Source: Bathymodiolus brooksi
Lineage: Eukaryota; Mollusca; Bivalvia; Mytilida; Modiolidae
Assembly: GCA_963680875.1 (NCBI GenBank)
Contig: OY804588.1
Location: 75,292,829-75,356,828, forward strand
DNA: 64,000 nucleotides
Direction: 5' to 3'
Below, one piece after another: positions 1 through 64,000 of this stretch. A program made the position numbers and the translations under genes. How positions within the stretch are numbered: position 1 is the first letter of the stretch; each line of letters starts with the position of its first letter. The notes below the pieces were generated by a model. That model searched no databases and had not been told where the DNA came from. It was given only the letters and a program-made list of their open reading frames with translations.

Positions 1-3000
1 ATATTTTCTACCATTACTGGTACTGATTTAGGTTTGACAGAGGAGTGATTTATGTCGTTGTTATATTGTCTGCCATTTCTGTGTAAGGTTTGACAGAGGA
101 ATGATTTATGTCGTTGTTATATTGTCTACCATTGCTGTTTAAGGTTTGACAGAGTAGTGGTTAATGTTGTTGTTTTTTATATTGTCTACCATTGATGTTT
201 TAGGTTTCACAGAGGAGTGGTTCATGTTGTTTTTGCTATATTTTCTACCATTACTGGTACTGATTTAGGTTTGACAGAGGAATGATTTATGTCGTTGTTA
301 TATTGTCTGCCATTACTGTTTTAGGTTTGACAGAGGAGTGATTTATGTCGTTGTTATATTATCTGCCATTACTGTTTAAGGTTTGACAGAGGAGTGGTTC
401 ATGTTGTTGTTATATTGTCTACTATTACTGTTTGAGGTTTGACAGAGGAGTGGTTCTTGTTGTTGTTCTGATATTGTCTACTATTTCTGTTTAAGGTTTG
501 ACAGGGGAGTTGTTCATGTCGTGTTATATTGTCTGCCATTACTGTTTAAGGTTTGACAGAGGAGTGGTTCATGTTGTTGTTATATTGTCTACCATTACTG
601 TTTTAGGTTTGACAGAGGAGTGGTTCATGTTGTTGATGTTATATTGTCTACCATTACTGTTTAAGGTTTGACAGAGAAGTGGTTTATGTTGTTGATGTTA
701 TATTGTCTACCATTGCTCTTTAAGGTATTAGAGAAGAGTGGTTCATGTTGTGGTTGTTATATTGTCTACTATTACTGTTTAAGGTTTGACAGGGGAGTGG
801 TTCATGTTGTTGTTGTTATATTGTCTACAATTACTGTTTTAGGTTTGACAAAGGAGTGGTTTATGTCGTAGTTTTATTGTCTACCATTACTGTTTTAGGT
901 TTGACAGAGGAGTGGTTCGTGTTGTTGATGTTATATTGTCTACCATTGCTCTTTAAGGTTTTACAGAAGAGTGGTTCATGTTGTGGTTGTTATATTGTCT
1001 ACTATTACTGCTTAAGGTTTGACAGGGGAGTGGTTCATGTTGTTGTTATATTGTCTACAATTAATGTTTAAGGTTTGACAAAGGAGTGGTTTATGTCGTA
1101 GTTTTATTGTCTACCATTACTGTTTAAGGTTTGACAGAGGAGTGGTTCGTGTTGTTGATGTTATATTGTCTACCATTACTGTTTAAGGTTTGGGAGAGAA
1201 GTGGTTCATGTTGTCGGTGTTATATTGTCTATCATTGCTCTTTAAGGTTTGACAGAGGAGTCGTTCGTGTTGTTGATGTTATATTGTCTACCATTACTGT
1301 TTAAGGTTTGACAGAGGAGTGGGTGATGTTGTTGTTGTTATATTTTCTACCATTGCTATCTAAGGATTGACAGAGGAGTGGTTCATGTTGTTGTTGTTAT
1401 ATTGTCTACAATTACTGTTTTAGGTTTGACAAAGGAGTGGTTTATGTCGTAGTTTTATTGTCTACCATTACTGTTTGAGGTTTGACAGAGGAGTGGTTCA
1501 TGTTGTTGTTATATTGTCTACTATTACTGTTTAAGGTTTGACAGAGGAGTGGTTCTTGTTGTTGTTCTGATATTGTCTACTATTTCTGTTTAAGGTTTGA
1601 CAGAGGAGTTGTTCATGTCGTTGTTATATTGTCTACCATTACTGTTTAAAGTTTGACAGAGGAGTGGTTCATCTTGTTGTTCCTATATTGTCTACCATTG
1701 CTGTTTATGGTTTGACAGAGGAGTGGTTCATGTTCTTGTTATATTGTCTACCATTACTGTTTTAGGTTTGACAGAGGAGTGGTTCATGTTGTTGATATTA
1801 TATTGTCTACCATTAATGTTTAAGGTTTGACAGAGAAGTGGTTTATGTTGTTGATGTTATATTGTCTACCCTTGCTCTTTAAGGTTTCACAGAAGAGTGG
1901 TTCATATTGTGGTTGTTATATTGTCTACTATTACTTTTTAAGGTTTGACAGGGGAGTGGTTCATGTTGTTGTTGTTATATTGTCTACCATTACTGTTTTA
2001 GGTTTGACAAAGGAGTGGTTTATGTCGTAGTTTTATTGTCTACCATTACTGTTTTAGGTTTGACAGAGGAGTGGTTCGTGTTGTTGATGTTATATTGTCT
2101 ACCATTACTGTTTAAGGTTTGAGAGAGAAGTGGTTCATGTTGTTGGTGTTATATTGTCTATCATTGCTCTTTAAGGTTTGACAGTGGAGTGGTTCGTGTT
2201 GTTGATGTGATATTGTCTACCATTACTGTTTAAGGATTGACAGAGGAGTGGTTTATGTTGTTGTTGTTATATTGTCTACCATTGCTATCTAAGGATTGAC
2301 AGAGGAGTGGTTCATGTTACTGTTGGTTATATTGTCTACTATTTCTGCTTAAGGTTTGACAGAGGAGTGGTTAATTTGTTGTTGTTTTATTGTCTACCAT
2401 TACTGTTTAAGGTTAATCAGAGGAGTGGTTCATGTTGTTGTTTTTATATTGTCTACCATTACTGTTTTAGGTTTGAACGAGGAGTGGTTCATGTTGTGGT
2501 TGTTATTTTGTCTACCATTGCTGTTTAATGATTGACAGAGGATTGATTCATGTTGTTTTTATTATATTGTCTACCATTACTATTCTATTTTTGACAGAGG
2601 AATTGTTCATGTCGTTGTTATATTGTCTACCATTACTGTTTAAGATTTGACAGAGGAGTGGTTCATGTTGTTGTTGTTATATTGTCTACCAATACTGTTT
2701 AAGATTTGACAGAGGAGTGGTTCATGTTGTTGTTGTTATATTGTCTACCATTGATGTTTAAGGTTTCACAGAGGAGTGGTTCATGTTGTTTTTGCTATAT
2801 TTTCTACCATTACTGGTACTGATTTAGGTTTGACAGAGGAGTGATTTATGTCGTTGTTATATTGTCTGCCATTTCTGTGTAAGGTTTGACAGAGGAATGA
2901 TTTATGTCGTTGTTATATTGTCTACCATTGCTGTTTAAGGTTTGACAGAGTAGTGGTTAATGTTGTTGTTTTTTATATTGTCTACCATTGATGTTTTAGG

Positions 3001-6000
3001 TTTCACAGAGGAGTGGTTCATGTTGTTTTTGCTATATTTTCTACCATTACTGGTACTGATTTAGGTTTGACAGAGGAATGATTTATGTCGTTGTTATATT
3101 GTCTGCCATTACTGTTTTAGGTTTGACAGAGGAGTGATTTATGTCGTTGTTATATTATCTGCCATTACTGTTTAAGGTTTGACAGAGGAGTGGTTCATGT
3201 TGTTGTTATATTGTCTACTATTACTGTTTGAGGTTTGACAGAGGAGTGGTTCTTGTTGTTGTTCTGATATTGTCTACTATTTCTGTTTAAGGTTTGACAG
3301 GGGAGTTGTTCATGTCGTGTTATATTGTCTGCCATTACTGTTTAAGGTTTGACAGAGGAGTGGTTCATGTTGTTGTTATATTGTCTACCATTACTGTTTT
3401 AGGTTTGACAGAGGAGTGGTTCATGTTGTTGATGTTATATTGTCTACCATTACTGTTTAAGGTTTGACAGAGAAGTGGTTTATGTTGTTGATGTTATATT
3501 GTCTACCATTGCTCTTTAAGGTATTAGAGAAGAGTGGTTCATGTTGTGGTTGTTATATTGTCTACTATTACTGTTTAAGGTTTGACAGGGGAGTGGTTCA
3601 TGTTGTTGTTGTTATATTGTCTACAATTACTGTTTTAGGTTTGACAAAGGAGTGGTTTATGTCGTAGTTTTATTGTCTACCATTACTGTTTTAGGTTTGA
3701 CAGAGGAGTGGTTCGTGTTGTTGATGTTATATTGTCTACCATTACTGTTTAAGGTTTGACAGAGGAGTGGGTGATGTTGTTGTTGTTATATTTTCTACCA
3801 TTGCTATCTAAGGATTGACAAAGGAGTGGTTCATGTTGTTGTTGTTATATTGTCTACAATTACTGTTTTAGGTTTGACAAAGGAGTGGTTTATGTCGTAG
3901 TTTTATTGTCTACCATTACTGTTTAAGGTTTGACAGAGGAGTGGTTCATGTTGTTGTTATATTGTCTACTATTACTGTTTAAGGTTTGACAGAGGAGTGG
4001 TTCTTGTTGTTGTTCTGATATTGTCTACTATTTCTGTTTAAGGTTTGACAGAGGAGTTGTTCATGTCGTTGTTATATTGTCTACCATTACTGTTTAAGGT
4101 TTGACAGAGGAGTGGTTCATCTTGTTGTTCCTATATTGTCTACCATTGCTGTTTATGGTTTGACAGAGGAGTGGTTCATGTTCTTGTTATATTGTCTACC
4201 ATTACTGTTTTAGGTTTGACAGAGGAGTGGTTCATGTTGTTGATGTTATATTGTCTACCATTACTGTTTAAGGTATTAGAGAAGAGTGGTTCATGTTGTG
4301 GTTGTTATATTGTATACTATTACTGTTTAAGGTTTGACAGGGGAGTGGTTCATGTTGTTGTTGTTATATTGTCTACAATTACTGTTTTAGGTTTGACAAA
4401 GGAGTGGTTTATGTCGTAGTTTTATTGTCTACCATTACTGTTTTAGGTTTGACAGAGGAGTGGTTCGTGTTGTTGATGTTATATTGTCTACCATTACTGT
4501 TTAAGGTTTGACAGAGGAGTGGGTGATGTTGTTGTTGTTATATTTTCTACCATTGCTATCTAAGGATTGACAGAGGAGTGGTTCATGTTGTTGTTGTTAT
4601 ATTGTCTACAATTACTGTTTTAGGTTTGACAAAGGAGTGATTTATGTCGTAGTTTTATTGTCTACCATTACTGTTTAAGGTTTGACAGAGGAGTGGTTCA
4701 TGTTGTTGTTATATTGTCTACTATTACTGTTTAAGGTTTGACAGAGGAGTGGTTCTTGTTGTTGTTCTGATATTGTCTACTATTTCTGTTTAAGGTTTGA
4801 CAGAGGAGTTGTTCATGTCGTTGTTATATTGTCTACCATTACTGTTTAAGGTTTGACAGAGGAGTGGTTCATCTTGTTGTTCCTATATTGTCTACCATTG
4901 CTGTTTATGGTTTGACAGAGGAGTGGTTCATGTTCTTGTTATATTGTCTACCATTACTGTTTTAGGTTTGACAGAGGAGTGGTTCATGTTGTTGATGTTA
5001 TATTGTCTACCATTACTGTTTAAGGTTTGACAGAGAAGTGGTTTATGTTGTTGATGTTATATTGTCTACCATTGCTCTTTAAGGTTTTACAGAAGAGTGG
5101 TTCATATTGTGGTTGTTATATTGTCTACTATTACTGTTTAAGGTTTGACAGGGGAGTGGTTCATGTTGTTGTTGTTATATTGTCTACAATTACTGTTTTA
5201 GGTTTGACAAAGGAGTGGTTTATGTCGTAGTTTTATTGTCTACCATTACTGTTTTAGGTTTGACAGAGGAGTGGTTCGTGTTGTTGATGTTATATTGTCT
5301 ACCATTACTGTTTAAGGTTTGAGAGAGAAGTGGTTCATGTTGTTGGTGTTATATTGTCTATCATTGCTCTTTAAGGTTTGACAGTGGAGTGGTTCGTGTT
5401 GTTGATGTTATATTGTCTACCATTACTGTTTAAGGATTGACAGAGGAGTGGTTCATGTTGTTGTTGTTATATTGTCTACCATTGCTATCTAAGGATTGAC
5501 AGAGGAGTGGTTCATGTTACTGTTGGTTATATTGTCTACTATTTCTGCTTAAGGTTTGACAGAGGAGTGGTTAATTTTGTTGTTGTTTTATTGTCTACCA
5601 TTACTGTTTAAGGTTAATCAGAGGAGTGGTTCATGTTGTTGTTTTTATATTGTCTACCATTACTGTTTTAGGTTTGAACGAGGAGTGGTTCATGTTGTGG
5701 TTGTTATTTTGTCTACCTTTGCTGTTTAATGTTTGACAGAGGAGTGATTCATGTTGTTTTTATTATATTGTCTACCATTACTATTCTATTTTTGACAGAG
5801 GAATTGTTCATGTCGTTGTTATATTGTCTACCATTACTGTTTAAGATTTGACAGAGGAGTGGTTCATGTTGTTGTTGTTATATTGTCTACCAATACTGTT
5901 TAAGGTTTGACAGAGGAGTGGTTCATGTTGTTGTTGTTATATTGTCTACCATTGATGTTTAAGGTTTCACAGAGGAGTGGTTCATGTTGTTTTTGCTATA

Positions 6001-9000
6001 TTTTCTACCATTACTGGTACTGATTTAGGTTTGACAGAGGAATGATTTATGTCGTTGTTATATTGTCTGCCATTACTGTGTAAGGTTTGACAGAGGAATG
6101 ATTTATGTCGTTGTTATATTGTCTACCATTGCTGTTTAAGGTTTGACAGAGGAGTGGTTAATGTTGTTGTTTTTTATATTGTCTACCATTGATGTTTTAG
6201 GTTTCACAGAGGAGTGGTTCATGTTGTTTTTGCTATATTTTCTACCATTACTGGTACTGATTTAGGTTTGACAGAGGAATGATTAATGTCGTTGTTATAT
6301 TGTCTGCCATTACTGTTTTAGGTTTGACAGAGGAGTGATTTATGTCGTTGTTATATTATCTGCCATTACTGTTTAAGGTTTGACAGAGGAGTGGTTCATG
6401 TTGTTGTTATATTGTCTACTATTACTGTTTAAGGTTTGACAGAGGAGTGGTTCTTGTTGTTGTTCTGATATTGTCTACTATTTCTGTTTAAGGTTTGACA
6501 GGGGAGTTGTTCATGTCGTGTTATATTGTCTGCCATTACTGTTTAAGGTTTGACAGAGGAGTGGTTCATGTTGTTGTTATATTGTCTACCATTACTGTTT
6601 TAGGTTTGACAGAGGAGTGGTTCATGTTGTTGATGTTATATTGTCTACCATTACTGTTTAAGGTTTGACAGAGAAGTGGTTTATGTTGTTGATGTTATAT
6701 TGTCTACCATTGCTCTTTAAGGTATTAGAGAAGAGTGGTTCATGTTGTGGTTGTTATATTGTCTACTATTACTGTTTAAGGTTTGACAGGGGAGTGGTTC
6801 ATGTTGTTGTTGTTATATTGTCTACAATTACTGTTTTAGGTTTGACAAAGGAGTGGTTTATGTCGTAGTTTTATTGTCTACCATTACTGTTATAGGTTTG
6901 ACAGAGGAGTGGTTCGTGTTGTTGATGTTATATTGTCTACCATTACTGTTTAAGGTTTGACAGAGGAGTGGGTGATGTTGTTGTTGTTATATTGTCTACC
7001 ATTGCTATCTAAGGATTGACAGAGGAGTGGTTCATGTTGTGGTTGTTATATTGTCTACTATTACTGTTTAAGGTTTGACAGAGGAGTGGTTCATGTTGTT
7101 GTTGTTATATTGTCTATCAATACTGTTTAAGGTTTGACAGAGGAGTGGTTCATGTTGTTGTTTTTTATATTGTCTATCATTGATGTTTAAAGTTTCACAG
7201 AGGAGTGGTTCATGTTGTTGTTGTTATATTGTCTACAATTACTGTTTTAGGTTTGACAAAGGAGTGGTTTATGTCGTAGTTTTATTGTCTACCATTACTG
7301 TTTAAGGTTTGACAGAGGAGTGGTTCATGTTGTTGTTATATTGTCTACTATTACTGTTTAAGGTTTGACAGAGGAGTGGTTCTTGTTGTTGTTCTGATAT
7401 TGTCTACTATTTCTGTTTAAGGTTTGACAGAGGAGTTGTTCATGTCGTTGTTATATTGTCTACCATTACTGTTTAAGGTTTGACAGAGGAGTGGTTCATC
7501 TTGTTGTTCCTATATTGTCTACCATTGCTGTTTATGGTTTGACAGAGGAGTGGTTCATGTTCTTGTTATATTGTCTACCATTACTGTTTTAGGTTTGACA
7601 GAGGAGTGGTTCATGTTGTTGATGTTATATTGTCTACCATTACTGTTTAAGGTATTAGAGAAGAGTGGTTCATGTTGTGGTTGTTATATTGTCTACTATT
7701 ACTGTTTAAGGTTTGACAGGGGAGTGGTTCATGTTGTTGTTGTTATATTGTCTACAATTACTGTTTTAGGTTTGACAAAGGAGTGGTTTATGTCGTAGTT
7801 TTATTGTCTACCATTACTGTTTTAGGTTTGACAGAGGAGTGGTTCGTGTTGTTGATGTTATATTGTCTACCATTACTGTTTAAGGTTTGACAGAGGAGTG
7901 GGTGATGTTGTTGTTGTTATATTTTCTACCATTGCTATCTAAGGATTGACAGAGGAGTGGTTCATGTTGTTGTTGTTATATTGTCTACAATTACTGTTTT
8001 AGGTTTGACAAAGGAGTGGTTTATGTCGTAGTTTTATTGTCTACCATTACTGTTTAAGGTTTGACAGAGGAGTGGTTCATGTTGTTGTTATATTGTCTAC
8101 TATTACTGTTTAAGGTTTGACAGAGGAGTGGTTCTTGTTGTTGTTCTGATATTGTCTACTATTTCTGTTTAAGGTTTGACAGAGGAGTTGTTCATGTCGT
8201 TGTTATATTGTCTACCATTACTGTTTAAGGTTTGACAGAGGAGTGGTTCATGTTGTTGTTGTTATATTGTCTACCATTGATGTTTAAGGTTTCACAGAGG
8301 AGTGGTTCATGTTGTTTTTGCTATATTTTCTACCATTACTGGTACTGATTTAGGTTTGACAGAGGAATGATTTATGTCGTTGTTATATTGTCTGCCATTA
8401 CTGTGTAAGGTTTGACAGAGGAATGATTTATGTCGTTGTTATATTGTCTACCATTGCTGTTTAAGGTTTGACAGAGGAGTGGTTAATGTTGTTGTTTTTT
8501 ATATTGTCTACCATTGATGTTTTAGGTTTCACAGAGGAGTGGTTCATGTTGTTTTTGCTATATTTTCTACCATTACTGGTACTGATTTAGGTTTGACAGA
8601 GGAATGATTAATGTCGTTGTTATATTGTCTGCCATTACTGTTTTAGGTTTGACAGAGGAGTGATTTATGTCGTTGTTATATTATCTGCCATTACTGTTTA
8701 AGGTTTGACAGAGGAGTGGTTCATGTTGTTGTTATATTGTCTACTATTACTGTTTAAGGTTTGACAGAGGAGTGGTTCTTGTTGTTGTTCTGATATTGTC
8801 TACTATTTCTGTTTAAGGTTTGACAGGGGAGTTGTTCATGTCGTGTTATATTGTCTGCCATTACTGTTTACGGTTTGACAGAGGAGTGGTTCATGTTGTT
8901 GTTATATTGTCTACCATTACTGTTTTAGGTTTGACAGAGGAGTGGTTCATGTTGTTGATGTTATATTGTCTACCATTACTGTTTAAGGTTTGACAGAGAA

Positions 9001-12000
9001 GTGGTTTATGTTGTTGATGTTATATTGTCTACCATTGCTCTTTAAGGTATTAGAGAAGAGTGGTTCATGTTGTGGTTGTTATATTGTCTACTATTACTGT
9101 TTAAGGTTTGACAGGGGAGTGGTTCATGTTGTTGTTGTTATATTGTCTACAATTACTGTTTTAGGTTTGACAAAGGAGTGGTTTATGTCGTAGTTTTATT
9201 GTCTACCATTACTGTTATAGGTTTGACAGAGGAGTGGTTCGTGTTGTTGATGTTATATTGTCTACCATTACTGTTTAAGGTTTGACAGAGGAGTGGGTGA
9301 TGTTGTTGTTGTTATATTGTCTACCATTGCTATCTAAGGATTGACAGAGGAGTGGTTCATGTTGTGGTTGTTATATTGTCTACTATTACTGTTTAAGGTT
9401 TGACAGAGGAGTGGTTCATGTTGTTGTTGTTATATTGTCTATCAATACTGTTTAAGGTTTGACAGAGGAGTGGTTCATGTTGTTGTTTTTTATATTGTCT
9501 ATCATTGATGTTTAAAGTTTCACAGAGGAGTGGTTCATGTTGTTGTTGTTATATTGTCTACAATTACTGTTTTAGGTTTGACAAAGGAGTGGTTTATGTC
9601 GTAGTTTTATTGTCTACCATTACTGTTTAAGGTTTGACAGAGGAGTGGTTCATGTTGTTGTTATATTGTCTACTATTACTGTTTAAGGTTTGACAGAGGA
9701 GTGGTTCTTGTTGTTGTTCTGATATTGTCTACTATTTCTGTTTAAGGTTTGACAGAGGAGTTGTTCATGTCGTTGTTATATTGTCTACCATTACTGTTTA
9801 AGGTTTGACAGAGGAGTGGTTCATCTTGTTGTTCCTATATTGTCTACCATTGCTGTTTATGGTTTGACAGAGGAGTGGTTCATGTTCTTGTTATATTGTC
9901 TACCATTACTGTTTTAGGTTTGACAGAGGAGTGGTTCATGTTGTTGATGTTATATTGTCTACCATTACTGTTTAAGGTATTAGAGAAGAGTGGTTCATGT
10001 TGTGGTTGTTATATTGTCTACTATTACTGTTTAAGGTTTGACAGGGGAGTGGTTCATGTTGTTGTTGTTATATTGTCTACAATTACTGTTTTAGGTTTGA
10101 CAAAGGAGTGGTTTATGTCGTAGTTTTATTGTCTACCATTACTGTTTTAGGTTTGACAGAGGAGTGGTTCGTGTTGTTGATGTTATATTGTCTACCATTA
10201 CTGTTTAAGGTTTGACAGAGGAGTGGGTGATGTTGTTGTTGTTATATTTTCTACCATTGCTATCTAAGGATTGACAGAGGAGTGGTTCATGTTGTTGTTG
10301 TTATATTGTCTACAATTACTGTTTTAGGTTTGACAAAGGAGTGGTTTATGTCGTAGTTTTATTGTCTACCATTACTGTTTAAGGTTTGACAGAGGAGTGG
10401 TTCATGTTGTTGTTATATTGTCTACTATTACTGTTTAAGGTTTGACAGAGGAGTGGTTCTTGTTGTTGTTCTGATATTGTCTACTATTTCTGTTTAAGGT
10501 TTGACAGAGGAGTTGTTCATGTCGTTGTTATATTGTCTACCATTACTGTTTAAGGTTTGACAGAGGAGTGGTTCATCTTGTTGTTCCTATATTGTCTACC
10601 ATTGCTGTTTATGGTTTGACAGAGGAGTGGTTCATGTTCTTGTTATATTGTCTACCATTACTGTTTTAGGTTTGACAGAGGAGTGGTTCATGTTGTTGAT
10701 GTTATATTGTCTACCATTACTGTTTAAGGTTTGACAGAGAAGTGGTTTATGTTGTTGATGTTATATTGTCTACCATTGCTCTTTAAGGTTTTACAGAAGA
10801 GTGGTTCATATTGTGGTTGTTATATTGTCTACTATTACTGTTTAAGGTTTGACAGGGGAGTGGTTCATGTTGTTGTTGTTATATTGTCTACAATTACTCT
10901 TTTAGGTTTGACAAAGGAGTGCTTTATGTCGTAGTTTTATTGTCTACCATTACTGTTTTAGGTTTGACAGAGGAGTGGTTCGTGTTGTTGATGTTATATT
11001 GTCTACCATTACTGTTTAAGGTTTGAGAGAGAAGTGGTTCATGTTGTTGGTGTTATATTGTCTATCATTGCTCTTTAAGGTTTGACAGTGGAGTGGTTCG
11101 TGTTGTTGATGTTATATTGTCTACCATTACTGTTTAAGGATTGACAGAGGAGTGGTTCGTGTTGTTGATGTTATATTGTCTACCATTACTGTTTAAGGAT
11201 TGACAGAGGAGTGGTTCATGTTGTTGTTGTTATATTGTCTACCATTACTATCTAAGGATTGACAGAGGAGTGGTTCATGTTACTGTTGGTTATATTGTCT
11301 ACTATTTCTGCTTAAGGTTTGACAGAGGAGTGGTTAATTTTGTTGTTGTTTTATTGTCTACCATTACTGTTTAAGGTTAATCAGAGGAGTGGTTCATGTT
11401 GTTGTTTTTATATTGTCTACCATAACTGTTTTAGGTTTGAACGAGGAGTGGTTCATGTTGTGGTTGTTATTTTGTCTACCATTGCTGTTTAATGTTTGAC
11501 AGAGGAGTGATTCATGTTGTTTTTATTATATTGTCTACCATTACTATTCTATTTTTGACAGAGGAATTGTTCATGTCGTTGTTATATTGTCTACCATTAC
11601 TGTTTAAGATTTGACAGAGGAGTGGTTCATGTTGTTGTTGTTATATTGTCTACCAATACTGTTTAAGGTTTGACAGAGGAGTGGTTCATGTTGTTGTTGT
11701 TATATTGTCTACCATTGATGTTTAAGGTTTCACAGAGGAGTGGTTCATGTTGTTTTTGCTATATTTTCTACCATTACTGGTACTGATTTAGGTTTGACAG
11801 AGGAATGATTTATGTCGTTGTTATATTGTCTGCCATTACTGTGTAAGGTTTGACAGAGGAATGATTTATGTCGTTGTTATATTGTCTACCATTGCTGTTT
11901 AAGGTTTGACAGAGGAGTGGTTAATGTTGTTGTTTTTTATATTGTCTACCATTGATGTTTTAGGTTTCACAGAGGAGTGGTTCATGTTGTTTTTGCTATA

Positions 12001-15000
12001 TTTTCTACCATTACTGGTACTGATTTAGGTTTGACAGAGGAATGATTAATGTCGTTGTTATATTGTCTGCCATTACTGTTTTAGGTTTGACAGAGGAGTG
12101 ATTTATGTCGTTGTTATATTATCTGCCATTACTGTTTAAGGTTTGACAGAGGAGTGGTTCATGTTGTTGTTATATTGTCTACTATTACTGTTTAAGGTTT
12201 GACAGAGGAGTGGTTCTTGTTGTTGTTCTGATATTGTCTACTATTTCTGTTTAAGGTTTGACAGGGGAGTTGTTCATGTCGTGTTATATTGTCTGCCATT
12301 ACTGTTTAAGGTTTGACAGAGGAGTGGTTCATGTTGTTGTTATATTGTCTACCATTACTGTTTTAGGTTTGACAGAGGAGTGGTTCATGTTGTTGATGTT
12401 ATATTGTCTACCATTACTGTTTAAGGTTTGACAGAGAAGTGGTTTATGTTGTTGATGTTATATTGTTTACCATTGCTCTTTAAGGTATTAGAGAAGAGTG
12501 GTTCATGTTGTTGTTGTTATATTGTCTACAATTACTGTTTTAGGTTTGACAAAGGAGTGGTTTATGTCGTAGTTTTATTGTCTACCATTACTGTTATAGG
12601 TTTGACAGAGGAGTGGTTCGTGTTGTTGATGTTATATTGTCTACCATTACTGTTTAAGGTTTGACAGAGGAGTGGGTGATGTTGTTGTTGTTATATTGTC
12701 TACCATTGCTATCTAAGGATTGACAGAGGAGTGGTTCATGTTGTTGTTGTTATATTGTCTACTATTACTGTTTAAGGTTTGACAGAGGAGTGGTTCATGT
12801 TGTTGTTGTTATATTGTCTATCAATACTGTTTAAGGTTTGACAGAGGAGTGGTTCATGTTGTTGTTTTTTATATTGTCTATCATTGATGTTTAAAGTTTC
12901 ACAGAGGAGTGGTTCATGGTGTTTTTGCTATATTTTCTACCATTACTGGTACTGATTTAGGTTTGACAGAGGAATGATTTATGTCGTTGTTATATTGTCT
13001 GCCATTACTGTTTAAGGTTTGACAGAGGAGTGGTTAATGTTGTTGTTTTTTATATTGTCTACCATTGATGTTTAAGGTTTCACAGAGGAGTGGTTCATGT
13101 TGTTTTTGCTATATTTTCTACCATTACTGGTACTGATTTAGGTTTGACAGAGGAATGATTTATGTCGTTGTTATATTGTCTGCCATTACTGTTTTAGGTT
13201 TGACAGAGGAGTGATTTATGTCGTTGTTATATTATCTGCCATTACTGTTTAAGGTTTGACAGAGGAGTGGTTCATGTTGTTGTTATATTGTCTACTATTA
13301 CTGTTTAAGGTTTGCCAGAGGAGTGGTTCTTGTTGTTGTTCTGATATTGTCTACTATTTCTATTTAAGGATTGACAGGGGAGTTGTTCATGTCGTGTTAT
13401 ATTGTCTGCCATTACTGTTTAAGGTTTGACAGAGGAGTGGTTCATGTTGTTGTTATATTGTCTACCATTACTGTTTTAGGTTTGACAGAGGAGTGGTTCA
13501 TGTTGTTGATGTTATATTGTCTACCATTACTGTTTAAGGTTTGACAGAGAAGTGGTTTATGTTGTTGATGTTATATTGTCTACCATTGCTCTTTAAGGTA
13601 TTAGAGAAGAGTGGTTCAAGTTGTGGTTGTTATATTGTCTACTATTACTGTTTAAGGTTTGACAGGGGAGAGGTTCATGTTGTTGTTGTTATATTGTCTA
13701 CAATTACTGTTTTAGGTTTGACAAAGGAGTGGTTTATGTCGTAGTTTTATTGTCTACCATTACTGTTTTAGGTTTGACAGAGGAGTGGTTCGTGTTGTTG
13801 ATGTTATATTGTCTACCATTACTGTTTAAGGTTTGAGAGAGAAGTGGTTCATGTTGTTGGTGTTATATTGTCTATCATTGCTCTTTAAGGTTTGACAGAG
13901 GAGTGGTTCGTGTTGTTGATGTTATATTGTCTACGATTACTGTTTAAGGATTGACAGAGGAGTGGTTCATGTTGTTGTTGTTATATTGTCTACCATTGCT
14001 ATCTAAGGATTGACAGAGGAGTGGTTCATGTTACTGTTGGTTATATTGTCTACTATTTCTGCTTAAGGTTTGACAGAGGAGTGGTTAATTTGTTGTTGTT
14101 TTATTGTCTACCATTACTGTTTAAGGTTTGTCAGAGGAGTGGTTCATGTTGTTGTTTTTATATTGTCTACCATTACTGTTTTAGGTTTGAACGAGGAGTG
14201 GTTCATGTTGTGGTTGTTATTTTGTCTACCATTGCTGTTTAATGTTTGACAGAGGAGTGATTCATGTGTTTTTATTATATTTTCTACCATTACTATTCTA
14301 TTTTTGACAGAGGAATTGTTCATGTCGTTGTTATATTGTCTACCATTACTGTTTAAGATTTGACAGAGGAGTGGTTCATGTTGTTGTTGTTATATTGCCT
14401 ACCAATACTGTTTAAGGTTTGACAGAGGAGTGGTTCATGTTGTTGTTTTTTATATTGTCTACCATTGATGTTTTAGGTTTCACAGAGGAGTGGTTCATGT
14501 TGTTTTTCCTATATTTTCTACCATTACTGGTACTGATTTAGGTTTGACAGAGGAATGATTTATGTCATTGCTATATTGTCTGCCATTACTGTTTAAGGTT
14601 TGACAGAGGAGTGGTTCATGTTGTTGTTATATTGTCTACCATTGCTGTTTAAGGTTTGACAGAGGAGTTGTTCATGTCGTGCTATATTGTCTACCATTAC
14701 TGTTCATGGTTTGACAGAGGAGTGGTTCATGTTCTTGTTATATTGTCTACCATTACTCTTTTAGGTTTGAGAGAGGAATAGTTCATGTTGTTGATGTTAT
14801 ATTGTCTACCATTACTGTTTTAGGTTTGACAGAGAAGTGGTTTATGTTGTTGATGTTATATTGTCTACCATTGCTCTTTTAGGTTTGACAGAAGAGTGGT
14901 TCATGTTGTGGTTGTTATATTGTCTACTATTACTGTTTATGGTTTGACAGAGGAGTGGTTCATGTTGTTGTTATATTGTCTACAATTACTGTTTTAGGTT

Positions 15001-18000
15001 TGACAAAGGAGTGGTTTATGTCGTAGTTATATTGTCTACCATTACTGTTTAAGGTTTGACAGAGGAGTGGTTCATGATGTAATGTTGTCTACCATTACTG
15101 TTTAAGGTTTGACAGAGAAGTGGTTTATGTTGTTGATGTTATATTGTCTACCATTACTGTTTACGGTTTGACAGATGAGTGGTTCATGTTGTTGTTGTTA
15201 TATTGTCTACCATCACTTTTTAGGTTTGACAAAGGATAGGTTTATGTCGTAGTTATATTGTCCAACATTACTGTTTAAGGTTTGACAGGAGTGGTTCATG
15301 TTGTAGTTGTATTTTTTACCATTACTGTTTAATGTTTGACAGAGGAGTGGTTCATGTTGTTGTTGTTATATTGTCTACCATTATTGTTTAAGGATTGACA
15401 GATGAGTGATTCATGTAGTAGGTTTGACAGAAGGGAGATTCATGTCGTTGTTGTTGCTATATTGTCTACCATTACTGTTCTAGGTTTGACAAAGGAGTGG
15501 TTCATGTTGTTGATTTTATATTGTCTACCATTATTGTTTTAGGTTTGAACGAGGAGTGGTTCCTGTTGTGGTTGTTATTTTGTCTACCATTGCTGTTTAA
15601 TATTTGTCAGAGGAGTGGTTCATGTTGTTGTTTTTATATTGTCTACCATTACTGTTCTAGGTTTGAACGAGGAGTTGTTCATGTTGTGGTTGTTATTTTG
15701 TCTACCATTGCTGTTTAATGTTTGACAGAGGAGTGATTCATGTGTTTTTATTATATTGTCTACCATTACTATTCTATTTTTGACAGAGGAATTGTTCATG
15801 TCGTTGTTATATTGTCTACCATTACTGTTTAAGATTTGAGAGAGGAGTGGTTCATGTTGTTGTTGTTATATTGCCTACCAATACTGTTTAAGGTTTGACA
15901 GAGGAGTGGTTCATGTTGTTGTTTTTTATATTGTCTACCATTGATGTTTATGGTTTCACAGAGGAGTGGTTCATGTTGTTTTTCCTATATTTTCTACCAT
16001 TACTGGTACTGATTAAGGTTTGACAGAGGAATGATTTATGTCGTTGCTATATTGTCTGCCATTACTGTTTAAGGTTTGACAGAGGAGTGGTTCATGTTGT
16101 TGTTATATTGTCTACCATTGCTGTTTAAGGTTTGACAGAGGAGTTGTTCATGTCGTGTTATATTGTCTACCATTACTGTTTAAGGTTTGACAGAGGAGTT
16201 GCTCATGTTCTTGTTATATTGTCTACCATTACTGTTTTAGGTTTGAGAGAGGAGTAGTTCATGTTGTTGATGTTATATTGTCTACCATTACTGTTTTAGG
16301 TTTGACAGAGAAGTGGTTTATGTTGTTGATGTTATATTGTCTACCATTGCTCTTTAAGGTTTGACAGAAGAGTGGTTCATGTTGTGGTTGTTATATTGTC
16401 TACTGTTACTGTTTATGGTTTGACAGAGGAGTGGTTCATGTTGTTGTTATATTGTCTACAATTACTGTTTTAGGTTTGACAAAGGAGTGGTTTATGTCGT
16501 AGTTATATTGTCTACCATTACTGTTTAAGGTTTGACAGAGGAGTGGTTCATGATGTAATATTGTCTACCATTACTGTTTAAGGTTTGACAGAGAAGTGGT
16601 TTATGTTGTTGATGTTATATTGTCTACCATTACTGTTTACGGTTTGACAGATGAGTGGTTCATGTTGTTTTTGTTATATTGTCTACCATCACTTTTTAGG
16701 TTTGACAAAGGAGTGGTTTATGTCGTAGTTATATTGTCCACCATTACTGTTTAAGGTTTGACAGGAGTGGTTCATGTTGTAGTTGTTTTTTTTACCATTA
16801 CTGTTTAATGTTTGACAGAGGAGTGGTTCATGTTGTTGTTGTTATATTGTCTATCATTATTGTTTAAGGATTGACAGATGAGTGATTCATGTAGTTGTTG
16901 TTGTTATATTGTCTACCATTACTGTTCTAGGTTTGACAAAGGAGTGGTTCATGTTGTGGTTGTTATATTGTCTACCATTACTGTTTAAGGTTGGACAAAG
17001 GAGTGGTTCATGTTGTTGATTTTATATTGTCTACCATTATTGTTTTAGGTTTGAACGAGGAGTGGTTCATGTTGTGGTTGTTATTTTGTCTACCATTGCT
17101 GTTTAATGTTTTATTATATTGTCTACCATTGCTATTCTATTTTTGACAGAGGAATTGTTCATGTCGTTGTTATATTGTCTACCATTACTGTTTAAGATTT
17201 GACAGGGGAGTGGTTCATGTTGTTGTTGTTATATTGTCTACCTATACTGTTTAAGGTTTGACAGAGGAGTGGTTCATGTTGTTGTTTTTTATATTTTCTA
17301 CCATTGATGTTTAAGGTTTGACAGAGGAGTGGTTCATGTTGTTTTTGCTATATTTTCTACCATTACTGGTACTGTTTTAGGTTTGAGAGAGGAGTGATTT
17401 ATGTCGTTGTTATATTGTCTGCCATTACTGTTTAAGGTTTGACAAAGGAGTGGTTCATGTTGTTGTTATATTGTCTACTATTACTGTTTAAGGTTTGACA
17501 GAGGAGTGGTTCTTGTTGTTGTTCTGATATTGTCTACTATTTCTGTTTTAGGTTTGACAGAGGAGTTGTTCATGTCGTGTTATATTGTCTACCATTACTG
17601 TTTAAGGTTTGACAGAGGAGTGGTTCATGTTCTTGTTATATTGTCTACCATTACTGTTTTAGGTTTGACAGAGGAGTAGTTCATGTTGTTGATGTTATAT
17701 TGTCTACCATTACTGTTGAAGGTTTGACAGAGAAGTGGTTTATGTTGTTGATGTTATATTGTCTACCATTGCTCTTTAAGGTTTGACAGAAGTGTGGTTC
17801 ATGTTGTGGTTGTTATATTGTCTACTATTACTGTTAATGGTTTGACAGAGGAGTGGTTCATGTTGTTGTTGTTATATTGTCTACAATTAATGTTTTAGGT
17901 TTGACAAAGGAGTGGTTTATGTCGTAGTTATATTGTCTACCATTACTGTTTAAGGTTTGACAGAGGAGTGGTTCATGATGTAATATTGTCTACCATTACT

Positions 18001-20110
18001 GTTTAAGGTTTGACAGAGAAGTGGTTTATGTTGTTGATGTTATATTGTCTACCATTGCTGTTTAAGGTATGACAGAGGAGTGGTTCATGTTGAGGTTGTT
18101 ATATTGTCTACTATTACTGTTTAAGGTTTGACAGATGAGTGGTTCATGTTGTTGTTGTATTTTTTACCATTACTGTTTAATGTTTGACAGAGGAGTGGTT
18201 CATGATGTTGTTGTTATATAGTCTACCATTACTGTTTTAGGTTTGACAAAAGGGAGGTTCATGTAGTGGTTGTTATTTTGTCTATCATTGCTGTTTAAGG
18301 TTTGACAGAGGAATGGTTCATGTTGTTGATGTTATATTGTCTACCGTTGATGTTTAAGGTTTGACAGAAGAATGGTTCATGTTGTTATTATATTGTCTAC
18401 CACTACTGTTTTAGGTTTGACAGAAGGGAGGTTCATGTAGTGGTTGTTATTTTGACTATCATTGCTGTTGAAGATTTGACAGAGGAATGGTTCATGTTGT
18501 TGATGTTATATTGTCTACCATTGCTGTTTAAGGTTTGACAGAGGAGTGGTTCATGTTGTGGTTGTTATATTGTCTGCCATTACTGTTTAATGTTTGACAG
18601 AGTAGTGTTTCATGTTGTTTTTGCTATATTGTCTGCCATTGCTATTCTATTTTTGACAGAAGTTGTTCATGTCGTTGTTATATTGTCTACCATTACTGTT
18701 TAAAGTTTGACAGAGGAGTGGTGCATGTTACTGTTGGTTATATTGTCTACTATTTCTGCTTGAGGTTTGACAGAGGAGGGGTTAATGTTGTTGTTTTTAT
18801 ATTGTCTACCATTACTGTTTTAGGTTTGACAGATTAGTGGTTCATGTTGTGGTTGTTATTTTGTCTACCATTGCTGTTTAATGTTTGACAGAGGAGTGAT
18901 TCATGTTGTTCTTGTTATATTGTCTACCATTACTATTATATTATTGACAGAGGAGTTGTTCATGTCATTGTTATATTGTTTACCATTACTGTTTTAGGTT
19001 TGACAGAGGAGTGGTTCATGTTATTGGTGTCATATTATCTACCATTACTGTTTAAAGTTTGACAGAGGAGTGGTTGATGTTGTTGTTTTTATATTGTCTA
19101 CCATCGATGTTTAAGGTTTGACAGAGGAGTAGTTCATGTTGTTATTGCTATATTGTCTACCATTACTGGTACTGTTTTAGGTTTGACAGAGGAGTGATTT
19201 ATGTCGTTGTTATATTGTCTACCATTACTGTTTAAGTGTTTGACAGAGGAGTGGTTCGTGTTGTTGTTATATTGTTTACCATTACTATTTAAGGTTTGAC
19301 AGAGGAGTGGTTCTTGTTGTTGTTCTGATATTGTCTACTATTTCTGTTTAAGGTTTGACAGAGGAATGGTTCATGTTGTTGATGTTATATTGTCTACCGT
19401 TGATGTTTAAGGTTTGACAGAAGAATGGCTCATGTTGTTGTTATATTGTCTACCACTACTGTTTTAGGTTGGAAAGAAGGGAGGTTCATGTAGGGGTTGT
19501 TATTTTGACTATCATTGCTGTTGAAGGTTTGACAGAGGAATGGTTCATGTTGTTGATGTTATATTGTCTACCATTGCTGTTTAAGGTTTGACAGAGGAGT
19601 GGTCCATGTTGTTGTTATATTGTATATAATTACTGTTTAAGGTTTGACAGAGGAGTGGTTCATGTTGTTGTTATATTGTCTACCAATACTGTTAATGGTT
19701 TGACAGAGGGGAGGTTCATGTTGTGGTTGTTATATTGTCTATCATTACTGTTTACGGTTTGACAGAGGAGTGGTTCATGTTGTTTTTGTTATATTGTATA
19801 CCATTACTGTTTCAGATTTAACAGAGGAGTGGTGGTTTTGGCTATATTGTCTACCAATACTGCTTAGATTTGACAGAGGAGTGGGTCCTATTGTTACTGT
19901 ATATTGTCTACCATAATTACTGTTTTAGGTTTGACAGAGGAGTGGTTCATGTTTTGGTTGGTTCTATTGTCTACCATTACTGTTTAAATTTTTCACAGAG
20001 GAGTGGTTCATGTTTTGGTTGGTTATATTGTCTACCATTACTGTTTAAGGTTTAGACAAACGAGTGGTTCATGTTTTGGTTGGTTATATTTTCGACAGTT
20101 GCTGTTTAAG
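1..20110. repeat. Giant minisatellite, ~56-62 bp unit, ~340 copies, with higher-order duplications
   Basis: The whole stretch is tandem copies of a unit built from 'GTTTGACAGAGGAGTGG', 'TTCATGTTGTTG', 'TATATTGTCTACCATTACTG' and 'TTTAAG'. Length varies by 3-6 bp through loss or gain of GTT steps. Larger blocks are repeated: the first ~900 bases recur from about 2796, and 6001 onward matches 8326 onward at an exact offset of 2325. The array runs off the left edge. Units become more diverged from about 14400 and the array decays between 20000 and 20110. Short plus-strand frames inside are translations of the repeat, not genes. Many units hold 'CTGTTTTAG|G', a weak 3' splice-site look-alike. Confidence 0.95.
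5936..10600. repeat. Recent 2325-bp tandem duplication inside the minisatellite
   Basis: The segment beginning near 5936 recurs near 8261. For example 'TTTTCTACCATTACTGG' at 6001 recurs at 8326, and the frames starting at 6665 and 7550 recur at 8990 and 9875. All four comparisons give the same offset of 2325. Variant order along the block is preserved with very few differences, so this is a recent multi-unit duplication, not independent unit slippage. Exact ends were judged by eye. Confidence 0.8.
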
Positions 20111-20254
20111 GTTTGACCGGTGATAGCTTCGTATTGTTGTGGTTGGTTTTACTGTTTAGTTTTGGTAGATTAGATGATTGTTTAAGTCTATATTAAATCA
20201 ATTATATTATTTTCTTTAATAATTAATAAAAAAATGTTTATCTTATAATTGTAG
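20111..20254. other. Unique AT-rich spacer after the minisatellite
   Basis: No repeat, RNA or open frame is visible. Towards 20240 it becomes a pyrimidine-containing tract ending 'CTTATAATTGTAG', which would serve as the acceptor of the candidate microexon that follows. Confidence 0.5.
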
Positions 20255-20282
20255 AAATATGCTGCCAATAGAGCTGACATGT
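20255..20282 (+). CDS. Candidate 28-nt microexon upstream of the Roc exon
   Basis: A possible exon lies between an acceptor-like 'ATAATTGTAG' and a consensus donor 'GTAAGT' at 20283. Read from phase 0 it gives KYAANRADM plus one base. Joined to the exon at 22473, which needs exactly two bases to complete a codon, it makes a TTC (Phe) codon and the frame continues into [13 protein letters not shown]. The phase pattern (0 in, 1 out) and length equal those of the microexon at 55680. Support is only splice signals plus phase; no homology was recognised, and the true 5' part of the gene may lie elsewhere. Confidence 0.3.
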
Positions 20283-20449
20283 GTAAGTTGTTATCTATTA
20301 ATAGATACATCCTTGTTGGAGGCAAAGCAAAGGACAAATGACTACAGTAAAACATGGTTAATGTTTAAATACCAAGGTCCGAAATTGTCACTCCTATAAT
20401 TTATATTTTAACATGCAAACCTATAGGATAATGAATGGAAAGTTGTTTT

Positions 20450-21595
20450 CAGTTCACCGAAAGGTGAGATATTGCCATCACTTGACGTCCGTCCTCGTTG
20501 TCTGTCGTTGTTTTCTTCTCTGAATCCATTTTGCCACTTAGAACTAAACGTAGTAGGAATATTCACTGGATGGTGTCCTTCACAGTTAATAGGTTGATCA
20601 GAAGTACACAAAACAAACAAGAGTTCCGAAGGTGTCGAAAAGGATGTGTCCATATATATAGGTATAAATTATTTATTGTTCATTTGTTTTTGATGATTAG
20701 TTTTTATGCATTCATGAGGAAAATCCCTTTCAGAAACATGTATAACGTTATTATGTAACTATTACTGTTTTTGACAAGAGGTAAACAAAAATTAACTGTT
20801 TAAATTTTCATCCAATTTTAATGTAGTGTTCTGCAAAGTGTTCATCTTTATAAGCTATTGATGGACCATCAAAATGTTTTGTTATTTTATTTTGAAAAGG
20901 GGTCTACAAGTGTCCCAAATTCCAAATTTTGGCATATTTAAAAGATATGTAGATATTTTTCATTCAATTTTCATGCGTTTTTGTTGTTGAATGAATTGTG
21001 AAGAGAGCTTTTGATAACATGTCGGCGGATATCCTCTCTCTTTTGCGGTTTCTGAGATAAACTTGACTGAAAGAGGCCGTAAAATGCAAATTTCTTAAAT
21101 TTGAAAATGTTTATTCTTTATCTGGTTTCGATGCAGTTTTTTTTTGGCGAAGTGCTCATCTTAATGGGTTATTAATAATGAAAATGATCAGATAATATGA
21201 CTAGCCAATATTTATTCTCTCCTAATACAAGGCAACAATCAAATATAGAATGAGTTACAATAAATTGAAACATGCAACTTTTCTAAAAAGATGTTCAAAG
21301 GGGAATAACTCTAGGAGGAATAATTTGAAATTTGTTCAAGATATTATTCTGTGAACCACTGAACCATTTGAAATCACACCTTGCTGGAGCCTTCTTTGGT
21401 TAGTTTTTAAGGACTAATATGTTTTTATATCGATCGCAAATCCAAGATGGCCACCACAACAGAATACATTCTAACACAGGACCTATAATGTGAAAATAAA
21501 TAAAAATGCTTTTGAGGTAGATCTGATTGAACTCTAACTTGCATATAAATAATCAGGTGAGCGATACAGGTTCAGGGGAGCCTCCAGTTTTTTTA
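20450..21595 (+). repeat. Mollusc dispersed element with CAGGTGAGC-type ends, ~1.1 kb copy
   Basis: The left end, 'TTCACCGAAAGGTGAGA' followed by 'CGTCCGTC', and the right end, 'CAGGTGAGCGATACAGG' followed by 'GGAGCCTCCAG', resemble the two ends of the element at 49705-54390. The interior carries 'CCAAGATGGCCACCA' and 'GGGAATAACTCTAGG', typical of this family. The copy is diverged. The open frames around 20408-20758 fall inside its left end and are not considered genes. Confidence 0.6.
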
Positions 21596-21599
21596 TTTC

Positions 21600-21660
21600 T
21601 CAGAAAGAGCAAACTTTATTTTTTTATTCTATTTTTTTTTTTTTTTATGCAAACTTTATT
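21600..21660. repeat. T-rich low-complexity tract
   Basis: Poly-T runs flanked by two copies of 'GCAAACTTTATTT' (21609 and 21649). This lies at the junction between two dispersed repeats and nothing else is visible. Confidence 0.6.
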
Positions 21661-21664
21661 TAAT

Positions 21665-21925
21665 CCAAGCTGTACTTGAATGAATAAGAAACGTCTGAAG
21701 AAACCAAAGTTGCAATCACAAGCCGTAAATGGAAGGATAGACAATGCAATGGCCCCCAAAAAGAACAATGATATTCAAAGCATTGCACAGAAAACTAAAG
21801 ATAGGGATACACTAGCCCCACTTAAAATCGTGGATGGACTCAGGTACTACGGAATAATAGCAGTTTCTGGTCGACTTGTGGCACCTGTCATGTTACTCTT
21901 GATGCAAACCTGGTGATAAGTCATC
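21665..21925 (+). repeat. Dispersed repeat copy, related to 56385-56590
   Basis: This segment aligns with 56385-56590. Shared blocks include 'AAAACTAAAGAT', 'AGCCCCACT' and 'CACCTGTCATGTTA' (CACCCGTCATGTTA in the other copy), in the same order. An open frame (21680-21916, start MNKKRLKK) is contained within it, but the homologous copy is not open in that frame, so I treat it as a repeat and not a coding exon. The family resembles a common bivalve dispersed repeat. Confidence 0.55.
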
Positions 21926-22472
21926 AATGAGGAAAGGACTGGATTATGATTACGATGAACAGAACATATATGTGGTCATTTGTGACTCAAATATTACTTA
22001 GCGATTAACTAGGTCATGGTGGCAAGGGAAAAACCTACAAAGTGATGATTTCAACATAACCACTAGGAACCATTGGTTCAGTATCTTCTTTGCCAGCAGC
22101 AAACTTCTATCAAGGAAATCCTGACAGGAACCACAAGCTCAGGAATATCATATCAACTGAGAGATATATACTCCATATGCAGGTGCTGCTGCAATGTCGC
22201 TGAATATAAATAGAAAGTTCTCAATGGGAAAATTGAAATCATATCTTTTGTCGTAAACAGTTCGCCGTGGTCAATCTCGAGCTGTAGTCAAGGTATGAAG
22301 CAGAACTAGCTGTATCTGTGGTATCCTTTATTTCAAGCTCAATGTTATAGATGTGATAACTAAATCATCAAACTTGTATTCAATGTGTGTAAACCACTAA
22401 CCAGTTTATTTATGTCTATCATCTCTAACAGTTATAAAGTACAATATACAAGGTCAATGATTTGTTTTTCAG
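21926..22472. other. Intron sequence upstream of the first Roc exon
   Basis: No convincing exon was found. A possible short exon, 'TTCGCCGTGG...' between 'GTAAACAG' (22252-22259) and 'GTATGA' (22292), has splice-like borders but no supported frame. The segment ends in the acceptor tract 'TTTGTTTTTCAG' at 22461-22472. Confidence 0.4.
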
Positions 22473-22718
22473 TCCCTCAGTTTCCAATGATGGACACGGC
22501 TGAGGAAATTAAAGACCTTATTTCAAAGGGCACGTTCATGGCATATGACAACCGTGTTTACTTAGCTGGTGCCTGCAATGTGGGTAAGTCTACCCTCGCC
22601 AGTATTCTTCTTGATGAGGAGATTCCACAACGTTGGAAATCAACTGATGGATTAATACATTACTTTGGAAGAAATGGGATACATTTGAAAGACAAAACAA
22701 TGATTCCATTGCGAAAAG
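22473..22718 (+). CDS. Exon 1 of model: Roc domain, P-loop and switch I
   Basis: The acceptor is 'TTTGTTTTTCAG' and the donor is 'AAAAG|GTAATA' at 22719. The encoded segment runs from [13 protein letters not shown] through GACNVGKST (22568-22594, Walker A form GxxxxGKST) and STDG (22640-22651, switch I region) to MIPLRKG. A second possible acceptor AG at 22479-22480 would start the exon at 22481 in phase 0. I prefer 22473 because it accepts a phase-1 join like most other introns here and has the better pyrimidine tract. It ends one base into a Gly codon, completed by the next exon. Confidence 0.85.
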
Positions 22719-23523
22719 GTAATACAACTTAAAACTACTTAAATTTATTGTTAAACAGTACCAGCTTTGTATTTGTTGTAAAAAAAAATACGACATTAGC
22801 CAACATCAGTCATAACTGTCAGTAATTATTGAGTTATATCATGACTTATTACACAAATACTGGTAGAAAAACGCCAGACAGAACTGACTTGGACAAGAAC
22901 CGACATCAGTCAAAACTGTCATTAATTATTTAGCTACACATGTACAAATGTATATCATGACTAATTAGACATATACTGGTAGAAAGCATTAGACAGAACT
23001 AATTAGGACAAGAATCAACATCAGTCATAACTGTCAGTGTAACATTTTATTTTATCCTCCAAAATATTCTTTCCGGCAGATTATTTTTAATATAAAATAT
23101 TTTCCTTGGACAATATTTCAATATTAAATTTCTTCCAATGTTATTATATATTTTCCAGATGAGTTGAAGAAATTTAATATCAAAATATATTCGTGGATAA
23201 CATTGCACATTATAACTTTTCAACCGGAAAAATATTATAGAGGAAATAAACGTTAGAGAATACCTAAGGGACAATCAAAAATGAACAATGAGAAACTGGC
23301 ACTTTTTTTTATTCTTTCATTTGCATTCTGTGGGTACTTTTGGTCTTGTATATATGTAACAATATCATTGTACTCGTCTTCTTCCATTATTCAATATCGA
23401 CTGTTACCAAATCAAATTTTTAATATATTTAAACTTGCATGGCTCTATTGATTTCATAATGGGTTTGAAGATTACTCAATTTGTCATTTAAATTGACAGT
23501 GTTCTGGCTATAATATACTTTCC

Positions 23524-23559
<36 letters not shown>

Positions 23560-26500
23560 GTCTGAAAATTAAACCAAACAGTGTTAGAATTAGATTTTAG
23601 AGCTGTCAAATTTTGTTCTTCCCTCGACGGGATTTGAACCCACACCATTGATACACTGCATCACCATTCGCTTAGCCTTACGTCCAGCGCCCTCGACCAC
23701 ATCCACTCCCTATTAAAAGGAGCTTCAATAATCCTAGTGTTACCTTTTCTCGTAAGGTAAATCTAGGGATAGACGTAAGACATGTGTATAAGCGTGTGTA
23801 GATGGTACATATATACTTAATATTATAATTTGACAGCAATCTAACTCAGCAATTTTTAATATATTGTATAGGATAATGAAGAATTCATTATACAGTCACA
23901 GGAAATAAAGTATATTATACAAACGTCTAGAAGCAAGTGACAACCATACAATATATCTGTCCCACTGGATCTGAAAGTTACTAAGGATACTAGGTTAATA
24001 CTAAATATTATATACGTCTGAAAATTAAACTAAACAGTGTTAGAATTAGATTTTAGAGCTGTCAAATTTTTGTTCTTCCCTCGACGGAATTTGAACCCAC
24101 ACCATTGATACACGTATTGATATATATATATATAGATATATATTTACCTGTAAAAAAAATCTATAACATATTTTCCGGATGGGTCAGGTGATTTATTAAT
24201 CAGCGTCGGAAATAATATTACATACCTTAGTATAAAATATTATATACAGATATATCATGATTGGGAGAGGTATTTGCGGAAAAGTATCAGTCGCGAAACG
24301 AAATATTATCCGAGCCGAAAGGCTTGGGAAATTTAGTCTCAAGACTGGTATTTTTCGCAAATACCCCTCCCAAGGATGATCTATCTGTTTAATTACAACG
24401 AATATTATTTAGAACACTGGCTAAATAAATAATACCTTTTGTTTGTCGTTTTCAGGACCTAACATGATGTATCTGTTTAATTCTACCGAATCATGTTACA
24501 TAAAACGCACAACTAATAACGTTTAACAAATTTTGTTACAAGCGTCTTGGTGAAGGGTAAAAACGGCAAATACGATTGTTACATAAAACGCACAACTGGT
24601 AACGTTTTACAAATTTTGTTACAAGCGTCTCGGTGAAGGGTAAAAACGGCAAATAAGATTTTGCAAATACCATGAAAAAAAGTTAAATATTATGCAAATA
24701 CACCTACATGAAGCTAAAATTCTACAAATTCACAATGCAAGGCCTGAATTTGTAAAAAAAAAAATTCACGGCTATTAACCAATCAGAATCCAGCATTCTT
24801 ATATAAGGTGTAATTATCCGGATTAGCTCATTTGATGGATCGGGTGATTTATCAATGAGCGTCGGAAATAATATTACAGATGCGGCTCGTGATTTAATAA
24901 TCAGCGTCGGACATAATATTACATACCTTAGTATAAAATATTATCTGGATTATCTCATTTGATGGTTCAGGCGAATTATCATTAATAGTCAGAAATAATA
25001 TTACAGATGATTTCTACTATGCAAATCCTTGGTCTCATGATTTAATAATCAGCGTCGGAAATAATAGTATGTACCTGTTTATTGTACACTAGGATACTTT
25101 TTTATAGCAATGGAAAGTATTTTATTAAAAAATATTTACCGTAACATAAAATTTAATATGGGTCGAAGTCCCAACTATGGTAGAAATAGCAATATTTTGA
25201 TTCCAGATCCATATCTTTAATGGCTTAAATTTCATGCACCGGAAACCAATACATGGTTAAATCTGCAGAAAATCGGATGCGCAGTAATCTGGAACTACTT
25301 CCGGTTATTAATGTTAAAAGTCGTCCCCGATATATCTCAGCCCTAAAAAAAGTCGTCCCTGATATATCTCGGCCCAAAAAATCTCGACCCTATTTTGATG
25401 CACTGAATGAGCGTGAAATTGGCAGATAATTTTCAGATTCGCGAGCATTCATGGCCTTGCCTGTTTCAATAGATGGAAAGAGCATCCTTACATTGTACTA
25501 CAGTACACTCCAAAAAGTACACAAAAATAAGTCAAATATCTATTTCAATCATCCCAAGGATTTACATGATTTAAATATTAGATAATGTGGATTGTGCTTC
25601 GCTGGCACTACAGGTAGCACCTGTCTCATATTATTGTTTATAAAAAATTATTGGACTTCGGTCCCAAGTTAGGTAACACCTATTATCATATTATTAAATT
25701 CTTTCCATCGGATAAAATTTCAACCGGAAACAATTATGTCTTACATCAGTAATTATCCAGCTATATCATGACTAATTAGACATATACTGGTAGAAAACAA
25801 TAGACAGAGCTGATTAGGACAAGAACCGACATTGACCAGTCATAACTGTCAGTATTTATTGAGCTATATCATGACTTATTACACAAATACTGGTAGAAAA
25901 ACACCAGACAGAAATGACTTGGACAAGAACCGACACCAGTCACTCATAACTGTCAGTAATTATTGACCTATATCATGACTAACTATACATAGTCTGGTAG
26001 AAAGCATTAGACAGAACTGATTAGGACAAGATCCAACATCAGTCATAACTCTCAATAATTGTTCAGCTATATCATGATTAACTACACATAGTCTGGTAGA
26101 AAACATTAGACATAACTGATTAGGACAAGAACCCACATCAGTCATAACTGTCAGTAATTATTGACCTATATCATGACTAACTATACATAGTCTGGTTGAA
26201 AGCATTAGACAGAACTGATTAGGACAAGATTCAACATCAGTCATAACTCTCAATAATTTTTTAGCTATATTATGTAATAATTGACCTATATCATGACCAA
26301 ACAGACATATAATGGTAGAAATATAGATTCTCCTTCAGTTGCCCATGGGATACGATATTTCTCCACGCAAGAGAGTAGTGGAGAAATATCGTAACCCACA
26401 TGGGCAACTGAAGGAGAATTTGTTTCTCCCATTATTTAACACGAACTTCATTAAAAATCTTTTGGCGGACCTCTACACAATTCTGATGCTAGGACCACAG

Positions 26501-29500
26501 GAGCTTGACGTTTTATCAATAAAATAGATGTAGGGTACAAAAAGGGTCCCGTCCCATAAATATATATATATACGTCTGAAAACTAAACCAAACAGTGTTA
26601 GAATTAGATTTTAGATTTATAAACGTCTAAAATGTTAGCACAACGATATAAAAAAAAGATGTTAAAATGTAACAAAAATAACTATAAGTCTACAAAAAGA
26701 CTATAATTAAAATTAAATCGACGGATATTTCGCTTGACCGACAAGCTTTATCAGACGCTGATAAATCTTTGTCGGTCAAGCGAAATATTCGTCGATTTAA
26801 TTATAATTATAGTCTTTTTGTAGACTTATAGTTATTTTTGTTACATTTTAGCATCTTTTTTTGATATCGTTGTGCTAACATTTTAGACGTTTATTTATCA
26901 TTTTTGTTTGTTTGCACAGTATCGTTAACACTTGTTTCCGATCCGACATCTCGTAGGTTCATACGTTGGCTACTTTTTCAGACGTTTATATATATATATA
27001 TATATATAGTATACACCGGTGTATATATTATATATATATGGGACGGGACCCTTTTTGTACCCTACATCTATTTTATTGATAAAACGTCACGCTCCTGTGC
27101 TAGGACGCACTGCGTCCAATTTATATTACTACGACACGAACTTGTAACGGCTGTTTAACACATTGACGGTAATTGAGACTAGAATTTAAAGAGAAGTGTA
27201 TTTATTTGCTGAACATTAGAAGTTTATTAAATAAATAATGTCAGAAAACAATGTTAACTAATGAATGCAACAAATTTACTTTGCGCGCAAGTAACTGCAC
27301 TACACAATCCACTAACCTTCATGTTTACAGTAGTTGCCCTACTTTGATAACTAAACGGTGATGTAATTAAGTTACTGATATTTTCCAATTTGATGGCATT
27401 TTGCATATAGCTACACTTAAACAACTAAAATGCTCACAAAATCGCAACATAAATCAGTAACCAGTTTGTGTCAATGTCACCAGCGTTCCTTGTATACTAC
27501 GTCACCGGATGACGACAAATTACAGAAGTCAAAGTCGATAGATGGTTGTCTTTAGTTTTTTTTCCAGAAAACATTATGTCAAGAAACAATTCGAGAATTT
27601 CAGCGGAACAGCCGTTGAATTTCATACATTGGAAACCCAAATTTTCAACACTATCTTTTATGACACCCTTTTGGCCCCCGACAAGCCTGATTCTTTGGCC
27701 AATCTTTGGATCATTGTGATAAAACGACATTTCGTGGTGTATTTTATTAGCAGATGAACATTGTGAGTTTTGTTTACATTTTTGTTCCCGTTGTCAAGGA
27801 ATTATTAATAAACCTAGAGATTTCCGGAAGAAAAAGTAGTCCCGACAGATTATGACCTTTTTCTAGCCATTTACCGATTTGACAACATGCGGGGTAAGAC
27901 ACGAGACATTTTAATCCTCTACAGGATTACATATTTTTCCACCACTGGTTTAGCGGGTTAAAGCGCCGTAATAATGGGAGAAAACATTGGACAGCATTCA
28001 TTAAGACAAGAACAAATATCATTCATAACTGTCAGTAATTATTGAGTATATCATGACTAACTAGTCATATAATGGTAGCAAACATTAGACAGAATTCATT
28101 TGAACAAGAACCAACATCAGTCATAACTCTCAGTAATTATTAAGCTATGGCATGACTAACTAGGCCTATTCTGGTAGAAAACATTAGACAGAACTGATTA
28201 GGACAAGAACCAACATTAGTCATAACTGTCAGTAATGATTGCACTATATCATGATTAACTACACATAGTCTGGTAGAAAACATTAAACAGAACTGACTTG
28301 GACAAGAAATGACATCAGTCATAACTGTCAGTAATTATTGAGTTATATCATGATTAACTAGACATAGTCTGGTAGAAAGCAGTAGACAGAACCGATTATG
28401 ACAAGAACCAGCATCAGTCATAACTGTCAGTAATAAATGAGCTATATCATGACCAAACAGACATATAATGGTAGAAAACATTGGACAGAATTCATTAGGA
28501 CAAGAACCAATATCATTTATAACTGTCAGTAATTATTGAGTATATCATGACTTATTAGACATATACTGGTAGAACACATTAGACAGAACTGATTAGGACA
28601 AGAATCAACATCAGTCATAACTGTCAGTAATAACTGAGCTATAGCATGACTAACAGACATATAATGGTAGAAAACATTAGACATAATTCCTTTGAACAAA
28701 AACTGACATCAATTATAACTGTCAGTAATTATTGAGTTATATCTAGACATATGCTGGTAGAAAAACACTAGAAAGAACTGATTAGGACAAGAACCAACAT
28801 CAGTCATAACTTTCAGTAATAATTTAGCTATATCATGACTTACTAGACATATAATGGTAGAAAACTTTAGACTTAATTCATTTGTACAAGAACTGACATC
28901 AGTCTTAACTGTAACTCTCAGTAATTATTAAGTTATATCATAACTAACTAGAAATACACTGGTAGAAAACATTAGACAGAACTGATTAGGACAAGAACCA
29001 ACATCAGTCATAACTGTCAGTAATTATTAAGCTATATCATGACTAACTAGACATATAATGGTAGAAAACATTAGACAGAACTGATTAGGACAAGAACCGA
29101 CATCGGTCATAACTGTCAGTAATAATTGAGTCATGACTAACTAGACATATAATGGTAGAAATATACCAGGCATGAGTAATTTATAAAAGAAAACCTACAT
29201 GTTATATTTAAGCCATTTACCTGTTATGAATCATTTTGAACGATAAATTGAACTCAAAATATATTGTTAATTTGTGAATTGTCATATATGGTGAAGTGTC
29301 TACCTTCCGGAAACAATATAAATTGCACTACTACATTATCAGGTTTTGATGGTGATGTTTTGTCTAAAGTACTACGTGGCCAGCCAGACATGAAGCAAGA
29401 AAAACATCTTTCCAATTATGGTGAAAGTTTGCCAAAGCGAAGAAAGATAATGAGGCCTCCCCCTACTACCAAAAAAATGGGGACATCTATGAAACATCCA

Positions 29501-32500
29501 GCTGCCAAAAGTAAAGCCATTTTATTTGAGAAAACTGACACAGCACTTGTCAAAGGAGCAAGAAACAAAGACACACATAAAGGACTTTCCAAACCACAAC
29601 TACAGGCCCAGAAGATGTCAAGGCAAAGCTACATTACAATTCACGAGGATATAAAAGAGGAATTGAGAAAAGGAAATTATAAAGTAGATATAGTCCCATC
29701 AGATCTTGTTGATTTTGGAGGACATAAATCGTTTGACATGACACATCAGTTATTTATACAACATAAAGGAGAGTTTATTTTGATGTTTAATGGCAGATAT
29801 AATTTCTGTGATCCTCTACCAGAATACCGGCAAGGAGATGTTACTACAGAATGTAAGTTGGTGTAAATATGTGTTTTGTCTTTTCTGATTTATATACTGA
29901 CCAATAATATAATGTTTGTAGACACATGTTTATGATGTTTGTAATAAGAGTTGTGTTTGGCAACATATATCCCTGTTTCTAGTGGCTAAATCAGAGTTGT
30001 GTTTGTAGACATATATCCCTGTTTCTAGTGTCTGAATCAGAGGTGTGTTTGTCAATATATATCCCTGTTTATAGTGTCGGAATCAGAGGTGTGTTTGGCA
30101 ACATATATCCCTGTTTCTAGTGGCTAAATCAGAGTTGTGTTTGGTGACATATATCCCTATTTCTAGTGTCTGAATCAGAGTTATATTTGGTGACAGATAT
30201 CCCTGTTTCTATTGGCTAAATATAAGAGTTGTGTTTGGCGACATACATGTATATCCCTGTTTCTAGTGTCTGAATCAGAGTTGTGTTTTTGTGACATATA
30301 TTCCTATTTCTAGTGTCTGAATCAGAGTTGTATGTGGTGACATATATCCCTGTTTCTAGTGGCTAAATATAAGAGTTGTGTTTGGCGACATATATCCCTG
30401 TTTCTAGTGGCTAAATCAGAGTTGTATTTGGTGACATATATCCCTGTTTCTAGTGGATAATTCAGAGTTGTGTTTGCAGACACCTGTCCCTGGTTATGAT
30501 GTCTGAATCAGAGTTGTGTTTGCCGACATATATCACTCTTTCTAGTGACTAAATCAGAGTTGTGTTTGGTGACATATATCCCTGTTTCTAGTGGCTAAAT
30601 ATAAGAGTTGTGTTTGGCGACATATATCCCTGTTTCTAGTGGCTAAATCAGAGTTGTATTTGGTGACATATATCCCTGTTTCTAGTGGCTAATTCAGAGT
30701 TGTGTTTGCAGACACCTGTCCCTGGTTATGATGTCTGAATCAGAGTTGTGTTTGCCGACATATATCACTCTTTCTAGTGACTAAATCAGAGTTGTGTTTG
30801 GTGACATATATCCCTGTTTCTAGTGTCTGAATCAGAGGTGTGTTTGGCAATATATATCCCTGTTTATAGTGGCTAAATAAGAGTTGTGTTTGGTGACATA
30901 TATCCCTGTTTCTAGTGTCTGAATCAGAGTTGTGCTTGGTGATATATATCCCTGTTTCTAGTGGCTAAGTAAGAGTTGTGCTTGGTGACATATATCCCTA
31001 TTTTAGTGTCTGAATCAGAGTTGTGTTTGGCGACATATATCACTCTTTCTAGTGACTAAATCAGAGTTGTGTTTGGTGACATATATCCCTGTTTCTAGTG
31101 TCTGAATCAGAGGTGTGTTTGGCAATATATATCCCTGTTTATAGTGGCTAAATAAGAGTTGTGTTTGGTGACATATATCCCTGTTTCTAGTGTCTGAATC
31201 AGAGTTGTGCTTGGTGATATATATCCCTGTTTCTAGTGGCTAAGTAAGAGTTGTGCTTGGTGACATATATCCCTATTTTAGTGTCTGAATCAGAGTTGTG
31301 TTTGGCGACATATATTCCTGTCTCTAGTGTCTGAATCAGAGTTGTGCTTGGCGATATATATCTCTGTTTCTAGTGGCTAAATAAGAGTTGTGCTTGGTGA
31401 CATATATCCTTATTTCTAGTGTCTGAATCAGAGTTGTGCTTGGTGACATATATCCCTGTTTCTAGTGGCTAAATAAGAGTTGTGTTTGGCGATATACATC
31501 TCTGTTTATAGTGGCTAAATAAGAGTTGTGTTTGGTGACATATATCCCTATTTCTAGTGGCTAAATCAGAGTTGTGTTTGGAGACATATATCCCTGTTTC
31601 CAATGACTAAATCAGAGTTGTGCGTGTAGTGTCTGATTCAGAGTTGTTTTTGAGGGCACCTCTCTATTTGTAGTGTCTGATTCAGAGTTGTTTTTGAGGA
31701 CACCTCTCTCTATTTGTAGTGTCTGATTCAGAGTTGTTTTCAGGACACCTCTCTCTATTTGTAGTGTCTGATTCAGAGTAGTGTTTGAGGACACCTCTCT
31801 CTATTTGTTGTGTCTGAATAAGAGAAGTGTTTTTGAGGACACCTCTCTCTATTTGTAGTGTCTGATTCAGAGATGTTTTTGAGGACACCTCTCACTATTT
31901 GTAGTGTCTCATTCAGAGTTGTATTTCAGGGCACCTCTCCATTTTTAGTGTCTGATTCAGAGTTGTTTTTGAGATCACCTCCCTCTATGTGTAGTGTCTG
32001 ATTCAGATATGTTATTGAGGACACCTTTCTATTTGTAGTGTCTGAATACGAGAAGTTTTTTTAGGACACCTCTCTCTATTTGTAGTCTCTGAATAAGAGT
32101 TGTTTTTGAGATCACCTCTCTTTATGTGTAGTGTCTGATTCAGAGATGTTCTTGAGGACACCTCTCTCTATTTATAGTTTCTGATTCAGAGATATTTTTG
32201 AGGACACCTCTCTTTATTTATAGTGTCTGATTCAGAGTTGTTTTAGAGGACACCTCTCTCTAATTGTAGTGTCTGATTCAGAGATATTTTTTGAGGACAC
32301 CTCTCTCTATTTCTTATGTCTGATTCAGAGTTGTTTTTGAGGACACCTCTCTCTATTGGTAGTGTCTGATTCAGAGTTGTTTTTTTATGACACCTCCCTC
32401 TATTTGTAGTGTATGATTCAGAGTTGTTTTTGGGATCACCTCTCTCTATGTAGGTGTCTGATTCAGAGTTGTTTTTGAGGGCACCTCTCTATTTGTAGTG

Positions 32501-35500
32501 TCTGATTCAGAGTTGTTTTTATGACACCTCTCTCTATTTCTAGTGTCTGATTGAGAGTTGTTTTTGAGGACACCTCTCTCTATTTATAGTGTCTGATTCA
32601 GATATGTTCGTGAGGGCACCTCTCTATTTGTAGTGTCTGAATATGAGAAGTTTTTTTAGGACACCTCTCTCTATTTGTAGTCTCTGAATAAGAGTTGTTT
32701 TTGAGATCACCTCTCTTTATATGTAGTGTCTGATTCAGAGATGTTCTTGAGGACACCTCTCTCTATTTGTAGTTTCTGATTCAGATATGTTTTTCAGGAC
32801 ATCTCTCTCTCTATTTGTTGTGTGTCTAATTCATGGTAGTTTTTGAGGACACCTCTCTTTATTTGTTGTGTCTCATTCAGAGATATTTTTGAGGGCATAT
32901 CTCTCTATTTGTAGTGTCTGATTCAGAGATGTTTTTGAGGACACCTCTCTCTATTTATAGTGTCTGAATAATAGATGTTTTTTGAGAACACCTCTCTATT
33001 TGTAGTGTCTGATTCATAGATGTTTTGAAGACACCTCTCACTATTTGTAGTGTCTGAATAAGAGAAATTGTTTGAGGACAACTCTCTCTATTTGTAGTGT
33101 CTGATTCAGAGTTGTTTTTCAGGACACCTCTCTCTCTATTTGTTGTGTCTAATTCAGGGTTGTTTTGGAGGACACCTCTCTCTATTTGTTGTGTCTGATT
33201 CTGAGATGTTTTTGAGAGCATATCTCTCTATTTGTAGTGTCTGATTCAGAGATGTTTTTGAGGACACCTCTCTCTATTTTTAGTGTCTGAATAAGAGAGA
33301 TTTTTTAGGACACCTCTCTCTATTTGTAGTGTCTGATTCAGAGTTGTTTTTGAGGACACCTCTCTCTATTTGTAGTGTCTGATTCAGAGGGTTTATTAGG
33401 ACACCTCTCTCTATTTGTAGAGTTTGATTCAGAGATGTTTTGAGGACACCTCTCTATTTGTAGTGTCTGATTCAGGGTTGTTTTTGAGGACACCTCTCTC
33501 TATTTGTTATGTATAATTCAGGGTTGTTTTTGAGAACACCTCTCTCTATTTGTAGTGTCTGATTCAGATATGTTTTTGAGGACACATCTCTCTATTTATA
33601 GTGTCTGATTCAGATTTGTGTTTGAGAACACCTCTCACTATTTGTAGTGTCTGGTTCAAAGATATTTTTGAGGGCACCTCTCTCTATTTGTAGTGTCTAA
33701 TTCAGTTTTGTTTTTGAGGACACCTCTCTCTATTTGTTGGGTCTGATTCAGAGATGTTTTTGAGGACACCATTCTTTATTTGTTGTATCTAATTCAGGGT
33801 TGTTTTTGAGGACACCTCTCTCTATTTGTAGTGACTGATTCAGAGTTGTTATTAAGGACACCTCTGTCTATTGGTAGTGTGATTCAGAGATGTCTTTGAG
33901 ATCACCTCTCTATTTGTAGTGTCTGATTCAGAGAGATTTTTGAGGACACCTCTCTCTATTTGTAGTGTCTGGTTCAGAGTTGTTTCTGAGGACACTTCTC
34001 TGTCTATTTGTAGTGTCTGATTCAGAGATGTTTTTGAGGACACCTCTCTCTATTTTAGTGTCTGAATAAGAGAGATTTTTTAGGACACCTCTCTCTATTT
34101 GTAGTGTCTGATTCAGAGTTGTTTTTGAGATTACCTCTCTCTATATGTAGTGTCTGATTCAGAGGTTTTATTAGGACACCTCTCTCTATTTGTAGTGTTT
34201 GATTCAGAGATGTTTTGAGGACACCTCTCTCTATTTGTAGTGTCTGATTCAGAGAGATTTTTGAGGACACCTCTCTCTATTTGTAGTGTCTAATTCAGTT
34301 TTGTTTTTGAGGACACCTCTCTCTATTTGTTGGGTCTGATTCAGAGATGTTTTTGAGGACACCATTCTTTATTTGTTGTATCTAATTCAGGGTTGTTTTT
34401 GAGGACACCTCTCTCTATTTGTAGTGACTGATTCAGAGTTGTTATTAAGGACACCTCTGTCTATTGGTAGTGTGATTCAGAGATGTTTTTGAGATCACCT
34501 CTCTATTTGTAGTGTCTGATTCAAAGAGATTTTTGAGGACACCTCTCTCTATTTGTAGTGTCTGGTTCAGAGTTGTTTCTGAGGACACTTCTCTGTCTAT
34601 TTGTAGTGTCTGATTCAGAGATGTTTTTGAGGACACATCTCTCTATTTTAGTGTCTGAATAAGAGAGATTTTTTAGGACACCTCTCTCTATTTGTAGTGT
34701 CTGATTCAGAGTTGTTTTTGAGATTACCTCTCTCTATATGTAGTGTCTGATTCAGAGGTTTTATTAGGACACCTCTCTCTATTTGTAGTGTTTGATTCAG
34801 AGATGTTTTGAGGACACCTCTCTATTTGTAGTGTCTGATTCAGGGTTGGTTTTGAGGACACCTCTCTCTATTTGTTATGTATAATTCAGGGTTGTTTTTG
34901 AGGACACCTCTCTCTATTTGTAGTGTCTGATTCAGATATGTTTTTGAGGACACATCTCTCTATTTATAGTGTCTGATTCAGGTTTGTGCTTGAGGACACC
35001 TCTCTCTATTTGTAGTGTCTGGTTCAATTGTTTTTGAGGACACCTCTCTGTATTCGTAGTGTCTGACTCAGAGTTGTTTTTGAGGAAACCTCTCTATTTG
35101 TTGTGTCTGATTCAGAGTTGTTTTTGATGACACCTCTATTTTTTGTGTCTAATTCAGAGTTGTTTTTGAGATCACCTCACTCTATTTGTAATGTCTGATT
35201 CAGGTTTGTTTTTGAGGGCACCTCTTTCTATTCATAGTGTCTGATTCAGAGTTGTTTATGAGGACACCTCTCTCTATTTGTAGTGTCTGATTCAGTTGTT
35301 CTTGAGGACACCTCTCTGTATTCGTAGTGTCTGATTCAGAGTTGTTTTTGAGGACACCTCTCTCTATTTGTTGTGTCTAATTCAGAGTTGCTTTTAATGA
35401 CGCCTCTCTCTATTTGTAGTGTGTGATTCAGAGATGTTTTTCAGGACACCTCTCTCTCTATTTGTTGTGTCTGATTCAGAGATGTTTTTGAGGGCATATC

Positions 35501-38500
35501 TCTCAATTTGTAGGGTCTGATTCAGAGATGTTTTTGAGGACACCTCTCTCTATTTGTAGTGTCTGATTGAGAGTTGTTTTTGAGGACACCTCTCTCTATG
35601 TGTAGTGTCTGAACCAGAGATGTTCTTGAGGACACCTCTCTCTATTTGTAGTGTCTGAATAAGAGTTGTTTTTGAGATCACCTCTCTCTATTTGTTGTTT
35701 CTGATTCATGGTTGTTTTTAAGAAGAAATGTCCTTATTTGTATTCTCTGATTCAGCGTTGTTTTTGAGGACACCTCTCTCTATTTGTTTTGTCTGATTCA
35801 GAGTTATTTTTGGGGACACCTCTCTCTATTTGTAGGTCTGATTTAGAGTTGCTTTTGAGTACACCTGTCTCTATTTGTTGTGTCTGATTCAGAGATGTTT
35901 ATGAGGGCATATCTCTCAATTTGTAGGGTCTGATTCAGAGATGTTTTTGAGGACACCTCTCTCTATTTGTAGTGTCTGAATAAGGGAGGTTTTTTTAGGA
36001 CACCTCTCTCTATTTGTAGTGTCTGATTCAGTTGTTCTTCAGGACACCTCTCTGTATTCGTAGTGTCTGATTCAGAGTGGGTTTTGAGGACACCTCTCTC
36101 TATTTGTTGTGTCTGATTCAGAGTTGTTTTTGATGACACCTCTCTCTATTTGTAGTGTGTGATTCAGAGATTGTTTCAGGACACCTCTCTCTCTATATGT
36201 TGTGTCTTATTCAGGGTAGTTTTTGGGGACACCTCTCTCTATTTGTAGTGTCTGAATAAGAGAAGTGTTTTGAGGACAACTCTCTCTATTTGTAGTGTCT
36301 GATTCAGAGTTGTATTTCAGGGCACCTCTCTATTTCTAGTGTCTGATTCAGAGTTGTTTTTGAGGACACTTCTCTCTATTTGTTTTGTCTGATTCAGAGT
36401 TATTTTTGAGGACACCTCTCTCTATGTGTAGGGTCTGATTCAGTTGTTTTTGAGGACACCTCTCTCTATTTGTAGTGGCTGATTCAGAGTTGTTTTTGAG
36501 ATCACCTCCCTCTATGTGTAGTGTCTGATTCAGAGTTGTTCTTGAGGACACCTCTCTATTTCTAGTATCTGATTCAGCGTTGTTTTTTAGGACACCTCTC
36601 TCTATTTGTTTTGTCTGATTCAGAATTATTTTGGGGACACCTCTCTTTATTTGTAGGGTCTGATTCAGAGTTGTTTTTGAGGACACCTCTCTCTATTTGT
36701 AGTGTCTGGTTCAATTGTTTTTGAGGACACCTCTCTGTATTCGTAGTGTCTGATTCAGAGTTGTTTTTGATGAAACCTCTCTATTTGTTGTCTGATTCAG
36801 AGTTGTTTTTGATGACACCTCTATTTTTTGTGTCTAATTCAGAGTTGTTTTTGAGATCACCTCACTCTATTTGTAGTGTCTGATTCAGGTTTGTTTTTGA
36901 GGGCACCTCTCTCCATTTGTAGTGCTTGATTCAGAGTTGTTTTTGAGGACACCTCTCTCTATTTGTAGTGTCTGATTAAGAGATGTTTTTGAGGACACCT
37001 CTCACTATTTGTAGTGTCTGAATAAGGGATGTTTTTGAGGACACCTCTCTCTATTTGTAGTGTCTAATTCAGAGTTGTTTTTGAGATCACCTCTCTCTAT
37101 TTGTAGTGTCTGATTCAGAGTTGTATTTCAGGGCACCTCTCTATTTCTAGTATCTGATTCAGCGTTGTTTTTGAGGACACCTCTCTCTATTTGTTTTGTC
37201 TGATTCAGAATTATTTTGGGGACACCTCTCTCTATTTGTAGGGTCTGATTCAGAGTTGTTTTTGAGGACACCTCTCTGTATTCGTAGTGTCTGATTCAGA
37301 GTTGTTTTTGAGGAAACCTCTCTCTATTTGTTGTGTCTGATTCAGAGTTGTTTTTGATGACACCTCTATTTTTTGTGTCTAATTCAGAGTTGTTTTTGAG
37401 ATTACCTCTTTCTATTCATAGTGTCTGATTCAGAGTTATTTATGGGGACACCTCTCTCTATTCGTAGTGTCTGATTCAGAGTTGTTTTCGAGGACACCTC
37501 TTTCTATTTGTTGTGTCTGATTCAGAGTTGCTTTTAATGACACCTCTCTCTATGTGTAGTGTGTGATTCAGAGATGTTTTTCAGGACACCTCTCTCTCTA
37601 TTTGTTGTGTCTAATTCAGGGTAGTATTTAAGGACACCTCTCTATTTGTTGTGTCTGATTCAGAGATGTTTTTGAGGGCATATCTCTCAATTTGTAGGGT
37701 CTGATTCAGAGATGTTTTTGAGGACACCTCTCTCTATTTGTAGTGTCTGATTCAGAGTTGTTTTTGAGGACACCTCTCTCTATGTGCATTGTCTGAACCA
37801 GAGATGTTCTTGAGGACACCTCTCTCTATTTGTAGTGTCTGAATAAGAGTTGTTTTTGAGATCACCTCTCTCTATTTGTTGTTTCTGATTCATGGTTGTT
37901 TTTAAGAAGAAATGTCCTTATTTGTATTCTCTGATTCAGAGTTGTTTTTGAGGACACCTCTCTCTATTTGTAGTGTCTAATTCAGGGTTGTTTTTGAGGA
38001 CACCTCTCTCTATTTGTAGTGTCTGATTCAGTTGTTTTTGAGGACACCTCTCTGTATTCGTAGTGTCTAATTCAGAGTTGTTTTTGAGGACACCTCTCTC
38101 TATTTGTTGTGTCTGATTCAGAGTTGTTTTTGATGACACCTCTATTTGTTGTGTCTAATTCAGAGTTGTTTTTGAGATCACCTCACTCTATTTGTAATGT
38201 CTGATTCAGGTTTGTTTTTGAGGGCTTCTCTTTCTATTTGTAGTGTCTGATTCAGATATGTTTTGAGGGCACCTCTCTCTATTTGTAATGCCTGATTCAG
38301 GGTTGTTTTTGAGGACACCTCTCTCTATTTGTAGTGTCTGTTTAAGAGATGTTTTTGAGGACACCTCTCACTATTAGTAGTGTCTGAATAAGAGAATTTT
38401 TTGAGGACACCTCTCTCTATTTGTAGTGTCTAATTCGGGGTTGTTTTTGAGGACACCTCTCTCTATTTGTAGTGTCTAATTCAGGGTTGTTTTTGAGGAC

Positions 38501-41500
38501 ACCTCTCTCTATTTGTAGTGTCTGATTCAGTTGTTCTTGAGGACACCTCTCTGTATTCGTAGTGTCTGATTCAGAGTTGTTTTTGAGGACACCTCTCTCT
38601 ATTTGTTGTGTCTGAATCAGTGTTGTTTTTGATGACACCTCTCTCTATTTGTAGTGTGTGATTCAGAGATGTTTTTCAGGACACCTCTCTCTCTATTTGT
38701 TGTGTCTAATTCAGGGTAGTTTTTGGGGACACCTCTCTCTATTTGTTGTGTCTGATTCAGAGATGTTTTTGAGGGCACATCTCTCTATTTGTAGTGTCTG
38801 ATTGAGAGTTGTTTTTGAGGACACCTCTCTCTATGTGTAGTGTCTGAACCAGAGATGTTCTTGAGAACACCTCTCTCTATTTGTAGTGTCTGAATAAGAG
38901 TTGTTTTTGAGATCACCTCTCTTTATTTGTTGTTTCTGATTCATGGTTGTTTTTCAGAAGAAATGTCCTTATTTGTATTCTCTGAATCAGAGTTGTTTTT
39001 GTAGACACCAATTTTTATTTGTAGTGTCTGAATAAGAGTTGTTTTTGAGATCACCTCTCTTTATTTGTAGTGTCTGATTCAGAGTTGTTTTTCAGGAGAT
39101 TTGTCGGAATCAGGTTTCTTAGACACCTCTCCTTCTTTGTATTGTCTGATTCGTACAGGCAACACGAATTCTAACACCATTTCTTATGAAATGGATAGTT
39201 ATTACTACAGAAGACAAACAGAAACAACTCATCTTTATATGTCATTGTTACCCAACATAGTTACACCTGTCTTTACGATCATCTTTAAACTAATTGTGTG
39301 GCAAGGATGACAAATCAGGGTTTTTCTGTAATTATTCTAGTTTCCTCTATAAATAAAACTGAATGTTATAATATAGCAAATGTTGTCAATTGTATTTTTT
39401 TTTTTATTTATGTATGCATGTATAACACCCTTCACTTTATCACACTTTGAATTATAATATAATCATACTTTTACTTTCAGCTATATTGAAGTATTAGATG
39501 AGCTCTATCCTGAATTATAATATAATCAAACTTTTACTTTCAGCTATATTGAAGTATTAGATGAGCTCTATCCTGAATTATAATATAATCATACTTTTAC
39601 TTTCAGCTATATTGAAGTATTAGATGAGTTCTCTCCTGAATTATAATATAATCATACTTTTACTTTCAGCTATATTGAAGCATTAGATCAGCTCTCTCCT
39701 GAATTATAATATAATCATACTTTTACTTTCAGCTATATTGAAGTATTAGATGAGCTCTATCCTGAATTATGATATAATCAAACTTTTACTTTCAGCTATA
39801 TTGAAGTATTAGATGAGCTATATCCTGAATTATAATATAATCAAACTTTTACTTTCAGCTATATTGAAGCATTAGATGAGCTCTATCCTGAATTATAATA
39901 TAATCAAACTTTTACTTTCAGCTATATTGAAGCATTATATGAGCTGTCTCCTGAATTATAATATAATCATACTTTTACTTTCAGCTATATTGAAGTATTA
40001 GATGAGCTCTCTCCTGAATTATAATATAATCAAACTTTTACTTTCAGCTATATTGAAGCATTAGATGAGCTCTATCCTGAATTATAATATAATCAAACTT
40101 TTACTTTCAGCTATATTGAAGCATTAGATGAGCTCTATCCTGAATTATAATATAATCAAACTTTTACTTTCAGCTATATTGAAGTATTAGATGAGCTCTA
40201 TCCTGAATTATAATATAATCATACTTTTACTTTCAGCTATATTGAAGTATTAGATGAGCTCTATCCTGAATTATAATATAATCAAACTTTTACTTTCAGC
40301 TATATTGAAGCATTAGATCAGCTCTATCCTGAATTATAATATAATCAAACTTTTACTTTCAGCTATATTGAAGTATTAGATGAGTTCTCTCCTGAATTAT
40401 AATATAATCATACTTTTACTTTCAGCTATATTGAAGTATTAGATGAGTTCTCTCCTGAATTATAATATAATCAAACTTTTACTTTCAGCTATATTGAAGT
40501 ATTAGATGAGCTCTATCCTGAATTATAATATAATCAAACTTTTACTTTCAGCTATATTGAAGTATTAGATGAGCTCTATCCTGAATTATAATATAATCAT
40601 ACTTTTACTTTCAGCTATATTGAAGTATTAGATGAGCTCTATCCTGAATTATAATATAATCAAACTTTTACTTTCAGCTATATTGAAGCATTAGATCAGC
40701 TCTATCCTGAATTATAATATAATCAAACTTTTACTTTCAGCTATATTGAAGCATTAGATGAGCTCTATCCTGAATTATAATATAATCAAACTTTTACTTT
40801 CAGCTATATTGAAGTATTAGATGAGCTCTATCCTGAATTATAATATAATCATACTTTTACTTTCAGCTATATTGAAGTATTAGATGAGCTCTATCCTGAA
40901 TTATAATATAATCAAACTTTTACTTTCAGCTATATTGAAGCATTAGATCAGCTCTATCCTGAATTATAATATAATCAAACTTTTACTTTCAGCTATATTG
41001 AAGTATTAGATGAGTTCTCTCCTGAATTATAATATAATCATACTTTTACTTTCAGCTATATTGAAGTATTAGATGAGTTCTCTCCTGAATTATAATATAA
41101 TCAAACTTTTACTTTCAGCTATATTGAAGTATTAGATGAGCTCTCTCCTGAATTATAATATAATCATACTTTTACTTTCAGCTAGATTGAAGCATTAGAT
41201 GAGATCTCTCCTAAATTATAATATAATCATACTTTTACTTTCAGCTATATTGAAGTATTAGATGAGCTCTCTCCTGAATTATAATATAATCATACTTTTA
41301 CTTTCAGCTAGATTGAAGTATTAGATGAGTTCTCTCCTGAATTATAATATAATCATACTTTTACTTTCAGCTATATTGAAGTATTAGATGAGCTCTATCC
41401 TGAATTATAATATAATCAAACTTTTACTTTCAGCTATATTGAAGTATTAGATGAGCTCTCTCCTGAATTATAATATAATCATACTTTTACTTTCAGCTAT

Positions 41501-44500
41501 ATTGAAGCATTAGATGAGCTCTCTCCTGAATTATAATATAATCATACTTTTACTTTCAGCTATATTGAAGTATTAGATGAGCTCTATCCTGAATTATAAT
41601 ATAATCAAACTTTTACTTTCAGCTATATTGAAGTATTAGATGAGCTCTATCCTGAATTATAATATAATCAAACTTTTACTTTCAGCTATATTGAAGTATT
41701 AGATGAGCTCTATCCTGAATTATAATATAATCATACTTTTACTTTCAGCTATATTGAAGCATTAGATCAGCTCTATCCTGAATTATAATAAAATCAAACT
41801 TTTACTTTCAGCTATATTGAAGCATTAGAAGAGCTCTCTCCTGAATTATAATATGATCAAACCTTTACTTTCAGCTATATTGAAGCATTAGATGAGTTCT
41901 CTCCTGAATTATAATATAATCATACTTTTACTTTCAGCTATATTGAGCCATTAGAAGAGCTCTCTCCTGAATTATAATATGATCAAACTTTTACTTTCAG
42001 CTATTTTGAAGCATTAGATGAGTTCTATCCTGAATTATAATATAATCAAACTTTTATTTTCAGCTATATTGAAGCATTATATGAGCTCTCTCCTGAATTA
42101 TAATATAATCATACTTTTACTTTCAACTATGTTGAAGTATTAGATGAGCTCTATCCTGAATTATAATATAATCAAACTTTTACTTTCCGCTAGATTGAAG
42201 CATTAGATGAGCTCTCTCCTGAATTATAATATAATCATACTTTTACTTTCAACTATGTTGAAGTATTAGATGAGCTCTATCCTGAATTATAATATAATCA
42301 AACTTTTACTTTCAGCTAGATTGAAGCATTATATGAGCTCTCTCCTGAATTAAAACATAATCAAACTTTTACTTTCAGCTATATTGAAGCATTAGATGAG
42401 CTCTCTCCTGAATTATAATATAATCATGCTTTTACTTTCAGCTATATTGAAGCATTAGATGAGCTCTATTCTGAATTATAATATAATCAAACTTTTACTT
42501 TCAGCTATATTGAAGCATTAGATGAGTTCTCTCCTGAATTATAATATAATCAAACTTTTACTTTCAGCTATATTGAAGCATTAGATGAGCTCTCTCCTGA
42601 ATTATAATATAATCATACTTTTACTTTCAACTATGTTGAAGTATTAGATGAGCTCTATCCTGAATTATAATATAATCAAACTTTTACTTTCAGCTAGATT
42701 GAAGCATTAGATGAGCTCTCTCCTGAATTATAACATAATCAAACTTTTACTTTCAGCTATATTGAAGCATTAGATGAGCTCTCTCCTGAATTATAATATA
42801 ATCATGCTTTTACTTTCAGCTATATTGAAGCATTAGATGAGCTCTATTCTGAATTATAATATAATCAAACTTTTACTTTCAGCTATATTGAAGCATTAGA
42901 TGAGTTCTCTCCTGAATTATAATATAATCAAACTTTTACTTTCAGCTATATTGAAGCATTAGATGAACTTTATCCTGAATTATAATATAATCATACTTTT
43001 ATTTTCAGCTATATTGAAGCATTGGGCGAGCTCTATCCTTTCGTATTGGGCAGATGATGACGACATTCTGCCAATAATACTGTTTGCAGCAACACACAGT
43101 GATTTCTATTCTCAGGTTTGATCATTTGTTTATATTATTCTCATCTTGTTAGCTGGCTTTGCGTAAAGGTCAATGGGATACTGTTGTCATTTATCATATT
43201 ATTTTATTAAATATGTAGTACAGAATATTAGTTACAATTTTGTTTAAGGTCAAATTTACCAGTTTTTCAAATAATTCGGAAAAACTAAATAAATGTACTT
43301 TATATTCGTATGTTGTGACCGAAAATATTCCGTCACTGACCGTTTCTCAAAATATCAGACAACGATTATCAAAGTGAGTGATTCAACAATTATTAAAGTG
43401 ACTGATTCCGTCATTACAAGAGTGAGCTATTCCACCATTATCAAAATGATCGATTCCACCATTAACTGAGTGAGTGATTCAATCATTATGAAAGTGACCA
43501 ATTCAACCATTTTCAAAGTGACCGATTCCACCATGATCAAAGTGAGCATTTCCAAGAACCATGAAGGTTCTTATTTATATTGATAGAAACATTTTTACCA
43601 TTTTAATGATAAAATCAAAAAGTAGGGGAATGGTGGGATGGATTCCATATAGGCAGCTTATATTTCATACTGAGTATAAATATACAGTTTTGTACTGTCC
43701 TTTCAACAGTGAATATTGCCAAATTGTATTCAGGGACCATTACAGATAGGCCATGTTCCATTTCAGACTTTTATCATTTTTTTCTGTACTGGAGTAAGCC
43801 GATATCCATTGATTCTTAATATATTTTTTTCATTTCCAGAATGATCGCATGGACAGGAGAAAAAGGTTGATCAAAGACCTCAAAGAAATGTTTCAAAATC
43901 ATGAACAACATAAGCGTATAATATATGATGACATCTTCTTTATAAATGGAAAAGATGAAAATGACCCTGAAATCAATCGACTAAAGACCAAGCTAGTTGA
44001 GGTAGCATTTAGACAAAATTCATGGGGTAAAAGAATGCCTATGGCTTGGGTCCCACTGGATCTACAATTGTCTGAGATGAGATCACACAATACGACCCTA
44101 ATTTCAAAAGAAGATCTAGAAACCCTGAATAGAAATAATGAGGACTTTGCACTTACTGATACACAAATTGAGCATTTCTTAAAAGCTCAACATTCCTTAG
44201 GCAAAATTTTATATTTTGACCAACATGGACTTGAGAAATTCATAATTGTACAGCCACTATCACTTGTAAATATCTTAAGATCTTTCATCACAGATGAACT
44301 TTTCTGGCCCGAAGAGGAAAGCCTCCGAGATATTCTACTTGCAATGATTAATACAGGAGAAATCGCCAAAAAAGATCTACTCAAGATTTGGTCACAGAAG
44401 GAATTTGACCAACACATGCCTAACAATGACCTGAAAGAGTTTATAATACAAGTCCTCGTTCACCTAGACATTCTTGTAGAACCAAAACGCTATAGCCAAG

Positions 44501-47500
44501 AACAGAAGTCTATTGTCCATTCATACTTTGTACCATGCATAGTAAAACGTAAACTACCAGTCACTGACATTTATTATAAATCAGCGGAAGATAAGATGAT
44601 ATGCTTATCTTACAAACTTTTAAAATCGCCCATACCTGCTGCTTTGTCATTTAAGTTAATTGGTGCTGCAATGAATGTTTGGCCTTTAAAGGAAACACCA
44701 GAAGGTGTTTGTTTGTATCACCAAGCTGCAATACTTTGCATTGATCGAGGAAATGAGTTGCATATTTCGGTGAAAGATAATAAGATCATTATCTACTTAA
44801 TAAATAAAGACCGTAAGTGTTTCATATCACCAAACATTGCATCCACTGTACAAGAATGCTTAACATTGACATTAAAAAACGTACTTGAGTTCTATCACAA
44901 AAGCTTCGGAAAATCACTCTCTATATCCGAGGTATCAGAATTGTTTGAAATACAAATCGGAGAATGGTGCGACACAGGGGCGTGTTATATATCAGTTCCA
45001 GAAGAAAAAACAATGCTGGAATGGACATGTAAGAATAAGAAGACACACAAAACAAAGTTTCCTCTTTTCTGGATATTTGACAATGTAAGTTTTGATGTTC
45101 ATTAATCTTAATTTTTTGTTGTTGTTTTATTTTTTATTTTTGTATGTTCTTATTCAATACTTCAACCGAACATAAATCATTTATAAAGAAAACTCAAAAG
45201 CCTCGTCACAACAGCACAGTAAGCTATTTTTTTTCAATAATAATAAGAATGTCCAAAAACACTGCATGCCATCGACCGCTGCACAATATAAATGACAGTC
45301 TGCAAAAGAATAATATATTGTTAAAAATAATTAAACCTCACTATCCATACTAATGTTGAATATTTTGTAAATAATAAATGGTTGGCTTAGGCTTATGGTG
45401 TTTAACACCACTTTCAACAATATTTCAATAATATCGTGGTGGTTAATTTTATTGGTGAGGAAACCGGGGTAAACCACCAACCTGTCGCAGGTCACTGACA
45501 AACTTTATCACATAATGTTATATCGTGTACACCATGCCAGGAACGGTATGTAAACAATAGATACTAAATGATTAAAAAACTATAAACAAATGAGTGTTGA
45601 TCAAGTACTGTGATTGATTAATGGCGAAGCTTGAATGACAAAGTTGAATCCTTCAATTTAACAATTTAACTTTTAAATATGAAAATAATAGTGCAAATTA
45701 TTACCTTAACCAGGGGCGTAGATGAGGCTTAATAGTGTGCACGCCATAATTCTTGAGAGGGGGGATTTGAGATTTTGTTTTTGACGAGACCCAAAATGCT
45801 GCGATCTGGGGCCATTTTAGGGTTTCATTTAACATAGAATCAAGCACAATGTTAATGACTTTGATAGACAAGAATTTCTTAAAATTGTCCAAAATCTGCC
45901 CTTCGTGTCTTAGCAGATACGAACACCTCCAATGCTTTGTACATGTCCACTTCAAAATCTCGATGAATATGCACCAATCCAAGCTGGAAGATAGCCTGTC
46001 ATTCTTCATGGTCGACCTAACATAATTTTTCAAACACCTCAGTACACAAAATGACCTTTCAACAGTAGCGCTTGCTACTGGCATGGTTAACAAAACACAT
46101 ACTATTGTATCTATAGAAGGATAGAGAACTGGATTAAGTGTTGTTGGCAAATCATTACGTTTAGTAATGACCCAGTGGGTTCGACATCTGGCTACTTCTC
46201 TCCTGAAATCCTCAAATGACAAATACATGTCAGCCTGATATGCCTCGTATATTGTAGCAACATGATCATCAGTTAATTTGCCTACAGCACGGAACAGTAG
46301 ATACTGTGCATGGAAGCGGTTTTCCGATTTAAGGAGGCATGTTTCAAGCTCGTAATCAAATTGTCCAAAAATGGATAGTACAAAGAAATTCGCCAATACT
46401 GTTTTGGCGTTTCCGCGGGGTGATTGGCTCTGGTAATCTGTCTACCACCTCGCCTGGGCATACTACCGGTATCACATATATCAAAAGATTTGGCTAAGCT
46501 AAGTGCAGACTGATGCAACTCATCCTAAGCCGATTCAGCTCTTAGCATTTCAATCACGGTCTTGGATTATTTTATTGCTTCAAGAATGTGGTAATCTGTA
46601 TCTTAAAGGAACATATTTTACATAGCACTGTTTGTGCTATGTAAAATATGTTCCGCTATTACCTAAGCTATGATAAACTGAAACCGCATGATGGATGCAA
46701 GAAACTGCCCGGCTTTGTCATCGACTTGGTTTTGTAAGCGTTCTAACGAATGGACCATAACTGGATATTGACGTCTTAAAGGTATACAATGCGTACACTC
46801 GACTTGTCCATCACATAATTACCATACAAAGGTTACTTAAGTACGTTTTAATAGCGATATATTAATTATACCAATTTAATTAGACTGTTAAAAGTAACAA
46901 TTCATTTTTTTGAATTATTTTTAACCTGCCGATGTGCACGCCATGGCGTGACAGCGTATATGCAACTACGCCTCTGTTAACAGGTGACAATGAAGACTAA
47001 TAGGACATCGAAGTGTAATACATAGTTTAACATAGAACCCTAAGAAAAAAAGAAAAAAAACTCACATTTTTCTTCTATAAAACCAGTAAACATATGTTGA
47101 TATTATATCTGACCATGTTTGTGATTGTATTAAATATGTTGTCATTATATTCTACATTATAATTTTAGACACGAGACACGTGTGATAAAAGATGTACAGG
47201 TAATGTTATACTATTATTTTAGACATAAGCCATGTGTGTGGTTCAAAATGTTTAGGTGTAATTTTATACTATTATTTTAGACATAAGACACGTGAGATGA
47301 AAAATATTTAGGTGTAATTTTATACTATTATTTTAGACATAAGACACGTGAGATGAAAAATATTTAGGTGTAATTTTATACTATTATTTTTGACATAAGC
47401 CATGTGGGTGGTGGAAAATGTTAAGGTGTAATTTTATACTATTATTTTAGACATAAGCCATGTGTGTGGTGGAAAATATTTAGGTGTAGTTTTATACTAT

Positions 47501-50500
47501 TATTTTAGACATAAAACACGTGAGGTAAAAAATATTTAGGTGTAATTTTATACTATTATTTTAGACATAAGACACGTGAGATGAAAAATGTTTAGGTGTA
47601 ATTTTATACTATTATTTTAGACATAAGACACATGAGGTAAAAAATGCTTAGGTGTAATTTTATACTATTATTTTAGACATAAGCCATGTGTGTGGTGGAA
47701 AATATTTAGGAACGTTTTATACTATTATTTTAGACATAAGACACGTGAGATGAAAAATATTTAGGTGTAATTTTATACTATTGTTTTAGACATAAGCCAT
47801 GTGTGTGGTGGAAAATATTTAGGAACGTTTTATACTATTATTTTAGACATAAGACACGTGAGATGAAAAATATTTAGGTGTAATTTTATACTATTGTTTT
47901 AGACATAAGCCATGTGGTTGGTGGAAAATATTTAGGTGTAATTTTATACTATTATTTTAGACATAAGCCATGTGTGTGGTGGAAAATGCTTAGGAACTTT
48001 TATGCTATATTTATAGATACAAGACATGTGTGATGATACATGTGCAAGTAAATGTATGCTTTAATTTTAGACAATACTCAGTTTGTATATTGTCTTGGGT
48101 ACTCTACGTTCACTTTAGCCAACAGTACAAAGAAACAATAAAGAAAGCATGGAGAAAACCAGATATTTGACAGTCATTGTGTACTGTAATGACCTCTTAT
48201 AAAATATGTATTAGCTCCCGTTTTATATTTGATATATATATTATCTGCCCTTTTATATCTGATATATCTCTTAACTGCAGGACTTGACAACAAGGATTTG
48301 GGATTGTGTCCTACTGACCAACATCTTGTTAGACTGGCTGGTCTTGTACCATTTGATAAATTTTATGAGCTTGTCATCCATTTAGGATTGTCCAAAATCT
48401 CATGGAAGAATATTTTAGAACAGTATCGAGGATATGATCAAACAATCGTGAACTTTGTTGCCCTTTGTAAATGGAGGCAGCAAAAGCACAAAGAGATGGA
48501 GACGATATCATTTAAAGATTTGTCTGATGCGTTAACTGCAATCAATCATCACCGTCATGTTCTATGTCAGGTGGGTAATAACTAAAGTCATATCAGACTA
48601 GTTCTATGTCAGGTAGGTAATAACTAATGTCATATCTGACTAGTTCTATGTCAGGTAGGTAATAACTAAAGCCATATCTGACTAGTTCTATGTCAGGTAG
48701 GTAATAACTAAAGCCATATCTGACTGGTTCTATGTCAGGTAGGTAATAAATAATGATGTGTGTTTAGTGGAAAAGCAACAAATACAAATTTAATAATTTG
48801 GTTTGACCCGACCGTGGCTTGAACCAACTATCTACCGCATTTCAGGCGAGCAAGTTATCCATCGCAACACAATCGCGGTTCATTATGTTCACATCCAGCT
48901 GATTGCAAGGTGTGCTTGACTTGTACCTAAGGTATAAGCAATGTGGAATAGTTTAACACCCAGCTGATTGTGAGGTGTGCCTCACATGTACGTTAAGTGT
49001 CATCAACGATATATATGTTAGCGTCCAACTTATTATGTGGTGTCCTCGATCTGTACCTCAGGTGTCATCAATAAGTTAATGGTGCATGTCTAGCTGAATG
49101 TGTGGTGTGCTCGACTGATGTGAGATTCACTGGCTCGATACCTCTGACAGTCTGTTCCGTGGTTATCACCTGCACAGTTGTCTGTGTTTCGGCACTGGCA
49201 TAGATGAAGGGTGTCCTCCGGCTCCCTCAGGACTAGATGATCTTAGCCCATGTTGGTTATCCAGTCTAGGGGTTTTGGTTTTGTTGCTACCAAAGACTTG
49301 TTTGGCTTCTTAATCCTTCGACCTGATGAATTTTATTCCAGAAACTCATCGTGTGCATTAAATTTGATATCTATTCTTTTAGCACACCTGGCCGTCGTAC
49401 GTCGTAAACTTTTTCAAAGATCTTCTCCTCTGAAACTATTAGACCAATTGGAACCAAAGTTGGTCTGGATCATCACTAGGATGTCTAGTTTCAAAATTGT
49501 GCCCGAGGATGCCGTGCACCAATCAACATGGTCGCTGTTACTAAAAATAGAACATCGTAAAATTGCCGTTTTTGGGTAGTTACTCAAAAACCGTTAATAA
49601 TATCAGAAATCTGACAGGGTAAAAATGATCAGCACAGCAAGATCTAACTACCCTGCATTTTTGAAGAAATTCTAAATACCCATCATGGAGGTATTGCCCT
49701 TTTTTAGCTCATCTGACCTTTAGGCCATGTGAGCTATTGTCATCATTTTTCGTCCGTCGTCTGTCCTCCATCGTCCGTCGTCTGTCGTCTGTCGTCCGTC
49801 GTCCGTCTGTCAACATTTCAAATTTTAATCTTCTCCTCAGAAACCACTGGGCCAATTACAACCAAACTTTGGTGGAATGGTCCTTGGATGGCCCCCTTCC
49901 AAAATTGTGTCAGGTGATCCAGACTTCCCACCAAGATGGTCGCCAAGCTAAAAATAGAAAAAGGGGGGATGAAATTTTATTTGACCATTGCTACTTTAGT
50001 ATAAGTCAACATGAGCTCAAATTTTAACTGCAGCTACATGGCAAGGAGTAGTTTAACATTTATTCCGGGTTTTTCTGTGAAATTTTTCCTTTCAGCCGAT
50101 TTATACCGATTATGCAAATTAGGCATATTTTGATAAAAGATCACATTTAAATCTTCTCCTCTGAAACCGCTGAACCAAATTAAACCAAACCTGGCAGGGA
50201 TGGTCCCTGGGTGGGTCCCTTTCAAAATTGTGTCCGACAGCCCCGCCCTCTATCCAAGATGGCCGCCATTAATAAAGATAGAATGTTTTTCAAATGGCCA
50301 AAACTGCTTTATTTTAAGCCAGAATGTGCCCAAATTTGAACTGTATAAGCATAATGATGAGCTTTTTAACATATATTATGGGATTTTTTATGAATTTTGA
50401 ACTTTTGCCGATTTTGACCGATTATGCAAATTAGAAAAAAGGGGGGGGGTGAAATTAAACAAAATCTTCTCCTCTGAAACTACTGAGCCAATCTCAACCA

Positions 50501-53500
50501 AACTTTGCTGACATGATTCTTGGGTGGTCCTCTTCCAAAATTATGTCCGGCATTTCACAACTCCGACCAAGATGGCTGCCACAGCCGAACTTAATTTAAC
50601 ATAGGACCCTATGCAAAATTCCCATAAAAATCTTCTTGTCTGAAACGATTTGTTCAATAAGAACAAAATGTTAATGAAATAGTCATTGGATGGTTCTCTT
50701 CCAAAAATGTGTCCGGCGGTTCGGCCCTTCGACCTAGATGGCCCCCACAGCCGAACTTAGCTTAACATAGGACTCTATGGGAAATTCACATAAAAATCTT
50801 CTCCTCAGAAACCACTGGATCAATTGCAACCAAACTTTGGTGGAATGATCCTTGCATGGCCCCCTTCCAAAATTGTGTCCGGTGATCCCGATTTCCAACC
50901 AAGATGGCCGCTAACCTAAAAATAGAAAAAAGGTGGATGAAATTAAACAAAAAAATCTTCTCTGAAAGTACTGAGCCAATCTCAACCAAACTTTGCTGAA
51001 ATGATCCTTGGGTGTTCCCTTCCAAAATGGTGTCCGGCATTTCATACCTCCGAACAAGATGGCACCCACAGCCGAACTTAGCTTAACATAGGACCCTAAG
51101 TGAAATTCACATAACAATCTTCTCCTCGGAAACCACTGAGCCAATTGCAACCAAACTTTGGTGGCATAGTTCTTGGATGGCCCCCTTTCAAATTGTGTCC
51201 GGTGATCCCGACTTCTAACCAAGATGGCCGCCAAGCTAAAAATAGAAAAAAGGGGGGATGAAATTTGAAAAAGTTCTCCTCTGAAACTACTGAGCCAATC
51301 TCAACCAAACTTTGCTGAAATGATCCTTGGGTGGTCCCCTTCCAAAATTGTGTCCGGCATTTCATACCTCCAACCAAGATGGCCGCCACAGCCGAACTTA
51401 ATTTAACATAGTACCCTATGGGAAATTCCCATAAGCATGTTCTTGTCTGAAACCATTTGCTCAATAAGAATTAAATGTTGATGAAATAGTCATTGGATGG
51501 TTCTCTTCCCAAAATATGTCCGGCGGTTCGGCCCTTCGACCAAGATGGCCCCCACAGCCGAACCTAGCTTAACATAGTACCCTAAGGGAAATTCACATAA
51601 AAATCTTCTCCTCAGAAACCACTGGGCCAATTGCAACCAAACTTTGGTGGCATAGTCCTTGGATGGGCCCCTCCCAAAATTCCGTCCGGTGATCTCGATT
51701 TCCAACAAAGATGGCCGCCAAGCTAAAAATAGAAAAAGGGGGATGAAATTTGAAACAAATCTTCTCTTCTGAAACTACTGAGCCAATCTCAACCAAACTT
51801 TGCTAAAATGATCCTTGGGTGGTCCCCTTCCAAAATTATGTCTGGCATTTCAGACCTCCACTCAAGATGGCCACCACAGCCGAACTTAATTTAACATAGC
51901 ACCCTATGGGAAATTCCCATAAAAATCTTCTTGTCTGAAACATTTGCTCAATAAGAACTAAATGTTGATGAAATAGTCATTGGATGGTTCTCTTCCAAAA
52001 ATATGTCCAGCAGTGGGCCTTTCGACCAGGATGGCCCCCACAGCCCAACTTAGCTTAACATAGGACCCTAAGGGAAATTCACATAAAAATCTTCTCAGAA
52101 ACCACTGGGCCAATTGCAACCAAACTTTGGTGGAATAGTCCTTGGATGACCCCCTTTCAAATTTTTGTCCGGTGATCCCGACTTCCAACCAAGATGGCCG
52201 CCAAGCTAAAAATAGAAAAAGGGGGGATGAAATTAAAAAAAAAATTCTCTGAAACTACTGAGCCAATCTCAACCAAACTTTGCTGAAATGATCCTTGGGT
52301 GGTCCCCAAGGTGTCCGGCATTTCATACCTCCAACCAAGATGGCCGCCACAGCCGAACTTAATTTAACATAGGACCCTATGGGAAATTCCCATAACAATC
52401 TTCTTATCTGAAACCATTTGCTCAATAAGAACTAAATGTTGATGAAATAGTCATTGGATGGTTCTCTTCCAAAACCATGTCCGGCGGTGCGGCCCTTCGA
52501 CAAAGATGGCCCCCACAGCCGAACTTAGCTTAACATAGGACCCTAAGGGAAATTCACATAACAATCTTCTCCTCAGAAACCACTGGGCCAATTGCAACCA
52601 AACTTTGGTGGCATAGTCCTTGGATGGGCCCCTTCCAAAATTGTGTCCGGTGATCCCGACTTCTAACCAAGATGGCCGCCAAGCTAAAAATAGAAAAAAG
52701 GGGGGATGAAATTTGAAAAGGTTCTTCTCCTCTGAAACTACTGAGCCAATCTCAACCAAACTTTGCTGAATTGATCCTTGGGTGGTCCCCTTCCAAAATT
52801 GTGTCTGGCATTTCAGACCTCCAACCAAGATGGCCACCACAGCCGAACTTAATTTAACATAGGACCCTATGGGAAATTCCCATAAAAATCTTCTTGTCTG
52901 AAACCATTTGCTCAATAAGAACTAAATGTTGATGAAATAGTCATTGGATGGTTCTCTTCCAAAAATATGTCCGGCAGTTTGGCCCTTCGACCAAGATGAC
53001 CCCCACCGCCGAACTTAGCTTAACATAGGACCCTAAGGGAAATTCACATAAAAATCTTCTCCTCAGAAACCACTGGGCCAATTGCAACCAAACTTTGGTG
53101 GAATAGTCCTTGAATGGCGCCCTTTCAAAATTGTGTCCGGTGATCTCGACTTCCAACCAAGATGGCCGCCAAGCTAAAAATAGAAAAAGGGGAGATCAAA
53201 TTTAAAAAATCTTCTCCCCTGAAACTACTGAGCCAATCTCAACCAAACTTTGCTGAAATCATCCTTGGGTGGTCCCCTCCCAAAATGGTGTCTGGCATTT
53301 CAGACATCCAACCAAGATGGCCGCCACAGCCGAACTTAATTTAACATAGGTCCCTATGGGAAATTCCCATAAAAATCTTCTTGCCTGAAACCATTTGCTC
53401 AATAAGAACTAAATGTTGATGAAATAGTCATTGGATGGTTCTCTTCCAAAAATATGTAAGGCAATTCGGCTCTTCGACCAAGATGGCCCCCACAGCCGAA

Positions 53501-56500
53501 CTTAGCTTAACATAGGACTCTATGGGAAATTCACATAAAAATCTTCTCCTCAGAAACCACTTGGCCAATTGCAACCAAACTGTGTTGGCATAGTCCTTGG
53601 ATGGGCCCCTTCCAAAATTGTGTCCGGTGATCCCGACTTCCAACCAAGATGGCCGCCAAGTTAAAAATAGTAAAAAGCAGGGATGAAATTTGAAAAAAAA
53701 TCTTCTCCTCTGAAACTACTGAGCCAATCTCAACCAAACTTTGCTGAAATGATCCTTGGGTGGTCCCCTTCCAAAATTATGTCTGGCATTTCAGACATCC
53801 AACCAAGATGGCCACCACAGCCGAACTTAATGTAACATAGGACCCTATGGGAAAATCCCATAAAAATCTTCTTGTCTGAAACCATTTGCTCAATAAGAAC
53901 AAAATGTTGATGAAATAGTCATTGGATGGTTCTCTTTCAAAAATGTTTCTGGAGGTTCTGCCCTTCGACCAAGGTGGCCCCCACAGCCGAACTTAGCTTA
54001 ACATAGGACCCTATGGGAAATTCACATAAAAATCTTCTTGTCTGGAACCAGTTGCTCAATTGGAACCAAACTTTGATAAAATAGTCATTGGATGGTCCTC
54101 TTCCAACATTGTGTCTGGTGGTCCCGCCCTCTGACCAAGATGGCTGCACAGCTGTACTTTGTTTAACATAGAACCTTATGGGAAATTCACATAAAAAACA
54201 TCTTGTCTGGAACCAGTAGCTCAATTAGAACCAAACTTTGATGGAATAGTCATTGGATTGTCCTCTTCCAAAATTGTTTCCGGTAGTCACGATCTCCCAC
54301 CAAGAAGGCCGCCACAGTGCAGTTGCGTTGTTATTGAAAGCAGCTTTGATCCAGGTGAGCGATTACAGGCTCCTGGGAGCCTCTGGTTTCATCAAATTTT
54401 CAAAATTTTAATATTTTCTGTCTTATATTTCGATAACTATAAGAGATAGAGGCAAACATATTCAGCATGTCAAGATCAAACTACCCTGCAATTTTGAAGT
54501 AAATCCGAGTACCAATTTTGGAGTTATTGCCCTTTTTTCATCAAATTTTCCAAATGTTAATACTTTTCGTCCTTTATTTCAAAAACTATAAGAGATACAT
54601 GTTAAGTTTAAACTGCAAACATGCTCAGCATGTTAAGATCTACATACCCTGCAATTTTGAAGTAAATCCTATAACCCATGTTGGAGTTATTGCCCTTTTT
54701 TCATCAAATGTTCTAAATTTTAATACTTTCATCGTATATCTCAAAAACTATTAGAGATAGAGGGAAAGTTTAAACTGCACAAATGTTCAGCATGTCAAGA
54801 TCTACAACAAAGTTTTCACAGTTGAAAATGTCCGACTACTGTGTGAAGAGTTATTCCTCTTGAAATGCATTTATTTTTTTTTTGACTTTCACTGCTTTTG
54901 GTTACTCAATAATCAAAGGGAAGCAACTCTATTACAAAATGTGAAGTAGCAAAAGCTAAATTTTGAGAATCATTGACATTTATGTTTTTTACAGCAATGT
55001 AAAGGGGGAAGCCATGCCCAAATTTTTTTGGAGAGGGGGGTCTGCAATGACGAGGGCTACATTTGTTATTTTTTGACCGGCGTTATCATGTTTTATTGAC
55101 TGATGTTGTTATTATATCCAGGTGAGCTATTCAGGCTCCTGGGAGCCTCTAGTTTTAATTCCAGGTAGTTATCAATAGTGCATGCTTTCCTATGGGAACT
55201 CTGACTGCTTCTGGCATAAATGCTGATCACCATGATATATTTGTGGGGAAATTTGGCTCAAATGTTCTCTCTTTCTGACAAGAATGACGTGGTTGGCTGG
55301 TTTGTTTATGGTGTCTAACACCACTTTCAACAATATATCAGTTATATTGTGGAAGTAATTTTCATAGATGGAGGAAACCGGAGTACCCGGGAAAAAAACC
55401 CGTCAAAAGTCACTGACAAACTTTTATCACATAATGTTGTATCGAGTACACAGCGCTATGAATGGGATTCGAAATCGCAACTTTAGTGGTGATATTCACT
55501 GATTGTACAGATAGTTGTAAATCCAACTAACATGCAATCACGACGTACATTGACTTATGTTATTTACTTAAAATTAATATTTTGTTGTCTGGTCTGTCAC
55601 ATTACCTTTCCGGTGTATTATATATATATATATATATATATATAATTATCTTGTCTAGCAACTTATTTGTGTATTACAGGTTTTCTGGGAAAACGTCAAG
55701 GTTACAGGTATGTAAAATCTTTAATATACAAAAGCAAAATAGGTAGAATAGGTATGGTAAGTTTTATAAATACAATAATTATGGATGCTGTATAAAATAT
55801 TTGTACATAAACTCACATCCTTATAATTTCTGTTTAGCTCAGATGACCGAAGGGCAATGGAGCTTTAAGTATTGATTTTTGTTCTTTATCCATAACTTGC
55901 TATGACCCCTTAAGCTCCAAAATGCAACATGTGGTGCAATAAGGAATATCGATACCAGTCATATAGTCCTAATTCCTTGTGGGTTAGCATATCTCATGTC
56001 ATTACTGACACCTGTCATGTTGTCCCAATTCCTGCAGTGTTAGTATATCCTATGTCATTAATAATACCAATCATGTCCTAATTCTTTAAGTGTTAATCGG
56101 TTGGGCATTCAGTATTATTGCTAAGTAAACCCCAGCCCTTCTCTATTATTACCTGACAAACCAGATTGACAAGGCATCACCTGTCCTGCTCCTTGAGAAG
56201 TGCTTAGCAATTCCGTGGATTCAGCTCCCGAAATCATCCACAGTGCCCAGTTTTGGAATTACAATGCATGATGTTGCTTCAATCAAATTATCCATACAGA
56301 GGCCCAACAATCAGTCAATATAGCTGAAATTCTGTTCTCATGACAAGTAGTCTATTATGAAAGAAGAGTTTAAAGATACCAAAGGGGCAATTAGAAACTG
56401 TATATAGAAGAAGAACAGACAACATAATGGCCAAAAGAAAAAGTGCAAAAGGACAAACAACAATCAACAAAACATACATATAAAACTAAAGATCGAGTCA

Positions 56501-56942
56501 CACGAGCCCCACTAAAAACGAGGGGTGAACTCGGGTGCTCCGGCAGAGTAAGCAGCTCCTGCTCCACTAGTGACACCCGTCATGTTAATCTAATTACAAC
56601 AAATATTTCAAAAAATACTTAAAAATCTAATGAAATAAATCTGCTTTTATAGGTATTGATAACATTGCACTAAAACAGATCCCTGACGATGATGTATTGA
56701 AAGAATTATCAGAACAAGTTGGCAACTGTGCTATGCAGCTTGGGATTGAACTAGGATTAAGTATGGTGGACATTGAGGAGTCTCTCTTCAAGTATTCAAA
56801 GGACATGTTTAGCCAGACTGTTGATGTTCTGAAAAAGTGGAAATATTCAAGTAAAGTTAAGCCAACAATTCGTATTTTGATGAGAGCAATTCAAGCGAGT
56901 GATCCGAGAGGGCTCATGTTTCTAAGAGACAAATATGCCTAA
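22473..56942 (+). CDS. ROCO-type GTPase with two C-terminal death domains (multi-exon gene model)
   Basis: Joined model: 22473-22718, 29343-29852, 43009-43115, 43840-45084, one 31-nt microexon (47169-47199 or 48017-48047), 48281-48570, 55680-55707, 56653-56942 (TAA). Intron phases in order are 1, 1, 0, 0, 1, 0, 1; every join keeps the frame, and the total is about 914 residues. Domains: Roc GTPase with G1 [13 protein letters not shown] near G2, G3 DFGGH and G4 THSD; COR in the large exon; two death domains. In known ROCO proteins the Roc-COR unit is a GTP-dependent dimerising switch, and death domains recruit partners. A role in cell-death or innate signalling is inference. There is no signal peptide or membrane segment in the visible part, so it is probably cytosolic. 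The start codon and N-terminal region are not identified. About 2.7 kb of coding sequence is spread over 34 kb. Confidence 0.85.
22795..23042. repeat. ~98-bp tandem array, first block
   Basis: About 2.5 copies of a unit containing 'ACATCAGTCATAACTGTCAG', 'TATATCATGACT' and 'GGTAGAAA', then 'TTAGACAGAACTGATTAGGA'. The same unit resumes at 25735 and 27975, so this block was part of one array before insertions, or the blocks expanded separately. Confidence 0.85.
23043..23525. other. AT-rich unique intron sequence
   Basis: Nothing recognisable. The segment 23047-23270 includes approximate inverted matches around 'AATATTTTCC' and 'TTTCAACCGGAAAAATATT', suggesting a decayed foldback element. 'TTTCAACCGGAAA' also occurs near 25718. 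Confidence 0.4.
23526..23712 (-). repeat. tRNA-derived SINE with (TA)n tail
   Basis: On the minus strand a box A-like 'TGGTCGAGGGCGCTGG' (23684-23699) and a box B 'GGGTTCAAATCC' (23630-23641) are spaced as in a tRNA-derived pol III promoter. They are followed by a body ('GACAGCTCTAAAATC') and a (TA)n tail at 23526-23556. Parts of the body recur at 24014-24113 and 26573-26615. This is the most complete copy here. A simple tRNA pseudogene is less likely because the non-tRNA body repeats with it. Confidence 0.65.
24012..24150 (-). repeat. Truncated second copy of the same SINE
   Basis: It repeats the body and box B part of 23558-23652 ('GAATTTGAACCCACACC' on the plus strand) but stops before box A, at 'GATACACG'. 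A TA-rich tract follows at 24120-24145. Likely 5'-truncated in the SINE's orientation. Confidence 0.6.
24257..24377. repeat. Foldback (inverted repeat) element
   Basis: The left arm (~24257-24290, with 'GGTATTTGCGG') and right arm (~24343-24377, with 'TTTTCGCAAATACC') are inverted relative to each other, with a smaller internal palindrome 'CCGAGCCGAAAGGCTTGG'. It is a MITE-like hairpin. Similar foldback sequences are frequent in mollusc introns. Confidence 0.5.
24493..24660. repeat. Tandem duplication of a ~83-bp segment
   Basis: 'ACATAAAACGCACAACT' followed by 'AACAAATTTTGTTACAAGCG' and 'GAAGGGTAAAAACGGCAAAT' occurs twice in succession with few changes. No coding content. Confidence 0.75.
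25076..25734. other. Unique intron sequence
   Basis: AT-rich, with a short local duplication ('AGTCGTCCC' plus 'GATATATCTC' repeated at ~25320 and ~25351). No exon, RNA or element recognised. Confidence 0.4.
25735..26325. repeat. ~98-bp tandem array, second block
   Basis: About six copies of the unit seen at 22795. It ends where the hairpin at 26328 begins. The minus-strand frame at 25960-26145 is a translation of the repeat. Confidence 0.85.
26328..26418. repeat. Near-perfect hairpin, ~39-bp arms
   Basis: The left arm (26328-26366, with 'TTCAGTTGCCCATG') and right arm (26378-26418, with 'CATGGGCAACTGAAGG') are inverted copies, differing by a 2-base gap and one or two bases, around a short loop with 'GCAAGAGAGTA'. 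The small open frame 26339-26527 starts inside the hairpin and is not considered a gene. Confidence 0.75.
26620..26894. repeat. 275-bp near-perfect palindrome
   Basis: The sequence reads the same on both strands around a centre near 26757. The outer parts are 'AAACGTCTAAAATGTTAGCA' and 'GTGCTAACATTTTAGACG'; the inner parts are 'TCGACGGATATTTCGCTTG' and 'CAAGCGAAATATTCGTCGA'. The centre is 'TTTATCAGACGCTGATAAA'. Few mismatches separate the arms, so the insertion or arm homogenisation is recent. Probably a foldback transposon. Confidence 0.8.
26990..27040. repeat. (TA)n microsatellite
   Basis: Two TA runs separated by 'GTATACACCGGTGTATA', itself a palindrome. Confidence 0.85.
27103..27974. other. 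Unique intron sequence with one unexplained minus-strand frame
   Basis: No repeat recognised. It contains the minus-strand open frame described at 27497-27730. The region is slightly less AT-rich than its neighbours. Confidence 0.4.
27497..27730 (-). CDS. Unrecognised open frame, doubtful
   Basis: A 77-residue frame starts [19 protein letters not shown] and continues with mixed, non-repetitive composition ([19 protein letters not shown]). It lies antisense in a host-gene intron and outside the tandem arrays, unlike almost every other short frame here. No domain was recognised. It could be the first exon of an antisense gene, a captured gene fragment, or chance; a plus-strand frame of similar length overlaps it, which argues for chance. 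Confidence 0.15.
   Translation of the reverse strand: MSFYHNDPKIGQRIRLVGGQKGVIKDSVENLGFQCMKFNGCSAEILELFLDIMFSGKKTKDNHLSTLTSVICRHPVT
27975..29175. repeat. ~98-bp tandem array, third block
   Basis: About twelve copies of the unit seen at 22795 and 25735, many with small deletions. It ends ~170 bases before the second Roc exon. The minus-strand frame 28140-28322 is repeat-derived. Confidence 0.9.
29343..29852 (+). CDS. Exon 2 of model: Roc linker and switch II (G3)
   Basis: The acceptor is 'CTACATTATCAG' and the donor is 'GAAT|GTAAGT' at 29853. It completes a Gly codon from exon 1 and continues [19 protein letters not shown] basic, proline-containing stretch (about 29432-29617, [15 protein letters not shown] onward) lies between G2 and G3. 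Next comes [19 protein letters not shown], the G3/switch II region with DFGGH at 29711-29725, and a beta-strand-like FILMFNGRY. The upstream open stretch from 29264 is read-through into the intron, so the ATG there is not the start. It ends one base into a Ser codon completed by exon 3. Confidence 0.88.
29947..31618. repeat. 46-bp minisatellite, subfamily A
   Basis: About 36 copies of a unit made of 'GAGTTGTGTTTGGTGACATA', 'TATCCCTGTTTCTAG' and 'TGTCTGAATCA' (46 bp). A common variant has 'TGGCTAAATCA'. Each unit carries a pyrimidine run followed by TAG. The change to subfamily B at ~31619 is abrupt. Confidence 0.93.
31619..39110. repeat. 46-bp minisatellite, subfamily B
   Basis: About 160 copies of a 46-bp unit made of 'GAGTTGTTTTTGAGGACACC', 'TCTCTCTATTTGTAG' and 'TGTCTGATTCA'. 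It aligns base for base in length and layout with subfamily A, so the two share an origin. Each unit has an 'ACCTCTCTCTATTTGTAG' stretch that looks like a good 3' splice site. Multi-unit duplications occur: the block near 33850 recurs near 34443 at an offset of 593. The minus-strand open frames with repeated '[12 protein letters not shown]' are repeat translations. Confidence 0.95.
39111..39446. other. Non-repetitive intron island between two arrays
   Basis: Contains the plus-strand frame 39101-39310, which begins in the last 46-bp unit and shows no recognisable domain, and a poly-T tract near 39391. 'TTTGTATTGTCTGATTCGTACAG' near 39136-39158 is a last diverged 46-bp unit. No exon is supported. 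Confidence 0.4.
39447..43008 (+). repeat. 63-bp array: 56 tandem copies of a 3' splice site and exon start
   Basis: The unit consists of 'GAATTATAATATAATCA', 'TACTTTTACTTTCAG' and 'CTATATTGAAGTATTAGATG', then 'AGCTCTATCCT'. The 'CAG' ends fall at 39480, 39543, 39606 and so on, to the genuine acceptor at 43008. That is 3528 bp, exactly 56 x 63, with no net indel. The last ~32 bases of the repeat (CTATATTGAAGCATT..GAGCTCTATCCT) equal the first bases of the Roc G4 exon apart from a few changes. The array is therefore the intron-exon boundary repeated. Every decoy has 'ATTAGA' where the exon has 'ATTGGG', giving an in-frame TAG. Confidence 0.95.
43009..43115 (+). CDS. Exon 3 of model: Roc G4 motif
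   Basis: 107 nt, acceptor 'CTTTTATTTTCAG', donor 'CAG|GTTTGA'. After completing a Ser codon it encodes [13 protein letters not shown], then [18 protein letters not shown] and FYSQ. THSD (43092-43103) fits the G4 (T/N-K/H-x-D) position of Roc domains, and the preceding hydrophobic [10 protein letters not shown] is the expected beta strand. No frame-finder by length would catch this exon; it is identified by phase and motif. Its first ~32 bases are the template of the 63-bp array. Confidence 0.88.
43365..43556. repeat. 24-bp tandem repeat, 8 copies
   Basis: Eight successive 24-bp units of the form 'ATTATCAAAGTGAGTGATTC' plus four bases, moderately diverged. Several contain 'AAAGTGAGTG' or 'AAAGTGACC', which resemble 5' splice sites. 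Intronic, between the exons at 43009 and 43840. Confidence 0.85.
43557..43839. other. Intron end before the COR exon
   Basis: AT-rich; ends with the acceptor tract 'ATATTTTTTTCATTTCCAG'. The open frame 43561-43749 has no recognised domain and no splice context, so it was not called. Confidence 0.6.
43840..45084 (+). CDS. Exon 4 of model: end of Roc and COR domain
   Basis: 1245 nt, phase 0 in and out, starting [10 protein letters not shown] and ending FPLFWIFDN, with donor 'GACAAT|GTAAGT'. The ATG at 43849 is internal. First comes the end of the Roc domain ([19 protein letters not shown], then [19 protein letters not shown]). The COR region follows: [20 protein letters not shown] and [17 protein letters not shown] match the COR-A pattern, then VHLDILVEP. 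The C-terminal half (about 44550-45084: [34 protein letters not shown]) is probably COR-B and linker. In ROCO proteins COR mediates dimerisation and controls GTP turnover. It is the longest exon and is intact. Confidence 0.92.
45085..45375. other. Intron start after the COR exon
   Basis: Donor GTAAGT, then T-rich sequence. The small frame 45144-45353 has low-complexity composition and no domain. Confidence 0.5.
45376..45555. repeat. Dispersed repeat 'TGGTGTTTAACACCACTTTC', copy 1
   Basis: Shares 'GGTGTTTAACACCACTTTCA', 'ACAATATTTCA', 'GGTCACTGACAAAC' and 'TTATCACATAATGTT' in order with 55290-55530 and 60915-61195. Probably a SINE-like element; the 55.4-kb copy has a box-B-like stretch on the minus strand. 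This copy is shorter. Confidence 0.7.
45711..46520 (-). pseudogene. hAT transposase C-terminal remnant (frameshifted)
   Basis: Two overlapping minus-strand frames continue one another. The upstream one (46518 to about 46340) has [20 protein letters not shown] and [15 protein letters not shown], typical of the middle of hAT/ZMYM1-like transposases. The downstream one (from about 46395 to 45701) continues with CLLKSENRF and has [39 protein letters not shown] and RLSSSL. That is the hAT C-terminal dimerisation region, where 'ATVERSF' matches the usual T-x-E-R-S-F. A frameshift separates them near 46340-46390, and the lower frame runs through the terminal repeat. The DNA-binding and most catalytic regions are absent. 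Dead copy. Confidence 0.8.
46608..46654. repeat. Perfect 21-bp stem hairpin inside the hAT copy
   Basis: Left arm 46608-46628 and right arm 46634-46654 are exact reverse complements around the loop TGTTT. It lies between the coding remnant and the right terminal repeat and may be part of the transposon's subterminal structure. Confidence 0.85.
46977..47168. other. Intron sequence between the hAT copy and the microexon array
   Basis: AT-rich with an A-rich tract near 47042-47062. Ends in the acceptor 'ACATTATAATTTTAG' used by microexon A. Confidence 0.5.
47169..47199 (+). CDS. Exon 5A: 31-nt microexon before death domain 1
   Basis: Acceptor 'TTATAATTTTAG', donor 'CAG|GTAATG' at 47200. Phase 0 in, 1 out, exactly what joins exon 4 to exon 6. 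It encodes [10 protein letters not shown] and one base of the following Gly, giving [20 protein letters not shown]. It has no stop, whereas the fourteen following copies have TAA at codon 2. Including both 5A and 5B would add 62 nt and break the frame, so at most one can be used per coding transcript. Confidence 0.6.
48017..48047 (+). CDS. Exon 5B: alternative 31-nt microexon
   Basis: The last copy of the microexon array. Acceptor 'GCTATATTTATAG', donor 'GCAA|GTAAAT' at 48048. It has the same length (31) and phases as 5A and encodes [10 protein letters not shown] plus one base, giving Arg at the join (TCAR-LDNKDL). The cysteine pair CDxxC is kept in both versions (CDKRC and CDDTC). Whether 5A, 5B or either alternately is spliced cannot be decided from sequence; the better donor is 5A's, while 5B is closest to the next exon. 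Confidence 0.5.
48281..48570 (+). CDS. Exon 6: death domain 1
   Basis: Acceptor 'ATCTCTTAACTGCAG', donor 'CAG|GTGGGT' at 48571; phase 1 in, 0 out. It encodes [20 protein letters not shown], then [20 protein letters not shown] and [21 protein letters not shown]. It ends [19 protein letters not shown] and [16 protein letters not shown]. The pattern L-x-x-LA, W-x-x-I, L-x-x-W, then F-x-x-L-x-x-AL fits a six-helix death domain. Reading through the donor adds VGNN and a stop, so intron retention would give a protein lacking death domain 2. Confidence 0.88.
48559..48760 (+). repeat. 42-bp repeat: five copies of a 5' splice site
   Basis: The unit is 'TTCTATGTCAGGTAGGTAAT' plus 'AACTAAAGCCATATCTGACTAG'-type sequence. 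Donors fall at 48571 (GTGGGT, the exon end), 48613, 48655, 48697 and 48739 (all GTAGGT), exactly 42 bp apart. The last 12 bases of the coding exon are included in each copy. A transcript cut at a later donor would carry the in-frame TAA that follows GTGGGTAATAAC. Confidence 0.95.
48790..48885 (-). repeat. Possible tRNA-derived SINE fragment
   Basis: On the minus strand 'GGTTCAAGCC' is a box B match, preceded by a weak box A-like 'GATGGATAACTTGCTCGCC'. The tRNA-like part is followed by AT-rich sequence. Only a weak resemblance. Confidence 0.35.
48888..49125. repeat. Degenerate ~70-bp tandem repeat, ~4 copies
   Basis: Recurrent 'CCAGCTGATTGTGAGGTGTG', 'TCGA(C/T)(C/T)TGTACCT' and 'AGGTGTCATCAA' at roughly 70-bp spacing, strongly diverged. 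No coding content. Confidence 0.6.
49376..55157 (+). repeat. Mollusc dispersed element (outer copy) split by a second copy
   Basis: The outer copy starts near 'TTTTAGCACACCTGGCCGTC' and runs to 'GGTATTGCCCTTTTTT' at 49704. It resumes at ~54391 with 'CATCAAATTTTCAAAATTTT' and ends with 'CAGGTGAGCTATTCAGG' plus 'GGAGCCTCTAG' at 55157. In the distal part the same text appears uninterrupted ('TTATTGCCCTTTTTTCATCA' near 54526), which shows the break point. Open frames within are not considered genes. Confidence 0.7.
49705..54390 (+). repeat. Inserted second copy of the element, internally expanded ~485-bp higher-order array
   Basis: The left end is 'TAGCTCATCTGACCTTTAGG' with 'CGTCCGTCG' repeats; the right end is 'CAGGTGAGCGATTACAGG' plus 'GGAGCCTCTGG'. 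The interior is tandem copies of three related ~160-bp subunits, each with 'CTTCTCCTCTGAAACTACTG', 'AACCAAACTTTG', 'TTCCAAAATTGTGTCCGG' and 'CCAAGATGGCC'. The trimer recurs at ~485 bp: 'GAAACCACTGGGCCAA'-type starts near 51117, 51603, 52087, 52565, 53055 and 53543. Minus-strand frames of 60-150 residues here are repeat translations. Confidence 0.8.
55290..55535. repeat. Dispersed repeat 'TGGTGTCTAACACCACTTTC', copy 2
   Basis: Most complete of three copies (see 45376 and 60915). It has 'ACACCACTTTCAACAATAT', 'GTCACTGACAAAC', 'TTATCACATAATGTTGTA', then 'GGGATTCGAAATCGCAAC', whose reverse complement is box-B-like, and 'GATAGTTGTAAATCCAACTA'. Possible minus-strand SINE. Confidence 0.7.
55618..55646. 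repeat. (TA)n microsatellite
   Basis: Uninterrupted TA run about 35 bases before the acceptor of the 28-nt microexon. Confidence 0.9.
55680..55707 (+). CDS. Exon 7: 28-nt microexon before death domain 2
   Basis: Acceptor 'TTTGTGTATTACAG', donor 'ACAG|GTATGT' at 55708. Phase 0 in, 1 out. It encodes VFWENVKVT and one base of a Gly, giving [18 protein letters not shown]. It has the same phases and nearly the same length as exon 5, and both lead into a death-domain exon through a '(T)G-(L/I)DN' junction. Too short for any open-frame search; supported by consensus splice sites and by the required phases on both sides. Confidence 0.75.
55708..56384. other. Intron with weak ~60-bp repeats
   Basis: The segment 55950-56095 has three degenerate copies of 'CATGTCATTA..ACACC(T/A)(G/A)TCATGT..TCC(C/T)AATTC'. 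'TTTAGCTCAGATGACCGAAGGG' near 55832 resembles the left end of the 49.7-kb element. No exon seen. Confidence 0.45.
56385..56590 (+). repeat. Dispersed repeat copy, related to 21665-21925
   Basis: Contains 'AAAACTAAAGATCGAG', 'CGAGCCCCACTAAAAACG', 'GGTGCTCCGGCAGAGTAAGC' and 'GACACCCGTCATGTTA'. It shares block order with 21665-21925 and resembles a common bivalve dispersed repeat. The minus-strand frame 56391-56576 lies within it and is not a gene. Confidence 0.6.
56653..56942 (+). CDS. Exon 8: death domain 2 and stop codon
   Basis: Acceptor 'AATCTGCTTTTATAG'; the first two bases complete a Gly codon; ends at TAA (56940-56942). It encodes [20 protein letters not shown], then [21 protein letters not shown] and [21 protein letters not shown]. 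It ends [20 protein letters not shown] and [13 protein letters not shown]. The layout (L-x-x-L-x-x-x-V-G, W between charged runs, L-x-x-AI near the end) is that of a classical death domain. The ATG at 56697 is internal. This is the C-terminus of the protein. Confidence 0.9.
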
Positions 56943-57009
56943 TGCTCTTAAATAATATACAAGTACAAACAATACTCTTGGTTAATAACATGCTTAAGCA
57001 TATAACTAT

Positions 57010-57600
57010 AATATTTAACAACATGTACCACTAAGACTTGTTGCATATCAAACCATTCATGTGTAATTAAATAAATACCCACTTCTTAAAACAACATGTA
57101 CCACTAAAACTTGCTGTATATCAAACAATTCATGTGTAAATGAATAAATACCCACTCCCTAAGACAACATGTACCACTAAAACTTATTGTATATCAAACC
57201 ATTCCTGCGTAAATAAATAAATACCCACTCCTTAAAGCAACATATACCACTAAAGCTTGTTGTATATCAAACCATTCATGTGTAAATAAATAAATACCCA
57301 CTCCTTAAAACAACATGTTCCACTAAAACTTGTTGTATATCAAACCATTCATGTGTAAATAAATAAATACCCACTCCTTAAAACAACATGTACCACTAAC
57401 ACTTGTTGTATATCAAACCATTCATGTGTAAGTAAATAGATACCCACTTCTTAAAACAACATGTACCACTAAAATCTGTTGTATATCAAACCATTCATGT
57501 GTAAATAAATAGATATTCACTCATTAAAACAACATGTACCACTAAAACGTGTTGTATTTCAAACCATTCATGTGTAAATAAATAAATACCCACTACTTAA
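57010..57600 (+). repeat. 73-bp tandem array, ~8 copies, most with an AATAAA
   Basis: The unit has 'AACATGTACCACTAAAACTT', 'GTTGTATATCAAACCATTCA', 'TGTGTAAATAAATAAATACC' and 'CACTCCTTAA'. Starts at 57021, 57094 and 57167 give a 73-bp period. Most units hold AATAAATAAATA, so the array lies where the 3' UTR and polyadenylation signals of the gene are expected; the first AATAAA is at 57070, ~130 nt after the stop. Confidence 0.92.
57070..57075 (+). terminator. Candidate polyadenylation signal AATAAA
   Basis: First AATAAA downstream of the stop codon at 56942, in the first unit of the 73-bp array. Later units repeat it. In AT-rich DNA such hexamers arise by chance, so its use is inferred from position only. 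Confidence 0.4.
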
Positions 57601-58288
57601 GACTAAGAAAAATGATATCTGAACATTAAGATATTGTTTGTTATATTAAGACTAAGATAAATTATATCTGAACATTAAGATATTGTTTGGTATATTAAGA
57701 CTATTTTTGATAAATGATATCTGAACATTAAGATATGATTTGGTATATTAAGACTAAGCCAAATGATATCTGAACATTAAGATATTATTTACTATATTAA
57801 GACTAAGATAAATGATATCTGAACATTAAGGTATTATTTGGCATATTAAGACTAAGATAAATTATATCTGAAAATTAAGATATTGCTTGGTATATTAAGA
57901 CTATGCCAAATGATATCTGAACATTAAGATATTATTTGCTATATTAAGACTAAGATAAATGATATCTGAACATAAAGATATTACTTGGTATATTAAGACT
58001 AAGATAAATTATATCTGAACATTAAGATATTGTTTGGTATATTAAGACTATGCCAAATGATATCTGAACATTAAGATATTATTTGTTATATTAAGACTAA
58101 GATAAATGATATCTGAACATTAAGATATTATTTGCTATATTAAGACTAAGATAAATGATATCTGAACATTAAGATATTATTTGGTATATTAAGACTATGC
58201 CAAATGATATCTGAACATTAAGATATTATTTGGTATATTAAGACTAAGATAAATGATATCTGAACATTAAGATATTATTTGGTATATA
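57601..58288. repeat. 49-bp tandem array, ~14 copies
   Basis: The unit is 'GACTAAGATAAATGATATCT', 'GAACATTAAGATATTATTTG' and 'GTATATTAA' (49 bp), with a frequent variant 'GACTATGCCAAATG'. It directly abuts the 73-bp array without a spacer. Confidence 0.95.
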
Positions 58289-59170
58289 TTTTGTGTACAC
58301 AAGTGTGGACACAGAAATGTGCTGTCCAAAATGCAAGTGTGAATGTCAATATTTCATATTATTAACTTAAAAACTAATCCTGGATTTTTATTTTTGCTTA
58401 AAGTCCGGTCCTGTGTTTTTATTTCAAATGTTCATTATAGCCCCCCTCCCCCTCCCAAGAGATATACAATTGTGTCATTGATAATAAATTAATAATTAAT
58501 AAATTCAGATTTTCTATTTAAAATAAATCTCATTTACAAAACCACTGATATTTGTTCAATTTTTAACGCTGATTTAAGCTTTAGTCGCAACAAATTTTTA
58601 TTTTTCTCTTTAAACTGTCGAAACATAACATTTATTTAACTGTAAAATTCACAAATAAATTCCCCCCCCCCTCTTTTTCCCTTTTTTCTTGTTCAAATCA
58701 ATGATCAACAATATTCCAGAATCAAACAAATGAATAAATATAACATATATTTCTTTTACATGCATCTGTTTACCATGCGGAGTCATTGTGTTTTAAATCA
58801 GTCATCCAATCATGACGCTCATTATTCTTGTCAAAGATAAAAATACATCGCTAAAATTACCTGTGGGTGTTTCCCCACTTCAACCCGTAAATTTACATAG
58901 AAATCGAAGATATTTCGTCATAAAACTTCTCACATGGTTTTGTCTTTCGTATTTCATGAAGACAAACATAACATTGTATTGCATTTATCAATATTGTATG
59001 AGTATCAACAGTTTTTTCAACACTGTATCTGTTTCTCGATACAGCCGCTCGATTACAGTGACCCGTGACCCACCTTAGCACGTTCTACCAGTTTTTTCTT
59101 AATAATGTTGTTTAATCATGTTGTTTAGTATAATATTTATAATAGATATATAGTTAGTAATTTACATACA
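58289..59170. other. Non-repetitive downstream sequence
   Basis: Low-complexity C runs near 58441 and 58663. Overlapping frames on both strands at 58812-59081 (plus, starting MTLIILVKDK; minus, starting MLRWVTGHCN) have no recognisable domain and are not called. Confidence 0.4.
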
Positions 59171-59290
59171 TGACATTAGAAAATTGCTAAAACAAAGGTA
59201 GACAATTTTAGCATTAAATAGTGATTTCTGATGATATGATGATTATTTTTTATATTATATAGTTAAATGTTATTGTGGTATATATCTTGT
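59171..59290. repeat. Duplicated segment, related to 60108-60200
   Basis: 'ACAAAGGTAGACAA' then 'AGCATTAAATAGTGATTTCTGATG' and 'GATTATTTTTTATA' recurs with changes at 60124-60187. Probably two copies of a dispersed repeat. Confidence 0.55.
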
Positions 59291-60107
59291 GTATATTATG
59301 TTGTAAATAGAATTAAGGAATAACAGTATTGTATTATAAGAGTTAGCAACGTCTGTTGAGGATTTGAGGGTCTAAAATGCAGTTTTACCTGTTATTATTT
59401 ATCTAATGATGGACAAAATATTTCTATATGGGCTTAAGAAATTGTCTAAAAATTGCTAACAATAGAAAGATGAGGAATATTGATGATTTTGTTGCAAAAG
59501 CGTAATGAAAAATCGTGATGTCATGATAATCTTTTTCAGTGTAGAACTTAAACATCTGACGTTGTTACTCATCATGTAGGCTTCAGTTGGGGATAAAATC
59601 CAATAAGATATTATTTCAAATGTAGACGATGTTTTTATTTTCACTTTGTTTATTTCAAATTTAATTGAGTTTCATTGAAATCTGTACATTTGGTAAAATA
59701 TCAAAAAAGTACCGGTAGATGATTCCGACCTCGTTAATGTTAATAAACATACATAATATTCAGTACTTGTTAGTATACAAAATGCAATCTACAAGTATAC
59801 AATATGCAATATACATACATTTTAAAATCAATTTGATATTTTTTTAGACAATGTTTCAAACAATTAAAACTTCTACGCGATATTTTAATATTATAGCAAT
59901 CTTATTTTGCTTACATATGAGATATATAGAAATAAATAAAACAGAAATACCAAACTGCATTAATTAAAATTTTTGGTTTCAAAGTATTCAATATGGTGGC
60001 TTATTCACATTAAAATCCTTAGTTACCACTTTGGTATCTTCAAATTCTTCTTACGTCATGTCAATTTGATGGCCACCATAAGTGTTTGAAAAAAAAGGGT
60101 TATCTAA
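59291..60107. other. AT-rich intergenic sequence
   Basis: No gene, RNA or clear element was seen. The minus frame 59456-59644 has no domain. Short repeats of 'AAATGCAATCTACAAGTATAC' type occur near 59778-59815. Confidence 0.4.
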
Positions 60108-60179
60108 TCAGAAAATTAGATAACAAAGGTAAACAACTTCAGCTTTAAAAAGTGATTTATGATGTTGTAATGATTATTT

Positions 60180-60660
60180 TTTATACGGGATATTTCATGT
60201 TGTAATGACATACTGCTTGTCATTGCTACATATGTTGTAATGACATACTGATTGTTGTTGCATACTGTGTTATTATATGATACCTGTTGATATGACATAC
60301 CATATCATGACATAATGCCTGTCGTTTTGACATACTATGCCATGACATACTATTTACGGAAACATAGCATGCTACGACATACTGCATTTTGTTCCAAATA
60401 TTATGCTATGACATTGTATGCTGTTGTGCCATAACACGTGACATAGTGCATGCTGTGTCATGGCATGTGCCATCATATGCTGTGACATGTTATTATGACA
60501 TAGCAAGTGTCTGTTGTTGCAACATACCATGATATGATGCATTGTATGTTATTGAGTTATATCATCTGACAAGTGCCTGTTGTGACATATCATGTCATTA
60601 TGACATAATTACTGTCTGTTGTTGCGACATACCATCAGTTGTGATGTGACATATGTTTGT
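60180..60660. repeat. Irregular repeat of 'TGTTGTAATGACATACTG'
   Basis: Many imperfect copies of 'GACATACTG' joined by 'TTGTTGT' and 'CATG', without a fixed period. It looks like an old, decayed minisatellite. Confidence 0.6.
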
Positions 60661-60914
60661 AGACCATTTGAACATATATTGTTTCAAAGTTTTATTATTT
60701 TGTCATTTTTTTTAGTTATTTAGAGTTTTCATTAAATGTATTATTCTGAGGTATAGTTGAGTTATACTTGAGTTATACTCTGTGAAGCAGAAAACAGAAA
60801 GTGTGCAATTTGTAGATTGTATAACACCGCACTCTCAGGTAACCCTACCTAATATTAAGTTAAATATTTGAATATTTTGACATTGAACTTTTGGCATTAA
60901 TATTACTACCCAAG
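60661..60914. other. AT-rich spacer
   Basis: Nothing recognised apart from a short duplication 'GTTGAGTTATACTTGAGTTATAC' region near 60755-60780. Confidence 0.4.
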
Positions 60915-61195
60915 GTCTGAAGGTTTGTTTGTTTGCTTGATGGTGTTTAACACCACTTTCAACAATATTTCAGTTATTTCGTGGCGGTCAGTTTTATTGG
61001 TGGAAGACACCGGAGGACCCAGAAAAAAACAACAGCCTGGCGCAAGTCACAGACAAATTTATCACATAATGTTGTACACATCTCCCTGATGGAGATTCGA
61101 ATACACAAAATCAGTGATGATTGGCACTGATTTGCATAGGTGGTTGTAAATCCAACTACCATATAATCAGGGCCATTATGGCCTCTCAACTTCTG
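60915..61195. repeat. Dispersed repeat 'TGGTGTTTAACACCACTTTC', copy 3
   Basis: Same family as 45376 and 55290: 'GATGGTGTTTAACACCACTT', 'CAGTTATTTCGTGGCGG', 'GTCACAGACAAATTTATCAC', 'GGTTGTAAATCCAACTACC'. It directly borders the 113-bp array. Confidence 0.75.
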
Positions 61196-64000
61196 ACGTG
61201 ATATTACAGTAAAGTGATGTTCTAGATACACAACATAGCGACAGTACAAGTATAAAGATAAAACAATGTAGATGTAATAACAAGACAAACACAGAGTACA
61301 CAAGTCTGAATGATTATTACAGTAAAGTGATGATCTCGATACATTGCATATCAACTGTACAAGTATAAAGATAAAACAATGTTGAAGAAATAACATGACA
61401 AACACAGACTACACAAATCTGAAGGGATATTACAGTAAAGTGATCATCTGTATACACAACATAGCAACAGTATAAGCATAAAGAGAAAACAATGTTGAAG
61501 TAATAACATGACAAACACAGAGTACACAAGTCTGAAGGTATAGTACAGTAAAGTGATGATCTGGATACACAACATAGCGACAGTACAAGTATAAAGATCA
61601 AACAATGTAGAAGTAATAACAAGATAAACACAGAGAACACAAGTCTGAAGGTATATTACAGTAAAGTGATGATCTAGATACACAACATATCAACAGTACA
61701 AGTATAAAGATCAAACAATGTAGAAGTAATAACAAGATAAACACAGAGAACACAAGTCTGAAGGTATATTACAGTAAAGTGATGATCTAGATACACAACA
61801 TATCAACAGTACAAGTATAAAGATAAAACAATGTAGAAGTAATAACAAGATAAACACAGAGTACACAAGTCTGAAGGTATATTACAGTAAAGTGATGATC
61901 TAGATACACAACATAGCGACAGTACAAGTATAAAGATAAATCAATGTAGAAGTAATAACAAGACAAACACAGAGTACACAAGTCTGAATTTATATCACAG
62001 TAAAGTGAACATAGCAACAATACAAGTATAAAGATATAACAATGTAGAAGTAATAACAAGACATCCACAGAGTACACAGGTCTAAAGGTATATTACAGTA
62101 AAGTGATGATCTGGATACACAACATAGCGACAGTACGACTATAAAGATAAAACAATGTAGAAGTAATAACAAGACAGACACAGAGTACACAAATCTGAAG
62201 GTATATTACAGTAAAGTGATGATCTAGATACACAACATATCAACAATACAAGTGTAAAGATAAAACAATATAGAAGTAATAACAAGACAAACAGAGGGTA
62301 CACAAGTTGGAAGGTATATTACAGTAAAGTGATGATCTGGGTACACAACATAACAACAATACAATTATAAAGATAAAACAATATAGAAGTAATAACAAGA
62401 CAAACAGTGTACACAAGTCTGAAGGTATATTACAGTAAAGTGATGATCTAGATACACAACATAGCACAGTACAAGTATAAAGATAAAACAATGTAGAAGT
62501 AATAACAAGATGAACACAAAGTACACAAGTCTGAAGGTATATTACAGTAAAGTGATGATCTAAATACACAACATAGCAACAGTACAAGTATAAAGATAAA
62601 GCAATGTAGAAGTAATAACAAGACAGACACAGAGTACACAAGTCTGAAGGTATATTACAGTAAAGTGATGATCTAGATACACAACATAGCAACAGTACAA
62701 GAATAAAGATAAAACAATGTAGAAGTAATACCAAGACAAACTCAGAGTACACAAATCTGAAGGTATATTACAGTAAAGTGATGATCTGGATACATTACAT
62801 AACAACAATACAAATATAAAGAAAAACAATGTAGAAGTAATAACAAGCCAGACACAGAGTAAACAAGTCTGAATTTATATTACAGTAAAGTGAACATAGC
62901 AACAATGCAAGTATTAAGATAAAACAATATAGAAGTAAGAACAAGACCAACACAGAGTACACAAGTCTGAAGGTATATTACAGTAAAGTGATGATCTATA
63001 TACACAACATAGCGACAGTACAATTATAAAGATAAAACAATGTAGAAGTAATAACAAGACAGACACAGAGTACACAGGTCTGTAAAAGGTATATTACAGC
63101 AAAGTGATGATCTGGATACACAACATAGCGACAGTACAAGAATAAAGATAAAACAATCTAGAAGTAATAACAAGACAGACACAGAGTACACAAGTCTCTA
63201 AAAGGTATATTACAGTAAAGTGATGATCTGGATACACAACATAACAACAATACAATTATAAAGATAAAACAATATAGAAGTAATAACAAGACAAACACAG
63301 TGTACACAAGTCTGAAGGTATATTACAGTAAAGTGATGATCTAGATACACAACATAGCGACAGTACAAGTATAAAGATAAAACAATGTAGAAGTAATAAC
63401 AAGATAAACACAAAGTACACAAGTCTGAAGGTATATTACAGTAAAGTGATGATCTAAATACACAACATAGCAACAGTACAAGTATAAAGATAAAACAATG
63501 TAGAAGTAATAACAAGACAGACACAGAGTACACAAGTCTGGAGGTATATTACAGTAAAGTGATGATCTAGATACACAACATAGCAACAGTACAAGTATAA
63601 AGATAAAACAATGTAGAAGTAATACCAAGACAAACTCAGAGTACACAAATCTGAAGGTATATTACAGTAAAGTGATGATCTGGATACATTACATAACAAC
63701 AATACAACTGTGAGGAAAAAACAATGTAGAAGTAATAACAAGGCAGACAGAGAGTAAACAAGTCTGAATTTATATTACAGTAAAGAGAACATAGCAACAA
63801 TGCAAGTATTAAGATAAAACAATATAGAAGTAAGAACAAGACCAACACAGAATACAGAAGTCTGAAGGTATATTACAGTAAAGTGATGATCTATATACAC
63901 AACATAGCGACAGTACAACTATCAAGATAAAAAAATGTAGAAATAATAACAAGACAGACACAGAATACACAAGTCTGTTAAAGTTATATTACAGTAAAGT
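61196..64000. repeat. ~113-bp tandem array, ~25 copies, continuing past the window
   Basis: The unit contains 'GGTATATTACAGTAAAGTGA', 'TGATCTAGATACACAACATA', 'GCGACAGTACAAGTATAAAG', 'ATAAAACAATGTAGAAGTAA', 'TAACAAGACAGACACAGAG' and 'TACACAAGTCTGAA'. Some units are shortened. Minus-strand frames repeating 'DHHFTVIYLQTCVLCV' are repeat translations. The block 62570-62880 recurs near 63465-63770, a multi-unit duplication. Confidence 0.95.

Follow-up and report, generated by a model that had tools for sequence, protein, structure and literature searches.

How does the splicing machinery find the one useful acceptor of an exon when dozens of near-identical copies of that acceptor lie ahead of it? 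This question is raised by a 64,000-nucleotide stretch of the genome of the mussel Bathymodiolus brooksi (contig OY804588.1; hereafter the window), where a gene encoding a Roc-COR-Death GTPase hosts several arrays of repeated splice sites. The initial annotation, made from the letters alone, had noticed that a 3' splice site and the start of its exon were amplified 56 times upstream of that exon. TRF and a cutting of the array into units in fixed register agree with this description.

The gene was modelled from open frames, splice ends and homologs (Table 1). Eight exons were found that are open and can be joined into a frame of 914 residues, so that decay of the gene is not visible. The COR and Death domains score above their family cut-offs (PF16095, 36.6 bits vs 35.3; PF00531, 25 bits vs 22.6), whereas the Roc domain gives a weak match (PF08477, 19.5 bits vs 27). 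The P-loop, DFGG and THSD were picked by eye in the joined protein, and we take them to be the Roc motifs after which the exons are named.

Table 1. Features of the Roc-COR-Death GTPase gene and its arrays (positions in the window; all on the + strand).
Feature	Position	Basis or remark
Roc exon, P-loop GACNVGKST	22473..22718	Open frame, AG/GT ends; tblastn matches to homologs reach 71% identity
Roc G3 exon (DFGGH), donor AAT|gtaagt	29343..29852	Frame, splice ends, homologs
Two 46-bp minisatellites, intron of the acceptor array	29943..39097	TRF; the second (31625-39097) rich in acceptor-like CTCTATTTGTAG|TGT
56 decoy units: 33 bp of intron end and 30 bp of exon start	39448..42975	TRF, unit register
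Unit 57, true acceptor (AG 43007-43008) and exon start	42976..43038	Sole unit whose frame stays open into the exon
Roc G4 exon, weak donor CAG|gtttga	43009..43115	Homolog alignment, spliced-looking relative P0119, donor score
COR exon	43840..45084	Pfam COR-A PF16095, E 1.5e-9
Microexon copy 1 (31 nt)	47169..47199	8 of 11 residues as in the spliced-looking relative P0002; needed for the frame
14 inner microexon copies	47223..47991	13 with AG read ACA TAA; one near 47393 has TG, not AG
Last microexon copy, coding-capable	48017..48047	Shares 5 of 11 residues with P0002
Exon 3' of the microexon, true donor CAG|gtgggt	48281..48570	Homologs; without a Pfam match of its own
42-bp array, exon end and donor repeated	48559..48753	TRF; donor positions
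28-nt exon (VFWENVKVT)	55680..55707	Template search with P0002 and family peptides
Last coding exon, Death domain	56653..56942	Pfam PF00531; homologs

In the gene model, based here on frame and homologs, the partner of the acceptor array is the donor at 29852. When this donor is joined to 43009 the frame is kept and the joined protein reads ...ATHSD. Of the 112 homologs found, 33 were aligned. No gap occurs in any of these closer than four residues to the join; in 8 of them a single residue is missing four or five positions ahead of it. Homologous proteins therefore support the predicted joining of exon 29343-29852 to the acceptor at 43008. The spliced-looking relative P0119 also agrees with the model of the Roc G4 exon; it apparently used a downstream copy of a duplicated donor. 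Thirty-one close relatives (75-96% over one exon) suggest a large family, and no relative was found among the viral contigs and genome contigs searched.

On the whole window, TRF reports an array at 39448-43039 (period 63, 57.0 copies, 94% matches, 0% indels). Cut in a 63-bp register anchored on the last base of the true AG (G at 43008), it resolves into 57 head-to-tail units between 39448 and 43038, without indels. From the first AG, at 39480, to the true one at 43008 there are 3528 bp, that is, 56 x 63 with no net indel, as the initial annotation had counted. That annotation had placed an acceptor and an in-frame TAG in every decoy, which holds for the great majority: the AG is kept in 52 of the 56 decoys and is broken in units 43, 45 and 51 (CAA) and 44 (CCG), and the exon-frame TAG is present in 53, units 8, 42 and 46 having TAT instead. 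The wider claim, that decoys end the reading frame, stands without exception, since all 56 meet a premature stop, 53 of them after 5 residues and units 8, 42 and 46 after 26, 26 and 12 residues, respectively. An open joined frame is obtained with the last of the 57 acceptors and with no other.

Between -12 and +3, 50 of the 56 decoys differ from the real site solely by a C for T at -7; among the remaining ones, one matches the real site fully, another carries a further substitution in its tract and four lack the AG. Splice sites were scored with approximate weight matrices, by which the probable microexon acceptor reaches just 0.1. On this scale, the 42 GTs within the array score at best -0.23, against 3.5 to 9.8 for the seven inferred donors of the gene, the Roc G4 donor being weak at 3.47. 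The decoys can therefore hardly define an exon of their own, and their interpretation as microexons was rejected. Dual-specific (AG|GT) splicing was also rejected, AGGT being absent at the border, where a C follows in all 57 units (CAG|CTAT and variants). By its structure, the array fits a minisatellite straddling a splice site, with tandem units in the range of about 10-100 bp and a copy of the host splice site per unit, intact in the 52 decoys mentioned above.

This array grew by duplication. Its 57 units fall into 32 distinct types, and a block of six identical units is repeated at a lag of 630 bp, a result not reached in 5000 permutations. The homogenisation proposed in the initial annotation is thereby backed, either as such or as block duplication. 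For repeat structure in the array, the six-unit block test is clearer than the lag test. A regular higher-order repeat was not retained, the lowest permutation fractions being 0.009 (lags 6 and 17) and 0.0135 (lag 14), uncorrected for the 20 lags tested. The total lack of indels is unusual, not extreme: given at least 29 substitution events, its probability is 0.24 if the indel:substitution ratio is assumed to be 0.05, and falls to 0.003 as the assumed ratio rises to 0.2. Selection on the acceptor core is not supported, variable sites amounting to 4/12 in the core vs 21/51 in the rest of the unit (P 0.75). AG losses are unevenly placed, with 0/38 in units 1-38 vs 4/18 in units 39-56 (Fisher P 0.008); an explanation by selection near the exon was discarded, as three of the four share the same CAA sequence and the exon-side end is more diverged generally. 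The TAG of the decoys looks inherited from one founder.

Beyond what had been noted initially, the gene contains a neighbouring 46-bp array with strong AGs and two further arrays of splice sites. With the same approximate matrix, AGs scoring at least as high as the real site number 0 of 113 in 29943-31622 and 100 of 556 in 31625-39097. If every AG is counted whose score comes to within one bit of that of the real site, the 63-bp array has a density of 6.5 per kb. The first 46-bp array reaches 10.7 per kb and the second 20.9; the corresponding values are 2.8-5.5 for the five further introns that were scored. The idea that the decoys represent an exceptional load of false acceptors was abandoned in view of the higher densities in the 46-bp arrays.

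The two other splice-site arrays lie downstream. One consists of 16 copies of a 31-nt microexon (47169-48047), of which the first is probably the real one. The last copy is open when used alone, and the frame is lost if both edge copies are used together; the 13 inner copies with an AG have a stop at their second codon. Each copy having its own donor, the microexon array is no test of a preference for exon-proximal sites. The other array (48570-48738) comprises five donor copies, with decoy donors after 48612, 48654, 48696 and 48738, and the joined frame, when extended to any of these four, runs into a stop once 813 residues have been read. In all three arrays (acceptor, microexon and donor), the copy supported by homologs sits at an edge. 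The enrichment of arrays at splice borders is only suggestive: 3 of 16 arrays (period of at least 20) are concerned, with P 0.021 for 14 borders and 0.012-0.037 for 16 borders with scaled positions, in a post hoc test made after the arrays had been noticed.

How, then, can the gene live with its decoys? We think it rather probable that the array is a splice-junction minisatellite tolerated through exon definition, which would favour the exon-proximal site, and that leaky unproductive splicing probably occurs. A tandem duplication across the intron-exon border would have copied 63 bp (33 of intron, 30 of exon), and unequal exchange or slippage, also of multi-unit blocks, would have produced 56 copies upstream of the original. 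A change of the exon TGG to TAG in the founder copy would have made the copies poison acceptors. With long introns on both sides (13,156 nt upstream and 724 nt downstream), the acceptor would be chosen largely across the exon, and the gene would thereby remain functional; the last copy alone has a donor at a distance of 107 nt and is continued by the remaining exon. Like the 100 or so acceptor-like sites in the 46-bp array next to them, the decoys would mostly be skipped. A few decoys, those closest to the true site, probably leak, yielding unproductive mRNA that may be removed by nonsense-mediated decay, and the array itself would have no selected role. One outcome considered in the initial annotation, a choice guided by exon sequence or by the presence of a donor close by, corresponds to this reading and is partly supported.

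In favour of an exon-proximal choice, the decoy acceptors are nearly identical to the real one, only the last acceptor opens the frame, and homologs agree; the donor array also fits, the homolog-matching copy being the exon-proximal one. The human ABCA7 array points the same way, since its first GT serves as the canonical donor and the one-unit retention observed there is out of frame (PMC5954066, available text). According to the available text of PMC9225289, sites closest across the exon are preferred when flanking introns are long, the experiments quoted there concerning donors; acceptors overall favour the upstream site, a bias significantly reduced in long-intron exons. Published acceptor data thus back the preference only in part, the rule being weaker for acceptors than for donors. 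Against it stand the weakness of the true exon's downstream donor, CAG|gtttga, and the apparent splicing of P0119 at a downstream copy of a duplicated donor. As to leakage, the retention of one unit in the human ABCA7 array is independent of array length in the available part of PMC5954066, which speaks against leakage proportional to copy number.

Alternatively, the decoys could be maintained for a role in dosage, the count of poison acceptors governing the amount of full-length GTPase produced. The premature stops in all 56 decoys, those of the inner microexon copies and decoy donors, and the lower expression that accompanies ABCA7 array length (PMC5954066, available text) agree with such a role. 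It appears unlikely, however, as the acceptor core is as variable as the rest of the unit, the AG has been lost in four decoys, the TAG seems to derive from a single founder, and the ABCA7 retention does not follow length; moreover, the 31 relatives make fine dosage of one copy less compelling. A minisatellite that is entirely neutral and leaves splicing without measurable change, perhaps within a decaying family copy, would suit a window rich in minisatellites (43 overlapping TRF rows) and a gene with so many close relatives. We regard it as quite unlikely given the eight open and joinable exons, and since the ABCA7 and IFI6 arrays alter transcripts in what is available of PMC5954066 and PMC4526556.

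If upstream decoys won, through transcription order or intron distance, transcripts would be mostly unproductive and little protein would be made. The overall upstream preference of competing acceptors and the weak donor of the true exon point that way, but the bias is reduced with long flanking introns (PMC9225289, available text), the 46-bp array further upstream would then beat the decoys themselves, and the coding frame is intact; this outcome is very improbable. An error of assembly in the number or order of copies, a frequent fate of tandem arrays, seems more improbable still: the variety of unit types, the non-random blocks and a host contig of seemingly 840,973 bp (P0174) suggest long reads spanning the 3.6 kb.

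Returning to a minisatellite tolerated through exon definition, it can be asked whether splice junctions act as recurrent minisatellite seeds in this gene family. As arrays grew, introns would become longer but keep a single good site at an edge, and the extent of unproductive splicing, determined by how many poison copies there are, would be heritable and quick to change. The occurrence of acceptor, microexon and donor arrays in one gene, together with the duplicated-donor footprint in a spliced-looking relative, is at the origin of this idea, which we put forward tentatively and consider doubtful. In any case, with near-identical copies in three arrays, the cell must pick a useful splice site out of many. 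The mussel array amounts to a natural competition experiment, with 52 intact, near-identical acceptors spaced in multiples of 63 nt ahead of the true one, and with the donor and microexon arrays on the same transcript. With no need for a construct, RNA from a single animal could show how the use of a site falls as the donor gets farther away. Variation in copy number among animals, if it exists, would allow a direct test of whether gene output depends on how many poison sites there are.

In the literature on repeats and splice sites, covered through titles and abstract openings and with subscription journals mostly outside its scope, no acceptor-side minisatellite of the mussel kind was found. 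In the latency transcripts of Epstein-Barr virus, large viral repeats contain splice sites in each unit, so that every unit offers sites to one transcript; those units are kilobases long and contribute whole exons that are productively joined, whereas the mussel units are of 63 bp. The comparisons that follow are drawn from the available portions of the papers cited. In human ABCA7, the minisatellite of intron 18 (25-bp units, about 12-427 of them) begins exactly at a splice site and its units repeat that site, the first GT being the canonical donor (PMC5954066). Retention of one unit, out of frame, is seen there, and array length is linked to lower expression and to exon 19 skipping, the only one of the two splicing events to change with length. 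ABCA7, for which variation and transcripts were measured, represents the donor side, downstream of the exon, whereas the mussel array, known from one sequence, is on the acceptor side, upstream; its units also hold 30 bp of exon, nearly all of them with a stop, and it is accompanied by two other splice-site arrays in the gene. The human IFI6 (6-16) minisatellite likewise supplies alternative splice sites of one exon, two downstream units being said to be used (Turri 1995, via PMC4526556; also cited in PMC2572611), but these multiple sites are donors, not acceptors whose frames stop. Tandem repeats at splice boundaries also change splicing in human paralogs, where internal repeats at exon-intron boundaries of duplicated families gave new introns rather than a long decoy array (PMC2812944), and in polyubiquitin, which uses dual-specific AG|GT sites where the mussel units, with CAG|CT, are acceptors only (PMC10809524). 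Finally, near-equal sites were set in competition by Reed and Maniatis, with duplicated splice sites whose use was decided partly by distance (told in PMC9225289); their few sites have, in the mussel, a natural counterpart in a series of 57.

The tandem array ahead of the Roc G4 exon occupies 39448-43039 on the + strand, where TRF returns a period of 63, 57.0 copies, 94% matches and 0 indels. Each 63-bp unit consists of 33 bp of intron end (tgaattataatataatcaaacttttactttcag) followed by 30 bp of exon start, and the AG ends keep a fixed 63-bp register from 39480 to 43008, a span of 56 x 63. Thus, the initial annotation was right in describing a splice site and exon start repeated over this distance with no net indel. 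It had also counted 56 near-identical acceptors, each followed by an in-frame TAG. The 56 decoy units are indeed present, but AG is retained in only 52 of them, and the TGG codon of the exon reads TAG in 53, where reading stops after 5 residues. In the remaining three, the stop follows 26, 26 and 12 residues, so each of the 56 decoys would still close the reading frame.

The host-gene model comprises eight exons, open across 914 residues, and lacks the gene's 5' part. In the predicted protein, COR-A and Death exceed the Pfam cut-off and the Roc match falls under it.

Exons of the host-gene model in the window
Feature	Position	Strand	Reading
Exon 1	22473-22718	+	open joined frame
Exon 2	29343-29852	+	open joined frame
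Exon 3	43009-43115	+	open joined frame
Exon 4	43840-45084	+	open joined frame
Exon 5 (microexon)	47169-47199	+	open joined frame
Exon 6	48281-48570	+	open joined frame
Exon 7	55680-55707	+	open joined frame
Exon 8	56653-56942	+	open joined frame

An initial homology search gave 112 homologs, of which those assigned to a species are from Mytilus, mostly at 30-50% identity; closer ones outside this group reach 87% across about half of the query. By homology, the window belongs to a mussel-like bivalve. In all 33 of the 112 that were aligned, the join 29852/43009 is gap-free within three residues, and in 8 of these 33 a gap of a single residue lies four or five positions ahead of it. P0119, a related, spliced-looking sequence on a 1710-bp contig, has the same exon order as the host gene. 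A second search yielded 70 proteins, including 31 single-exon relatives of exon 2 at 75-96% identity, so that close relatives of the host gene, either paralogs or alleles, are numerous. P0174, an ORF from these searches, is identical to the COR exon of the window and is assigned to an 840,973-base contig, a hint at how large the host contig may be. A fragment of a hAT transposase dimerisation domain (PF05699) lies in an intron at 45701-46441 (- strand), and the left window edge carries a 20-kb array (21-20117; 59-bp unit, about 344 copies, 5% indels).

How the true acceptor would be selected was considered using a simple weight matrix with approximate values. The true acceptor scores 5.26, and 20 of the 56 decoys equal or exceed it. 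So do 100 of 556 AGs (maximum 9.72) in a 46-bp array covering 7.5 kb of the same intron (31625-39097), none of 113 in another array of that intron (29943-31622), and, in other introns, 18 of 360 (22719-29342) and 23 of 307 (48571-55679). Thus, the cell must pass over many acceptor-like sites regardless. The 63-bp array contains no credible donor (best score -0.23), and GATGATGACGAC of the true exon was not found in the decoys. Exon 3 measures 107 nt, or 170 and 233 nt if extended to the next decoy and the one after, and its flanking introns measure 13,156 and 724 nt. A study of human alternative sites (PMC9225289) concludes that long flanking introns favour the sites nearest across the exon, and short ones those nearest across the intron. 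For acceptors at least 20 nt apart there is an overall bias to the upstream site, significantly reduced when both introns exceed 250 nt; these acceptor data are weaker, and the constructs quoted there assayed donors. Also against exon definition speaks the weak donor of exon 3 (CAG|gtttga, score 3.47).

The 57 units fall into 32 distinct types. Units 21-26 exactly repeat units 11-16, a block length seen in 0 of 5000 permutations, and the mean pairwise difference is 4.65 in the 18 exon-nearest units vs 2.32 in the first 19. After TGG, the exon has GCG (A) and the decoys mostly ATG; at this codon, 87 of 88 motif-bearing relatives have V or I and one has A. A likely history is that the founder carried GTG, which then changed separately in decoys and exon; if so, the exon would not be homogenised with the array.

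Two further arrays in this gene carry splice sites. At 47158-48047, a 31-nt microexon with its acceptor and donor occurs in 16 copies, 15 of them with AG; in the other, an inner copy near 47393, TG takes its place. Of the inner copies, the 13 that keep AG start ACA TAA, a stop at the second codon, and both edge copies are open. The frame is lost, with a stop after 717 or 736 residues, whether both edge microexons are used or neither. At the microexon position, P0002, a spliced-looking relative on a 1631-bp contig, reads TQDTCDERCSG, sharing 8 of 11 residues with the first copy and 5 of 11 with the last, which makes the first copy the probable genuine exon. In the second array (48559-48753), the exon end and its donor recur in a 42-bp unit. 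Its four additional donors slightly outscore the true one (10.14 vs 9.8), and with any of them reading ends at a stop after 813 residues. The P0119 protein has DEGETTECKTKDEGETAES at an exon end, which, at the protein level, looks like a duplicated donor of which the downstream copy is used. Altogether, 3 of 16 arrays sit at splice borders (enrichment P about 0.02, post hoc test).

In the literature searched on repeats and splice sites (titles and abstract beginnings), an acceptor-side array of this kind was not found. The closest known counterpart is the ABCA7 VNTR (PMC5954066), whose first two bases are the exon 18 donor and whose units number about 12 to 427. The same paper reports that retention of one unit is out of frame and independent of VNTR length, and that a longer VNTR accompanies exon 19 skipping and reduced expression. 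IFI6, as cited in other work, offers a second donor-side case. The mussel array forms a counterpart on the acceptor side, with exon sequence in each unit, and is valuable as a natural experiment in splice-site competition.
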